Positions 1 to 44,372 of a stretch of DNA of 44,372 nt are shown here, one piece after another (positions within the stretch are counted from its first letter, which is position 1; each line of letters opens with the position of its first letter). A program made the translations under genes and the position numbers. The DNA is from Oscillospiraceae bacterium (GTDB lineage: Bacteria; Bacillota; Clostridia; Oscillospirales; Ruminococcaceae): NCBI GenBank assembly GCA_017396665.1, contig JAFQLH010000074.1, positions 1 to 44,372 of the forward strand. Direction: 5' to 3'. The notes under the pieces were generated by a model. The model saw only the letters and a list, made by a program, of their open reading frames with translations. It was not told the DNA's origin and searched no databases.

Positions 1-862
1 AGTTTTCGAGAGCAATCTCGTCAACCTTGGACTCAGGAAGTTCAACATAGTACTTCTTACCACGGGATGTCTTAGTATCTTCAGAACCGAATTCGATTGT
101 GTACTTATCTTCAATCTTTCTGAGAACTGCGTCAACAAAGTTCATCTGAGGTGAACCCATGAAGCCTGCAACGAACTGGTTAACAGGGCTTGTGTAGAGG
201 TTCTGTGGGGAGTCAACCTGCTGAATGAAACCGTCCTTCATAACTACGATACGGTCACCCATTGTCATAGCTTCAGTCTGGTCGTGAGTTACGTAGATAA
301 ATGTTGTACCGAGCTTCTGGTGGAGCTTGGAGATCTCTGTTCTCATCTGAGCACGGAGCTTAGCATCGAGGTTGGAAAGTGGTTCGTCGAGAAGGAATAC
401 CTGTGGCTCACGAACGATAGCACGTCCGAGCGCAACTCTCTGTCTCTGACCACCGGAGAGAGCCTTTGGCTTTCTGTCGAGGAGATGAGCGATGTCGAGG
501 ATTCTAGCAGCTTCCTCAACCTTTCTAGCAATTTCGTCCTTAGGAACCTTACGGAGCTTAAGACCGAAAGCCATGTTGTCGAATACTGTCATGTGAGGAT
601 AGAGAGCGTAGTTCTGGAAAACCATTGCGATGTCTCTGTCCTTAGGAGCGATGTCGTTTACGAGTCTGTCGCCGATGTAGAGTTCACCTTCGGTGATTTC
701 TTCAAGACCTGCAATCATTCTGAGTGTAGTAGACTTACCACAACCAGAAGGACCAACGAGGATAATGAATTCCTTATCCTTAATCTCGATGTTACAATCT
801 GAAACAGCTACAACGCCGCCCGGATACTTCTTATAAATTTCTCTTAATGATACACTTGCCAT
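1..862 (-). CDS. MsmK/UgpC-type sugar ABC importer ATPase (3' end cut by window)
   Basis: This is the cytoplasmic ATPase of CUT1 carbohydrate importers, a family in which one protein often serves several permease pairs. The reverse-strand translation begins [16 protein letters not shown]. It has Walker [10 protein letters not shown], signature [15 protein letters not shown], Walker [16 protein letters not shown] and the switch histidine in [10 protein letters not shown]. About 287 codons are present; the family has roughly 370, so most of the C-terminal regulatory (TOBE) part lies off the window. The ATG at 862 follows a GGGAGGTCC ribosome site, with a sigma-A promoter at 925-953. It points away from the 4.5-18 kb ABC operon but is a plausible ATPase for that operon's CUT1 permeases. 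The family is certain; the sugar is unknown. Confidence 0.95.
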
Positions 863-924
863 TTCTTGAGGACCTCCCAATTATTTTTTGCTAAATATAG
901 TGTGTATATCTTAGCTATGCTATT

Positions 925-953
925 ATCATATCAAATTTTATCCTTTTAAACAA
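925..953 (-). promoter_or_regulatory. Sigma-A promoter of the MsmK-type ATPase gene
   Basis: Reading the minus strand, -35 TTGTTT (953-948) and -10 TATGAT (930-925) are separated by 17 bp. The start codon is about 60 bases downstream at 862. The -35 matches 4 of 6 consensus bases and the -10 matches 5 of 6. Confidence 0.6.
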
Positions 954-1025
954 GATGTTTTTTAACTAAACTTTAAATTAATCATTTATTTATATTGACG
1001 AAAAAAACGCCCACTTTGTGAAAAA

Positions 1026-1766
1026 TCAAAATCCGCCGTCAAAAAGGGATGCGATTTTTTCAATATCTTTGTGCATAAGTTCCAAACACCCTCCGAGAGG
1101 CAAATTTTCGTCAAGAGCGAGATTTCCTATGTGAGTTCTCTTGAGATATATGACCCTGTTACCGAGTGCCTCAAACATTTTTTTGACCTGATGGAACATA
1201 CCCTCGTGCAATATTACAGTGCACTCAGTCTTGTTATCTGAACCTATGAACTGTGCACTCATACATTCCTCACCCGTCTTCAGTGTGATACCGCTTTCAA
1301 ACCTTGAGCTGTAGCTTTCGTCATAAGGCTTTTCAAGTCTTACGAAGTATCTCTTTTCGACATGGCTCTTAGGTGAAAGAATCCTGTGTGCAAAATCTCC
1401 GTCGTCTGTTATGAGAACAAAGCCCTCTGTGTCCTTGTCAAGTCTGCCGGCGGGGAACAGTCCCTGCCTTATAAGCTCAGGAGGTAAAAGCGAAAGCACC
1501 GTCGGGGAAAGCCCGTCTCTTGTTGAGCAGACAACACCCTGCGGTTTGTTGAGCATTATGTAAATGTGCTTTTTATATGTAACAGGCTCGCCGTTTACAC
1601 ATACCACAGCCGAAGCCGAGTCAACCTTGGCGTCGCACTTCTTTTCAATAACTCCGTCAACAGTAACCTTGCCCTTCTTGCAAAGCTCCCTTACAGCAGA
1701 CCTCGAAAGGTCGCTTCGCTGTGATGAGATAAGCTTGTCAAGCCGCATAATGCTTTTCTCAGCCAT
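1026..1766 (-). CDS. rsuA: 16S rRNA pseudouridine synthase, RsuA family
   Basis: This enzyme isomerises a uridine of 16S rRNA (U516 in E. coli) to pseudouridine. The 246-residue product has an N-terminal S4 RNA-binding domain (about residues 6-60, beginning MRLDKLIS) and the catalytic motif GRLDKDTEGFVLITDDG, with catalytic Asp near residue 110. Length is normal for RsuA/RluB/RluE/RluF-type enzymes. The reading frame stays open upstream to 1838, but that extension runs through a terminator hairpin. The ATG at 1766 follows AAGGAGG at good spacing and starts where the family starts, so I chose it. RsuA is preferred over RluB because of size, but the exact target uridine is inferred. Confidence 0.88.
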   Translation of the reverse strand: MAEKSIMRLDKLISSQRSDLSRSAVRELCKKGKVTVDGVIEKKCDAKVDSASAVVCVNGEPVTYKKHIYIMLNKPQGVVCSTRDGLSPTVLSLLPPELIRQGLFPAGRLDKDTEGFVLITDDGDFAHRILSPKSHVEKRYFVRLEKPYDESYSSRFESGITLKTGEECMSAQFIGSDNKTECTVILHEGMFHQVKKMFEALGNRVIYLKRTHIGNLALDENLPLGGCLELMHKDIEKIASLFDGGF

Positions 1767-1794
1767 CTGAATGCCTCCTTGTACGCAGAATAAA

Positions 1795-1826
1795 AATAAC
1801 CGCCAAATTATGACGTGGCGGTTATT
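1795..1826 (-). terminator. Rho-independent terminator after the DUF4830 gene
   Basis: Arms AATAACCGCCA (1795-1805) and TGGCGGTTATT (1816-1826) pair perfectly over 11 bp around a 10-nt loop. On the minus strand the stem is followed by TTTTTATT. It lies between the DUF4830 stop at 1869 and the rsuA start, so rsuA probably has its own promoter or depends on read-through. Confidence 0.85.
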
Positions 1827-1868
1827 GCTGTTATTCATTATACATTATATAGCGAGGTTTGTCAACGC

Positions 1869-2447
1869 TCAGGCGGTTTCCTCCGATGTGTCAGCTACGC
1901 TGTCTGTCTTTGAGGAATCGTCAGCCTCAGAGCTGTCATCGGCAGCAGATGAGCTGTCATCGGTAGCAGAGCTGTCATCGGCAGACTCCTTTTCTTCAAT
2001 TCTCCTGAGCCCCTGCATAAAGCCGTCAATAGCCGTGCTGCAAACATCTCCGCCGATAAGCTGACCGTTGTACACCATAAGACTGAGCATAACGTCAGAC
2101 TCGCCGGGATAGTTATGTACAGGGTAGGAGTAAATCTCCACTGTCTTTCCCTTGTATTCCTCAAGGTCAAAGCCCTGCTGCTTCTGAAGGTCGTTGTAGC
2201 TTGTGTACACCTCGTCAAACTCCTGCGGAATAATAACAATCCTGCAGGTGTCGTATTCCTCGTCTGTCTCCCAGCCAAGCTCCGAGATGAATTCCTGACG
2301 CTGATGCTCGCTTGTCATACGGTACATAGCTGCCCTTTCCCTTGCTCCCTGCGAAGCAAAAAGAATTGCCGCCACTGCCACACCCACAACCGACAGAACT
2401 GTAACAGCCGCCCAGAAGCTTTTGATTTTCACGGTTTTTATAAACAT
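1869..2447 (-). CDS. Membrane-anchored DUF4830-family protein
   Basis: This is a 192-residue protein of unknown function. Residues about 10-30 form a hydrophobic N-terminal anchor (FWAAVTVLSVVGVAVAAILF), so the rest is probably outside the cell. The middle (about residues 75-150) resembles DUF4830: a segment with YKGKTVEIYSYPVHNYPG, then VYNGQLIGGDVCS and IDGFMQGLR. The last 40 residues are a Ser/Ala/Asp/Glu-rich low-complexity tail. The ATG at 2447 follows AGGGTG. It is transcribed alone and ends at the terminator at 1795-1826. The family is recognised by pattern only and its function is not known to me. Confidence 0.78.
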   Translation of the reverse strand: MFIKTVKIKSFWAAVTVLSVVGVAVAAILFASQGARERAAMYRMTSEHQRQEFISELGWETDEEYDTCRIVIIPQEFDEVYTSYNDLQKQQGFDLEEYKGKTVEIYSYPVHNYPGESDVMLSLMVYNGQLIGGDVCSTAIDGFMQGLRRIEEKESADDSSATDDSSSAADDSSEADDSSKTDSVADTSEETA

Positions 2448-2559
2448 AAAACACCCTGCTTTCTTTGAGAATTTTGTATTAATATTTATGAATTGAGGGA
2501 CGAGATTATGACAAGTTGTTTAAATCTTTGAAAGGGAGAAATAACTGCCTGCCGGTCAC

Positions 2560-2588
2560 TTGATTTTAAAGGCGGACTGTGATATAAT
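2560..2588 (+). promoter_or_regulatory. Sigma-A promoter of the PurF-like gene
   Basis: The -35 TTGATT (2560-2565) and -10 TATAAT (2583-2588) are separated by exactly 17 bp. The predicted transcript starts near 2595, giving a leader of about 84 nt before the ATG at 2679. Confidence 0.75.
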
Positions 2589-2634
2589 ACATTTGTATTA
2601 TTGCCTTAAAGAGCAGGGTGATTACCTTATTTAT

Positions 2635-2678
2635 GGGAGGAGGACATGCTTTCACAAAAGAGAGCATGATTGTGTTTT
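2635..2678 (+). promoter_or_regulatory. Displaced Shine-Dalgarno with hairpin and 7-codon leader ORF before the PurF-like start
   Basis: The strong ribosome site GGGAGGAGG (2635-2643) is 35 nt upstream of the PurF-like ATG, too far to serve it directly. Between them lies a hairpin: CATGCTTTC (2645-2653) pairs with GAGAGCATG (2660-2668) with one wobble and a 6-nt loop. Folding it leaves about 11 nt from the ribosome site to the ATG. The same ribosome site also sits before a tiny ORF (2646-2669, peptide MLSQKRA) that ends 9 nt before the ATG. Either hairpin bypass or translational coupling could load the gene. Confidence 0.5.
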
Positions 2679-4091
2679 ATGGGCGGATTATTCGGTGCGG
2701 TTTCAAAAAACGACTGCGTTTTTGATGTGTTCTTCGGAACAGACTACCATTCCCACCTCGGTACAAAAAGAGCGGGTATGGTTGTCTATGACGAGAAGAA
2801 GGGCTTTGACAGGTCGATTCATAATATCGAGAACTCTCCCTTCAGAACAAAGTTTACCGATGAAATGAATAAGATGGTCGGAAACATCGGAATTGGCTGT
2901 ATAAGTGACTATGAGCCGCAGCCGATTATGGTGCGTTCACATCTCGGTACATATGCTATTACAACTGTCGGAAGAATCAATAACTCCGAGGAGCTTATAG
3001 AGCTTCTTTACAGTAAAGGACATACACATTTCTTTGAAATGAGCGGGGGAGAAATTAATCCTACCGAGCTCTGTGCCTCTATTATAAATCAGAAGAGTAC
3101 AATTACAGAGGGTATCGCATACGCACAGGAGCTTATCGAAGGCTCTATGAGTATGCTTGTTATGACCGACAAGGGAATATATGCAGCCCGTGACAGACTC
3201 GGAAGAACTCCGCTTGTGATAGGCAGGAAGGACGACGGCTACTGCGTTGCATTCGAGGATTTCTCTTTCTTCAATCTCGGCTTCGAGAAGGAAAGGGAGC
3301 TGGGTCCCGGCGAGGTTGTGTATATCACAGCAGATGAGGTAAAGACATTAAAGCAGCCCGGCAGGAAAATGAAGATTTGTACATTCCTCTGGGTGTACTA
3401 CGGCTACCCCTGCGGAACATACGAGGGCGAAAGCGTCGAGGCGGTAAGAAATCGTTGCGGAGCTATGCTCGCAATGCGTGACAAGGGTGATATAGAGCCT
3501 GACGTGGTAGCAGGTGTGCCTGACTCGGGTACCGCCCACGCTATAGGCTATGCAAATGCCAGCGGCGTTCCTTTCGCAAGACCGTTCATCAAGTATACAC
3601 CTACATGGCCACGTTCGTTTATGCCGCCTACACAGCAGAAGAGAAAGCAGATTGCAAAGATGAAGATTCTGCCGGTTACAGAAACTATCAAGGATAAGAG
3701 CCTGCTTCTCATAGACGACTCAATCGTAAGAGGTACACAGCTCGGAGAAACAACCCAGTTCCTATATGACAACGGTGCAAAGGAGGTCCATGTAAGACCT
3801 GCCTGCCCTCCGATACTGTTTGGCTGTAAGTATCTGAACTTCTCACGCTCGTCTTCAGAGCTTGACCTCATTACAAGACGTATAATTGCTGAAAGAGAAG
3901 GAGACAAGGCAAACGAAAAGCTCGCAGAGTATGCAGACCCTGAAAGCAAGCTTTACGCAGAGCTCCTCGAGGACATCAGAAAGAAGCTCGGTTTCACATC
4001 TCTCAAGTACAACAGACTCGACGATATGCTCAAAGCGGTCGGAATTGACCCCGAGTGTCTGTGCACTTATTGCTGGAATGGAAAAGAGTAA
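2679..4091 (+). CDS. PurF-like amidophosphoribosyltransferase homologue with degenerate glutaminase site
   Basis: The 470-residue product is a homologue of glutamine PRPP amidotransferase, first enzyme of purine synthesis. The PRPP-binding loop LLLIDDSIVRGTQ (about residues 342-355) is intact. Cysteines near residues 234, 383 and 460-465 (CLCTYC) match the four 4Fe-4S ligands of Bacillus-type PurF. The glutaminase half departs from the family: it starts MGGLFGAVS, so the catalytic N-terminal Cys is Gly, and the usual HNGN segment reads VGRINN. It therefore probably cannot use glutamine. The in-frame TTG at 2670 would add only three residues, so the ATG was chosen from the conserved MGG start. 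It may use ammonia or do another PRPP-dependent job. It stands alone between its own promoter and terminator. Confidence 0.85.
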   Translation: MGGLFGAVSKNDCVFDVFFGTDYHSHLGTKRAGMVVYDEKKGFDRSIHNIENSPFRTKFTDEMNKMVGNIGIGCISDYEPQPIMVRSHLGTYAITTVGRINNSEELIELLYSKGHTHFFEMSGGEINPTELCASIINQKSTITEGIAYAQELIEGSMSMLVMTDKGIYAARDRLGRTPLVIGRKDDGYCVAFEDFSFFNLGFEKERELGPGEVVYITADEVKTLKQPGRKMKICTFLWVYYGYPCGTYEGESVEAVRNRCGAMLAMRDKGDIEPDVVAGVPDSGTAHAIGYANASGVPFARPFIKYTPTWPRSFMPPTQQKRKQIAKMKILPVTETIKDKSLLLIDDSIVRGTQLGETTQFLYDNGAKEVHVRPACPPILFGCKYLNFSRSSSELDLITRRIIAEREGDKANEKLAEYADPESKLYAELLEDIRKKLGFTSLKYNRLDDMLKAVGIDPECLCTYCWNGKE

Positions 4092-4110
4092 AAATACTAA
4101 ACTAAATTTT

Positions 4111-4155
4111 AAGGGAAATCCAACTCGTGAAGAGTCGGGTTTCCCTTGATTTTTT
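4111..4155 (+). terminator. Rho-independent terminator after the PurF-like gene
   Basis: AAGGGAAATCCAACTC (4111-4126) pairs with GAGTCGGGTTTCCCTT (4132-4147), with one wobble and one mismatch, and is followed by GATTTTTT. It closes the PurF-like unit 20 bases after its stop. Confidence 0.85.
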
Positions 4156-4509
4156 GCCGTTTTGTAGGGATTTGGCAAAAATGCGGATTATAAATTTTAG
4201 AAACCGAAAAGGCAAATTTTTGCGTTAAATTGTCGCAGTTGACAAGTGGTATCGTTTCCAATTATACAAGTTGCACAAACCCCTCAAAAATTATTTTTCG
4301 TAATCGTTTTAGAAACTTGACAAAGGGGCGTAGAATTGGTATAATTATGATTAGCTTAATATGGGCATTTTGAACATTTTGCATAAAGGAAACGTTAAAA
4401 ATCGGTCAATTTGAAAGCATTTTTAACAAACGCAAGGTTTTGGTCAATATTCTCGTATTAGGTTAAAAAGATAGGCAATATGTACAAAAGCGAATCAAGA
4501 GGTACCGAT
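4156..4509 (+). promoter_or_regulatory. Two-promoter control region of the ABC operon
   Basis: This AT-rich stretch has no gene. It holds two sigma-A promoters in tandem: TTGACA (4239-4244) with TTATAC (4262-4267), and TTGACA (4317-4322) with TATAAT (4340-4345). Both have 17-bp spacers, and the second is a perfect consensus. The leader from the second promoter is about 160 nt and contains a 9-bp inverted repeat, GTTAAAAAT (4394-4402) and ATTTTTAAC (4419-4427), a possible operator or weak RNA stem. GGTCAAT occurs twice nearby (about 4404 and 4442). Strong constitutive initiation, perhaps repressed through the inverted repeat, is the simplest reading. Confidence 0.75.
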
Positions 4510-5190
4510 ATGGCAGTAATTCTTAAAGCTGATAAGATTGTCAGAGAGTTTAAAATCGGAGACGGAACAACCGTTACCGCCCTCAACAATGTGTGCGTTG
4601 ACATTGAGGAGGGACAGCTTACAATTCTCAGAGGACGCTCAGGAAGCGGAAAAACAACGCTCATAAATATCCTAGGCGCACTCGATAAGCCTACATCGGG
4701 CGAGGTCGTGTTCGACGGAAAGGACATAACCAAGCTTTCAGAGAAAAAGCGAGACGATTTAAGAAGATATAATATGGCGTTTGTCTTCCAGTCAGTCGCA
4801 CTTATCTCAAGTATGACAGCTTATGAGAATGTCGAGTTCGGGCTCAGACTTGCAAAGATTCCCGCAAGCGAAAGGGAAAAGCGTGCCAAGGAGGCTCTCG
4901 TACAGGTGGGACTCGAAAAGAGAATGCACCACAGACCGGGCGAGCTTTCAGGAGGCGAGCAGCAGAGAGTTGCTATAGCAAGGGCAATCGCCCATAAGCC
5001 TCAGATTGTGTTTGCCGACGAGCCGACAGCAGAGCTTGATACCACAACAGCTCTCCACGTTGTGAAGCTGTTCAAGGAGCTTGTTTCAAAGCAGAAGATG
5101 ACCATCATCATGACAACGCATGACCCTAGTATGATGGATATTGCCGATAAAGTATATACACTTGAGGACGGTGAGATTGTTGGAGAATAA
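4510..5190 (+). CDS. MacB/LolD-type ABC transporter ATPase
   Basis: This 226-residue cytoplasmic ATPase has Walker A GRSGSGKTT, signature LSGGEQQRVAIA, Walker B IVFADEPTAELD and switch His in TTHD. The VFQS segment and EQQRVAIARAI belong to the MacB/LolD/FtsE-like family, which normally partners FtsX-type permeases or other exporters. No FtsX-type permease is encoded nearby; the operon instead carries CUT1-type importers. The frame opens at 4480, but the ATG at 4510 has AGAGG seven bases upstream and gives the usual N-terminus, so it was chosen. Its 3' end overlaps the next ATPase gene, a sign of translational coupling and perhaps a heterodimer. Confidence 0.88.
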   Translation: MAVILKADKIVREFKIGDGTTVTALNNVCVDIEEGQLTILRGRSGSGKTTLINILGALDKPTSGEVVFDGKDITKLSEKKRDDLRRYNMAFVFQSVALISSMTAYENVEFGLRLAKIPASEREKRAKEALVQVGLEKRMHHRPGELSGGEQQRVAIARAIAHKPQIVFADEPTAELDTTTALHVVKLFKELVSKQKMTIIMTTHDPSMMDIADKVYTLEDGEIVGE

Positions 5191-6124
5191 TGAAGCAGTA
5201 GTAAAAGACGATGTTATAATTTCCTGCGACAATCTCGTTAAAATCTATAAAACAGACGAAATTGAGGTAGTCGCACTTCAGGGCCTTGACCTTGAAGTAA
5301 AGAAGGGCGAGCTTATGGCTATCGTCGGAAATTCGGGAAGCGGTAAATCAACACTGCTCAATATGCTCGGAGGACTCGATAAGCCGTCAGCAGGAAGCCT
5401 GTACATCGACGGAAGAAATCTTCTGAAGTTTAATGAGAACGACTATATCGACTATAAGAGAAATGTCGTGGGCTTCGTGTGGCAGAATAACGCACGAAAC
5501 TTAGTTCCTTACCTTACGGCTCTGCAGAACGTCGAAATGCCGATGCTCTTAAAGGGCGCTAAGGAAAAAAGAGAAAGAGCTACCTACCTTCTTAAAAAGG
5601 TCGGACTCGAAAAGAGAATGAACAGCCGACTTGACCAGATGTCAGGAGGCGAACAGCAGAGAGTCGCAATAGCAATAGCACTCGCAAATAAGCCGAAGAT
5701 ATTGCTCGCCGATGAACCGACAGGCTCTGTTGACTCGAAAACGTCAGCCGCAATCCTTGATATCTTCAAGGAGCTGAATAAATCAGAAGGCATTACAATC
5801 GTCATTGTAACCCACGACGTCAAGCTTGCAAAGCATATCGACAGAGTAGTTGCAATAAGAGACGGTAGAACAAGCTCGGAAATAATCAGAAAGCGAAGCT
5901 ACGCCGAGGATTTGAATGAGCTTGAAAACGCCGGGAATGTCCCGCAGGGACAGCAAGACGAGGAAGAAGAGATTGTCCAGGAGGAGCTCGCAGTTCTCGA
6001 CAGGTCGGGAAGAGTCCAGCTTCCGAAGGAATATCTCGATGCCCTTGGAATAAAGGGAGGCTCGAAGGTAAAGGTCGAGCTTGGAGAGGAGAAGGACCGT
6101 ATAGTTGTCTTCAAATCCGATTAG
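5171..6124 (+). CDS. MacB/LolD-type ABC ATPase with C-terminal AbrB/SpoVT-like domain
   Basis: The first ~230 residues are an ABC ATPase: Walker A GNSGSGKST, signature MSGGEQQRVAIA, Walker B LLADEPTGSVD, switch His in VTHD. A Glu/Gln-rich linker follows. The last ~45 residues read LDRSGRVQLPKEYLDALGI, then a GSKVKVEL strand, the pattern of the AbrB/MazE/SpoVT swapped-hairpin DNA-binding fold. No ATG is in frame; the start is a GTG at 5171 or a TTG at 5177 or 5180, all inside the end of the preceding gene. About 317 residues from the GTG. The fusion suggests that transporter state could feed directly into transcription, or that the fold serves only dimerisation. The exact start is uncertain. 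Confidence 0.85.
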   Translation: MRLLENNEAVVKDDVIISCDNLVKIYKTDEIEVVALQGLDLEVKKGELMAIVGNSGSGKSTLLNMLGGLDKPSAGSLYIDGRNLLKFNENDYIDYKRNVVGFVWQNNARNLVPYLTALQNVEMPMLLKGAKEKRERATYLLKKVGLEKRMNSRLDQMSGGEQQRVAIAIALANKPKILLADEPTGSVDSKTSAAILDIFKELNKSEGITIVIVTHDVKLAKHIDRVVAIRDGRTSSEIIRKRSYAEDLNELENAGNVPQGQQDEEEEIVQEELAVLDRSGRVQLPKEYLDALGIKGGSKVKVELGEEKDRIVVFKSD

Positions 6125-6192
6125 CACATAATCTTTACAATATGTTCCCATAACGAACGTTTACATAGCATAAAACAGAAAGGTGGATAAAT

Positions 6193-9114
6193 GTGAAAAC
6201 AGACAAGCTCAAGCGAATATCAGCTCTTGCCCTGTCACTTGCACTTACATTTACAATGATTCCTGCTGCATGGGCACAAGAGACAGACTTTGCCGCAGCT
6301 TCTTCCGGCACATCTGAAACAGGTAGCTGGGAAGAAAGAAACTCTATGCTTACATACGGCGAATATCTCGAGCAGCATGCCGATGCAGCACTTCCTGAAA
6401 AGGAAATCCTCATCTACGGAAAGGACTACGCTTCCAAGAGCGACGAAACACAGGCAAGCGTTATCACAGTTGACGGAAAGACAGATGTCCTCAACTGGGA
6501 AAGCCAGAACGGAGAAATTACATTTGACGTTAATGTCGAAGAGGAAGGCTTCTATAATATAGAGTTCTCCTATGAGGCCCTCTCAAGCCCTGCAAATGAA
6601 ATCGAGTTTGCACTCCTCATCGACGGAGAAGCTCCTTATGAAACAGCTTCAAGACTTACACTCAGCAAGGTGTGGGTGAACGAAACTGAAATCAAGCAGG
6701 ACTTTAACGACAACGATATAAGACCAGGTCAGGTTGAAAAGGTAATGTGGCAGAAGGCATTCCTCGAAGACGTTGACGGCCTCTATAACGGAGCCCTCGA
6801 ATTCTATTTCACAAAGGGAAGCCACACAATTACACTCGAATCTACAAAGGCAAGATTTGCAATCGAGTATATCAAGCTGTGCAGAGACAGTGTTCCACAG
6901 CCTTATGTAGCTCCTGAGGATTCAGCTCTCTCAGCTACAAACGGCGTTTCAACAATCACTCTCGAAGGCGAAAACGCTGACTACAAGAGCGACAGAACAC
7001 TCTTCCCTACATCTGACAGAACCTCTTACCTCACTTCTCCTTCCGACCCTACAAAGACTAAGTATAATACAATCGGTAAGGATAGCTGGGCTAAGGCCGG
7101 CCAGTCTGTAACATGGGAATTCCACGTTGACACAGCAGGCTATTATAAGATAGGTATCAGAGCAAGACAGAGCACAATGAGAGGCTTCTACTCAAACAGA
7201 AAGCTCTACATCGACGGTGTCTGCCCGAATACTGAATCTGAACAGCTCAAGTTCTACTACTCAACTGACTGGACTCTTACCGTTCCTAAGACAGAAGACG
7301 GCGATACAGTTTACTACTACCTCGAAGCAGGCGACCATACACTTACCCTTGAGTCAGTTCCCGGCGAAATCGGTGAGATTATGGACGAGCTCGACGGACT
7401 TGTACAGGAAATCAACAACTACTACAGAGAAATCCGCCAGATTACAGGTCCTGACCCTGACGAGTATACAGACTATAATATCGATACCATTATCCCTGAG
7501 GTAAGAAGCGACTTCGAACGCTTCAGCAAGGAGCTCAAGGCACTCCAGAAGGATGTCGATAAGCTCATGAGCAGCGGCGGTAACGAAGCTGTTACACTCA
7601 ACGAAATGGCTATCATTCTCGATAAGTGTGTAAAGGACCCTTGGAAGATTCCTACACTTATGAATCAGATTAAGGATAACGTAACAGCCCTCTCATCCTG
7701 GATGCTTACATACAGAGAACAGCCTCTCGAGCTCGACTTTGTTGAAATCGCAGCTCCTGATGAGGACTTCACAAGCGTTAAGACATCCTTCTTCGCAAGC
7801 CTTAAGTTCAACTTCCTCGCATTCATCGGCTCGTTCTTTGAGGACTACAATACACTCTCAGAAAACGAGGGCGAGGACAACACTCTCTCCTGCTGGATTA
7901 CTCTCGGACGTGACCAGGCTCAGGTTGTAAGAGCAATGATTGAAAATGACTATAACCCGAATGCTGAAACAAAGGTTGCTTTAAAGCTCGTTCAGGGCGG
8001 TATCCTTGAATCAACAATGGCGGGCAAGGGTCCGGATATAGGCTTGTTTATGGGTGGCGACTACCCGATACAGCTCGCAGCCCGTGACCTTCTCGTAGAT
8101 GTTTCACAGTTTGAAGACTATGAAGAGGTAACTACAAGATTCTCAAAGGACGCTATGACACTCTATACATATAACGACGGCGTTTATGCACTCCCTGTAC
8201 AGCAGTCCTTCCCAATGATGTTCTACCGTGACGATATCCTCTCTGAGTACGGTATCAACGGTGCAACTGATATCCAGACATGGGATGACCTCATCGGCAT
8301 CCTCCCTACACTCCAGAGAAATTACCTCGAGGTAGGTCTTATCCTTCCTGTTAATACAAGCGTAAACGGTACAACAACCGTTCCTACAACAACTGAAGCA
8401 GGTAATACATTCGCAATGCTTATGCTCCAGAACGGCCTCAACTTCTACAACGAGGACCTCACAGCTACAACATTCGATAACCAGATAGCAGTAGACGCTT
8501 TCGAAATGTGGACAGAGTTCTATACAAAGTACAGCTTCCAGCAGACCTACGACGCTATCACAAGATTCAGAACAGGCGAAATGCCGGTTCTTCTCCAGAA
8601 CTATACATTCTATAATACTCTCGCAGTAACAGCTCCTGAAATCAAGGGTGCTTGGAACTTCACTCTCGTTCCGGGTACAATGCAGGCTGACGGAACAATC
8701 AGCCACGCTTCAAACTCTGCAGGTTCAGGCGCAATCATCTTCTCATCCTGCGAAGACCACGAAGCAGCATGGGATTTCATCAAGTGGTTTACTTCAACAG
8801 AAGCTCAGGTTGAATACGCAAACGACATCGAAGCAGTACTCGGTACTCTCGGACGTTTCGATACAGCAAACGTAGAGGCACTCAAGCAGCTCTCATGGTC
8901 ACAGGCAGAGCTCGACCTCATCCTTGCACAGCTCGAGCAGCAGGTTGAAATTCCAATCATTCCGGCAACATACGGCGTTACAAGAAATATAGTAAACGCA
9001 TTCAGAGCAGTAGTTAATGACGCTGATAACGCAAGAGATACACTTATGTGGTATAACAGAGATATCAACGCAGAAATTACTCGTAAGCGTGAAGACTTAG
9101 GTCTTGATACTTAA
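6193..9114 (+). CDS. Large extracellular solute-binding protein with carbohydrate-binding-like modules
   Basis: This 973-residue exported protein starts at GTG after AAAGGTGG. Residues 1-28 are a signal peptide ending AAWA. Residues about 70-232 and 250-390 are two beta-rich modules resembling CBM6/CBM35 folds (GFYNIEFSYEA and GSHTITLES in the first; AGYYKIGIRARQ and AGDHTLTLES in the second). Residues about 390-510 are helical. From about 565 to the end is a family 1 solute-binding fold (GKGPDIGLFMGGDYPIQLAA). Usual family 1 binding proteins are about 430 residues. There is no lipobox Cys, which is unusual for a Gram-positive binding protein. It stands just before two permease genes and probably presents a glycan to them; the ligand is unknown. 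Confidence 0.9.
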   Translation: MKTDKLKRISALALSLALTFTMIPAAWAQETDFAAASSGTSETGSWEERNSMLTYGEYLEQHADAALPEKEILIYGKDYASKSDETQASVITVDGKTDVLNWESQNGEITFDVNVEEEGFYNIEFSYEALSSPANEIEFALLIDGEAPYETASRLTLSKVWVNETEIKQDFNDNDIRPGQVEKVMWQKAFLEDVDGLYNGALEFYFTKGSHTITLESTKARFAIEYIKLCRDSVPQPYVAPEDSALSATNGVSTITLEGENADYKSDRTLFPTSDRTSYLTSPSDPTKTKYNTIGKDSWAKAGQSVTWEFHVDTAGYYKIGIRARQSTMRGFYSNRKLYIDGVCPNTESEQLKFYYSTDWTLTVPKTEDGDTVYYYLEAGDHTLTLESVPGEIGEIMDELDGLVQEINNYYREIRQITGPDPDEYTDYNIDTIIPEVRSDFERFSKELKALQKDVDKLMSSGGNEAVTLNEMAIILDKCVKDPWKIPTLMNQIKDNVTALSSWMLTYREQPLELDFVEIAAPDEDFTSVKTSFFASLKFNFLAFIGSFFEDYNTLSENEGEDNTLSCWITLGRDQAQVVRAMIENDYNPNAETKVALKLVQGGILESTMAGKGPDIGLFMGGDYPIQLAARDLLVDVSQFEDYEEVTTRFSKDAMTLYTYNDGVYALPVQQSFPMMFYRDDILSEYGINGATDIQTWDDLIGILPTLQRNYLEVGLILPVNTSVNGTTTVPTTTEAGNTFAMLMLQNGLNFYNEDLTATTFDNQIAVDAFEMWTEFYTKYSFQQTYDAITRFRTGEMPVLLQNYTFYNTLAVTAPEIKGAWNFTLVPGTMQADGTISHASNSAGSGAIIFSSCEDHEAAWDFIKWFTSTEAQVEYANDIEAVLGTLGRFDTANVEALKQLSWSQAELDLILAQLEQQVEIPIIPATYGVTRNIVNAFRAVVNDADNARDTLMWYNRDINAEITRKREDLGLDT

Positions 9115-9131
9115 GAAAGGAGGGTCAGAAA

Positions 9132-10070
9132 ATGGCTGTTAAAACACAGGATGCTCCGCTCAATAAGCAGAGTAAGGGAAAATACACCTGGCATATGATG
9201 AAGACCAATAAGGCCTGCTACGCAATGCTCGCACCATTTATGATTCTCTTTATCATCTTCACGGTAATCCCTGTTGTAATTACTTTACCTTTAGCATTCA
9301 CAAACTTCAATATGGCACAGTTCCCTGAGTTTACAGGACTGTCAAACTTCTATACGCTGTTCTTAAACGACGATACATTCATGATTGCAATCCAGAATAC
9401 TCTCGTTTTCGCAGTGTTCACAGGACCGTTCAGCTATGTGCTCAGCTTTATCCTCGCTTGGCTCATCAACGAAATGCACCCTGTACTCAAAACATTCTTT
9501 ACATTCGTGTTCTATGCTCCGTCAATGACAACATCAGCTTATGTAATCTGGCAGCTTCTCCTCTCAGGTGACTCAAAGGGCTACATCAACGCTATCCTCA
9601 TTGACTTCGGAATCCTCAACTCACCTAACCAGTGGCTCACAGATACAAACTACATTCTCCCTGTTTGTATCATCGTTCAGCTCTGGATTTCAATGGGTGC
9701 AGGCTTCCTTTCACTCCGTGCCGGCTTCCAGAATATCGACAAAGCGATGTACGAAGCAGGTGCAATCGAAGGCATCAAGAACAGATGGCAGGAGCTCTTC
9801 CTTATCACAATTCCTTCAATGGGACCACAGCTCCTGTTCGCCGCAGTTCTCCAGATATCTGCATCCTTCACAGTAGGTACAGTATCTCAGAACCTCGTTG
9901 GTCTTCCATCAACAGACTATGCAGCTCATACGGTTATGAACCACGCAACCGACTACGGCTGGATAAGATACGAGATGGGCTACGCTTCGGCAATATGTCT
10001 TATACTCTTTATAGTAATGCTCCTTGCTAACTCGCTTATCAACTGGGTATTACGTAAATACGTAGATTAA
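9132..10070 (+). CDS. CUT1-type sugar ABC permease (first pair, MalF-like)
   Basis: This 312-residue integral membrane protein has about six transmembrane helices and the importer EAA loop that docks to the ATPase: EAGAIEGIKNRWQELFLITI, followed by P. It has the proline-rich first helix typical of MalF/LacF-type CUT1 permeases. It follows the binding protein by 17 bases with an AAGGAGG site, and precedes the second permease by 15 bases, so the two probably form one heterodimeric channel. The substrate cannot be read from the sequence. Confidence 0.93.
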   Translation: MAVKTQDAPLNKQSKGKYTWHMMKTNKACYAMLAPFMILFIIFTVIPVVITLPLAFTNFNMAQFPEFTGLSNFYTLFLNDDTFMIAIQNTLVFAVFTGPFSYVLSFILAWLINEMHPVLKTFFTFVFYAPSMTTSAYVIWQLLLSGDSKGYINAILIDFGILNSPNQWLTDTNYILPVCIIVQLWISMGAGFLSLRAGFQNIDKAMYEAGAIEGIKNRWQELFLITIPSMGPQLLFAAVLQISASFTVGTVSQNLVGLPSTDYAAHTVMNHATDYGWIRYEMGYASAICLILFIVMLLANSLINWVLRKYVD

Positions 10071-10085
10071 GGGGGTGACTGAAAA

Positions 10086-10988
10086 ATGGGTACAAAAAAG
10101 AAAAAGAAGAGAGTTAATATTGATACTGTCAAGGTCAGAAAGAATAATAAGAAGATAACCGCATCAAGAGGCGGAAACATCTGTATCTTCCTGTTCCTCT
10201 GCTTTACAGGTATCTTTATGATTTTCCCAATCTATTACGCCGTAGTTCAGTCATTCAAGCCGATTGAAGAGCTTTTCGTGTTCCCTCCTAAGCTCTACGT
10301 TCTCAATCCGACAACAAAGAACTATTCGGATATGATGAAGGTCGCAACTAACCTCTGGGTACCGCTTTCAAGATATATCTTCAACAGCGTGTTCGTATCC
10401 ATAGTTGTAACAGTGTGCAACGTGTTCGTTTGCTGCTGTGCAGCCTTCGTTCTCTCAAAGTGTAAATTCCCGGGCAACAAGTTCTTAAACAAGCTTATCG
10501 TAACTGCCCTTCTGTTTACATCATCAGCAACATGGATTATCCAGTTCCTCGTAATGGCAACACTCGGTATGATTGATACCTACTGGGCACTGATACTTCC
10601 AAGTATCGCAACACCTATGGGACTGTTCCTTATGAGACAGAGTATGTCAACAATCCACGACTCAATGATTGAAGCGGCTAAGGTTGACGGTGCAGGCCTG
10701 TTCAGAATATGCTGGCAGGTAGTAGTACCAAACCAGAAGCCTGCAATCATGACTCTTATCATCTTTGCGTTCCAGGACGCATGGAACAGACAGAGCGGTA
10801 CAATCATCTATTCAGAAGAGCTCAAGACTCTCCCGACAATTATGCAGCAGATTGCCGCAACAGGTATCGCACGTCAGGGTGTAACATTTGCAACTTCAGT
10901 AATACTTATGCTTCCTCCGCTTATCGTGTTCCTTGTAGCACAGAGCAACGTTATGGAAACCATGGCGAACTCAGGTATCAAGGACTAA
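10086..10988 (+). CDS. CUT1-type sugar ABC permease (first pair, MalG-like)
   Basis: This 300-residue membrane protein is the MalG-like partner of the preceding permease. It begins with a Lys-rich cytoplasmic tail (MGTKKKKKRVNIDTVK), then about six helices. The EAA loop is EAAKVDGAGLFRICWQVVVP, the canonical EAA---G pattern. A GGGGGTGA ribosome site lies just before the ATG. It forms the first of the operon's two permease pairs. Confidence 0.93.
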   Translation: MGTKKKKKRVNIDTVKVRKNNKKITASRGGNICIFLFLCFTGIFMIFPIYYAVVQSFKPIEELFVFPPKLYVLNPTTKNYSDMMKVATNLWVPLSRYIFNSVFVSIVVTVCNVFVCCCAAFVLSKCKFPGNKFLNKLIVTALLFTSSATWIIQFLVMATLGMIDTYWALILPSIATPMGLFLMRQSMSTIHDSMIEAAKVDGAGLFRICWQVVVPNQKPAIMTLIIFAFQDAWNRQSGTIIYSEELKTLPTIMQQIAATGIARQGVTFATSVILMLPPLIVFLVAQSNVMETMANSGIKD

Positions 10989-11037
10989 GCGAGAAATTTA
11001 CGTTCGATAAACGACTAGAATTTAGAAAAGGATATAG

Positions 11038-12810
11038 GTGAAAACAGTGCAAATGAAAAAAGCTTTTAAAAAGGCTGTGGCTTCGCTCCTTGCACTCTGC
11101 AGTCTGTCAACAGCAGTGCTGACAGCCTACGCAAGTGAGCCTTACGATTCATACAGCTACGATTTTTGGAATGACCCGATTCCTGCACAGGCAGCCTACA
11201 AGGTTAACGATACATATACAGGTAACAACTTAAACCGTACAAGGCTTACAGACCCTGAGGACGAATTGTTTATAAGCACAACAACAAAGACCTCACTCGC
11301 AGGTGCTAAGGATATCTACTTCGAGGAAACACTCGAAGAGTTCTGGGTTGCAGATACTCAGAATTCACGAATCTTAAGACTCGATAAGGACCTCTCACTC
11401 ATCGGCTGCTATACAGGCGTCGATAAGTCGGACAGCGGTAACACAAGCTTCAATAACCCTAACGGCGTGTTCGTTGTGGTTGAAGAAAACGGCGACGTTA
11501 TGATGTATGTCGGCGATACAGAAAACTCAAGAATTTTAAAGTGTAAGGTAACCGGCGGACTTACCTGCGAGAATATGCTCGAAATCGGTATGCCTGAATC
11601 AGCTATCTATACTTCAAAGTCGAAGACATTCCTTCCTGAAAAAATGCTCGTTGACGGCGCAGGTAATATCTACGCAGTTTGTACCTCACTTAACGCAGGT
11701 TCAGCACAGTTCAACGCAGCCGGCGAATTCCAGGGCTTCTACGGTGCAAACCGTGTAGAAGTAACAGGAGAAATCATCAGAAGACATATCTGGAGACTGT
11801 TTGCTTCGGATGAACAGCTCAAGTCAATGCAGAGTGCAGCTCCTACAGAGTATAAGAACTTCGACATCGACGACGAAGGCTTTATCTATACCTGTACAGA
11901 AGCCGCAAATACAACAACAGACGCTGTTAAGAAGCTCAACGCAGCAGGCTATAACATCTGGAATAACGACGCAGGAAACGAGTACGTTTTCGGTGATATA
12001 GTTACAGGTGGTACATGGGACGCTTCAACTAACACAACTTACTCAACAAGACTTACAGACCTCGATATCGACGAGTACGGATTTATCAATATCCTCGACT
12101 ACGCAACAGGTAGAGTGTTCGTGTACGACGAGTTCTGCAGCCTCGTTACAATCTTCGGTACAAAGAGCAGTACCTCCGACCAGAAGGGAAGCTTCAACGG
12201 ACCGAATGCAGTAGAAAGTGCCTTTGGCAACATCTACATCGTTGACGGTATCAAGAACGATATCACAGTATATTCAACAACTCTCTACGGCTCATACCTC
12301 AAGCAGGCAGTACTCCTCTACGACGACGGTAGATACGTTGACGCAGAGCCATACTGGCAGGAGGTTTTAAACCGTAACGGTACCTGCTCATTCGCACTCC
12401 TCGGTCTCGGTAAGGCAGCACTCAATAAGGGCGACTATAAGCTCGCTATGGAGTATTTCGAGGATTGCTACGCTCAGACGAGCTACGACAGAGCATTCAA
12501 GTACTATCGTGAGCAGTGGCTCCAGGATAACTTCGTATTCGTGTTCCTCGCAATCGTTCTCCTCTTTGTTCTCGGAATTACATACTCCATTCTCAAGAAG
12601 AAGGGTATAATCAAGAAGAGAGAAAGGAAGGTAAAGAAGAAGGCTCCGGAACGTAAGAAGACAAAGAAGGAGCTCGAGCACGAGGCAGAGCTTGCAGCTC
12701 AGGCAGAAGCCGAAGCAAAGGCACAGGCAGAGGCTGAGGCACAGGCAGAAGCACAGGCAGAAGCACAGGCACAGCCTGAGGAAAAGTCTGAAGAAAAGGA
12801 GGAAGAATAA
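11038..12810 (+). CDS. Exported NHL beta-propeller/TPR protein with membrane anchor
   Basis: The 590-residue product starts at GTG with AAAGG six bases upstream; its MKT opening echoes that of the solute-binding protein. Residues 1-33 are a signal peptide ending YAS. Residues about 75-415 hold repeated NHL-type blades (DIYFEETLEEFWVADTQNSR, NPNGVFVVVEENGDVMMYVG and later copies). Residues about 419-490 resemble two TPR units (AVLLYDDGRYVDAEPYWQEV; ALNKGDYKLAMEYFEDCY). One transmembrane helix at about 498-520 is followed by a Lys-rich stretch and a long Ala/Gln/Glu tail. The propeller and TPRs should be outside and the charged tail inside. It may be a scaffold or sensor for the transporter; no enzyme motif was seen. 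Confidence 0.85.
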   Translation: MKTVQMKKAFKKAVASLLALCSLSTAVLTAYASEPYDSYSYDFWNDPIPAQAAYKVNDTYTGNNLNRTRLTDPEDELFISTTTKTSLAGAKDIYFEETLEEFWVADTQNSRILRLDKDLSLIGCYTGVDKSDSGNTSFNNPNGVFVVVEENGDVMMYVGDTENSRILKCKVTGGLTCENMLEIGMPESAIYTSKSKTFLPEKMLVDGAGNIYAVCTSLNAGSAQFNAAGEFQGFYGANRVEVTGEIIRRHIWRLFASDEQLKSMQSAAPTEYKNFDIDDEGFIYTCTEAANTTTDAVKKLNAAGYNIWNNDAGNEYVFGDIVTGGTWDASTNTTYSTRLTDLDIDEYGFINILDYATGRVFVYDEFCSLVTIFGTKSSTSDQKGSFNGPNAVESAFGNIYIVDGIKNDITVYSTTLYGSYLKQAVLLYDDGRYVDAEPYWQEVLNRNGTCSFALLGLGKAALNKGDYKLAMEYFEDCYAQTSYDRAFKYYREQWLQDNFVFVFLAIVLLFVLGITYSILKKKGIIKKRERKVKKKAPERKKTKKELEHEAELAAQAEAEAKAQAEAEAQAEAQAEAQAQPEEKSEEKEEE

Positions 12811-12811
12811 T

Positions 12812-13441
12812 ATGTATGAATTTACCCCGATGGGTTGGCTCAAGCACTGTATCTTCCACCCGATTGAAGGCTTTGAAGACCTCAGATGGAAAAAGCAGGG
12901 CTCAATGAAAATAGCTCTTTGGATAGTCTTCTTCCTGTTTGTTGCAATGGTTGCAAACAGACAGCTCGTAGGCTTCCAGTTCAACCAGGCTTACACAAAG
13001 GTGTTCAACGTAGTCCCACTTCTCGTGCAGAGCGTTGTATACTTCTTTACATGGGTAATTGCAAACTGGTCTGTATGTACTCTTCTCGACGGAGAAGGCA
13101 GACTCAAGCAGATTTGTATCAACTCTGCTTATTCACTCGTTCCGTATATAGTAAGTGTGTTCCTTACAGTTTTCCTCTCAAACTTCATGGTTCTCGATGA
13201 GATAATCTGGCTGAGCGCAATAAGCTATCTCGGACTCGGCTGGTCAGTTATCCTTATGTTCCAGGCAATGAAGGCAGTTCATCAGTATTCGGTTCTTAAG
13301 ACAATTGCATCAATTGTTCTCACACTCGCTGCAATGCTTATCATACTCTTCCTGATGATTCTCCTTCTCTCACTCTTCCAGCAGGTTTATGTATTCTTCT
13401 ATTCAATCTATACTGAAGTATCGTATAGAATTCGTGGTTAA
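12812..13441 (+). CDS. Yip1-family membrane protein
   Basis: This 209-residue protein has five predicted transmembrane helices and opens MYEFTPMGWLKHCIFHPIEG, a start typical of bacterial Yip1-domain proteins. The frame is open further upstream, but the ATG at 12812 has AAGGAGG eight bases ahead and starts immediately after the NHL gene stop, so it was chosen. It sits between two exported proteins of the ABC operon and is presumably a membrane component of the same machinery. No catalytic motif is visible. Confidence 0.85.
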   Translation: MYEFTPMGWLKHCIFHPIEGFEDLRWKKQGSMKIALWIVFFLFVAMVANRQLVGFQFNQAYTKVFNVVPLLVQSVVYFFTWVIANWSVCTLLDGEGRLKQICINSAYSLVPYIVSVFLTVFLSNFMVLDEIIWLSAISYLGLGWSVILMFQAMKAVHQYSVLKTIASIVLTLAAMLIILFLMILLLSLFQQVYVFFYSIYTEVSYRIRG

Positions 13442-13456
13442 AGGATGGTGGTATAA

Positions 13457-15952
13457 ATGCAGAATAAGAAATGGAAAAAGATTCTCGTGTTTGCACTTGT
13501 ACTCACTATGCTGACACCTGCAAGCACAATCTTCGCAAGCTCAACAGATGACGACGCTGCTCTCGCAACAGCAGATACATCAGACGAGCAGACTGATGAT
13601 ACAGGCGAAGACGAAGATGACGACGACGATAAGGGTAAGGACGAAGTCCTTCCACCTAAGAAAACTGACGAGGAAGCCCTCGAGTTCTGCGAAAATGTAG
13701 CAGAAAACGACAACTTCATCCTCTACTTCGATTCAGGCGAACGTGAAGAAGAGGAAAAGACTGAAGACGAGGAAGCTTCTGAGGAAGAAGAAAGCGGCAG
13801 CAAGAAGAAAAAGGACGAAGCTGAAGAAGTCAATGTCGCAAGATTCGGACTCTACGTTAAGTCCACAGGCAAGATTTGGTGGTCAAACCCTGTCAATGCC
13901 TTCGCTGACGATACAATCATCGACCCTGTAAAGGGAAGAACAATGCGTGAAACACAGAGATTACAGGTTGCTTCAAACGTAATCCTGACATACGCAGACC
14001 TCAGACAGGAAAAGCGTACAACAAAGGCTCTGTATTCCGCTGACGACGCAACAGAAAAGTTCAAGACAATCAAAGACGGCGTTGAAATTACCTATAACTT
14101 CAGAAGTGCCGGTATCACAGTTCCTGTACAGTATGTCCTCGAAGAAGACGGACTCAAGGTTTCAGTTGATACTGCCGATATCAAGGAAAAGAACACAAGC
14201 GCTGAAGACGGTAAGGTAGTTACAAATATCGCCCTTACACCACAGTTCGGTGCAGCTCCTGCAACTGACCTCGACGGAAACAAGGTAGAGGGCTATATGA
14301 TTATCCCTGACGGCTCAGGTGCTGTTATCAACTACAATAACGGAAAGAGCGACTACAACGTGTATAACCAGAAGCTCTACGGCAGAGATTATACAGCAGT
14401 TCCTCTTAACGCTCCTAAGGTGACCGACCAGGCTCACCTCCCACTCCTCGCAACAGTAAACGGCAAGGACGGCCTCGTTGCTATCGCAACAGCAGGTGAT
14501 GCAAACGCAAACGCTATTGCTCAGGTTTCAGGACAGAATAACCAGTCCTATAACACTTGCTACTTCCAGTTCGAGCTGCGTAGTTCTGATACATACTATA
14601 TGAGCGGTGACTCAGGTAATAAGCTCGTCGTTTTCGAAAAGGGCGACATCGCAACCCCTGAAATCGCTGTTAAGTATACTCCTGTAACTGACGAAGAAGG
14701 CGTTAACTACGCTGACGTCGCAGGCGTGTTCAGAGATTATCTCGTTGACAACGGACTTACAGCTTCAACTGAAGAGAATAAGTACAACTTCTACCTCGAT
14801 ATCTACGGCGGTGTAGTAAAGCAGAAGTCTATCCTCGGTCTCCCGTTTGACCTCAAGACTTCTATGACATCCTTCGAGGAAGCTAAGAAGATTCTCGAGC
14901 AGTTTGACGAAAACGGCGTTGAAGACGTTGTCCTCGCTTATAACGACTGGACAAACAAGCTCATCAAGGACAATATCTCAACAAAGTATAAGCCTTCCGG
15001 CACACTCGGCGGCAAGGGCGATTTCGAAGACCTCCAGAGCTATGTGGATAAAATCGGCGCTGAGATGTATCCTACAATGGATAACCTCACAATGAACAGC
15101 TCAACATGGGGCTACTGGACTCTTACAAATACCGCTATCAGAGTTTCAAACGCTTATTCAAGACAGTCTTCATACAGCATCGCATTCGGTGTTGAGGACA
15201 AGGGCGTTTCACCTGCTCTGCTTACACCAAATGCATACGGCAAGGTGTTTGACGAAATCATCGAAAGCTTTAAGGATAACGACCAGAACACAGTTTCCTT
15301 CGGCGATTATTCAACAGCTCTCGTTTCTGACTTCATCAAGAGAGAAAAGTCAGTAAGATACCAGTCAATGAATACCATTATCAACGGTTATGAGGACGCA
15401 ACAAACGGCGGCCTCGACAAGATTCTCTGTGACGGAGCAAACTCGTATGTTATCGAGTACGCTTCACATATCACAGATGTACCACTCTATTCAAGCGGAT
15501 ACAATATCACAGACTACGATATCCCACTCTACCAGATGGTAGTTCACGGCTATGTTCCTTATTCATCAGTTGCCCTCAATAAGACATCTGATGTACAGGA
15601 AGCATTCCTCCTCTCAATCGCCTACGGCGCAGGTCTCCACTACGATATGATTTACGAAAAGACCGCAGAGGTTCAGGATACCGAGTACAATGACCTGTAT
15701 TACGCACACTACGACGCTTGGGTTGATACAGCTTCTGAACAGAACAAGGTTGCTCACAGCATTCTCGCTCCGCTGAGCACAATGACTATCTCAGACTTTA
15801 AGCGTGACGACAGAGTTCTTACAACAACATACAGTGCAGAAGGAAAGTCCGATGTAGTTGTAGTTGTAGACCTCGACAACGCAACCGTTACAGTTGACGG
15901 AGTAAGCGTTGATATTTCCAATACTATAATGACAGGAGGTTTGATGGGCTAA
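13457..15952 (+). CDS. Exported DUF5696-family protein with long acidic linker
   Basis: This 831-residue protein has a signal peptide (residues 1-27, ending IFAS) and then about 95 residues dominated by Asp, Glu and Lys. The folded part from about residue 125 to the end resembles DUF5696; signposts are MIIPDGSGAVINYNNGKSDY, NKLYGRDY-type and ADVAGVFRDYLVDNGL. Function is not established to my knowledge. Size and aromatic-rich segments (STWGYWTLTN) would suit a glycan-acting barrel, but I saw no assignable catalytic residues. Its stop overlaps the next permease start by one base, so it is translationally coupled to the second permease pair and probably handles the same substrate. Confidence 0.82.
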   Translation: MQNKKWKKILVFALVLTMLTPASTIFASSTDDDAALATADTSDEQTDDTGEDEDDDDDKGKDEVLPPKKTDEEALEFCENVAENDNFILYFDSGEREEEEKTEDEEASEEEESGSKKKKDEAEEVNVARFGLYVKSTGKIWWSNPVNAFADDTIIDPVKGRTMRETQRLQVASNVILTYADLRQEKRTTKALYSADDATEKFKTIKDGVEITYNFRSAGITVPVQYVLEEDGLKVSVDTADIKEKNTSAEDGKVVTNIALTPQFGAAPATDLDGNKVEGYMIIPDGSGAVINYNNGKSDYNVYNQKLYGRDYTAVPLNAPKVTDQAHLPLLATVNGKDGLVAIATAGDANANAIAQVSGQNNQSYNTCYFQFELRSSDTYYMSGDSGNKLVVFEKGDIATPEIAVKYTPVTDEEGVNYADVAGVFRDYLVDNGLTASTEENKYNFYLDIYGGVVKQKSILGLPFDLKTSMTSFEEAKKILEQFDENGVEDVVLAYNDWTNKLIKDNISTKYKPSGTLGGKGDFEDLQSYVDKIGAEMYPTMDNLTMNSSTWGYWTLTNTAIRVSNAYSRQSSYSIAFGVEDKGVSPALLTPNAYGKVFDEIIESFKDNDQNTVSFGDYSTALVSDFIKREKSVRYQSMNTIINGYEDATNGGLDKILCDGANSYVIEYASHITDVPLYSSGYNITDYDIPLYQMVVHGYVPYSSVALNKTSDVQEAFLLSIAYGAGLHYDMIYEKTAEVQDTEYNDLYYAHYDAWVDTASEQNKVAHSILAPLSTMTISDFKRDDRVLTTTYSAEGKSDVVVVVDLDNATVTVDGVSVDISNTIMTGGLMG

Positions 15953-17001
15953 TGAGCGAAATTGTAAAAGATATTGATAACGCTGTTTCTGAAGAAGTAA
16001 TCGAAGAAGTAGCAGAAAACGCTCAGGAGCAGGCAGAAGCTGCTATCGAAGAAACAGCAAAGCCGAAAAAGGCTTCCAAGCCTCCTAAGCAGAAGGGTAT
16101 GAAAATACCTTACGAAAGAAGAAAGGCACTCTATGGCTACGGCTTTATTGCACTGTGGCTCTTAGGCTCAATCTACTTCTTTATGATGCCTGTAATCGAG
16201 TCGATAATCTATTCGTTCTGCGATACGATTCCGGCTCCTGACCAGGGCGGTATGTCACTCGACTTCGTAGGACTCAAGAACTATAAGAACGCTCTTACAG
16301 TTCACCCTACATACCCGATAGCTCTCCCTGAGGTTCTGGGAGATACACTCCTCAAGACTCCGCTTATTCTCGTGTTCTCAATCTTTATTGCGATTATCTT
16401 AAACCAGAAGTTCAAGGGCCGTACAGTTGCAAGAGCAATCTTCTTCCTTCCGGTTATCATCGCAACAGGTCCTGTTATCGACATCATCAACGGTAATATG
16501 GACTCAGCAGGAACAAACGGCGGAAGCGAGCAGTTCAACTCTCTGTTTGAAACAGACCTCGTCGGCGACCTCCTCACATTCCTCGGAATCTATGGAATAA
16601 GCGATAAGCTTACCGAAATCATCAACACACTCACAAGTGATATCTTTAACCTCGTATGGAACTCAGGTATCCAGATTCTCCTCTTCCTCTCTGCTCTGCA
16701 GACAATTCCTTTCTCAGCAAAGGAAGCAGCTCAGATGGAAGGCGCAACCTCATGGGAATACTTCTGGAAGATTACACTTCCATATATCAGCCCTATGATT
16801 GTAGCGAGCCTCGTATACACAATCGTTGACTCGTTCGTTGACCCTGAAAACCAAGTAATGAAGATAGTGCTCGGTATGGGTAAGAACTGGGAGTTCGGTT
16901 ATCAGGCGGCTATGCTGTGGCTATACTTTATCATAGTCGCGGTGGCGCTGGGAATAGTTATTGCGATAGTGAATAAATTCGTTTATTACGAAGTAGGATA
17001 A
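15952..17001 (+). CDS. CUT1-type sugar ABC permease (second pair, MalF-like)
   Basis: The 349-residue product carries an unusual ~55-residue N-terminal cytoplasmic extension, first Glu/Ala-rich and then Lys/Pro-rich, before the first helix (YGYGFIALWLLGSIYFFMMP). The EAA loop is KEAAQMEGATSWEYFWKITL. The loop between helices 2 and 3 is longer than usual. It starts at the overlapping TAATG of the DUF5696 gene. It pairs with the next permease to make the operon's second channel. Confidence 0.93.
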   Translation: MSEIVKDIDNAVSEEVIEEVAENAQEQAEAAIEETAKPKKASKPPKQKGMKIPYERRKALYGYGFIALWLLGSIYFFMMPVIESIIYSFCDTIPAPDQGGMSLDFVGLKNYKNALTVHPTYPIALPEVLGDTLLKTPLILVFSIFIAIILNQKFKGRTVARAIFFLPVIIATGPVIDIINGNMDSAGTNGGSEQFNSLFETDLVGDLLTFLGIYGISDKLTEIINTLTSDIFNLVWNSGIQILLFLSALQTIPFSAKEAAQMEGATSWEYFWKITLPYISPMIVASLVYTIVDSFVDPENQVMKIVLGMGKNWEFGYQAAMLWLYFIIVAVALGIVIAIVNKFVYYEVG

Positions 17002-17015
17002 GGGGGGATTACATA

Positions 17016-18065
17016 ATGGCAACTAAAAGAGAAGAGCGTCTATTTGAAAAAGAGATGCAAAAGATACGTAAGGCAAGATACGAAAAGATGAAGGCCGAGG
17101 GTATCGAAAATTATCTGACCCCTGAACAGATTCGTTATAACAAGAACAAGAAAATTATCGGAGCTGTCTGGCCGATATTCAGATTCTTAATCATTTTTGG
17201 TCTGGGCTTTGTAATCCTCTATCCGATTATCTTTATGCTGTCAACAGCATTCAGACCTTACGAGCAGATGAATGACCCGTCAATCATCTGGCTCCCTAAG
17301 TCATTCACCCTCCAGAATATGCAGGAAACCTTCGATATCATGAGCTTTGATACAACGGTTCTCAATACCGTAAGACTCAACCTCATCGCATCTGTATTAC
17401 AGGTTATCACATGTTCTATCACAGGCTATGGCTTCGCAAGATTCAACTTCAAGGGAAAGAGCATTCTGTTCGGTATCGTAATCGCAATGATTCTCGTACC
17501 GCCACAGATTATCACAATCCCTATGTATCTGCAGTATGCGTTCTTCGACCTTTTCGGACTTATTCCACTTTTCAACGGCGGAGAAACAATTACTCTTATC
17601 AACTCAGGCTGGACAATGTATCTGCCTGCAATGTTCGCAAACGGTATCCGTGCAGGTCTGTTTATCCTCATCTTCCGTCAGTTCTTCAGAGGACTGCCTA
17701 AGGAACTCGAGGACGCAGCTTACCTCGACGGTTGCGGACCATTCAAGACCTACATCAAGGTTATGGTTCCTAACGCTAAGACTTCATTCCTTACCGTATT
17801 CCTTTTCTCAATCGTATGGTACTGGAACGACTACTATGTATCATCCTCATTCTTTACAAGAAACGATACAGTAGCCCTCATGCTCAAGAACCTCGACTCA
17901 GAGCTTACTTCAAGACTCTTCAACAACCAGACTCCAGGTATCCGTGCTATGATTGTATGGCTCGAATCCGGCTGTCTCCTGACAATTGCTCCAATCCTTA
18001 TCATGTATATCTTCTTACAGAGATACTTCATCGAAGGTATCGAGCGTTCAGGTCTCGTAGGTTAA
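17016..18065 (+). CDS. CUT1-type sugar ABC permease (second pair, MalG-like)
   Basis: This 349-residue membrane protein begins with a ~55-residue charged segment (MATKREERLFEKEMQKIRKA) and then about six helices. The EAA-like loop is EDAAYLDGCGPFKTYIKVMV, followed by P; the first Ala of EAA is Asp here. An AGGGGGG site precedes the ATG. It is the last gene of the operon and ends 10 bases before a strong terminator. The charged tails of this pair could contact the charged tail of the NHL protein, but that is only a guess. Confidence 0.93.
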   Translation: MATKREERLFEKEMQKIRKARYEKMKAEGIENYLTPEQIRYNKNKKIIGAVWPIFRFLIIFGLGFVILYPIIFMLSTAFRPYEQMNDPSIIWLPKSFTLQNMQETFDIMSFDTTVLNTVRLNLIASVLQVITCSITGYGFARFNFKGKSILFGIVIAMILVPPQIITIPMYLQYAFFDLFGLIPLFNGGETITLINSGWTMYLPAMFANGIRAGLFILIFRQFFRGLPKELEDAAYLDGCGPFKTYIKVMVPNAKTSFLTVFLFSIVWYWNDYYVSSSFFTRNDTVALMLKNLDSELTSRLFNNQTPGIRAMIVWLESGCLLTIAPILIMYIFLQRYFIEGIERSGLVG

Positions 18066-18074
18066 CCAAAAATC

Positions 18075-18108
18075 AAAAGTGCTTCCGACAAAATCGGAGG
18101 CACTTTTT
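18075..18108 (+). terminator. Terminator of the ABC operon
   Basis: AAAAGTGCTTCCGA (18075-18088) pairs with TCGGAGGCACTTTT (18094-18107), with one wobble, around a 5-nt loop, followed by T residues. The next promoter begins two bases later at 18110. Confidence 0.9.
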
Positions 18109-18109
18109 G

Positions 18110-18138
18110 TTGACGAAAATATAAATGTCTGCTATAAT
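18110..18138 (+). promoter_or_regulatory. Sigma-A promoter of the MORN gene
   Basis: The -35 TTGACG (18110-18115) and -10 TATAAT (18133-18138) have a 17-bp spacer. The predicted leader is only about 25 nt. Confidence 0.8.
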
Positions 18139-18169
18139 TTATTTGTATTTTCAAAGAGAGGGAAGCGTT

Positions 18170-19267
18170 ATGGATAACAACTACTACAGCGATAACGACT
18201 ATAATACATATGCCGAGCTTGCGGAGGTAACGCAGGACGACAAGTTTACGGGAATGGGCGTCTGCAACTACCCGACAGGCCATAAGTATGAGGGAAAATT
18301 CAGAAGAGGCAAGCGTCACGGTATGGGTACAATGTGGTACCCCGACGGCAGTATCTATAAGGGTCAGTGGAAGAACAACAAGCTCCACGGCAAGGGCGAG
18401 CTGCTTTTTGCAAACGGCGAAAGACACGTCGGAAGTTACAAGAACGGCAAAATCTCCGGGAAGGGCAGCTACTATTACCCGAAGGGAATCACCTACGAGG
18501 GTGACTATAAAAACGGCAAGCGTGGCGGCTATGGCGTCTTGTCGTACACAAACGGCTCGTGGTACAAGGGCTACTGGAAGGACGATAAAAAACACGGCAA
18601 GGGCGAAGAGTGGTATGCCGCTGATAATATTTCCTATAAGGGCGGATATGCCCTCGGCAAGCGTGAAGGCTACGGCGTTATGAAATGGAAAGACGGCTCG
18701 TGGTATAAGGGCAACTGGGTCAGCGACTGCAAGAGCGGACAGGCAGAAGAGTTCTACGCATCAAGCGGAATAACCTACAAGGGCGGCTTCCTCTTTGACA
18801 AAAGAGAAGGCAAGGGCGAAATGAAATGGCCAAACGGCAACAGATACGTCGGAAATTTCAGCGAAGGAAAAATGCACGGCGAGGGAGTGCTGTATTATGC
18901 CGACGGCAAGGTGTTCCGTGGTATTTATAAGGACGGAGAAGCCTTCGACGGCATCTATAAGACCAAGGACAAAAACGGCAAGTGGGTTGAAAATCGATTC
19001 AAAAAAGAGACCCAGCCCGTGATTCAGCAGGCCGCTGTGAATAAAAGCGGAAAGGCTACAGTGTGGCTGAGGTCTTATCCGTATGAACATAAAATGGCTG
19101 CAATAAAGCTGCTGCGAGAGTTTACAGGCTTTGGACTCAAGGAGGCTAAGGATATCGTAGAGGCAGCCCCGGGCGTCGTTATCCGAAACGTCGACGGACA
19201 GTGGGCAAGAGCCCAGCTCGATGCACAGTGCAAAAAGCTCGGCATCGTCTATGAAATAACCGAATAG
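18170..19267 (+). CDS. MORN-repeat protein with L7/L12-like C-terminal domain
   Basis: The 365-residue product has no signal peptide and is probably cytoplasmic. Residues about 25-265 are roughly ten or eleven MORN repeats of ~23 residues (YEGKFRRGKRHGMGTMWYPD, YKGQWKNNKLHGKGELLF and so on). Residues about 293-365 resemble the C-terminal domain of ribosomal protein L7/L12: VWLRSYPYEHKMAAIKLLRE, then FTGFGLKEAKDIVEAAPGVV. In L7/L12 this domain recruits translation factors. The combination is unusual and its role is unknown. The ATG at 18170 follows GAGAGGGAAG; an upstream in-frame start lies inside the promoter and was rejected. Confidence 0.88.
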   Translation: MDNNYYSDNDYNTYAELAEVTQDDKFTGMGVCNYPTGHKYEGKFRRGKRHGMGTMWYPDGSIYKGQWKNNKLHGKGELLFANGERHVGSYKNGKISGKGSYYYPKGITYEGDYKNGKRGGYGVLSYTNGSWYKGYWKDDKKHGKGEEWYAADNISYKGGYALGKREGYGVMKWKDGSWYKGNWVSDCKSGQAEEFYASSGITYKGGFLFDKREGKGEMKWPNGNRYVGNFSEGKMHGEGVLYYADGKVFRGIYKDGEAFDGIYKTKDKNGKWVENRFKKETQPVIQQAAVNKSGKATVWLRSYPYEHKMAAIKLLREFTGFGLKEAKDIVEAAPGVVIRNVDGQWARAQLDAQCKKLGIVYEITE

Positions 19268-19590
19268 AAGCTTTCGTGTGTTTGTTGGGGGAAACCTTTC
19301 TGAAGAAAGTTTGTCCCCCAGACCCCCCTTACAAAGACTTCTGATATGATTTCATCCCCATAGGGTATGCACCAGAGAGATGTTAAAATCTCGACTAAGT
19401 GACGGACACCCTATGGGGCTGAAATTAAATAAAAAGTTTTAGGAAAGGAGTTTGAGGAATAACCCTTTTTCAAAAGGGTTATTCCTCAATAGACGTACGG
19501 AAGACTTGCTGCAAGTTGACTTACAGCGAGTATTTTGGTATAATAAAAGGATAGAGCAAATTGAAATATCATAATGAAAGAAGCTGAAAA
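19268..19590 (+). repeat. Hairpin-rich intergenic block of 323 bp
   Basis: No gene is present. Three inverted repeats follow one another. First: TGGGGGAAACCTTTCT (19286-19301) against AGAAAGTTTGTCCCCCA (19304-19320). Second: 18-bp arms with one mismatch at 19349-19366 and 19408-19425 (core CCCCATAGGGT/ACCCTATGGGG) around a 41-nt loop. Third: perfect 18-bp arms at 19452-19469 and 19472-19489 (TTGAGGAATAACCCTTTT and its complement) with a 2-nt loop. The first may act as a terminator for the MORN gene, but it has no U-tract. The block may contain dispersed repeats or a MITE-like remnant. The promoter of the next gene lies at 19516-19544. Confidence 0.75.
19516..19544 (+). promoter_or_regulatory. 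Sigma-A promoter of the cysteine desulfurase-thiI unit
   Basis: The -35 TTGACT (19516-19521) and -10 TATAAT (19539-19544) are 17 bp apart. The start codon is at 19591. Confidence 0.8.
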
Positions 19591-20739
19591 ATGTTGATAT
19601 ATCTCGATAATGCCGCAACGACAAAGCCGTGCGAAAGGGCAGTAGAAGCCGCAACAAACGCACTCACAAACGCATTCGGCAATCCGTCCAGCCGTCACTT
19701 TGCAGGGCTTGATGCCGATATGCTTGTAATAAAGGCGAGAGACACAATCGCAAACGCACTCTCTTGCAGGGAGGACGAGGTGTTCTTTACTTCAGGCGCA
19801 ACCGAAAGCAACAACACCGCCATTATGTCTGCCTGCGAAAACAGACTGAAAAGACTTCCGAGGGTCGTGACTACAACTGTCGAGCACCCTTCCGTAAAGT
19901 CCTGCTTTGACAAGCTTGAAAAAATGGGTGCAGAAGTTGTTAGGGTAGCACCCGACGAGAACGGCGAAATAACAGCAAAGATGCTCTTTGACGCAGTAGA
20001 CGAGAAAACCTGCCTCATAAGTGCAATGCTTGTAAACAATGAAACAGGCTACATTCTGCCGATTGAAAAAGCCTTTGCAATGATAAAGAGAAAATACCCG
20101 AACTGTATAACACATTGCGACGCAGTTCAGGGCTTTATGAAAATTCCCGTTAAGCCGGGTAAGCTGTCTGCGGATTTGCTGTCACTCAGCGGACATAAGA
20201 TATACGCCCCGAAGGGTACAGGCGTACTGTATAAAAGTAAGGATGTACATATAACACCGTTTATGCTCGGAGGCGGGCAGGAAAAGGGCTTCCGCTCAGG
20301 CACGGAGAACGTCCCTGCAATCGCAGGTATGGGAGCGGCAGTAGAGCTTCTCTCTAAAACAATCAGCGAAAGATTTGAAAAAGCAAAGGAGCTTAAAGAA
20401 TACCTTTTAAATAGTATAGCTCAGATTGAAGGCACCTTTGTCAATTCAAAGGACTCATCCTCACCGTATGTAGTCAGCATCTCAATGCCTAACTATAAAT
20501 CCGAAACGCTCCTCAACTACCTCAGTGACAGAGGCATCTGCGTTTCAAGCGGTTCAGCCTGCTCAAAGGGTAAGAAAAGCTCTGTGCTACAGGAGTTCGG
20601 AATTACACCCGAAAGAACAGACTCAACCCTGCGTATCAGCTTCTCAAACGAAACAAGCAAGCAGGAAATCGACGAGCTGTGCAAAACTCTTAAAAACGCA
20701 CACGATGAGCTTTGTACTATTATAAATATAAAGAAGTAA
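19591..20739 (+). CDS. Cysteine desulfurase (IscS/NifS class, ThiI partner)
   Basis: This PLP enzyme removes sulfur from cysteine as a protein persulfide. The 382-residue product opens MLIYLDNAATTKPCERAV. The PLP lysine is in SLSGHKIYAPKG (K203) and the persulfide cysteine in SSGSACSKGKK (C324). The Cys-containing loop and length fit class I enzymes. It is 13 bases upstream of thiI, the same pairing as nifZ-thiI in Bacillus subtilis, so its main job is probably sulfur delivery for 4-thiouridine in tRNA. It lacks an iscU neighbour, which argues against a dedicated Fe-S role. Confidence 0.95.
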   Translation: MLIYLDNAATTKPCERAVEAATNALTNAFGNPSSRHFAGLDADMLVIKARDTIANALSCREDEVFFTSGATESNNTAIMSACENRLKRLPRVVTTTVEHPSVKSCFDKLEKMGAEVVRVAPDENGEITAKMLFDAVDEKTCLISAMLVNNETGYILPIEKAFAMIKRKYPNCITHCDAVQGFMKIPVKPGKLSADLLSLSGHKIYAPKGTGVLYKSKDVHITPFMLGGGQEKGFRSGTENVPAIAGMGAAVELLSKTISERFEKAKELKEYLLNSIAQIEGTFVNSKDSSSPYVVSISMPNYKSETLLNYLSDRGICVSSGSACSKGKKSSVLQEFGITPERTDSTLRISFSNETSKQEIDELCKTLKNAHDELCTIINIKK

Positions 20740-20752
20740 GGAATAGATTTGT

Positions 20753-21925
20753 ATGAAAGAAATAATTCTCGCAAAATTCGGTGAAATTGTCCTCAAGGGA
20801 CTTAACAAGAACACCTTCGAGGCACAGCTTCTGCGTAACGTCAAGCGCAGACTCAAGCCACTCGGAAAGTTCGACTTCTGGAAGGCACAGTCAACACTCT
20901 ACATCAAGCCCCTCGACGAGGATATTGATATAGACGGGGCAATCGACAAGGTGAAGAAGATTTTCGGTATCGCAAAGGTCGCAAGAGCAGTCGCAGTCGC
21001 AAAGGACTGGAACGCTATCACACAGGCTGCTACAGACTACCTCGAAGACCAGCTCACCTGCGCAAACAGCTTCAAGGTTCAGGCTAAAAGAGCCGACAAG
21101 AAGTTCCCTATGGGCTCGCCTGAAATATGTATGCAGCTCGGCGGCGCAATACTGGAAAAGTTCCCGCATCTTACTGTCGATGTGCATAACCCCGATTTAG
21201 TTGTCAATGTTGAAATAAGAGAAGACGCATTTATTCACGCAGGTGCAGAGGACGGAGCAGGCGGTATCCCTGTCGGTACATCGGGCAAGGCTATGCTGCT
21301 GCTGTCAGGCGGTATAGATTCACCTGTCGCAGGCTATATGATGGCTAAGAGAGGCGTCGCAGTTTCTGCAATCCACTTCGAGTCACCGCCGTATACATCT
21401 GAAAGAGCAAGACTCAAGGTCGAAAAGCTCGCTTCGCTTATGGCTCACTATTGCGGTGCAATCAACTTCCATTGCGTTCCGTTCACCGAAATTCAGGAGG
21501 TTCTCCGTGACAATGCCCCCGAGGAGCTCTTCACAATACTTATGAGAAGACTTATGATGGAGGTAGCCCAGCGTATATGCGATAAGGAGGAAATCTCCGC
21601 ACTCGTTACAGGCGAAAGCCTCGGCCAGGTAGCAAGTCAGACAATGGCGGCTATGGTCTGCACAGACAACGCCTGCCGTATGCCTGTATTCAGACCGCTT
21701 ATCGGTATGGACAAGTCTGAAATTGTCGCTATCTCAAGAAAGATAAATACCTTCGAAACATCAATCGAGCCGTATGAGGACTGCTGTACTGTGTTTACTC
21801 CAAAGCACCCTAAGACAAGACCGGTTCTCAGCGACGTGATTGCCGCACAGCAGGCGTTCGATTATGAACCGCTCATACAGAAGGCAGTAGAGAATACGAA
21901 AATATACACATTGAACGCATTCTGA
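20753..21925 (+). CDS. thiI: tRNA 4-thiouridine synthase
   Basis: ThiI adenylates U8 of tRNA and inserts sulfur to form 4-thiouridine. The 390-residue product has an N-terminal ferredoxin-like/THUMP part (about residues 1-165) and a PP-loop ATPase motif LLLSGGIDSPVAGYMM near residue 182. It ends without the rhodanese domain found in E. coli ThiI, as is usual for Gram-positive versions. The upstream cysteine desulfurase is the expected sulfur donor. Confidence 0.96.
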   Translation: MKEIILAKFGEIVLKGLNKNTFEAQLLRNVKRRLKPLGKFDFWKAQSTLYIKPLDEDIDIDGAIDKVKKIFGIAKVARAVAVAKDWNAITQAATDYLEDQLTCANSFKVQAKRADKKFPMGSPEICMQLGGAILEKFPHLTVDVHNPDLVVNVEIREDAFIHAGAEDGAGGIPVGTSGKAMLLLSGGIDSPVAGYMMAKRGVAVSAIHFESPPYTSERARLKVEKLASLMAHYCGAINFHCVPFTEIQEVLRDNAPEELFTILMRRLMMEVAQRICDKEEISALVTGESLGQVASQTMAAMVCTDNACRMPVFRPLIGMDKSEIVAISRKINTFETSIEPYEDCCTVFTPKHPKTRPVLSDVIAAQQAFDYEPLIQKAVENTKIYTLNAF

Positions 21926-22060
21926 AAAGTAAAGAAAAATTACGATTCGGTAACACTTTACCCCGAAAACCATTGTTAAAAGTTACAATCAGATTAACAT
22001 TTCGTACATAAACAGCCCGTTTTCTATGTAACAACTACATTAAAAAGAGGAGATAATTTC

Positions 22061-22606
22061 GTGATTATTGCTAAAAGTGACAAACTGGTTACAAAAAAGC
22101 TTGACATTGTTACAAGAGATGTAGTAAAATATTTATGTGAACAAGGGATAACTGTGTCTACAGCAGAAAGCTGTACGGGCGGAATCCTGAGTTCAGCGAT
22201 AACATCTGTCGCAGGAGCGTCGAAAATCTTCGGCCTCGGAGTGTGTAGCTACTGGGAAAGTATCAAGACCTCGGTGCTGTCAGTCGATGAGAAAATCATC
22301 AGTCAGTACGGCGTCGTCTCAGCCCGGACAGCTAGCGCAATGGCACAGGGAGTAAGAAAGCTCGGCGGCGCAGATATTGGGGTAGGCATAACGGGAATCG
22401 CAGGACCGACAGGTGCTGAGGAAGGAAAACCCGTTGGAACTGTTTTTGTGAGTGTTACAGGTTTCGGGAAAGAGATTACACGGGACCTCAGGCTCTATGA
22501 AAAGCTCACAGAGCCAGACAGGGAAACAGTCAGAATCGAAGCCGCAGCTCAGGCGATGCTTATGATAGCGGAGCTTGTGGGTTATAAGCCAAGTGAGGTG
22601 ATATGA
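22061..22606 (+). CDS. pncC: CinA C-terminal-type nicotinamide-nucleotide amidohydrolase
   Basis: PncC-type enzymes convert nicotinamide mononucleotide to nicotinic acid mononucleotide, recycling the NAD by-product of DNA ligase. The 181-residue product is a stand-alone CinA C-terminal domain, with STAESCTGG near residue 34 and GITGIAGPTGAEEGKPVGTV near residue 109. The larger N-terminal COG1058 half is absent, so it is the short form. It starts with GTG after AAGAGGAGAT. The next gene begins two bases after its stop. Confidence 0.9.
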   Translation: MIIAKSDKLVTKKLDIVTRDVVKYLCEQGITVSTAESCTGGILSSAITSVAGASKIFGLGVCSYWESIKTSVLSVDEKIISQYGVVSARTASAMAQGVRKLGGADIGVGITGIAGPTGAEEGKPVGTVFVSVTGFGKEITRDLRLYEKLTEPDRETVRIEAAAQAMLMIAELVGYKPSEVI

Positions 22607-22607
22607 T

Positions 22608-23696
22608 ATGTCTATGTACAATGAGTTATCAAGCCTCAGACATACTGAGGAAAAGGACGAAAACTTCTTTATAAGGTTCTTTAAATATTTTGTCCCATGG
22701 AAGGGCGACGGCCTGTCGGAGATTTTCCGAAAGCTCGTGTTCATAGCCTCAATCGTGGTGTTCTGTTATTCGATGAGCGATTTGTCAGAGTACCTGAGCG
22801 GTAACGCTAAAACGAACCAGCTTATAGACGAGATGCAGGAAATCAAGCCAACGGTCAACAGCTCAGACGATGCGCAGTCAATTACCCATGAGGGTGGCAA
22901 CCAGAACAATGGTAATACCGATGCTCCGCCTGCAGGAAGCGAGGAAAACTACTCGACTGAAGTAGGCGAAAGCTGGAACAGTCTTCTTGAAATCAATGAG
23001 GACGTTGTAGGCTGGATAACAATCGAAACAATGAAGGACTCAAGCGGTGAGCTCTATATCGACTATCCGATAGTGCAGGGCGAAAACAATGACTATTACC
23101 TAAACCGTGACATAAAGAAGAATTACAGCTCATCAGGCGGAACAATATTCCTTGACTATGCGTCAAGTGTAGTTCCGGGACAGAGAACAGACAACATAAC
23201 AATCTTCGGACATAACATGAAAGCGGGAACCTTCTTCGGAAGACTCGACGAGTATAAGTCGGGTGTTGAGTTCTTAAAGAATAATCCGCTCATCACATTC
23301 AATACCCTGTATTCAACCTACGACGAGAAATATATAATAGTAGGCTGCTTCCTCGCAAACGTCGAGGAGGACCAGGATAACGGAACTGTGTTCAGATATG
23401 TCGGATACAGAAACTTCGACTCAAAGCATCCATTTGAAACCTGGAAGGCGGAAATGGAAAAGAGGTCGTGGTACTCAAGCTCGATTCCAATGGACGAGAG
23501 CGACAAATATATTACGCTATCAACCTGCTCAGCCGATATAGATAATATGAGATGGGTTATAGTAGCAAGAAAGCTCAGAAGCGGCGAGAATGTCGACGAG
23601 CTGGTTGCTACATACGAAGAAAGAGATGACGCAGACATATACTTCCCGCAGAGATGGATTTACTCATGGGGAAACAAAAAGGTCTACAGAAACTAA
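22608..23696 (+). CDS. Class B sortase family transpeptidase
   Basis: Sortases join secreted proteins to the cell wall or to each other. The 362-residue protein has one N-terminal transmembrane helix at about residues 45-60 and a Ser/Asn-rich linker. The catalytic domain has His in TIFGHNM (H202), Cys in TLSTCSAD (C307) and Arg in RWVIVARKLR. TLSTC and the long insert before the Cys fit class B. It overlaps translationally with pncC. No protein in the window carries an obvious sortase sorting signal at its C-terminus, so its substrate is elsewhere or non-canonical; the adjacent wall enzymes are the nearest candidates. Confidence 0.92.
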   Translation: MSMYNELSSLRHTEEKDENFFIRFFKYFVPWKGDGLSEIFRKLVFIASIVVFCYSMSDLSEYLSGNAKTNQLIDEMQEIKPTVNSSDDAQSITHEGGNQNNGNTDAPPAGSEENYSTEVGESWNSLLEINEDVVGWITIETMKDSSGELYIDYPIVQGENNDYYLNRDIKKNYSSSGGTIFLDYASSVVPGQRTDNITIFGHNMKAGTFFGRLDEYKSGVEFLKNNPLITFNTLYSTYDEKYIIVGCFLANVEEDQDNGTVFRYVGYRNFDSKHPFETWKAEMEKRSWYSSSIPMDESDKYITLSTCSADIDNMRWVIVARKLRSGENVDELVATYEERDDADIYFPQRWIYSWGNKKVYRN

Positions 23697-23697
23697 T

Positions 23698-23798
23698 CGG
23701 AAAAAGATACATATAAGCTTTCCGAAAACGCTGTGAACCTTTTGGCAACCAAAGAGTATGGCTGAATTTACAGCTACTCGGAAAGGCGATGAATTTAT
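23698..23798 (+). ncRNA. Structured leader of the SleB-like gene, possible c-di-AMP (ydaO-type) riboswitch
   Basis: The leader can fold as a three-way junction: CTTTCCG (23718-23724) pairs with CGGAAAG (23779-23785), enclosing TTTGG-CAA-CCAAA (23741-23753) and AGTA/GCTG against CAGC/TACT (23755-23778). A second CGGAAA at 23698-23703 can pair with the same TTTCCG, giving a competing hairpin. The 3' strand of the closing stem covers the ribosome-site region. The order CGCTGTGAA, GGCAACC, GGCTGAATT, ACAGCTACTCGG resembles the ydaO/yuaA class, which often precedes wall hydrolases. However, it is much shorter than that class, so assignment is tentative. Confidence 0.4.
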
Positions 23799-24653
23799 AT
23801 GCAGCATGATACTGAAAAGAAGTCTGTCAAGAAGGCTTCTATCAAAAAGATAACTTCAATGCTCGGCTTCGGCGTGCTTTGTATCGGTACAATATGTGCA
23901 GTGGGAATTATGGGACTGTCAGCAGACAGCAAGCCACAGAGCACTCATATTGAGGCTTCAAATCCTCAGCCTGTTGTAACAACAACTACAACAGCCGCTA
24001 CAACACTCGCTCAGGTGCAGACATCTGAAACTGAAAAGGAAATCTCCGCTACTGTTTCATGGTGGAAGGCTGGCGTAGGCGAGTACGATTTTATCGAAAT
24101 CGACGACAGTATCGCAACTACCACAACTACTACAACTACAACAACTACTACAACAACCACAACTACAACAAAGAAAACTACTACTGAAGCAAAGAAAACT
24201 ACAACTGCTCCAAAGACCACTACTACTGCAGGTACAACAATCAATGCAGGCGATGTGTCAGAGGACGACTACGTTATTTCTTGCACAGATGAGGAGTTTG
24301 AAATGTTCTGCTATGTCCTCGAAGGCGAAGCAGGCGGATGCTCTGACCTCGCTAAGATGGCTGTTGCAGGCGTTATCGTAAACCGTGTGCAGAGCTCAAG
24401 ATTTGATAACACCATCAAGGGCGTTCTTACAGCTCCGAACCAGTTTACAGCTATCAGAAAGTACTATAATAAGTCCGTAACTCCTACACAGAGCACAATC
24501 AACTGTGTAAAGAGAGCACTCGCAGGTGAGGACGGCTCAAACGGTGCGTTCTACTTCTACTCAAAGAAGTATTGCTCAGCTTCAACAGCAGCATGGTTTG
24601 AATCACTTACATTCTGCATCGAAATCGACGGACAGAGATTTTTCAAAGTATAA
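23799..24653 (+). CDS. Secreted SleB-like cell-wall hydrolase
   Basis: The 284-residue product has a membrane-spanning N-terminus (about residues 20-42), a linker rich in Thr, and a C-terminal hydrolase domain (about residues 155-284) of the SleB/Hydrolase_2 type. The key segment is YVLEGEAGGCSDLAKMAVAG, with the likely catalytic Glu, followed by VIVNRV and APNQFTAI. These enzymes cleave peptidoglycan glycan strands and occur outside sporulation too. A WWKAGVGEYD motif at residues 88-97 recurs in the next protein. The linker includes 18 consecutive Thr codons (24117-24170). Its leader is structured and it ends at its own terminator. Confidence 0.88.
   Translation: MQHDTEKKSVKKASIKKITSMLGFGVLCIGTICAVGIMGLSADSKPQSTHIEASNPQPVVTTTTTAATTLAQVQTSETEKEISATVSWWKAGVGEYDFIEIDDSIATTTTTTTTTTTTTTTTTTKKTTTEAKKTTTAPKTTTTAGTTINAGDVSEDDYVISCTDEEFEMFCYVLEGEAGGCSDLAKMAVAGVIVNRVQSSRFDNTIKGVLTAPNQFTAIRKYYNKSVTPTQSTINCVKRALAGEDGSNGAFYFYSKKYCSASTAAWFESLTFCIEIDGQRFFKV
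24117..24170 (+). repeat. Threonine-codon repeat tract
   Basis: Eighteen consecutive ACN codons (ACT, ACA, ACC mixed) encode a poly-Thr linker in the SleB-like protein. The mixed codons show it is held as protein sequence and is not a pure microsatellite, though length variation is still likely. Such Thr linkers are common, often glycosylated, in ruminococcal secreted proteins. Confidence 0.8.
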
Positions 24654-24669
24654 TCAATAATGTATGCTT

Positions 24670-24697
24670 AAAAAGTCAAGTCTACCTTGACTTTTTT
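24670..24697 (+). terminator. Terminator after the SleB-like gene
   Basis: AAAAAGTCAAG (24670-24680) and CTTGACTTTTT (24686-24696) pair perfectly around a 5-nt loop, with the U-tract included. Confidence 0.9.
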
Positions 24698-24780
24698 GGC
24701 GTAAAAACAAAATAAAAAAAGAGATATAAAAAAGAAAAAGAAATCAAAATTTGGAATTCATACGAAGGGAAACGGGTTTT

Positions 24781-26364
24781 ATGGAGCAATCACAGCTCAA
24801 TAGAAAGGCGTCGGAGCTTTTTGCGCGTGCAAAAGGCTTCATCAAAAGCCATAATAAGCTTGTAAAGCGTTGTTCTACGCATTTTATGGCGGGTGCAGTA
24901 GCTCTCTCTGTCGCAATCGGAAGCACATTTGTAAGCTTCGAGAGTGCAGTTGCAGAGAGCACCGACAATACCCAGCCGGCACAGACAATGCAGACTACCA
25001 CCACAACTACTGCGGCACAGACAAAGATAGCCGAGGTTACAGAGCGTTGGTGGAAGGCAGGTATTGGTGAGTATGACCTTATGGAGTATACAAATACCGA
25101 GGTCGAGCTCGAGCAGGAGGTAATCCCGCAGGAGCCATTCCCTGATATAAGCTTTTCAGTCTCAAAGCCATCAGCACTGGGACCTGTTGCAGATGCACAG
25201 ATTTCAGCTCACCGTACTTACGGTACAAGAAGTATAGCAAATGAGTATTATACAGTAAAGTCTGTTACAACAGGTGCGAGAGTGTCCGGTAACGGCTTCG
25301 ATATGGTATGTAAGATACTCAACGGCGAAATGGGACCGTCCTTCAGCGAGGAAGCCCTCAAGGCGCAGGCTGTCGCTATCTATACTTATCTCAGATACTG
25401 TGATGAAAACGGACTCGTTCCTGTTGTAGCAACAAGAGGTTCATATAACGATAAAATCAAGAATGCCGTAAAGGCAGTAGAAGGTCAGACACTTACCTAT
25501 GGCGGAAGCGTCATCAATGCAGTGTTCTGTGCCTCAACAGCAGGTAATACAACTTCAAGCGCAAGCGTGTGGGGAGGCTCACTGCCTTACCTCAAGGGCG
25601 TTACAAGTGAGTATGACTACCTCGACCCTAACTATGGAGTTAAAAGACAGTTTACAGCTTCACAGCTCAAGGCTATTATAGAAGCAAAAACAAATATCAC
25701 CCTCTCAAACAGCGATGTTGAAAACTGGTTTGAGATTGTGAACTATACAAACGGTAAGTATGTAGGCGATATCAAAATCGCAGGCAATACACACGCAAGA
25801 GTAAACGGACGTAACGTAAAGCTCACAGGTGCATTGCTCAGAGCTTCAATACTCGGCAACAGCACCCTGCGTTCAACAGCGTTTGATATCAGCTACTCAA
25901 ACGGCGTGTTCACATTCACAACATATGGCTACGGCCACGGCGTAGGTATGTCACAGTGGGGCGCAAATCTCCTCTCAACACACGGCGGACTCAAGTATGA
26001 CCAGATTCTTCTGTATTACTATTCAGGCGCAAGACTCGGTTGCTCAGGCGTAAACGATGAAGCAGTTGACCGCTTCGGCGAGGAGGATGACCTCTCAGGT
26101 AAGGAAGAAGCCGCACCCGGCGACCTTCCGCAGAAGGAAGAGGAAAAGAAGCCTGCCCAGTCTGTAACAGTTACTACAACAGTAACAACTACTACAACTC
26201 AGACACAGACGGAGCCTCAGACAGAAACTACAACCCAGAGCAGTACAGAAACAACTCCCGCAGTTACAACAGTGCCTCAGACTCAGGTTCCCGAGCCTGT
26301 GGAAACAACAGCGGTTACTTCTGAAACAGTCGCTTTACAAACAGAGCAGCCTGTTTTGGAATAG
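24781..26364 (+). CDS. Secreted SpoIID/LytB-domain protein
   Basis: SpoIID-type domains are lytic transglycosylases or amidase enhancers acting on peptidoglycan. The 527-residue product has an N-terminal hydrophobic export segment (about residues 36-58), a Thr linker, and the WWKAGIGEYD motif at residues 90-99. The SpoIID domain spans about residues 165-435: LNGEMGPSFSEEALKAQAVA with the catalytic Glu, CASTAGNTTSSASVWGG, and the hallmark GYGHGVGMSQWGA. The C-terminal ~95 residues are a Pro/Thr/Gln/Glu-rich tail without LPXTG. The ATG at 24781 was chosen over a TTG at 24751 because of GAAGGGAA upstream. Context suggests a wall-remodelling set with the SleB-like enzyme and sortase. Confidence 0.9.
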   Translation: MEQSQLNRKASELFARAKGFIKSHNKLVKRCSTHFMAGAVALSVAIGSTFVSFESAVAESTDNTQPAQTMQTTTTTTAAQTKIAEVTERWWKAGIGEYDLMEYTNTEVELEQEVIPQEPFPDISFSVSKPSALGPVADAQISAHRTYGTRSIANEYYTVKSVTTGARVSGNGFDMVCKILNGEMGPSFSEEALKAQAVAIYTYLRYCDENGLVPVVATRGSYNDKIKNAVKAVEGQTLTYGGSVINAVFCASTAGNTTSSASVWGGSLPYLKGVTSEYDYLDPNYGVKRQFTASQLKAIIEAKTNITLSNSDVENWFEIVNYTNGKYVGDIKIAGNTHARVNGRNVKLTGALLRASILGNSTLRSTAFDISYSNGVFTFTTYGYGHGVGMSQWGANLLSTHGGLKYDQILLYYYSGARLGCSGVNDEAVDRFGEEDDLSGKEEAAPGDLPQKEEEKKPAQSVTVTTTVTTTTTQTQTEPQTETTTQSSTETTPAVTTVPQTQVPEPVETTAVTSETVALQTEQPVLE

Positions 26365-26402
26365 TGTACAACAAGGGATTTTAAAAACTATTGAAAATGC
26401 TT

Positions 26403-26441
26403 AAAAAGTCAGGCAGAGTATATCTCCGCTTGACTTTTTTT
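26403..26441 (+). terminator. Terminator after the SpoIID-domain gene
   Basis: AAAAAGTCAGGCAGAG pairs imperfectly with CTCCGCTTGACTTTTT around a short AT-rich loop, and ends in T residues. Its 3' arm contains the TTGACT used as -35 by the next promoter. The loop-flanking sequence TGCTTAAAAAGTCA also begins the terminator of the preceding gene. Confidence 0.85.
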
Positions 26442-26458
26442 ACTTTTGAAAATATAAT
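26430..26458 (+). promoter_or_regulatory. Promoter of the zinc-ribbon gene, overlapping a terminator
   Basis: The -35 TTGACT (26430-26435) lies inside the 3' arm of the upstream terminator. The -10 TATAAT (26453-26458) follows after 17 bp. The start codon is at 26496 behind AAAGGAC. Confidence 0.75.
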
Positions 26459-26495
26459 ATAAGTATGACTAAAACATTCTGAAAGGACAGATAGT

Positions 26496-27833
26496 ATGGC
26501 ATTTTTTGATAAGATAGGACAGGCGGTTTCAAACGGCGTTTCAAGTGTTACAGATACAACTAAAACACTCGCAGGAACAGCCAAGCTTAACAGCCAGATT
26601 AACGCAAATAAGAATACAATCAAAGAAACCTTCCAGGCAATAGGTGAGCTTTGCTATAATAACAGGGATAAGGAAATCAATAAGGAACAGCTCAAGGAAA
26701 TGTTCGATAAGATTGACGCTATCAAGGTCGAGAACAAGGACTTAGAGCTTAAGGTTAAGCTCGCTAAGGGCTTTGTACCTTGTAAGAACTGCGGAGAAGA
26801 CGTTCCTGTAAATGCGTCATTCTGTGCTAAGTGCGGAAGCAAGGTCGTAGTGCCTGCCCCTGAAGCAGAGGTAACTCCTGCAGGAAAGAAGAGATGCTTA
26901 AGCTGTGGAAACCTCGAAAACGTTGATACAAAGTTCTGTTCAAGCTGTGGAACAAAGCTTCCTGAAAAGGCTGAACCAATCCAGCTTGCGCCTGAATCAA
27001 TCGTTTGTCAGAATTGCGGAATTACAATTCCGGGTAATATGAAGTTCTGCTCAGAGTGTGGCTCAAAGGTTGAAATCCCTGCACCTGCTCCTGTAGTAGA
27101 GGAAGCTCCTGCTGTTGCTCCGGTTGAAGAAGCACCTGCAGCAGAGGAAAAGGCAGAAGAGCCTGTTGTAGAGGAAGCGGTAGAAGAAGTTCCTGCAGGT
27201 AACGTTTGCCCAAGCTGTGGCAACAAGGAAAGCGACGGAATCAAGTTCTGCTCTGAGTGTGGAACAAAGCTCGGCGAACCAGCTCCAATTGTAGAGGAAG
27301 TTGTGGAAGAAGCCCCAGCCGTTGAAGAAGCAGTTGTCGAAGAAGCTCCTGTAGAAGCTGCACCTGTTATAGAGGAAACTGTCGTAGAGGCTGAGCCTGT
27401 CGAGGAAGCTCCTGCGGTAGAAGAAAAGACAGAAGAGCCTGTAGAAGAAGCAGTAGTAGAAGAAGCCCCTGCAGGTAACGTTTGTCCAAGCTGCGGTAAC
27501 AAGGAAAGCGACGGAATCAAGTTCTGCTCTGAGTGCGGCACAAAGCTCGGCGAACCTGCCCCAATTGTAGAGGAAGTTGTAGAAGAAGCTCCTGCTGTTG
27601 CTCCTGCCGTAGAGGAAGCACCGCAGATTCCTGATAAGAACACCTGCCCGAAGTGCGGACACGAGGAAGCTCAGGGTGTTAACTTCTGTTCAGAATGCGG
27701 AACAAGACTCAACGCTGTCGGTCATGACCAGTCTGAGCCTGTATCAGCAGTAGATTGTGTCGTTTGCTCAAAGTGCGGAAGCGTAGAGCCTGCAGGCACA
27801 AAGTTCTGTTCCGAGTGCGGAAATAAGATGTAA
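26496..27833 (+). CDS. Seven-fold zinc-ribbon protein with Ala/Glu/Pro/Val linkers
   Basis: The 445-residue product has no signal peptide. The first ~95 residues are helical (KEQLKEMFDKIDAIKVENK). Seven small zinc ribbons follow, each with two CxxC knuckles such as CKNCGEDVPVNASFCAKCGS, CLSCG...FCSSCG and CPSCGNKESDGIKFCSECGT. Ribbons 3-6 are separated by low-complexity linkers built from EEAP/VEEA units. Ribbons 4 and 5 are nearly identical and so is their DNA (27192-27320 versus 27468-27596, offset 276 bases), a recent in-frame duplication. Such proteins are usually adaptors; no enzymatic domain is visible. It has its own promoter and a bidirectional terminator. Confidence 0.85.
   Translation: MAFFDKIGQAVSNGVSSVTDTTKTLAGTAKLNSQINANKNTIKETFQAIGELCYNNRDKEINKEQLKEMFDKIDAIKVENKDLELKVKLAKGFVPCKNCGEDVPVNASFCAKCGSKVVVPAPEAEVTPAGKKRCLSCGNLENVDTKFCSSCGTKLPEKAEPIQLAPESIVCQNCGITIPGNMKFCSECGSKVEIPAPAPVVEEAPAVAPVEEAPAAEEKAEEPVVEEAVEEVPAGNVCPSCGNKESDGIKFCSECGTKLGEPAPIVEEVVEEAPAVEEAVVEEAPVEAAPVIEETVVEAEPVEEAPAVEEKTEEPVEEAVVEEAPAGNVCPSCGNKESDGIKFCSECGTKLGEPAPIVEEVVEEAPAVAPAVEEAPQIPDKNTCPKCGHEEAQGVNFCSECGTRLNAVGHDQSEPVSAVDCVVCSKCGSVEPAGTKFCSECGNKM
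27192..27596 (+). repeat. In-frame direct duplication inside the zinc-ribbon gene
   Basis: The ~129-bp segment 27192-27320 recurs at 27468-27596, offset by 276 bases (92 codons). It starts at CCTGCAGGTAACGTTTG and covers one whole zinc ribbon plus the following VEEVVEEAP linker. Differences are few and mostly at third codon positions. The preceding linker (EEKAEEPVVEEAV / EEKTEEPVEEAVV) is also related, so the true unit is nearer 92 codons. Confidence 0.85.
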
Positions 27834-27857
27834 TAACAAAGCAAGGTATAAATACTA

Positions 27858-27890
27858 AAGGGTACTGAGAATATACTCAGTACCCTTGTT
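27858..27890. terminator. Bidirectional terminator between convergent genes
   Basis: AAGGGTACTGAG (27858-27869) and CTCAGTACCCTT (27876-27887) form a perfect 12-bp stem. It is followed by TGTTTTAT on the plus strand and by TTTAGTATTT on the minus strand. It lies between the zinc-ribbon gene and the CapA-family gene, which converge. Confidence 0.88.
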
Positions 27891-27900
27891 TTATCGGAAA

Positions 27901-29298
27901 TTATTCAGCCTTTTGCGTAATGTAGCCGTTCTCGTCAATTTCAACGTTGAAGGAGTAATCTCTCATACACTGCAGAATTCTCTCTCCCTCAGCCTCGCCG
28001 CCGACGTAGGTGGTCTGGCTGTTTCTTTGTGTCGCAGGAATGAACTGAAGCGTCACGCTGTCATCAGTGTTTATTGTAACCTCAAGAAGTCCCGTGTCAA
28101 TGTCGTAGCCGTCAAACCAGAAGTTGCCCAGGTTGTAGGCAATCGGCTTGCCGTTGTAGTATTCAATACCCTGAAGACAATGTGCGTGAGAGCCGATAAT
28201 TACGTCAGCACCTGCGTCAATGTACTGATAAGCGGTTTCAGGCTGTACATCTTCAAGCCCGTGGCTGTGCTCTGTGCCCCAGTGTACACAAGCTACAACA
28301 TAGTCAGCGTTCGCCTTTGCCTCCTTGATAACCTCAATGAATGCCGCCGGGTCATAGCAACGAAGCACTCCGGGATTCTGCTCGTCAGCCTGCGGTGTCA
28401 GAACGTATTTTTCAGCCCTTGTCGCCGCAACGAAAGCTATCTTCTTTCCCTCAACGATGTAGTATACAGGAGCACTCGCCTCTGAGATGTCTCTGCCTGC
28501 ACCGATGTATTCAATGCCCGCACCTGTCAGAGTGTCAAGCGTGTCATAGAAAGCGTCCTTGCCGAAGTCGAAAACGTGGTTGTTTGCAAGCAGCACAACA
28601 TCAAGTCCAAGCTCGTTGTAAATGCTGACGTTACTTGTCTTGCCACGGAAGGTCCACAGCTTTCCCTCCATCGCAGCGCCTCTGTCTGAGAAACAGAATT
28701 CGCTGTTGAGCGAAGCAATGTCAGCACCCTTCAGCCTGTCAATAAGATACGGGCTTATGCAGTTTTCAATTTCAGAGCCAAGCTCTGTGTATTTCTGCAT
28801 AGGGTAGTAACTGTCATCAAGGCATACGTCACCGCCGAAAATGAGGCTTATGCCTTCCTCTGAGTCGCCGTCTAAAACGTAGTAGTTGTCCTCTGTGTAC
28901 GCTTTTTTTGTGTAAAGGTCCATAGTCGCCTTTACCGTCATTCCCGAAAGCTGATACCAGTCGTTGTCGGTGTAGCCGTTTTGTTTGATGTAGTTGTAGG
29001 TGTCAGTAATAAAGTCGCCCTGTGTGTTTTCACCGCACCACGTTATGAATTCTTCTGAAAACGGCAGTTCACTGCTGTACATGTTGATAAGCTCAAATAA
29101 ATCCTTCCCGGTAATCTGTGGCTCCTGTGAATCAGAGCTGTCGTTACCGCCGCTTTCAGAGTTGTCGTATGCAGAATCAACCTGCGACATGCTCTGCCAA
29201 GAGCTCATATCCTTCTTTTCAATCTCGCCGCAGCCGCAAAGCGACGACGCAAGCATGCATATTACAGCAGTAAGTGTAATACAGCGTTTAGTGTTCAT
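27901..29298 (-). CDS. CapA-family lipoprotein (metallophosphatase-like)
   Basis: The 465-residue product has a lipoprotein signal with Cys at LCGC (near residue 23) and a Ser/Asp-rich linker. The C-terminal ~300 residues are the CapA/PGA_cap fold: LIFGGDVCLDD, LLANNHVFDFG, VACVHWGTEH and DVIIGSHAHCLQG, with metal-binding Asp, Asn and His residues in the calcineurin-like order. In Bacillus anthracis CapA takes part in poly-gamma-glutamate export, but there are no capB/capC neighbours here, so capsule function is not supported. It starts 12 bases after rmuC ends and is probably co-transcribed with it. Confidence 0.9.
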   Translation of the reverse strand: MNTKRCITLTAVICMLASSLCGCGEIEKKDMSSWQSMSQVDSAYDNSESGGNDSSDSQEPQITGKDLFELINMYSSELPFSEEFITWCGENTQGDFITDTYNYIKQNGYTDNDWYQLSGMTVKATMDLYTKKAYTEDNYYVLDGDSEEGISLIFGGDVCLDDSYYPMQKYTELGSEIENCISPYLIDRLKGADIASLNSEFCFSDRGAAMEGKLWTFRGKTSNVSIYNELGLDVVLLANNHVFDFGKDAFYDTLDTLTGAGIEYIGAGRDISEASAPVYYIVEGKKIAFVAATRAEKYVLTPQADEQNPGVLRCYDPAAFIEVIKEAKANADYVVACVHWGTEHSHGLEDVQPETAYQYIDAGADVIIGSHAHCLQGIEYYNGKPIAYNLGNFWFDGYDIDTGLLEVTINTDDSVTLQFIPATQRNSQTTYVGGEAEGERILQCMRDYSFNVEIDENGYITQKAE

Positions 29299-29310
29299 TG
29301 TATCAATCCC

Positions 29311-30555
29311 TTATTCATCATCATCAAAATATGTCAGAGCCTTGTTTCCATCGCCCGTGTCAAGACTCTGTACGTCACGCAGACGCCTCTGTATAGCCCT
29401 TGTCCTTACTCCGACAAGCTTGTCAATGTCCTTTCCGACAAGGTCAATGTGCTTCTGAGCCGCAGAAAGAACCTCTTCAAATTTCGTGAATTCAGACTTC
29501 ACAGCCGAAAGCACCTGCCATACCTCGTTTGAACGCTTCTGTATAGCGAGTGTCTTAAAGCCCATCTGCAAGGAGTTAAGAAGTGCCGCCATTGTCGACG
29601 GACCTGCGATATTAACATTATACTCCTTTTGAAGCGTTTCTACAAGCCCACGGCTTACAACTTCTGAATAAAGCCCCTCAAAAGGCAGGAACATTATGCC
29701 GAAGCTTGTCGTGTACGGCGGCTCAATGTACTTTGTCTTTATGTCCTTTGCAAAGCTCTTTATTCTTGAGGTAAGAACAGCTACTGCGTTGTCAACAGCC
29801 GCCTTGTCGCCCGACTCCTGTGCGTCCTGAAGCTGTGCATAGCAGTCAGCAGGGAACTTCGAGTCGATAGGCAGGTAAACGTGACCGCCGTCATCTCCCG
29901 GAAGCTTTACAGCAAACTCAACTCGATTCTGGCTCTGCGGAATCGTCGCAATGTCTGTGTCGTACTGTTCAGGTGAAAGAATCTCGCTCAGTATCGCACC
30001 AAGCTGAATCTCACCCATAATGCCTCTTGTTTTTACGTTTGAAAGAACCCTCTTAAGACCGCCAACGTCATTGGCAAGCGTCTTCATCTCGCCGATACCC
30101 TTGTATACCTCCTCAAGACTCTCCGATACACGCCTAAAGCTGCGGTTCATCTTCTCCTCAATGCTCTCCTGAAGCTTCTCGTCAACCGTCTTTCTTATCT
30201 CCTCAAGACGCTTGCTGTTAAGCTCCGATATCGAGGTCAGATGTGAGGTTATCGACTCTCTCATCTGCGAGAGCTTCTGCTCGTTTGTTACCTCAAGAGT
30301 CTTAAGACGTTCCTCAAGCTGCTTGAGTGAAAGCAGGGTAGCCTCGTTCATCGTTGTCTGATTCTTTGACAAAACGTCGCTCAGAAGCTTCACAGAGCCG
30401 TTTAAGCTCTCTGTAAGCTCAAGACGCTGCTGTCTGCCAAGGCGTTCAAATTCTTCGCTCAGGTCTGTTTCCTTGCGTCCTTTCAGAAGAATTACAAGAT
30501 TTATTATCCCAAGCAGCACAGCAATTAATGCTACTACAAGTATTATGTATTCCAT
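29311..30555 (-). CDS. rmuC: DNA recombination protein RmuC
   Basis: RmuC-family proteins limit rearrangements at inverted repeats and carry a nuclease-like core. The 414-residue product has an N-terminal membrane helix (MEYIILVVALIAVLLGIINL), a long coiled coil (about residues 45-190), and the RmuC domain with GIMGEIQLGAILSEILSPEQ, YLPIDSKFPADCYAQL and PPYTTSFGIMFLPFEGLYSE. The frame is open up to 30648, but the ATG at 30555 follows GGGAGG and begins right at the membrane helix, as in the family. Confidence 0.93.
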   Translation of the reverse strand: MEYIILVVALIAVLLGIINLVILLKGRKETDLSEEFERLGRQQRLELTESLNGSVKLLSDVLSKNQTTMNEATLLSLKQLEERLKTLEVTNEQKLSQMRESITSHLTSISELNSKRLEEIRKTVDEKLQESIEEKMNRSFRRVSESLEEVYKGIGEMKTLANDVGGLKRVLSNVKTRGIMGEIQLGAILSEILSPEQYDTDIATIPQSQNRVEFAVKLPGDDGGHVYLPIDSKFPADCYAQLQDAQESGDKAAVDNAVAVLTSRIKSFAKDIKTKYIEPPYTTSFGIMFLPFEGLYSEVVSRGLVETLQKEYNVNIAGPSTMAALLNSLQMGFKTLAIQKRSNEVWQVLSAVKSEFTKFEEVLSAAQKHIDLVGKDIDKLVGVRTRAIQRRLRDVQSLDTGDGNKALTYFDDDE

Positions 30556-30680
30556 ATTGTCTGCCTCCCTTGTCTTTGTTTTCTCCTGTGTATAATTATA
30601 GCAAAGCTCAGTATACCTGTCAAACAGAAAAATTGTTTTTAAGTACAAAAAAATCCCCTCAAATTTGTTTTATATGCATA

Positions 30681-30709
30681 TTGAAATGAAAAGTGTAAAA
30701 TGCTATACT
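30681..30709 (+). promoter_or_regulatory. Sigma-A promoter of the PRTase-like gene
   Basis: The -35 TTGAAA (30681-30686) and -10 TATACT (30704-30709) have a 17-bp spacer. The start codon is 34 bases downstream. Confidence 0.7.
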
Positions 30710-30743
30710 TGATTTAATGAAAAATTGTCTGGAGGTATGCAGT

Positions 30744-31373
30744 ATGGAAAACAGAATGCAGGAAATAAAGTCAAGGAAGAATAAGTATATCCGTATCGGT
30801 ATTATACCGGGACATTTTGCAACAAACCACTCCCACGTAAATTACTATGTGGATATGACATCAATAAAAACAAGCTCAAAGATGGCTAAGGAAGCCGCTG
30901 AGGAGCTTGCAGCAGTGTATAATTCAACTCATATCGAAACAATAATCTGCCTCGAAGGAACTGAGGTTCTGGGCGCATTCTTAGCAAGAGAGCTGTCAAG
31001 CTCCGGCATCAACAACGGAGTAGACGTAAAGGTCGTTACCCCTGAGCTTAATGCAAATAACCAGCTTATCTTCAGAGATAATACACAGAAGCTTATCTGG
31101 GGAAAGCAGGTCGTAGTGCTCGTTTCATCAGTTTCAACAGGTAAGACAATCGAAAGAACCCTCGACTGCCTAAGATACTATAACGGACAGCTCGCAGGTA
31201 TCGCAGCAATATTCAGTGCTATCGAAGAAACATACGGAGTAAAGGTAAACGCAATCTTCAGTGCAGACGAGCTTCCCGAGTATAAAAGCTGTCCGGGAGA
31301 GCAGTGCGGTATGTGTAAAAACGGCGTGAAGGTTGACGCACTTATAAACAGCTTCGGCTATTCAAAGCTTTAA
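30744..31373 (+). CDS. Phosphoribosyltransferase-like protein with altered PRPP loop
   Basis: The 209-residue product resembles orotate-type phosphoribosyltransferases in order of elements (HVNYYVDMTSIK, ETIICLEGTEVLGAFLAREL, VVVLVSSVSTGKTIE). In active enzymes the last motif carries two adjacent acidic residues (DDVxTTG); here they are Ser-Ser, so catalysis is doubtful. The C-terminus has a cysteine group, CPGEQCGMC, that could bind metal. It may be a purine or PRPP sensor or a structural homologue. The ATG at 30744 follows TGGAGG and was preferred over the one at 30717. It lies just upstream of the ZTP-controlled pfl genes but has its own promoter. Confidence 0.75.
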   Translation: MENRMQEIKSRKNKYIRIGIIPGHFATNHSHVNYYVDMTSIKTSSKMAKEAAEELAAVYNSTHIETIICLEGTEVLGAFLARELSSSGINNGVDVKVVTPELNANNQLIFRDNTQKLIWGKQVVVLVSSVSTGKTIERTLDCLRYYNGQLAGIAAIFSAIEETYGVKVNAIFSADELPEYKSCPGEQCGMCKNGVKVDALINSFGYSKL

Positions 31374-31447
31374 AGATTAAAATAGAAGTTGTGCAAAACT
31401 ACCCAAAATAAAAGCGTAATGTGAGGTTAATTGTCTGTGCAATAGCC

Positions 31448-31477
31448 TTGACAAAAGCTTGCGTGATGTGTTATATT
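31448..31477 (+). promoter_or_regulatory. Promoter of the pfl leader
   Basis: The -35 TTGACA (31448-31453) is perfect. The -10 is TATATT (31472-31477) with 18 bp or TTATAT with 17 bp. Initiation near 31484 would begin the transcript just before the riboswitch. Confidence 0.75.
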
Positions 31478-31483
31478 TAAGGT

Positions 31484-31557
31484 GCAGTCATTATTGCTGA
31501 CGGTATGTGAATTGACACAGTGCGGTAGTGATTGATATTTTGCCGACCGTCTGGGCA
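31484..31557 (+). ncRNA. ZTP riboswitch (pfl motif)
   Basis: This leader matches the pfl RNA class that binds ZTP/ZMP (AICAR ribotides, which accumulate when 10-formyl-tetrahydrofolate is short). It has the 5' element CTGACGG (31497-31503), a GTGAATTGACAC hairpin, and the diagnostic 3' element GCCGACCGTCTGGGC (31542-31556). GACGGT (31499-31504) can pair with ACCGTC (31546-31551), the expected pseudoknot. Its last bases overlap the 5' arm of a terminator, so ligand binding should allow transcription of pflB and raise formate supply. Confidence 0.92.
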
Positions 31558-31582
31558 GTCCTTGACTAAGGACTGCCTTTTT
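31554..31582 (+). terminator. Riboswitch expression-platform terminator before pflB
   Basis: GGCAGTCCTT (31554-31563) and AAGGACTGCC (31568-31577) form a perfect 10-bp stem with a 4-nt loop, then TTTTT. The 5' arm shares GGCA with the aptamer's conserved CTGGGCA, so aptamer folding and termination are mutually exclusive. Confidence 0.92.
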
Positions 31583-31633
31583 GAATTATCGGTGCAACGT
31601 GTTAAAGTGCCGAGGAAAAGGGAGGAAACTTTT

Positions 31634-33865
31634 ATGGAATTCAATCAGTGGCAGGGCTTCGTTGACGGCGACTGGAAAACAGGCATCAATGTAAGAAGCT
31701 TCATTCAGTCAAACTATAAAGCATACACAGGAAACGCAGATTTCCTTGAGGGTGCAACAGAAAAAACAAACGGACTTATGGAAAAGCTCCGTGAACTGCA
31801 GAAGCAGGAGATGGAGAAAAACGGAGTGCTTGATATCGACGTTACAACCGTTTCGTCACTCTGTAACTATAAGCCGGGTTATCTCGATAAGGAAAATGAG
31901 CTTATCGTAGGACTCCAGACAGACGCTCCGCTCAAAAGAGGTGTAAACCCGTTCGGCGGTATCAGAATGGCAAGAGAAGCCTGCAGTGCGTACGGCTATA
32001 AGCTCTCTGATAAAATTGAAGAGTATTTTACATACAGAACAACCCACAACGACGGCGTTTTCAGAGCCTATACACCTGAAATGAAGGCTGCAAGACATTG
32101 CGCACTCCTGACAGGTCTTCCTGACGCATACGGCAGAGGCAGAATTATAGGCGACTACAGAAGGGTAGCACTCTACGGTATTGATTACCTCATCGAACAA
32201 AAGCAGCTCGACAAGCTGAAGATAGGCCAGGGCCTTATGGACGCAGAGTCAATAAAGCTTACAGAGGAGCTCTTTGAACAGATTTCCTTCCTCAATAAGC
32301 TCAAGGAAATGGCTTCGATGTACGGCTTTGATATCTCTCAGCCTGCAAGCACTGCCCAGGAGGCTATGCAGTGGACATACTTTGCTTACCTTGCTACAAA
32401 CAAGGAGCAGAACGGCGCTGCGATGTCACTCGGCAGAGTAAGTACCTTCTTTGATATCTATATCGAAAGAGATATGAAAAACGGCATCCTCGACGAAAAG
32501 GGTGCGCAGGAGCTTTTTGACCAGTTTGTTATCAAGCTTCGTATGGCAAGACATTTAAGAACACCTGAGTATAATGAGCTTTTCGGCGGTGACCCTATGT
32601 GGATTACTGAAAGCGTCGGCGGTATGGGCGAGAATAATAAAACTCTCGTCACAAAGTCAAGCTTCAGAATGCTCAATACACTCTATACCTTGGGAAGCTC
32701 TCCTGAGCCGAACCTCACAGTCCTCTGGAGCAAGCGTCTCCCCGACGGCTTCAAGAAGTTCTGTGCAAAGGTTTCCTGCGATACAGACTCTATCCAGTAC
32801 GAAAACGACGACCTTATGCGTCCGAGATTCGGCGACGACTACGCAATCGCATGCTGTGTTTCAGCAATGAAAATCGGCAAGCAGATGCAGTTCTTCGGTG
32901 CAAGAGCTAACCTTGCAAAGCTTCTCCTTCTCGCAATCAACGGCGGTGTGGACAACGTGTTCGGTACAAGAATCGGCCCACAGATGGAGCCTATGCAGGA
33001 CGAGTACCTCGACTATACAAAGGTTATGGAACGCTTCAGGCTCTATCAGACATGGCTTTGCCGTCTGTATGTGAACACAATGAACGTTATCCACTATATG
33101 CACGATAAGTATGCCTATGAGAAAACTCAGATGGCTCTCCACGATACAAGCGTTGAAAGACTTATGGCGTTCGGCGTAGCAGGTCTCTCTGTTATCACCG
33201 ACTCGCTCTCTGCAATCAAGTTTGCAAAGGTAAAGCCTATCAGAAATGAAGAGGGCATCATCGTTGACTTTGAAACAGAAGGCGACTTCCCTAAGTACGG
33301 AAACGACGACGACAGAGTTGACGAAATCGCACAGAACCTCATCCACGGGTTCCACGACGAGCTCAAGAAAACTCCTGCATACAGAAATGCTATCCATACT
33401 CTCTCCGTTCTCACAATTACTTCAAATGTCGTTTACGGAAAGAAAACAGGCGCAACCCCCGACGGAAGAAAGAAGGGCGAGCCGTTTGCTCCGGGTGCAA
33501 ACCCAATGCATAACCGTGAACATAACGGTGCACTCGCTTCGCTCGGCTCTGTTTCAAAGCTCTCCTATTCGTCTTGTATGGACGGTATATCAAATACCTT
33601 CTCTATCACTCCCGACTCTCTCGGAAAGTGCGAGGAGGACAGAATCAATAACCTCGTAAGCATCCTCGACGGATACTTCCTCAATGCCGCCCACCATATC
33701 AATATCAACGTTATGAACAGGGAAACACTCATAAAGGCATACGAGAATCCTGAGGCTTACCCAAACCTCACTATCAGAGTTTCTGGCTACGCAGTAAACT
33801 TCTGCAAGCTCTCAAGAGAACAGCAGAAGGAAGTTATCATGCGTACCTTCCACGAGGCTATGTAG
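31634..33865 (+). CDS. pflB: Pyruvate formate-lyase
   Basis: PFL splits pyruvate with CoA into acetyl-CoA and formate by a glycyl-radical mechanism. The 743-residue product has the paired catalytic cysteines in [20 protein letters not shown] (C407-C408) and the radical site RVSGYAVNF (G718) near the C-terminus. Length and motifs identify true PFL and not a diol dehydratase or other glycyl-radical enzyme. The ATG at 31634 follows GGGAGG. It is preceded by a ZTP riboswitch and followed by its activase, separated by a hairpin terminator. Confidence 0.97.
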
Positions 33866-33883
33866 TGAATAACTGAAATCTGA

Positions 33884-33923
33884 AAGCGTCTTTGAGCATA
33901 GCTTAAGTTCAAGGACGCTTTTT
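33884..33923 (+). terminator. Terminator or attenuator between pflB and pflA
   Basis: AAAGCGTCTTTGA (33883-33895) pairs with TCAAGGACGCTTT (33909-33921), with a wobble, around a 13-nt loop, and ends in T residues. Since pflA starts 24 bases later with no visible promoter, this probably lowers pflA expression relative to pflB. Confidence 0.8.
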
Positions 33924-33946
33924 CAAAAGAAGGGCAGGGAAATGTC

Positions 33947-34666
33947 ATGGCAGATACAATCGGTTATGTAAGCTCGGTGCAGTCGCTCGGTGCGGTTGAC
34001 GGCCCGGGCGTCAGATATGTCCTGTTTATGCAGGGCTGTCCGCTTCGCTGTAAGTGTTGCCACAACCCGGAAACGTGGGAGCTTGGCAAGGGCACTGCGT
34101 ATACTGTAGACGACGTTATGCAAAAGCTGTCAAGGTATGTGAGCTACTTCGGTGAAAAGGGCGGAGTAACCCTCTCAGGCGGTGAACCTCTGCTCCAGAC
34201 GGAGTTTGCAACAGAGCTTTTTTCACGATGTAAAAGCGAAGGAATATCCACCTGCCTCGACACAAGCGGCTGTATCCTGGATGACAAGGTAGAAAAACTG
34301 CTGACGCTTTGCGATACGGTGCTGCTTGACTATAAGATGACAAACGAGCAGGATTACTTCGACTTTTCAAGAATGCATATGTCGCAGGCTGATAAATTCC
34401 TTGAAAAGCTTGATGATTTGAAGGTCACAACATGGCTTCGGCAGGTAATTGTCCCGGGCATCAACGACAATGAGCAGAATGTCATAAAGCTCTTTGAACT
34501 TAAGAAAAAATATGCCTGCATCGAAAAGCTTGAGCTTCTGCCGTTTCATAAAGCCTGCGTCACAAAATATGAACAGCTCGGACTGGATTTCCCGCTGAAA
34601 AATACCCCCGAAGCGACAAAATCGCAGGTGAATGAGCTTTTTGAAAAAATCCAGAAAAAATTTTAA
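33947..34666 (+). CDS. pflA: Pyruvate formate-lyase-activating enzyme
   Basis: This radical SAM enzyme makes the glycyl radical on PFL. The 239-residue product has the cluster motif CPLRCKCC (CxxxCxxC with one extra Cys), followed by HNPETWELG. It also has GGVTLSGGEPLLQ, the radical SAM GGE motif, and VPGINDNEQN near the C-terminus. Size fits PflA without extra ferredoxin domains, as expected for an activase of PFL proper. Confidence 0.96.
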   Translation: MADTIGYVSSVQSLGAVDGPGVRYVLFMQGCPLRCKCCHNPETWELGKGTAYTVDDVMQKLSRYVSYFGEKGGVTLSGGEPLLQTEFATELFSRCKSEGISTCLDTSGCILDDKVEKLLTLCDTVLLDYKMTNEQDYFDFSRMHMSQADKFLEKLDDLKVTTWLRQVIVPGINDNEQNVIKLFELKKKYACIEKLELLPFHKACVTKYEQLGLDFPLKNTPEATKSQVNELFEKIQKKF

Positions 34667-34674
34667 AAAAGGTA

Positions 34675-34703
34675 TTGACAAATGTATACCGTTGTGGTAT
34701 ACT
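34675..34703 (+). promoter_or_regulatory. Rubrerythrin promoter with overlapping palindromic operator
   Basis: The -35 TTGACA (34675-34680) and -10 TATACT (34698-34703) are 17 bp apart. A palindrome GTATACC-GTTGT-GGTATAC (34684-34702) fills the spacer and most of the -10, the classic position for a repressor. It is not a PerR box (TTATAATNATTATAA). A related palindrome lies in the promoter at 43901-43929. Confidence 0.75.
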
Positions 34704-34756
34704 TTAATCAAGGCAAGAGAATGCCGAATATTTAAAAGCTAACGGAGGAAATTATT

Positions 34757-35302
34757 ATGAATAAGTTTGTATGTACAATCTGCGGATATATCTATGAAGG
34801 CGAGACTGCTCCTGAAGCATGTCCACAGTGCAAGGCGCCAGCTTCAAAGTTTGAAAAGCTCGATACAACAACTCTTACATGGGCTGACGAGCATAGAGTA
34901 GGCATCGCAGAGGGCGCTCCACAGGACGTTATCGACGCACTCAAGGAGAACTTCAACGGCGAATGTTCAGAAGTTGGTATGTATCTCGCAATGGCTAGAG
35001 TAGCTTACAGAGAAGGTTACCCTGAGGTAGGCCTCTTCTACGAAAAGGCTGCATGGGAAGAAGCAGAGCACGCTGCAAAGTTTGCAGAGCTTCTCGGTGA
35101 GGTTGTAACACCTTCTACAAAGAAGAACTTAGAGCTTCGCTACATGGCTGAAAACGGCGCTTGCGAAGGCAAGATGAAGCTTGCAAGAAGAGCTAAGGAG
35201 CTTAATCTCGACGCTATCCACGACACAGTTCACGAGATGGCTAAGGACGAAGCAAGACACGGCTGCGGCTTCAAGGGCCTCTACGACAGATACTTCAAGT
35301 AA
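34757..35302 (+). CDS. Reverse rubrerythrin
   Basis: Reverse rubrerythrins reduce hydrogen peroxide and oxygen with electrons from NADH via rubredoxin in anaerobes. The 181-residue product has the rubredoxin-like iron site first ([10 protein letters not shown] and CPQCKAP, residues 6-25). The diiron ferritin-like domain follows, with ligands in [29 protein letters not shown] and KDEARHG. This order is the opposite of classical rubrerythrin. The ATG follows ACGGAGGAAATT. The operator in its promoter suggests stress-responsive repression. Confidence 0.94.
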
Positions 35303-35360
35303 TGGAGTATATTCTCCTCTGATTTTTATAAATCTTTTTTCTTCACTTTCTGATTTTGTT

Positions 35361-35393
35361 TTGCACCGGGTGTTAAAGCTCGGTGCAATTTTT
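35361..35393 (+). terminator. Terminator after reverse rubrerythrin
   Basis: TTGCACCGGG (35361-35370) pairs with GCTCGGTGCAA (35378-35388) over eight outer bases around a loop, followed by TTTTT. Confidence 0.8.
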
Positions 35394-35479
35394 GTCGCCA
35401 AATTTTTTTTAAGAGCAATGAAACCTTTTTGCAGCTTGCGGTGTATTATATATGAAGACATTTTTGGAGGTTAAGTATC

Positions 35480-36655
35480 ATGAAAAAGAAGCTTCTGCCA
35501 TTACTGCTCGCAATCACTTGCGTGTTCTCGGCAAGCTGTGGCAATACAGCCGATAGCACGGGCAGCTCTGATAAGGCGATTACAACACCTACCGAGACTA
35601 CCACAACCACAGAGCTTACCACACCTACGGAAACTACAACATCGCAGCCATCACAAACAGAGGTTGTTACAACTACCGAGACTCCGACTCCCACCGACCC
35701 TACAGAAAATATGGGCAAGGCACAGAAAATCGAGCTTAGCGGAAACAAGGATGATGTGTTCGTTGTCAATGAAGCTTGCTATGCAGTAACTGAGAATGCT
35801 ATTTTGTATTTTGAAAAGGGTACAACGGTTCGCGGAGACATCGGAACATCTATCGAAATGAAGATGAAAGAAGTCAGTGAGATTACCGGACTTACCTATG
35901 AGTATAAAAATGAACCTGCCCTAGCCGAAAATTTTAAGAATTATTGCCCTCTGTATTTTGAAGAAGGCGATTTTAAGGACTTAAACTTTGATAATTCCTA
36001 TGTTAATATTGTTGTTGCAGAGCTTGTAGACGCACAGATACCTTATGCATATTATAATTTCGTTGTATTAGACCCCGATTATATCTATTATGACGGTGAG
36101 GATGACCCAGGTGCTACCTACCACGAGCTTACCCACGTTATATTCCTCAATAATTATGCGGATATGGGCGAAACACTGAACGAGGGTCTGGCAACGTATT
36201 TCGCTGAGCAGCTTTTAATGGATTACGGCATCCAGACATGGAGCTGGATTATGTTCTATCAGCCGGGCAATATAGATGCTGCATACATTTTAAAAGGAGC
36301 AGACGGCTTCGAGAGCGAATTCTACATGAACGAATACTATGACCAGTACTCATATTTCTACGGATATTTGTTTATGAACTTTATTGAAGAAACCTACGGC
36401 AAGGAAGCTTTTCTTGATATCGCAGACGCAGTTACCAAGTCAGACTACGAACGTGACCTTAACGGAGATACTGACGAGGAAGTCAAGGAAAACCTCCAGA
36501 AGTCAGATGAGATTATCAAGGGGGCTATTATCTCCGTAACAGAGGAAGGCGTCTTTGAAAAGTTTGCCGACTGGTATAAGGATAATAACAAGAGGCGGTA
36601 TGATGACTGGAAGACATATATGACTTCAATCGGTGAGGACGTTTCGTTCCTCTGA
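35480..36655 (+). CDS. Lipoprotein with HExxH zinc-peptidase-like domain
   Basis: The 391-residue product has a lipoprotein signal with Cys in FSASCGN (about residue 20) and a Thr/Pro-rich linker to about residue 75. The metallopeptidase motif YHELTHVIF is near residue 215, followed about 20 residues later by LNEGLATYFAEQ. The HExxH plus downstream NEGxA pattern is that of gluzincin (peptidase MA-type) zinc proteases. Substrate is unknown. Export and anchoring place it outside the cell. It is monocistronic, with its own terminator. Confidence 0.85.
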   Translation: MKKKLLPLLLAITCVFSASCGNTADSTGSSDKAITTPTETTTTTELTTPTETTTSQPSQTEVVTTTETPTPTDPTENMGKAQKIELSGNKDDVFVVNEACYAVTENAILYFEKGTTVRGDIGTSIEMKMKEVSEITGLTYEYKNEPALAENFKNYCPLYFEEGDFKDLNFDNSYVNIVVAELVDAQIPYAYYNFVVLDPDYIYYDGEDDPGATYHELTHVIFLNNYADMGETLNEGLATYFAEQLLMDYGIQTWSWIMFYQPGNIDAAYILKGADGFESEFYMNEYYDQYSYFYGYLFMNFIEETYGKEAFLDIADAVTKSDYERDLNGDTDEEVKENLQKSDEIIKGAIISVTEEGVFEKFADWYKDNNKRRYDDWKTYMTSIGEDVSFL

Positions 36656-36724
36656 TAGCTGTAAACAGTGCTCTGAATGTTTGGGTAAAAGCCAAACGTT
36701 TTATAAGACTTTAAAAAAATAATG

Positions 36725-36750
36725 AAAGGCTCTCGCAGGGAGAGCCTTTT
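36725..36750 (+). terminator. Terminator after the zinc-peptidase lipoprotein
   Basis: AAAGGCTCTC (36725-36734) and GAGAGCCTTT (36740-36749) form a perfect 10-bp stem with a 5-nt loop and T-tail. Confidence 0.9.
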
Positions 36751-36771
36751 GTGCTATGAAAAAGCGTATAG

Positions 36772-36811
36772 AAAAGAAAAAGAGATTACAGCATAGCGCC
36801 GTAATCTCTTT
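36772..36811 (-). terminator. Terminator of the asd-dapA-dapB operon
   Basis: AAAGAGATTAC (36779-36789) and GTAATCTCTTT (36801-36811) pair perfectly over 11 bp. On the minus strand the stem is followed by TTCTTTTC. It lies seven bases past the dapB stop. Confidence 0.88.
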
Positions 36812-36818
36812 GCTTTTG

Positions 36819-37565
36819 TTACATCATATCCTGCATATCGTAGATGCCCGCAGGCTTTCCCGAAAGATATACAGCCGCATTGACAGCGCCGACAGCAAAT
36901 ACTTCCTTTGAAGCGGCGGAGTGAGAAAGTGTGATAACCTCGTCACGTCCCGCAAAAATGATGTCGTGCTCTCCGACAATCGTTCCGCCTCTGATAGCGT
37001 GAATTCCGATTTCGTTTGGCTGACGCTTTGCACGGACAGAATGTCTGTCATAAACGTAGTTCATAGAGCCTGAAAGCTCCTCGTTGATAGCGTTTGCAAG
37101 CATAAGAGCAGTACCGCTCGGTGCGTCAATCTTCTGATTGTGATGCTTTTCAACAATCTCAATGTCAAACTGTCCGCCGAGAATTGCAGTCGCCTTCTTC
37201 GCAAGCTGAACAAGAAGATTTATACCGATAGACATATTCCATGTAAAGAATACAGGAATCTGCTCTGCAGCAGCCTTTATAGAAGCAATCTCTTCCTCGT
37301 TGTAGCCTGTTGTAGCCGCAACAAGTGCGACGCCGTTTGTGAGGCAGTATTCCAAAAGCTCAGGAAGGGCAGACGGATGAGAAAAGTCGATGATAACATC
37401 AGGCTTCTGTGGGAGCTTGCCGGGTGCGTCAACAACAGGGAAGTCTGCTACGCCGGTACCCTTGTCAATTCCGCCGACAACCTCGCAGTCGTTTCTTGCA
37501 GCTATAATGGAAGCCAGAACTCTGCCCATCTTGCCGTATGCTCCGCATAAAACAATCCTAGTCAT
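36819..37565 (-). CDS. dapB: 4-hydroxy-tetrahydrodipicolinate reductase
   Basis: DapB reduces the DapA product with NAD(P)H on the way to diaminopimelate and lysine. The 248-residue product has the nucleotide-binding start IVLCGAYGKMGR and the signature VEKHHNQKIDAPSGTALMLA. It has also the C-terminal RGGTIVGEHDIIFAG. A GGAAAGGACG site precedes the ATG. It is the last gene of the lysine-riboswitch operon. Confidence 0.97.
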   Translation of the reverse strand: MTRIVLCGAYGKMGRVLASIIAARNDCEVVGGIDKGTGVADFPVVDAPGKLPQKPDVIIDFSHPSALPELLEYCLTNGVALVAATTGYNEEEIASIKAAAEQIPVFFTWNMSIGINLLVQLAKKATAILGGQFDIEIVEKHHNQKIDAPSGTALMLANAINEELSGSMNYVYDRHSVRAKRQPNEIGIHAIRGGTIVGEHDIIFAGRDEVITLSHSAASKEVFAVGAVNAAVYLSGKPAGIYDMQDMM

Positions 37566-37587
37566 TTTAAACGTCCTTTCCTGTCAG

Positions 37588-38478
37588 TTAGCCGATAAGT
37601 GAAAGCTTATCCATGTTACTCTTGAGGAAGCTGCGGTTTGCCTCAGACATAGGAACGAGAGGGAGTCTGCAAGGACCTGCCTCAAAGCCCATCATGTTGA
37701 GAGCTTCCTTTACAGGAATAGGGTTAACGTCGCAGAAAAGTGCGTTTGCAAAATCGAGAACCTTCATAAACTTCTCGTTTGCAGTCTTGAAATCTCCGTC
37801 AAGACAAAGCTGACAGATTTCGTGTGTCTCGTAAGGCATGCAGTTTGAAAGAACTGAAATAACGCCCTTGCCGCCGAGCGACATTACAGGCACAATCTGG
37901 TCATCGTTACCGCTGTAGATTGCAAGGTCATCACCGCACATTGAGGCAATCTTAGCAATCTGGCTGATGTTTCCGCTTGCTTCCTTGATAGCAACAATGT
38001 TCTCTACCTTTGAAAGCTCGTAGCAGGTTTCAGGTGTGATGTTCACGCCTGTTCTTGAAGGAACGCTGTAAAGAATAATCGGAATTGAAACAGCGTTTGC
38101 GATAGCTGTAAAGTGTGCAACAAGTCCGGCCTGTGAGGTCTTGTTGTAGTATGGAGTTACACAAAGAAGTGCGTCAGCGCCAAGCTCCTGAGCCTTCTTT
38201 GAAAGGTTTACAGCATATTCTGTGTGGTTAGAGCCTGTGCCTGCGATAACAGGAACACGCTTTGCAGTCTTTTCTACGGCATATCTGATGCACTCGATGT
38301 GCTCGTCATCTGTCATAGTAGAGCTTTCGCCCGTTGTACCGCAGATTACAATAGCGTCAGTGCCGTTGTCAATGTTGAAGTCAATGAGTCTTCCGAGCTC
38401 GTCAAAATTGATTGAGCCGTCGCTGTTCATTGGTGTAACAATAGCAACAGCAGCGCCTGTGAATACGGTCGTCTTCAT
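37588..38478 (-). CDS. dapA: 4-hydroxy-tetrahydrodipicolinate synthase
   Basis: DapA condenses pyruvate with aspartate semialdehyde. The 296-residue product has the Schiff-base lysine in VAIKEASGN (K165), the catalytic tyrosine in ILYSVPSRTG (Y137), and the substrate motif GTTGESSTMT near residue 48. It lies between asd and dapB; all three are closely spaced on the minus strand. Confidence 0.97.
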   Translation of the reverse strand: MKTTVFTGAAVAIVTPMNSDGSINFDELGRLIDFNIDNGTDAIVICGTTGESSTMTDDEHIECIRYAVEKTAKRVPVIAGTGSNHTEYAVNLSKKAQELGADALLCVTPYYNKTSQAGLVAHFTAIANAVSIPIILYSVPSRTGVNITPETCYELSKVENIVAIKEASGNISQIAKIASMCGDDLAIYSGNDDQIVPVMSLGGKGVISVLSNCMPYETHEICQLCLDGDFKTANEKFMKVLDFANALFCDVNPIPVKEALNMMGFEAGPCRLPLVPMSEANRSFLKSNMDKLSLIG

Positions 38479-38513
38479 ATTTCCACTCCTATCTTGTGTT
38501 TTAAGTATAAATA

Positions 38514-39590
38514 TTAGTCAATGTAGCCCTTTGCAGCAAGAAGCTCAGCAAGAAGAACAGCTCCGCCTGCAGCACCTCTGAGAGTGTTGTGTGAAAGGCA
38601 AGCGAACTTGTAGTCGTACTGATTGTCTTCTCTGAGTCTTCCGACTGAAACAGCCATACCGCCCTCAATGTTTCTGTCAAGCTTAGCCTGTGGGCGATTG
38701 TCTTCTTCAAAGTAGTGAAGGAACTGCTTTGGTGCAGATGGGAGCTGAAGCTCCTGCGGAACGCCTGAGAACTCTGCCCAGAGCTTGATGATTTCTTCCT
38801 TTGAAGGCTTGTTTTCAAACTTTACGAATACAGCAGCAGTGTGTCCGTCAGAAACAGGAACTCTGAAGCACTGAGCTGTGAAAAGAGGAGAAGTTGCAGG
38901 AACGATAACATCACCCTCAATGCTGCCCCACAGCTTGAGTGGCTCCTGCTCGGACTTTTCTTCCTCACCGCCGATGAACGGAATTACGTTGTCAACAATC
39001 TCAGGCATTGTCTCAAATGTCTTACCTGCGCCCGAAATTGCCTGGTATGTACAAACGAGTGCTCTTTCAATACCGAACTTCTTGAGTGGGTGAAGAGCAG
39101 GTACATAGCTCTGAAGTGAGCAGTTTGACTTAACTGCGATAAAGCCTCTCTTTGTGCCAAGACGCTTTCTCTGTGAATGAATGATTTCAATGTGGTCAGG
39201 GTTAATCTCAGGAACAACCATAGGAACGTCAGGTGTGTGTCTGTGAGCTGAGTTGTTTGAGATAACAGGGCATTCAGCCTTAGCGTAAGCCTCTTCAAGA
39301 GCTTTGATTTCATCCTTCTTCATATTAACTGCGCAGAAAACGAAGTCAACCATTGAAGCAATCTTTTCGATGTCAGCAGTTGCGTCGAGGATAACCATAT
39401 CCTCCATAGCCTTTGGCATTGGTGTAGCCATAGCCCACTTGTTGCCGACTACTTCCTTGTAGGTCTTTCCTGCAGAACGAGCTGAAGCTGCAAGACAAAC
39501 TACCTCAAACCATGGGTGGTTTTCAAGCAGTGAAGCAAAACGCTGTCCTACCATACCTGTTGCGCCGATAATACCAACCTTGTAATGCAT
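38514..39590 (-). CDS. asd: Aspartate-semialdehyde dehydrogenase
   Basis: Asd makes aspartate semialdehyde, the branch point to lysine, threonine and methionine. The 358-residue product opens MHYKVGIIGATGMVGQRFAS with the NADPH site, and has catalytic Cys in VKSNCSLQSY (C157). Length and sequence fit the archaeal/fungal-like Asd subclass, not the shorter E. coli-like type. The frame is open up to 39788, but that part is the riboswitch leader; the ATG at 39590 has AAAGGAG upstream. First gene of the operon. Confidence 0.95.
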   Translation of the reverse strand: MHYKVGIIGATGMVGQRFASLLENHPWFEVVCLAASARSAGKTYKEVVGNKWAMATPMPKAMEDMVILDATADIEKIASMVDFVFCAVNMKKDEIKALEEAYAKAECPVISNNSAHRHTPDVPMVVPEINPDHIEIIHSQRKRLGTKRGFIAVKSNCSLQSYVPALHPLKKFGIERALVCTYQAISGAGKTFETMPEIVDNVIPFIGGEEEKSEQEPLKLWGSIEGDVIVPATSPLFTAQCFRVPVSDGHTAAVFVKFENKPSKEEIIKLWAEFSGVPQELQLPSAPKQFLHYFEEDNRPQAKLDRNIEGGMAVSVGRLREDNQYDYKFACLSHNTLRGAAGGAVLLAELLAAKGYID

Positions 39591-39692
39591 AAATATTACT
39601 CCTTTGCTGTCAGGTGCAAGTTGCCAAATCATACAAAAAGACTGATTCAAAAGGGGCAATTTGCACGAAACATAAAAATTTTTTGTTGCAAT
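39591..39692 (-). promoter_or_regulatory. Second hairpin in the asd leader, between riboswitch terminator and start codon
   Basis: After the riboswitch terminator, the leader holds a further long hairpin: GTGCAAGTTGCC (39614-39625) is complementary to GGCAATTTGCAC (39655-39666) with one wobble. It ends about 14 bases before the asd ribosome site. It could guard the ribosome site or stabilise processed mRNA. ATCATACAA inside its loop (39628-39636) repeats part of the riboswitch region. Confidence 0.55.
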
Positions 39693-39714
39693 AAAAAAAC
39701 TGGTTGAAAACCAG
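39693..39714 (-). terminator. Lysine-riboswitch terminator
   Basis: On the minus strand CTGGTT-TTC-AACCAG is followed by seven or more T residues. It sits between the aptamer and asd, where a lysine-dependent terminator is expected. Confidence 0.85.
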
Positions 39715-39757
39715 CTCATCATACAATATAATAGTAAGTAGTGTTGATATCGTATCC

Positions 39758-39959
39758 GATAGCACTCCATCACATTGTATGATGACAATCACAGCCCTGT
39801 TAAGACTGCAATCAGCCTGAGCGTCACCCATAACGTCTCAGACTTCGGCAGCATCGCCTTTTGCGGTACAAGTCACACAGGGTAATGCTTCACGCTGTCC
39901 GATGCAAAAGCTGTCAGACGGCGGTTGTGACCGCTACTATTCTTTGCTGCGCCTCTATC
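39758..39959 (-). ncRNA. Lysine riboswitch (L box)
   Basis: On the minus strand the leader shows the L-box core in order: GATAGAGGCGCAGC, AATAGTAG, AAAGGCGATGCTGCCGAAG, CAGGCTGATTGCAGTC, then CTGTGATTGTCATC. The closing stem P1 is GATAG (39959-39955) with CTATC (39762-39758). The ~200-nt length is normal for the class. Lysine binding should favour the terminator at 39693-39714 and shut down asd, dapA and dapB. CATCATACAAT in the aptamer's 3' part can also pair with ATTGTATGATG next to the terminator (39716-39727 with 39774-39785), a likely alternative fold. Confidence 0.87.
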
Positions 39960-39970
39960 TGTTTAGATAT

Positions 39971-39999
39971 ATGATAACAGACTTTTGGCGGACTGTCAA
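39971..39999 (-). promoter_or_regulatory. Promoter of the lysine-riboswitch operon
   Basis: On the minus strand -35 TTGACA (39999-39994) and -10 TATCAT (39976-39971) are 17 bp apart, placing the start a few bases before the aptamer. The remaining ~50 bases up to queA at 40049 show no clear plus-strand promoter. Confidence 0.8.
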
Positions 40000-40048
40000 C
40001 ACATTTTAAAAAAATATGCGAGATTACACAATTTAAACGGGGAATATT

Positions 40049-41098
40049 ATGCTTGATTTAAACAATTTAAAGAAAACTGACTTCTATTACGACCTTCCGC
40101 AGGAGCTTATCGCCCAGACACCGCTCGAGCCGAGGAACTCCTCCCGTATGCTCTGCCTGTCAAAAGAGAGCGGCGAGGTTTCACACGACCACTTCTACAA
40201 CCTATGCAATTATCTCAAAAAGGGTGACCTTCTCGTGCTCAACGACAGCAGGGTTATCCCTGCAAGAATCTATGGCGAGAAGATGGATAACGGCACCTTT
40301 ATCGAGTTTCTGCTTCTGGAACAGAAGGAGAATATGACATGGGAGCTTATCTGCCGACCGGGTAAAAAAGCGAAGGTCGGTGCTAAGTTTTCATTCGGCG
40401 GCGGAAGACTTTTAGCAGAAATAATCGAGGTCAAGGAAGACGGCAACCGTGTCGCTAAGTTTTCCTGCGACGGCGGAAATATATTTGCAGCACTCGATGA
40501 AATAGGTCAGATGCCCCTGCCACCATACATCACCGAAAAGCTTGAAAACAAGGAAAGATATCAGACTGTCTATTCAAGAGAGCTCGGCTCTGCCGCTGCC
40601 CCGACAGCAGGTCTTCACTTCACAAAGGAACAGCTTGACGAAATAAAGGCAATGGGCGTCAATATCGCATATGTCACATTGCACGTAGGTCTTGGCACCT
40701 TCCGTCCCGTCAAGGAGGAAAATGTCCTTGACCATAAAATGCACTCGGAACACTACGAAATGCCAAAGGAAACCGCCGACCTTATCAACGAAACAAAGGC
40801 AAACGGCGGAAGAGTCATCGCAGTCGGCACAACCTCCTGCCGTACACTCGAAAGCGTCGCTACCTTCAACGACGGAAAAATCGTAGCCGACGACAGATAT
40901 ACAAGTATCTTTATCTACCCCGGATATAAGTTCAAGGTGCTCGACGGCCTTATCACAAACTTCCACCTTCCTGAAAGCACACTTATTATGCTTGTATCTG
41001 CCTTTGCCGGATATGAGAATACAATGAACGCATATATAACCGCAGTCGAGGAAAAGTACCGCTTCTTCTCGTTCGGTGACTCAATGCTTATTTTATAA
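40049..41098 (+). CDS. queA: S-adenosylmethionine:tRNA ribosyltransferase-isomerase
   Basis: QueA transfers the ribose of SAM to preQ1-modified tRNA to form epoxyqueuosine. The 349-residue product opens with [18 protein letters not shown], typical of QueA. It has [29 protein letters not shown] and [14 protein letters not shown], all family signatures. It is 12 bases upstream of tgt, the usual queuosine pairing. Confidence 0.97.
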
Positions 41099-42250
<1,152 letters not shown>

Positions 42251-42269
42251 CAGAAGGAGAGAAATCCAC

Positions 42270-42656
42270 ATGAAAGCCAGAATACAGAAAAAACAGCGTA
42301 AAATCGCACTTCTTTATAATATCGAAAGAAATAATTCCAGACAGCTCGCAAGCATCTGTACAAACAACGGCATCACAGCAATCGAGCTTGATACAACAGG
42401 TGCGGCATTTTCAGTAGGCTACCTGTGTGAGTATGAAGGCTTCGGCGGTGACCTTATCGCCTGCGATATTCCTCAGGAGGAAGCAATCGTGTTCTCAGCC
42501 TGCTCAAGCAGTGAGATTTCTGCTGTTCTGGAGCAGATGAAGAAGGACGGAATCAAAATCGACCTCAAGGGTATGGTTACCCCGACAAATAAAAGCTGGG
42601 CTCTCGGTAAGCTCGTGAGCGAGTTTGTCAAGGAACGTGAGGAGCTTTCAAGATAA
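42270..42656 (+). CDS. DUF3783-family protein
   Basis: The 128-residue product resembles DUF3783: a basic N-terminus (MKARIQKKQRKIALLYNIER), then EEAIVFSACSSSEISAVLEQ, and the family's VTPTNKSWALGKLVSEF near the C-terminus. Function unknown. The ATG at 42270 follows AAGGAGAG; an earlier in-frame start lies inside tgt and was rejected. Its stop overlaps the next start (TAATG), so it is translationally coupled to the methyltransferase gene. Confidence 0.82.
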   Translation: MKARIQKKQRKIALLYNIERNNSRQLASICTNNGITAIELDTTGAAFSVGYLCEYEGFGGDLIACDIPQEEAIVFSACSSSEISAVLEQMKKDGIKIDLKGMVTPTNKSWALGKLVSEFVKEREELSR

Positions 42657-43807
42657 TGGCTTCACAGAAATGCGAAACAACCTGCAGACTGTTTAAAAGA
42701 TGCGGCGGCTGTCAGCTCTCAATGTCCTATGAGGAGCAGCTTTTGTGGAAGCAGGAGAGAGTTGAAAGACGCTTTTCAAGGTTTATAAAGCCCGATACAA
42801 TTATCGGTATGGAAAAGCCGTTTCACTACCGCAACAAAACAACCGCAGTTGTAAGAGAGCAGGGAAGAGGAAGACTTCTGTCAGGAGTTTTCCAGTCAAG
42901 CACGAACTCTGTCGTTGCAACAGACGACTGTATGCTTGAGGATAAACGCTCGCTTAAAATTATAAAAACGGCAAGAGAGCTTATGCGTGAGCTTAAGATT
43001 TCTGCCTACAATCCTAAGACGGATAGGGGCACTGTGAAGTATTTTCTCGTAAGACAAAACACAAACGGACAGGCACTTTTGCTTGTTGTTACTTCAAAAA
43101 ATCAGTGGAATGAAAAGCACCTATTTGCAAAGCTTTTGTCTGAAAGATGTAAAAACGTCACAACGATTTCTGTCGGCGTGAGCCGTAGCCGTGACAAGCT
43201 CGTCCTTCCGACAGAGTGCGAAATCCTCACAGGCGAGGGCTTCATAACTGACAGGCTCTGTTCAAAGACCTTTGAGATTTCTCCGTTGTCGTTTTATCAG
43301 ATAAATCATACCCAGACCGAAAAGCTCTATAACCTCGCTCTCGATATGGCACAGCTCAGGAAAAGCGATACTATGCTCGACTGCTATTGCGGTATCGGTA
43401 CAATCGGTATCATAGCAAGCGACAGGGTGAAAAAGGTCATGGGCGTCGAGAAGAATTCTTTTGCAATAGAAAAGGCAAAGAGGAACGCTTCGCTGTGCGG
43501 TGTAACAAACGCTGAGTTTACAAATGCCGACGCAGGCGAGTTTATGGCAAGGCTCGTGGAGAAGGGCGAAAAGCCCGATGTCGTGATTATGGACCCCGCA
43601 AGAATGGGCTGTGACAGAAGATTTCTGCAAAGCCTTACAAAGCTCTCACCCGAAAGAATTGTCTATATCTCCTGCAATATCGAAACGCAGGAGCGTGATG
43701 TAAAAGAGCTTGTAAAGCAGGGCTATGAGGTAAAACGTGTCGCACCCGTCGATATGTTCCCCCATACAACGCATATAGAGTGTGTTGTGCTGCTCATAAA
43801 AGGATAA
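42656..43807 (+). CDS. RlmD/RumA-type RNA (uracil-C5)-methyltransferase
   Basis: This family methylates C5 of uracil in 23S rRNA or tRNA. The 383-residue product has the N-terminal Fe-S cysteine cluster CRLFKRCGGCQL, the SAM site LDCYCGIGTIGIIA, the substrate motif MDPARMGCDR, and the catalytic cysteine in YISCNIETQERD. The usual N-terminal TRAM domain is missing: most homologues are about 430-460 residues, and this one starts at the cysteine cluster. The target base cannot be told from sequence (RlmD, RlmCD or TrmFO-like substitutes). Confidence 0.9.
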   Translation: MASQKCETTCRLFKRCGGCQLSMSYEEQLLWKQERVERRFSRFIKPDTIIGMEKPFHYRNKTTAVVREQGRGRLLSGVFQSSTNSVVATDDCMLEDKRSLKIIKTARELMRELKISAYNPKTDRGTVKYFLVRQNTNGQALLLVVTSKNQWNEKHLFAKLLSERCKNVTTISVGVSRSRDKLVLPTECEILTGEGFITDRLCSKTFEISPLSFYQINHTQTEKLYNLALDMAQLRKSDTMLDCYCGIGTIGIIASDRVKKVMGVEKNSFAIEKAKRNASLCGVTNAEFTNADAGEFMARLVEKGEKPDVVIMDPARMGCDRRFLQSLTKLSPERIVYISCNIETQERDVKELVKQGYEVKRVAPVDMFPHTTHIECVVLLIKG

Positions 43808-43848
43808 AACATCAAAAATGAAAACCCTACAAAAATCGCACTTTTTTA

Positions 43849-43878
43849 CTCTACCAATGGTTGAGAGAGCGGTTTTTT
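43849..43878 (+). terminator. Probable terminator of the queA operon
   Basis: CTCTACC (43849-43855) pairs with GGT and AGAG (43859-43867), with a two-base bulge, followed shortly by GCGGTTTTTT. The stem is weak, so confidence is modest. Confidence 0.45.
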
Positions 43879-43900
43879 AACAATCCCAACCAACAGTTCC

Positions 43901-43929
43901 TGTACATTTATACCGTGGTGCGGTATAGT
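43901..43929 (+). promoter_or_regulatory. Promoter with palindromic operator of the XRE regulator gene
   Basis: The -10 TATAGT (43924-43929) has a partial -35, TGTACA (43901-43906), 17 bp upstream. A palindrome TATACCG-TGGTG-CGGTATA (43909-43927) overlaps the spacer and the -10. The position next to a regulator gene suggests autorepression. Confidence 0.6.
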
Positions 43930-43964
43930 GTAGACAGGAAGAGGCGAAAAGCAGGAGGTAAATT

Positions 43965-44372
43965 ATGAATCAGGAAAAGATAGGCAGATTTATTGCGAGC
44001 TGCAGAAAGGAAGCCTCTCTCACACAGGCTCAGCTTGCAGAAAAGCTCGGTATAACCGACAGAGCCGTGTCAAAGTGGGAGACAGGCCGTTCCATGCCCG
44101 ATTCAGCTATAATGCTTGAGCTTTGTGAGCTTCTTTCAATAAGTGTCAACGAATTGTTGAAAGGGGAAAGAATCAGTATGGATAACTACAAGGAAGAGGC
44201 GGAAAAAACAATCCTTGCCCTCAAGGAGCAGGAGGAACAGCAGGCAAAGAAGATTATTACCATCGAAATGTGGTTTTCGATAATCGGCGTAGCGGTAAGT
44301 ATGTTTACGATAGTCTGCGGTATATGGGCAGGAGTTGAGTGCGGCGAGGATAACCCGCTGGGTATCGTTCTC
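43965..44372 (+). CDS. XRE-family transcriptional regulator with membrane segment (3' end cut)
   Basis: The 136 visible codons encode an N-terminal Cro/C1-type helix-turn-helix: MNQEKIGRFIASCRKEASLT, then QAQLAEKLGITDRAVSKWET, then GRSMPDSAIMLELCELLSIS. A helical linker follows, then the start of a membrane helix (WFSIIGVAVSMFTIVCGIW). This HTH-plus-membrane architecture is common in Firmicutes. The gene runs off the window. The ATG follows GCAGGAGG. The palindrome in its promoter is a plausible binding site. Confidence 0.9.
   Translation, partial: MNQEKIGRFIASCRKEASLTQAQLAEKLGITDRAVSKWETGRSMPDSAIMLELCELLSISVNELLKGERISMDNYKEEAEKTILALKEQEEQQAKKIITIEMWFSIIGVAVSMFTIVCGIWAGVECGEDNPLGIVL

Follow-up and report, generated by a model that had tools for sequence, protein, structure and literature searches.

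Organization of the operon

The window analyzed here, a stretch of DNA of 44,372 nucleotides from an Oscillospiraceae bacterium, carries at 4239..18108 an operon that most probably brings together two systems: a cassette for oligosaccharide import, which would be powered by the ATPase MsmK, and the relocated ATPases A1 and A2 of a MacAB-like exporter, which would still serve an FtsX permease in trans. Gene content, linkage, co-occurrence and tree grouping were observed directly, and the coupling partners, the substrate and the roles of the accessory proteins are proposed from them.

The ten plus-strand ORFs (Table 1) are separated by short gaps or overlap, and we infer that 4510..18065 is an operon transcribed as a single RNA. 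This agrees with an earlier reading made from the DNA letters (hereafter, the sequence-only reading), which had described one operon with a terminator; the latter was seen by folding, a simple scan having missed it. The same reading had placed tandem promoters in front, a description that is not established: one site is a full match, kept in 6/6 aligned sequences (the window and five near relatives), while the adjoining sites at 4308 and 4423 reach only 9/12 each. The sigma-70 scan of 19.5 kb gave 47 sites compared with 28.4 expected from shuffles, and an 11/12 match at 4598 falls within A1. The nonamer TTGCAYAAA occurs twice 5′ of A1, and in similar places in L032 and L033. Co-regulation of the operon and the adaptor-FtsX locus through this motif was considered and rejected, given that a copy lies 5′ of the adaptor gene in 1/9 genomes and that two matches in the window were reached in 27/100 shuffles, and so are not rare.

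Table 1. Features of the window bearing on the operon
Feature	Position	Strand	Evidence or remark
MsmK-type shared CUT1 ATPase, truncated by the window end	2..862	-	Likely energizer of both permease pairs, by inference from C. bescii
Sigma-70 promoter, TTGACA-17-TATAAT with TG extension	4317..4345	+	12/12 match
A1, LolD/MacB-type ABC ATPase	4510..5190 (start possibly 4480)	+	PF00005 3.9e-35; best NCBIfam LolD
A2, LolD/MacB-type ABC ATPase with C-terminal MazE/AbrB domain	5141..6124 (start uncertain)	+	PF00005, PF04014
SBP, 973 aa, CBM35-like N-terminal part and SBP_bac_8; XloE position	6193..9114	+	SBP_bac_8 2.9e-26, CBM_35
P1, CUT1 permease; XloF position	9132..10070	+	PotB/GlcT/UgpA-type NCBIfam; EAA-loop Gly 39/39 aligned
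P2, CUT1 permease, UgpE-like; XloG position	10086..10988	+	EAA-loop Gly 39/39 aligned
NHL/TPR protein, N-terminal hydrophobic stretch (signal), one TM near residue 500	11038..12810	+	NHL, TPR matches
Yip1-domain membrane protein	12812..13441	+	PF04893 7.2e-15
DUF5696 protein, N-terminal signal-like stretch, remote GH129-like	13457..15952	+	PF18952 3.4e-154, 515 bits
P3, CUT1 permease; AxoF position	15952..17001	+	UgpA-type NCBIfam; EAA-loop Gly 48/48 aligned
P4, CUT1 permease; AxoG position	17016..18065	+	EAA-loop Gly 47/47 aligned
Intrinsic terminator	~18075..18107	+	Fold -21.1 kcal/mol, z -5.28

In other families the ATPase pair follows an FtsX permease

The best NCBIfam model for both ATPases is LolD, with scores below its cut-off (218.4 and 241.4 compared with 307.75 bits). 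A1 carries the Walker-B motif IVFADEPT, and the MazE/AbrB tail of A2 (PF04014) spans residues 270-306, numbered in the stretch from 5192. These matches uphold the description of two MacB/LolD-type ATPases, the second AbrB-tailed; the accompanying claim that no FtsX-type permease is present is true of the operon, while the genome encodes an ortholog elsewhere, on another contig (G000:C42, L145), together with an HlyD-family adaptor and without ATPases.

Among 117 Oscillospirales genomes, a full-length A2 ortholog was found in 19, including the window's own. Using an FtsX query taken from a single genome of another family, we found this permease in 19/19 genomes with A2 and in 1/98 without it (p 6e-21), whereas DUF5696 showed no association (9/19 compared with 52/98; p 0.80); both values come from a Fisher test that counts kin genomes as independent. 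The A2 and FtsX searches left out G513, G561 and G582, the last being a member of the Ruminococcaceae with only a weak DUF5696 match (1.8e-12). Outside this family, A1-A2 lie directly 3′ of the FtsX permease in all 13 loci that extend to A1; a 14th (L118) stops inside the A2 region, and the FtsX permease of that genome is on a separate contig. No cassette genes were matched in these 14 loci, and an HlyD-like adaptor accompanies the permease in the six other-family genomes whose stretch extends there (6/6).

In the Ruminococcaceae, the FtsX permease stands beside the adaptor, with A1 and A2 absent from the stretch read (9/9 genomes), and A1-A2 precede the cassette in the window and in the nine cassette loci compared (9/9), which belong to two genera. 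Two genomes of a third genus (G441, G473) are without full-length A2, FtsX permease and DUF5696, and G527 has both the FtsX-adaptor locus and DUF5696, its A1-A2 and cassette lying outside the fetched sequence set. In the A2 tree, rooted at midpoint, the cassette-linked sequences form one group (support 94/92, slightly below the tool's bar of 95/80). The helical subdomain facing the permease has diverged no more than expected from that of exporter-linked orthologs (0.615 compared with 0.621 for A1, 0.578 compared with 0.531 for A2).

The pair thus resembles MacAB/LolCDE-type exporters, which consist of an HlyD-like adaptor, an FtsX-fold permease and a MacB/LolD ATPase, both in the type of its ATPases and in their position 3′ of an FtsX permease with an adaptor in other families. 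It differs from them in comprising two separate ATPases, one AbrB-tailed, and in that the Ruminococcaceae keep permease and ATPases at different loci. This co-occurrence suggests that A1-A2 couple to the FtsX permease. They would power a MacAB-like exporter encoded in two places, with the adaptor and FtsX genes remaining together at an ATPase-less locus; the A1-A2 genes probably moved once to the front of the cassette, in an ancestor of the two Ruminococcaceae genera, and the proteins most likely still work for the FtsX permease in trans.

An import cassette shared with the C. bescii xylan locus

The other part of the operon is an eight-gene import cassette, composed of SBP, P1-P2, NHL/TPR, Yip1, DUF5696 and P3-P4. 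The domain matches confirm the binding protein and the three accessory types named in the sequence-only reading, and the PDB profile matches of the SBP are sugar-binding proteins. Its two CUT1 pairs with EAA loops are likewise retained, the loop glycine being present in every aligned P1-P4 sequence. The permeases match UgpA/UgpE/PotB/GlcT/GlcU-type models below cut-off; since Pfam leaves P1 unmatched at 0.01 and scores P3 under its cut-off, their CUT1 class follows from the NCBIfam matches and the EAA loops.

We compared 39 cassette stretches outside the Ruminococcaceae, selected by us from profile matches in 31 genomes; contig ends or our chosen borders truncate a number of them (L045 and L055 begin within the SBP), and these are still counted. 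The core NHL/Yip1-DUF5696-P3 is conserved in 38/39, contiguous meaning that no other matched gene lies between on the same strand, and NHL and Yip1 are fused in one ORF in 23/39. The conserved adjoining core lends some support to the suggestion that the two permease pairs act together. Among the 25 of 126 families listed from the 100 of 185 flanking ORFs scanned, we found SBP_bac_1 (6), LacI regulators (5), GH3 (3), melibiase/GH27-type (3) and GH43 (3), and more rarely GH42 (2), GH26 (2) and alginate lyase (2), neighbors that point to carbohydrate use and to no single substrate.

One of these stretches, L070, matches the published gene order of the xylan degradation locus (XDL) of Caldicellulosiruptor (Anaerocellum) bescii, xloEFG-X-GH129-axoFGE (PMC8579813), and carries the published XDL operator ~150 bp 5′ of the SBP ORF, and is taken to be that locus. 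It shares with the window a large SBP, two permeases, NHL/TPR-Yip1, DUF5696 and two further permeases, with no CUT1 ATPase of its own. In contrast to the window, NHL and Yip1 are fused there, and a second SBP, of 601 aa, comes after the cassette; in the window operon NHL and Yip1 are separate, no second SBP adjoins and A1-A2 are added. Because C. bescii is distant and none of the neighbor genes inspected beside the window operon encodes a carbohydrate enzyme, the link to xylan may not transfer. In that work, the XDL CUT1 transporters are credited to the shared ATPase MsmK, and C. bescii grew less well with cellobiose, cellulose, xylan or pectin once msmK was deleted (PMC8579813). MsmK was found in all nine Ruminococcaceae genomes searched, those with a strong DUF5696 match. 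By analogy, these data support MsmK as the ATPase that powers import through the cassette, with another job for A1-A2, as the sequence-only reading had offered as its alternative. In the proposed mechanism, the large glycan-binding receptor would hand oligosaccharides to the CUT1 permease pairs, which would be energized by MsmK. The analysis brings out an importer cassette that is widespread and has two conserved accessories, NHL-Yip1 and DUF5696, whose functions can be tested in a genetically tractable laboratory organism.

Alternative roles for the ATPase pair

The sequence-only reading had favored one envelope machine handling a large glycan, in which A1-A2 would join the accessories and the two CUT1 pairs. 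Ten genes in apparently one unit and a strongly conserved cassette would suit it, but A1-A2 occur in 0/39 cassette stretches outside the Ruminococcaceae and follow the FtsX permease in 13/13 loci, and the single-machine reading is therefore unsupported. The neighborhood comparison, which that reading had itself named as a possible refutation, gave the refuting outcome: A1-A2 of other families occur without these CUT1 permeases, and the 14 A2 loci have no matched cassette genes. Also against it are three genomes carrying A1-A2 and the cassette on different contigs (G416, G430, G503); we regard it as very improbable. The observation behind that reading is confirmed and its interpretation partly supported. 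Recruitment of A1-A2 as dedicated CUT1 ATPases driving import, the FtsX permease using another ATPase or sharing these two, also appears quite unlikely. It would account for the shared operon in the window and all nine Ruminococcaceae loci, and the A2 tail could dimerize like the C-terminal domain of MalK, which is a dimerizing domain. However, MsmK is available in each of the genomes searched, the permease-facing subdomain shows no extra divergence, A2 tracks the FtsX permease rather than DUF5696 across genomes, and the FtsX locus is without such an ATPase in the stretches read (the opposite strand of L150 and L151 gave weak ABC matches, of 48-50 bits, and nothing stronger).

A sub-case of the preferred two-system explanation, whose odds overlap with it, is that neutral rearrangement placed A1-A2 and that their co-transcription with the importer is functionless. 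We hold this to be possible, if on balance doubtful: a single event can account for the distribution and the operon's nonamer precedes the adaptor in only one of nine genomes, but the linkage persists in two genera. Such linkage, in the window and all nine loci, is a long conservation for an accident and speaks against the preferred explanation as well. Under the two-system explanation, this operon would cease to look like a departure from the rule that MacB/LolD ATPases pair with FtsX-fold permeases, and it cautions against assigning an ABC ATPase from its operon alone.

Accessory proteins and the second receptor

The DUF5696 protein shows profile similarity to GH129 and GH129-like glycosidases (ZGAL_3152, 5opq, 6.9e-15; NagBb, 5wzn, 7.7e-07), mainly over a stretch that runs from the N-terminal part into the first portion of the barrel. 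It departs from NagBb in that three NagBb residues inside the aligned stretch that read Ala in 5wzq (chain 320, 322 and a later His) find no conserved equivalent across 27 DUF5696 proteins, and none of the Asp or Glu positions is invariant across 28. The profile alignments do not cover the region of Asp435, given as the catalytic residue of NagBb in the numbering used in PMC5698469. The designation of DUF5696 as a proven glycosidase was dropped, given the unmatched 5wzq residues. In the literature searched, we found no paper mentioning DUF5696, no report on the functions of the NHL-Yip1 and DUF5696 accessories, and no paper combining Yip1, NHL, permease and binding protein. Both accessories are conserved and would act outside the cytoplasm, the GH129-like DUF5696 protein probably as a glycan binder or trimmer and NHL/TPR-Yip1 probably as a scaffold.

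A second SBP beside the second permease pair was found in 0/9 Ruminococcaceae loci compared with 28/39 other stretches, by our own count with a single profile; the window's genome has further SBP genes, away from the cassette. We consider it unlikely, if conceivable, that the cassette is a double-barreled importer in which NHL/TPR-Yip1 holds both pairs and the receptor, and DUF5696, taken as a GH129-fold protein that lacks a conserved catalytic pair, now binds glycans as receptor for P3-P4, replacing the second SBP that is missing beside the cassette in the Ruminococcaceae. Two stretches hold further candidates, an extra SBP-like ORF in L048 that only a search with the SBP of the window brought up, and an SBP-like ORF on the opposite strand in L053; in L056, the second-SBP match itself is weak (28 bits).

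Operon and its surroundings

Using ORF reading, domain searches and terminator folding, we recovered the ten genes, gene order and borders of the operon as first described, including a strong terminator behind it, and that observation is sound. A single strong sigma-70 promoter was found in front (12/12 match, retained across six aligned sequences), while the "tandem" arrangement proposed in the sequence-only reading was not established. Immediately beyond the terminator lies an ORF with MORN repeats, with an 11/12 promoter match.

The A1-A2 ATPase pair accompanies an FtsX permease

The sequence-only reading had tentatively united A1 and A2, the LolD/MacB-type ATPases of this operon, with both CUT1 permease pairs (P1-P2 and P3-P4) and the accessory proteins in one envelope machine. 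Full-length A2 orthologs were found in 19 of 117 Oscillospirales genomes, the score falling from 338 to 202 bits at the next match. Among 14 A2 loci read from other families, 13 have the pair directly behind a permease similar to the 932-aa, FtsX domain-carrying protein of locus L124, the 14th ends within the A2 region, and none of the cassette genes (the eight from the binding protein SBP to P4) was matched in any. HlyD-like adaptors lie upstream of the permease in all six genomes with a long enough stretch (L121, L127, L129, L154, L155 and L156). When the L124-type permease was used as query, an ortholog turned up on contig C42 of the genome that contains the window (39% identity along its length) as well as in nine searched Ruminococcaceae genomes with a strong DUF5696 match; it was absent from G441 and G473, two genomes likewise without DUF5696 and full-length A2. 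In those nine genomes the permease is accompanied by an adaptor, and the stretch read around it contains neither A1 nor A2; A1-A2 is seen ahead of the cassette in eight of them (all except G527).

Across the 117 genomes, A2 and the FtsX permease coincide in 19/19 genomes with A2, the permease occurring alone in one more (G472), whereas A2 shows no association with DUF5696, present in 9/19 genomes with A2 vs. 52/98 without. This contrast is large, even though the Fisher values (6e-21 and 0.80, respectively) overstate certainty because genomes are taken as independent. In exporter-linked A2 orthologs the match extends at least to query residue 297, so most of the MazE/AbrB tail is kept. In L117, a YpeB-type protein is encoded immediately downstream of the exporter ATPase pair, possibly linking the exporter there to spore or cell-wall functions; by eye, similar ORFs occur in L116 and L118.

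The catalytic motifs of A1 and A2 are intact. In ABC ATPases, it is the helical subdomain, bounded by Q-loop and signature, that faces the permease; between cassette- and exporter-linked proteins, its similarity equals that among exporter-linked orthologs when identity of the rest is matched. Cassette-linked A2 proteins form a single group in the tree (support 94/92, slightly below the tool's bar), and the simplest history is a single relocation that placed A1 and A2 ahead of the cassette.

The import cassette is conserved without the pair

A search of 398 Bacillota genomes for DUF5696 placed 43 over the cut-off. Forty regions surrounding matches were retrieved, and their ORFs were compared with the proteins encoded in the window. 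Together with additional loci from the same family, the set comprised the window, nine more Ruminococcaceae loci and 39 stretches outside the family, drawn from 31 genomes. Of these 39 stretches, 38 have NHL, Yip1 (or an NHL-Yip1 fusion), DUF5696 and P3 in that order, the sole exception, L050, being cut by a contig end. NHL and Yip1 are fused as a single ORF in 23 of the 39, SBP-P1-P2 are grouped in 29, either upstream or downstream of the core, and the complete eight-gene run is consecutive in 21. The A1-A2 pair, in contrast, occurs in none of the 39 but in all nine family loci. Conversely, a second binding protein (≤700 aa, same strand, near the core; counted from screen rows) is found in 28/39 stretches vs. 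0/9 family loci, such that the second permease pair in the latter has no adjacent binding-protein gene of its own; the window's genome yields seven binding-protein matches, cassette SBP included.

An exact copy of the published operator of the C. bescii xylan degradation locus was found in 1 of 132 loci searched, L070, ~150 bp upstream of the SBP ORF. The gene order of L070 (SBP-P1-P2, NHL/Yip1 fusion, DUF5696, P3-P4, 601-aa binding protein) matches xloEFG-X-GH129-axoFGE, the order published for the locus (PMC8579813), where more genes named xyn follow. Based on operator and gene order, L070 is probably this locus, which is predicted to be under XynR and AraR control and is raised on xylan.

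As an alternative to the single machine, import may be driven by MsmK, the shared CUT1 ATPase. According to PMC8579813, C. bescii CUT1 transporters lack their own ATPase, and msmK deletion causes a severe growth defect on cellobiose, cellulose, xylan and pectin, with no such defect on glucose or xylose. Among family genomes that match DUF5696 strongly, 9/9 encode MsmK, as do 16/17 of all genomes searched. The surprise of exporter-type ATPases in an importer operon is largely resolved: in one bacterial family, two known transporter kinds are encoded by the same operon. The part deserving experiments is the importer's conserved accessories.

DUF5696 resembles GH129 enzymes

A 28-protein DUF5696 profile matches the 3,6-anhydro-D-galactosidase 5opq (6.9e-15) and NagBb of GH129 (7.7e-07). 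The former, ZGAL_3152, is described in PMC5698469 as GH129-like, yet is proposed there to lie outside GH129 since its catalytic residues differ. The most conserved acids of DUF5696 are Asp311 and Asp625 (25/28 each), Asp285 (24/28) and Asp686 (23/28), while a Glu found in 20/28 proteins is Ala in the window protein. For three NagBb positions that are Ala in entry 5wzq, presumably a mutant, DUF5696 offers no conserved equivalent. The DUF5696 protein could be either an enzyme of altered mechanism or a binding protein.

Features located in the window and in locus L117
Feature	Position	Strand	Remark
Possible operator, two direct copies of TTGCAYAAA	4271-4279, 4379-4387	+	Flank operon promoter; like places in L032, L033
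MazE/AbrB-type domain, A2 C-terminus	5999-6109	+	PF04014
11/12 promoter match	18110-18138		
MORN-repeat ORF, C-terminal ribosomal L7/L12-like domain	18125-19267	+	PF02493, PF00542
ZMP/ZTP riboswitch aptamer	31483-31563	+	44.1 bits
Lysine riboswitch aptamer	39752-39965	-	87.6 bits
YpeB-type protein (L117)	4230-5543	+
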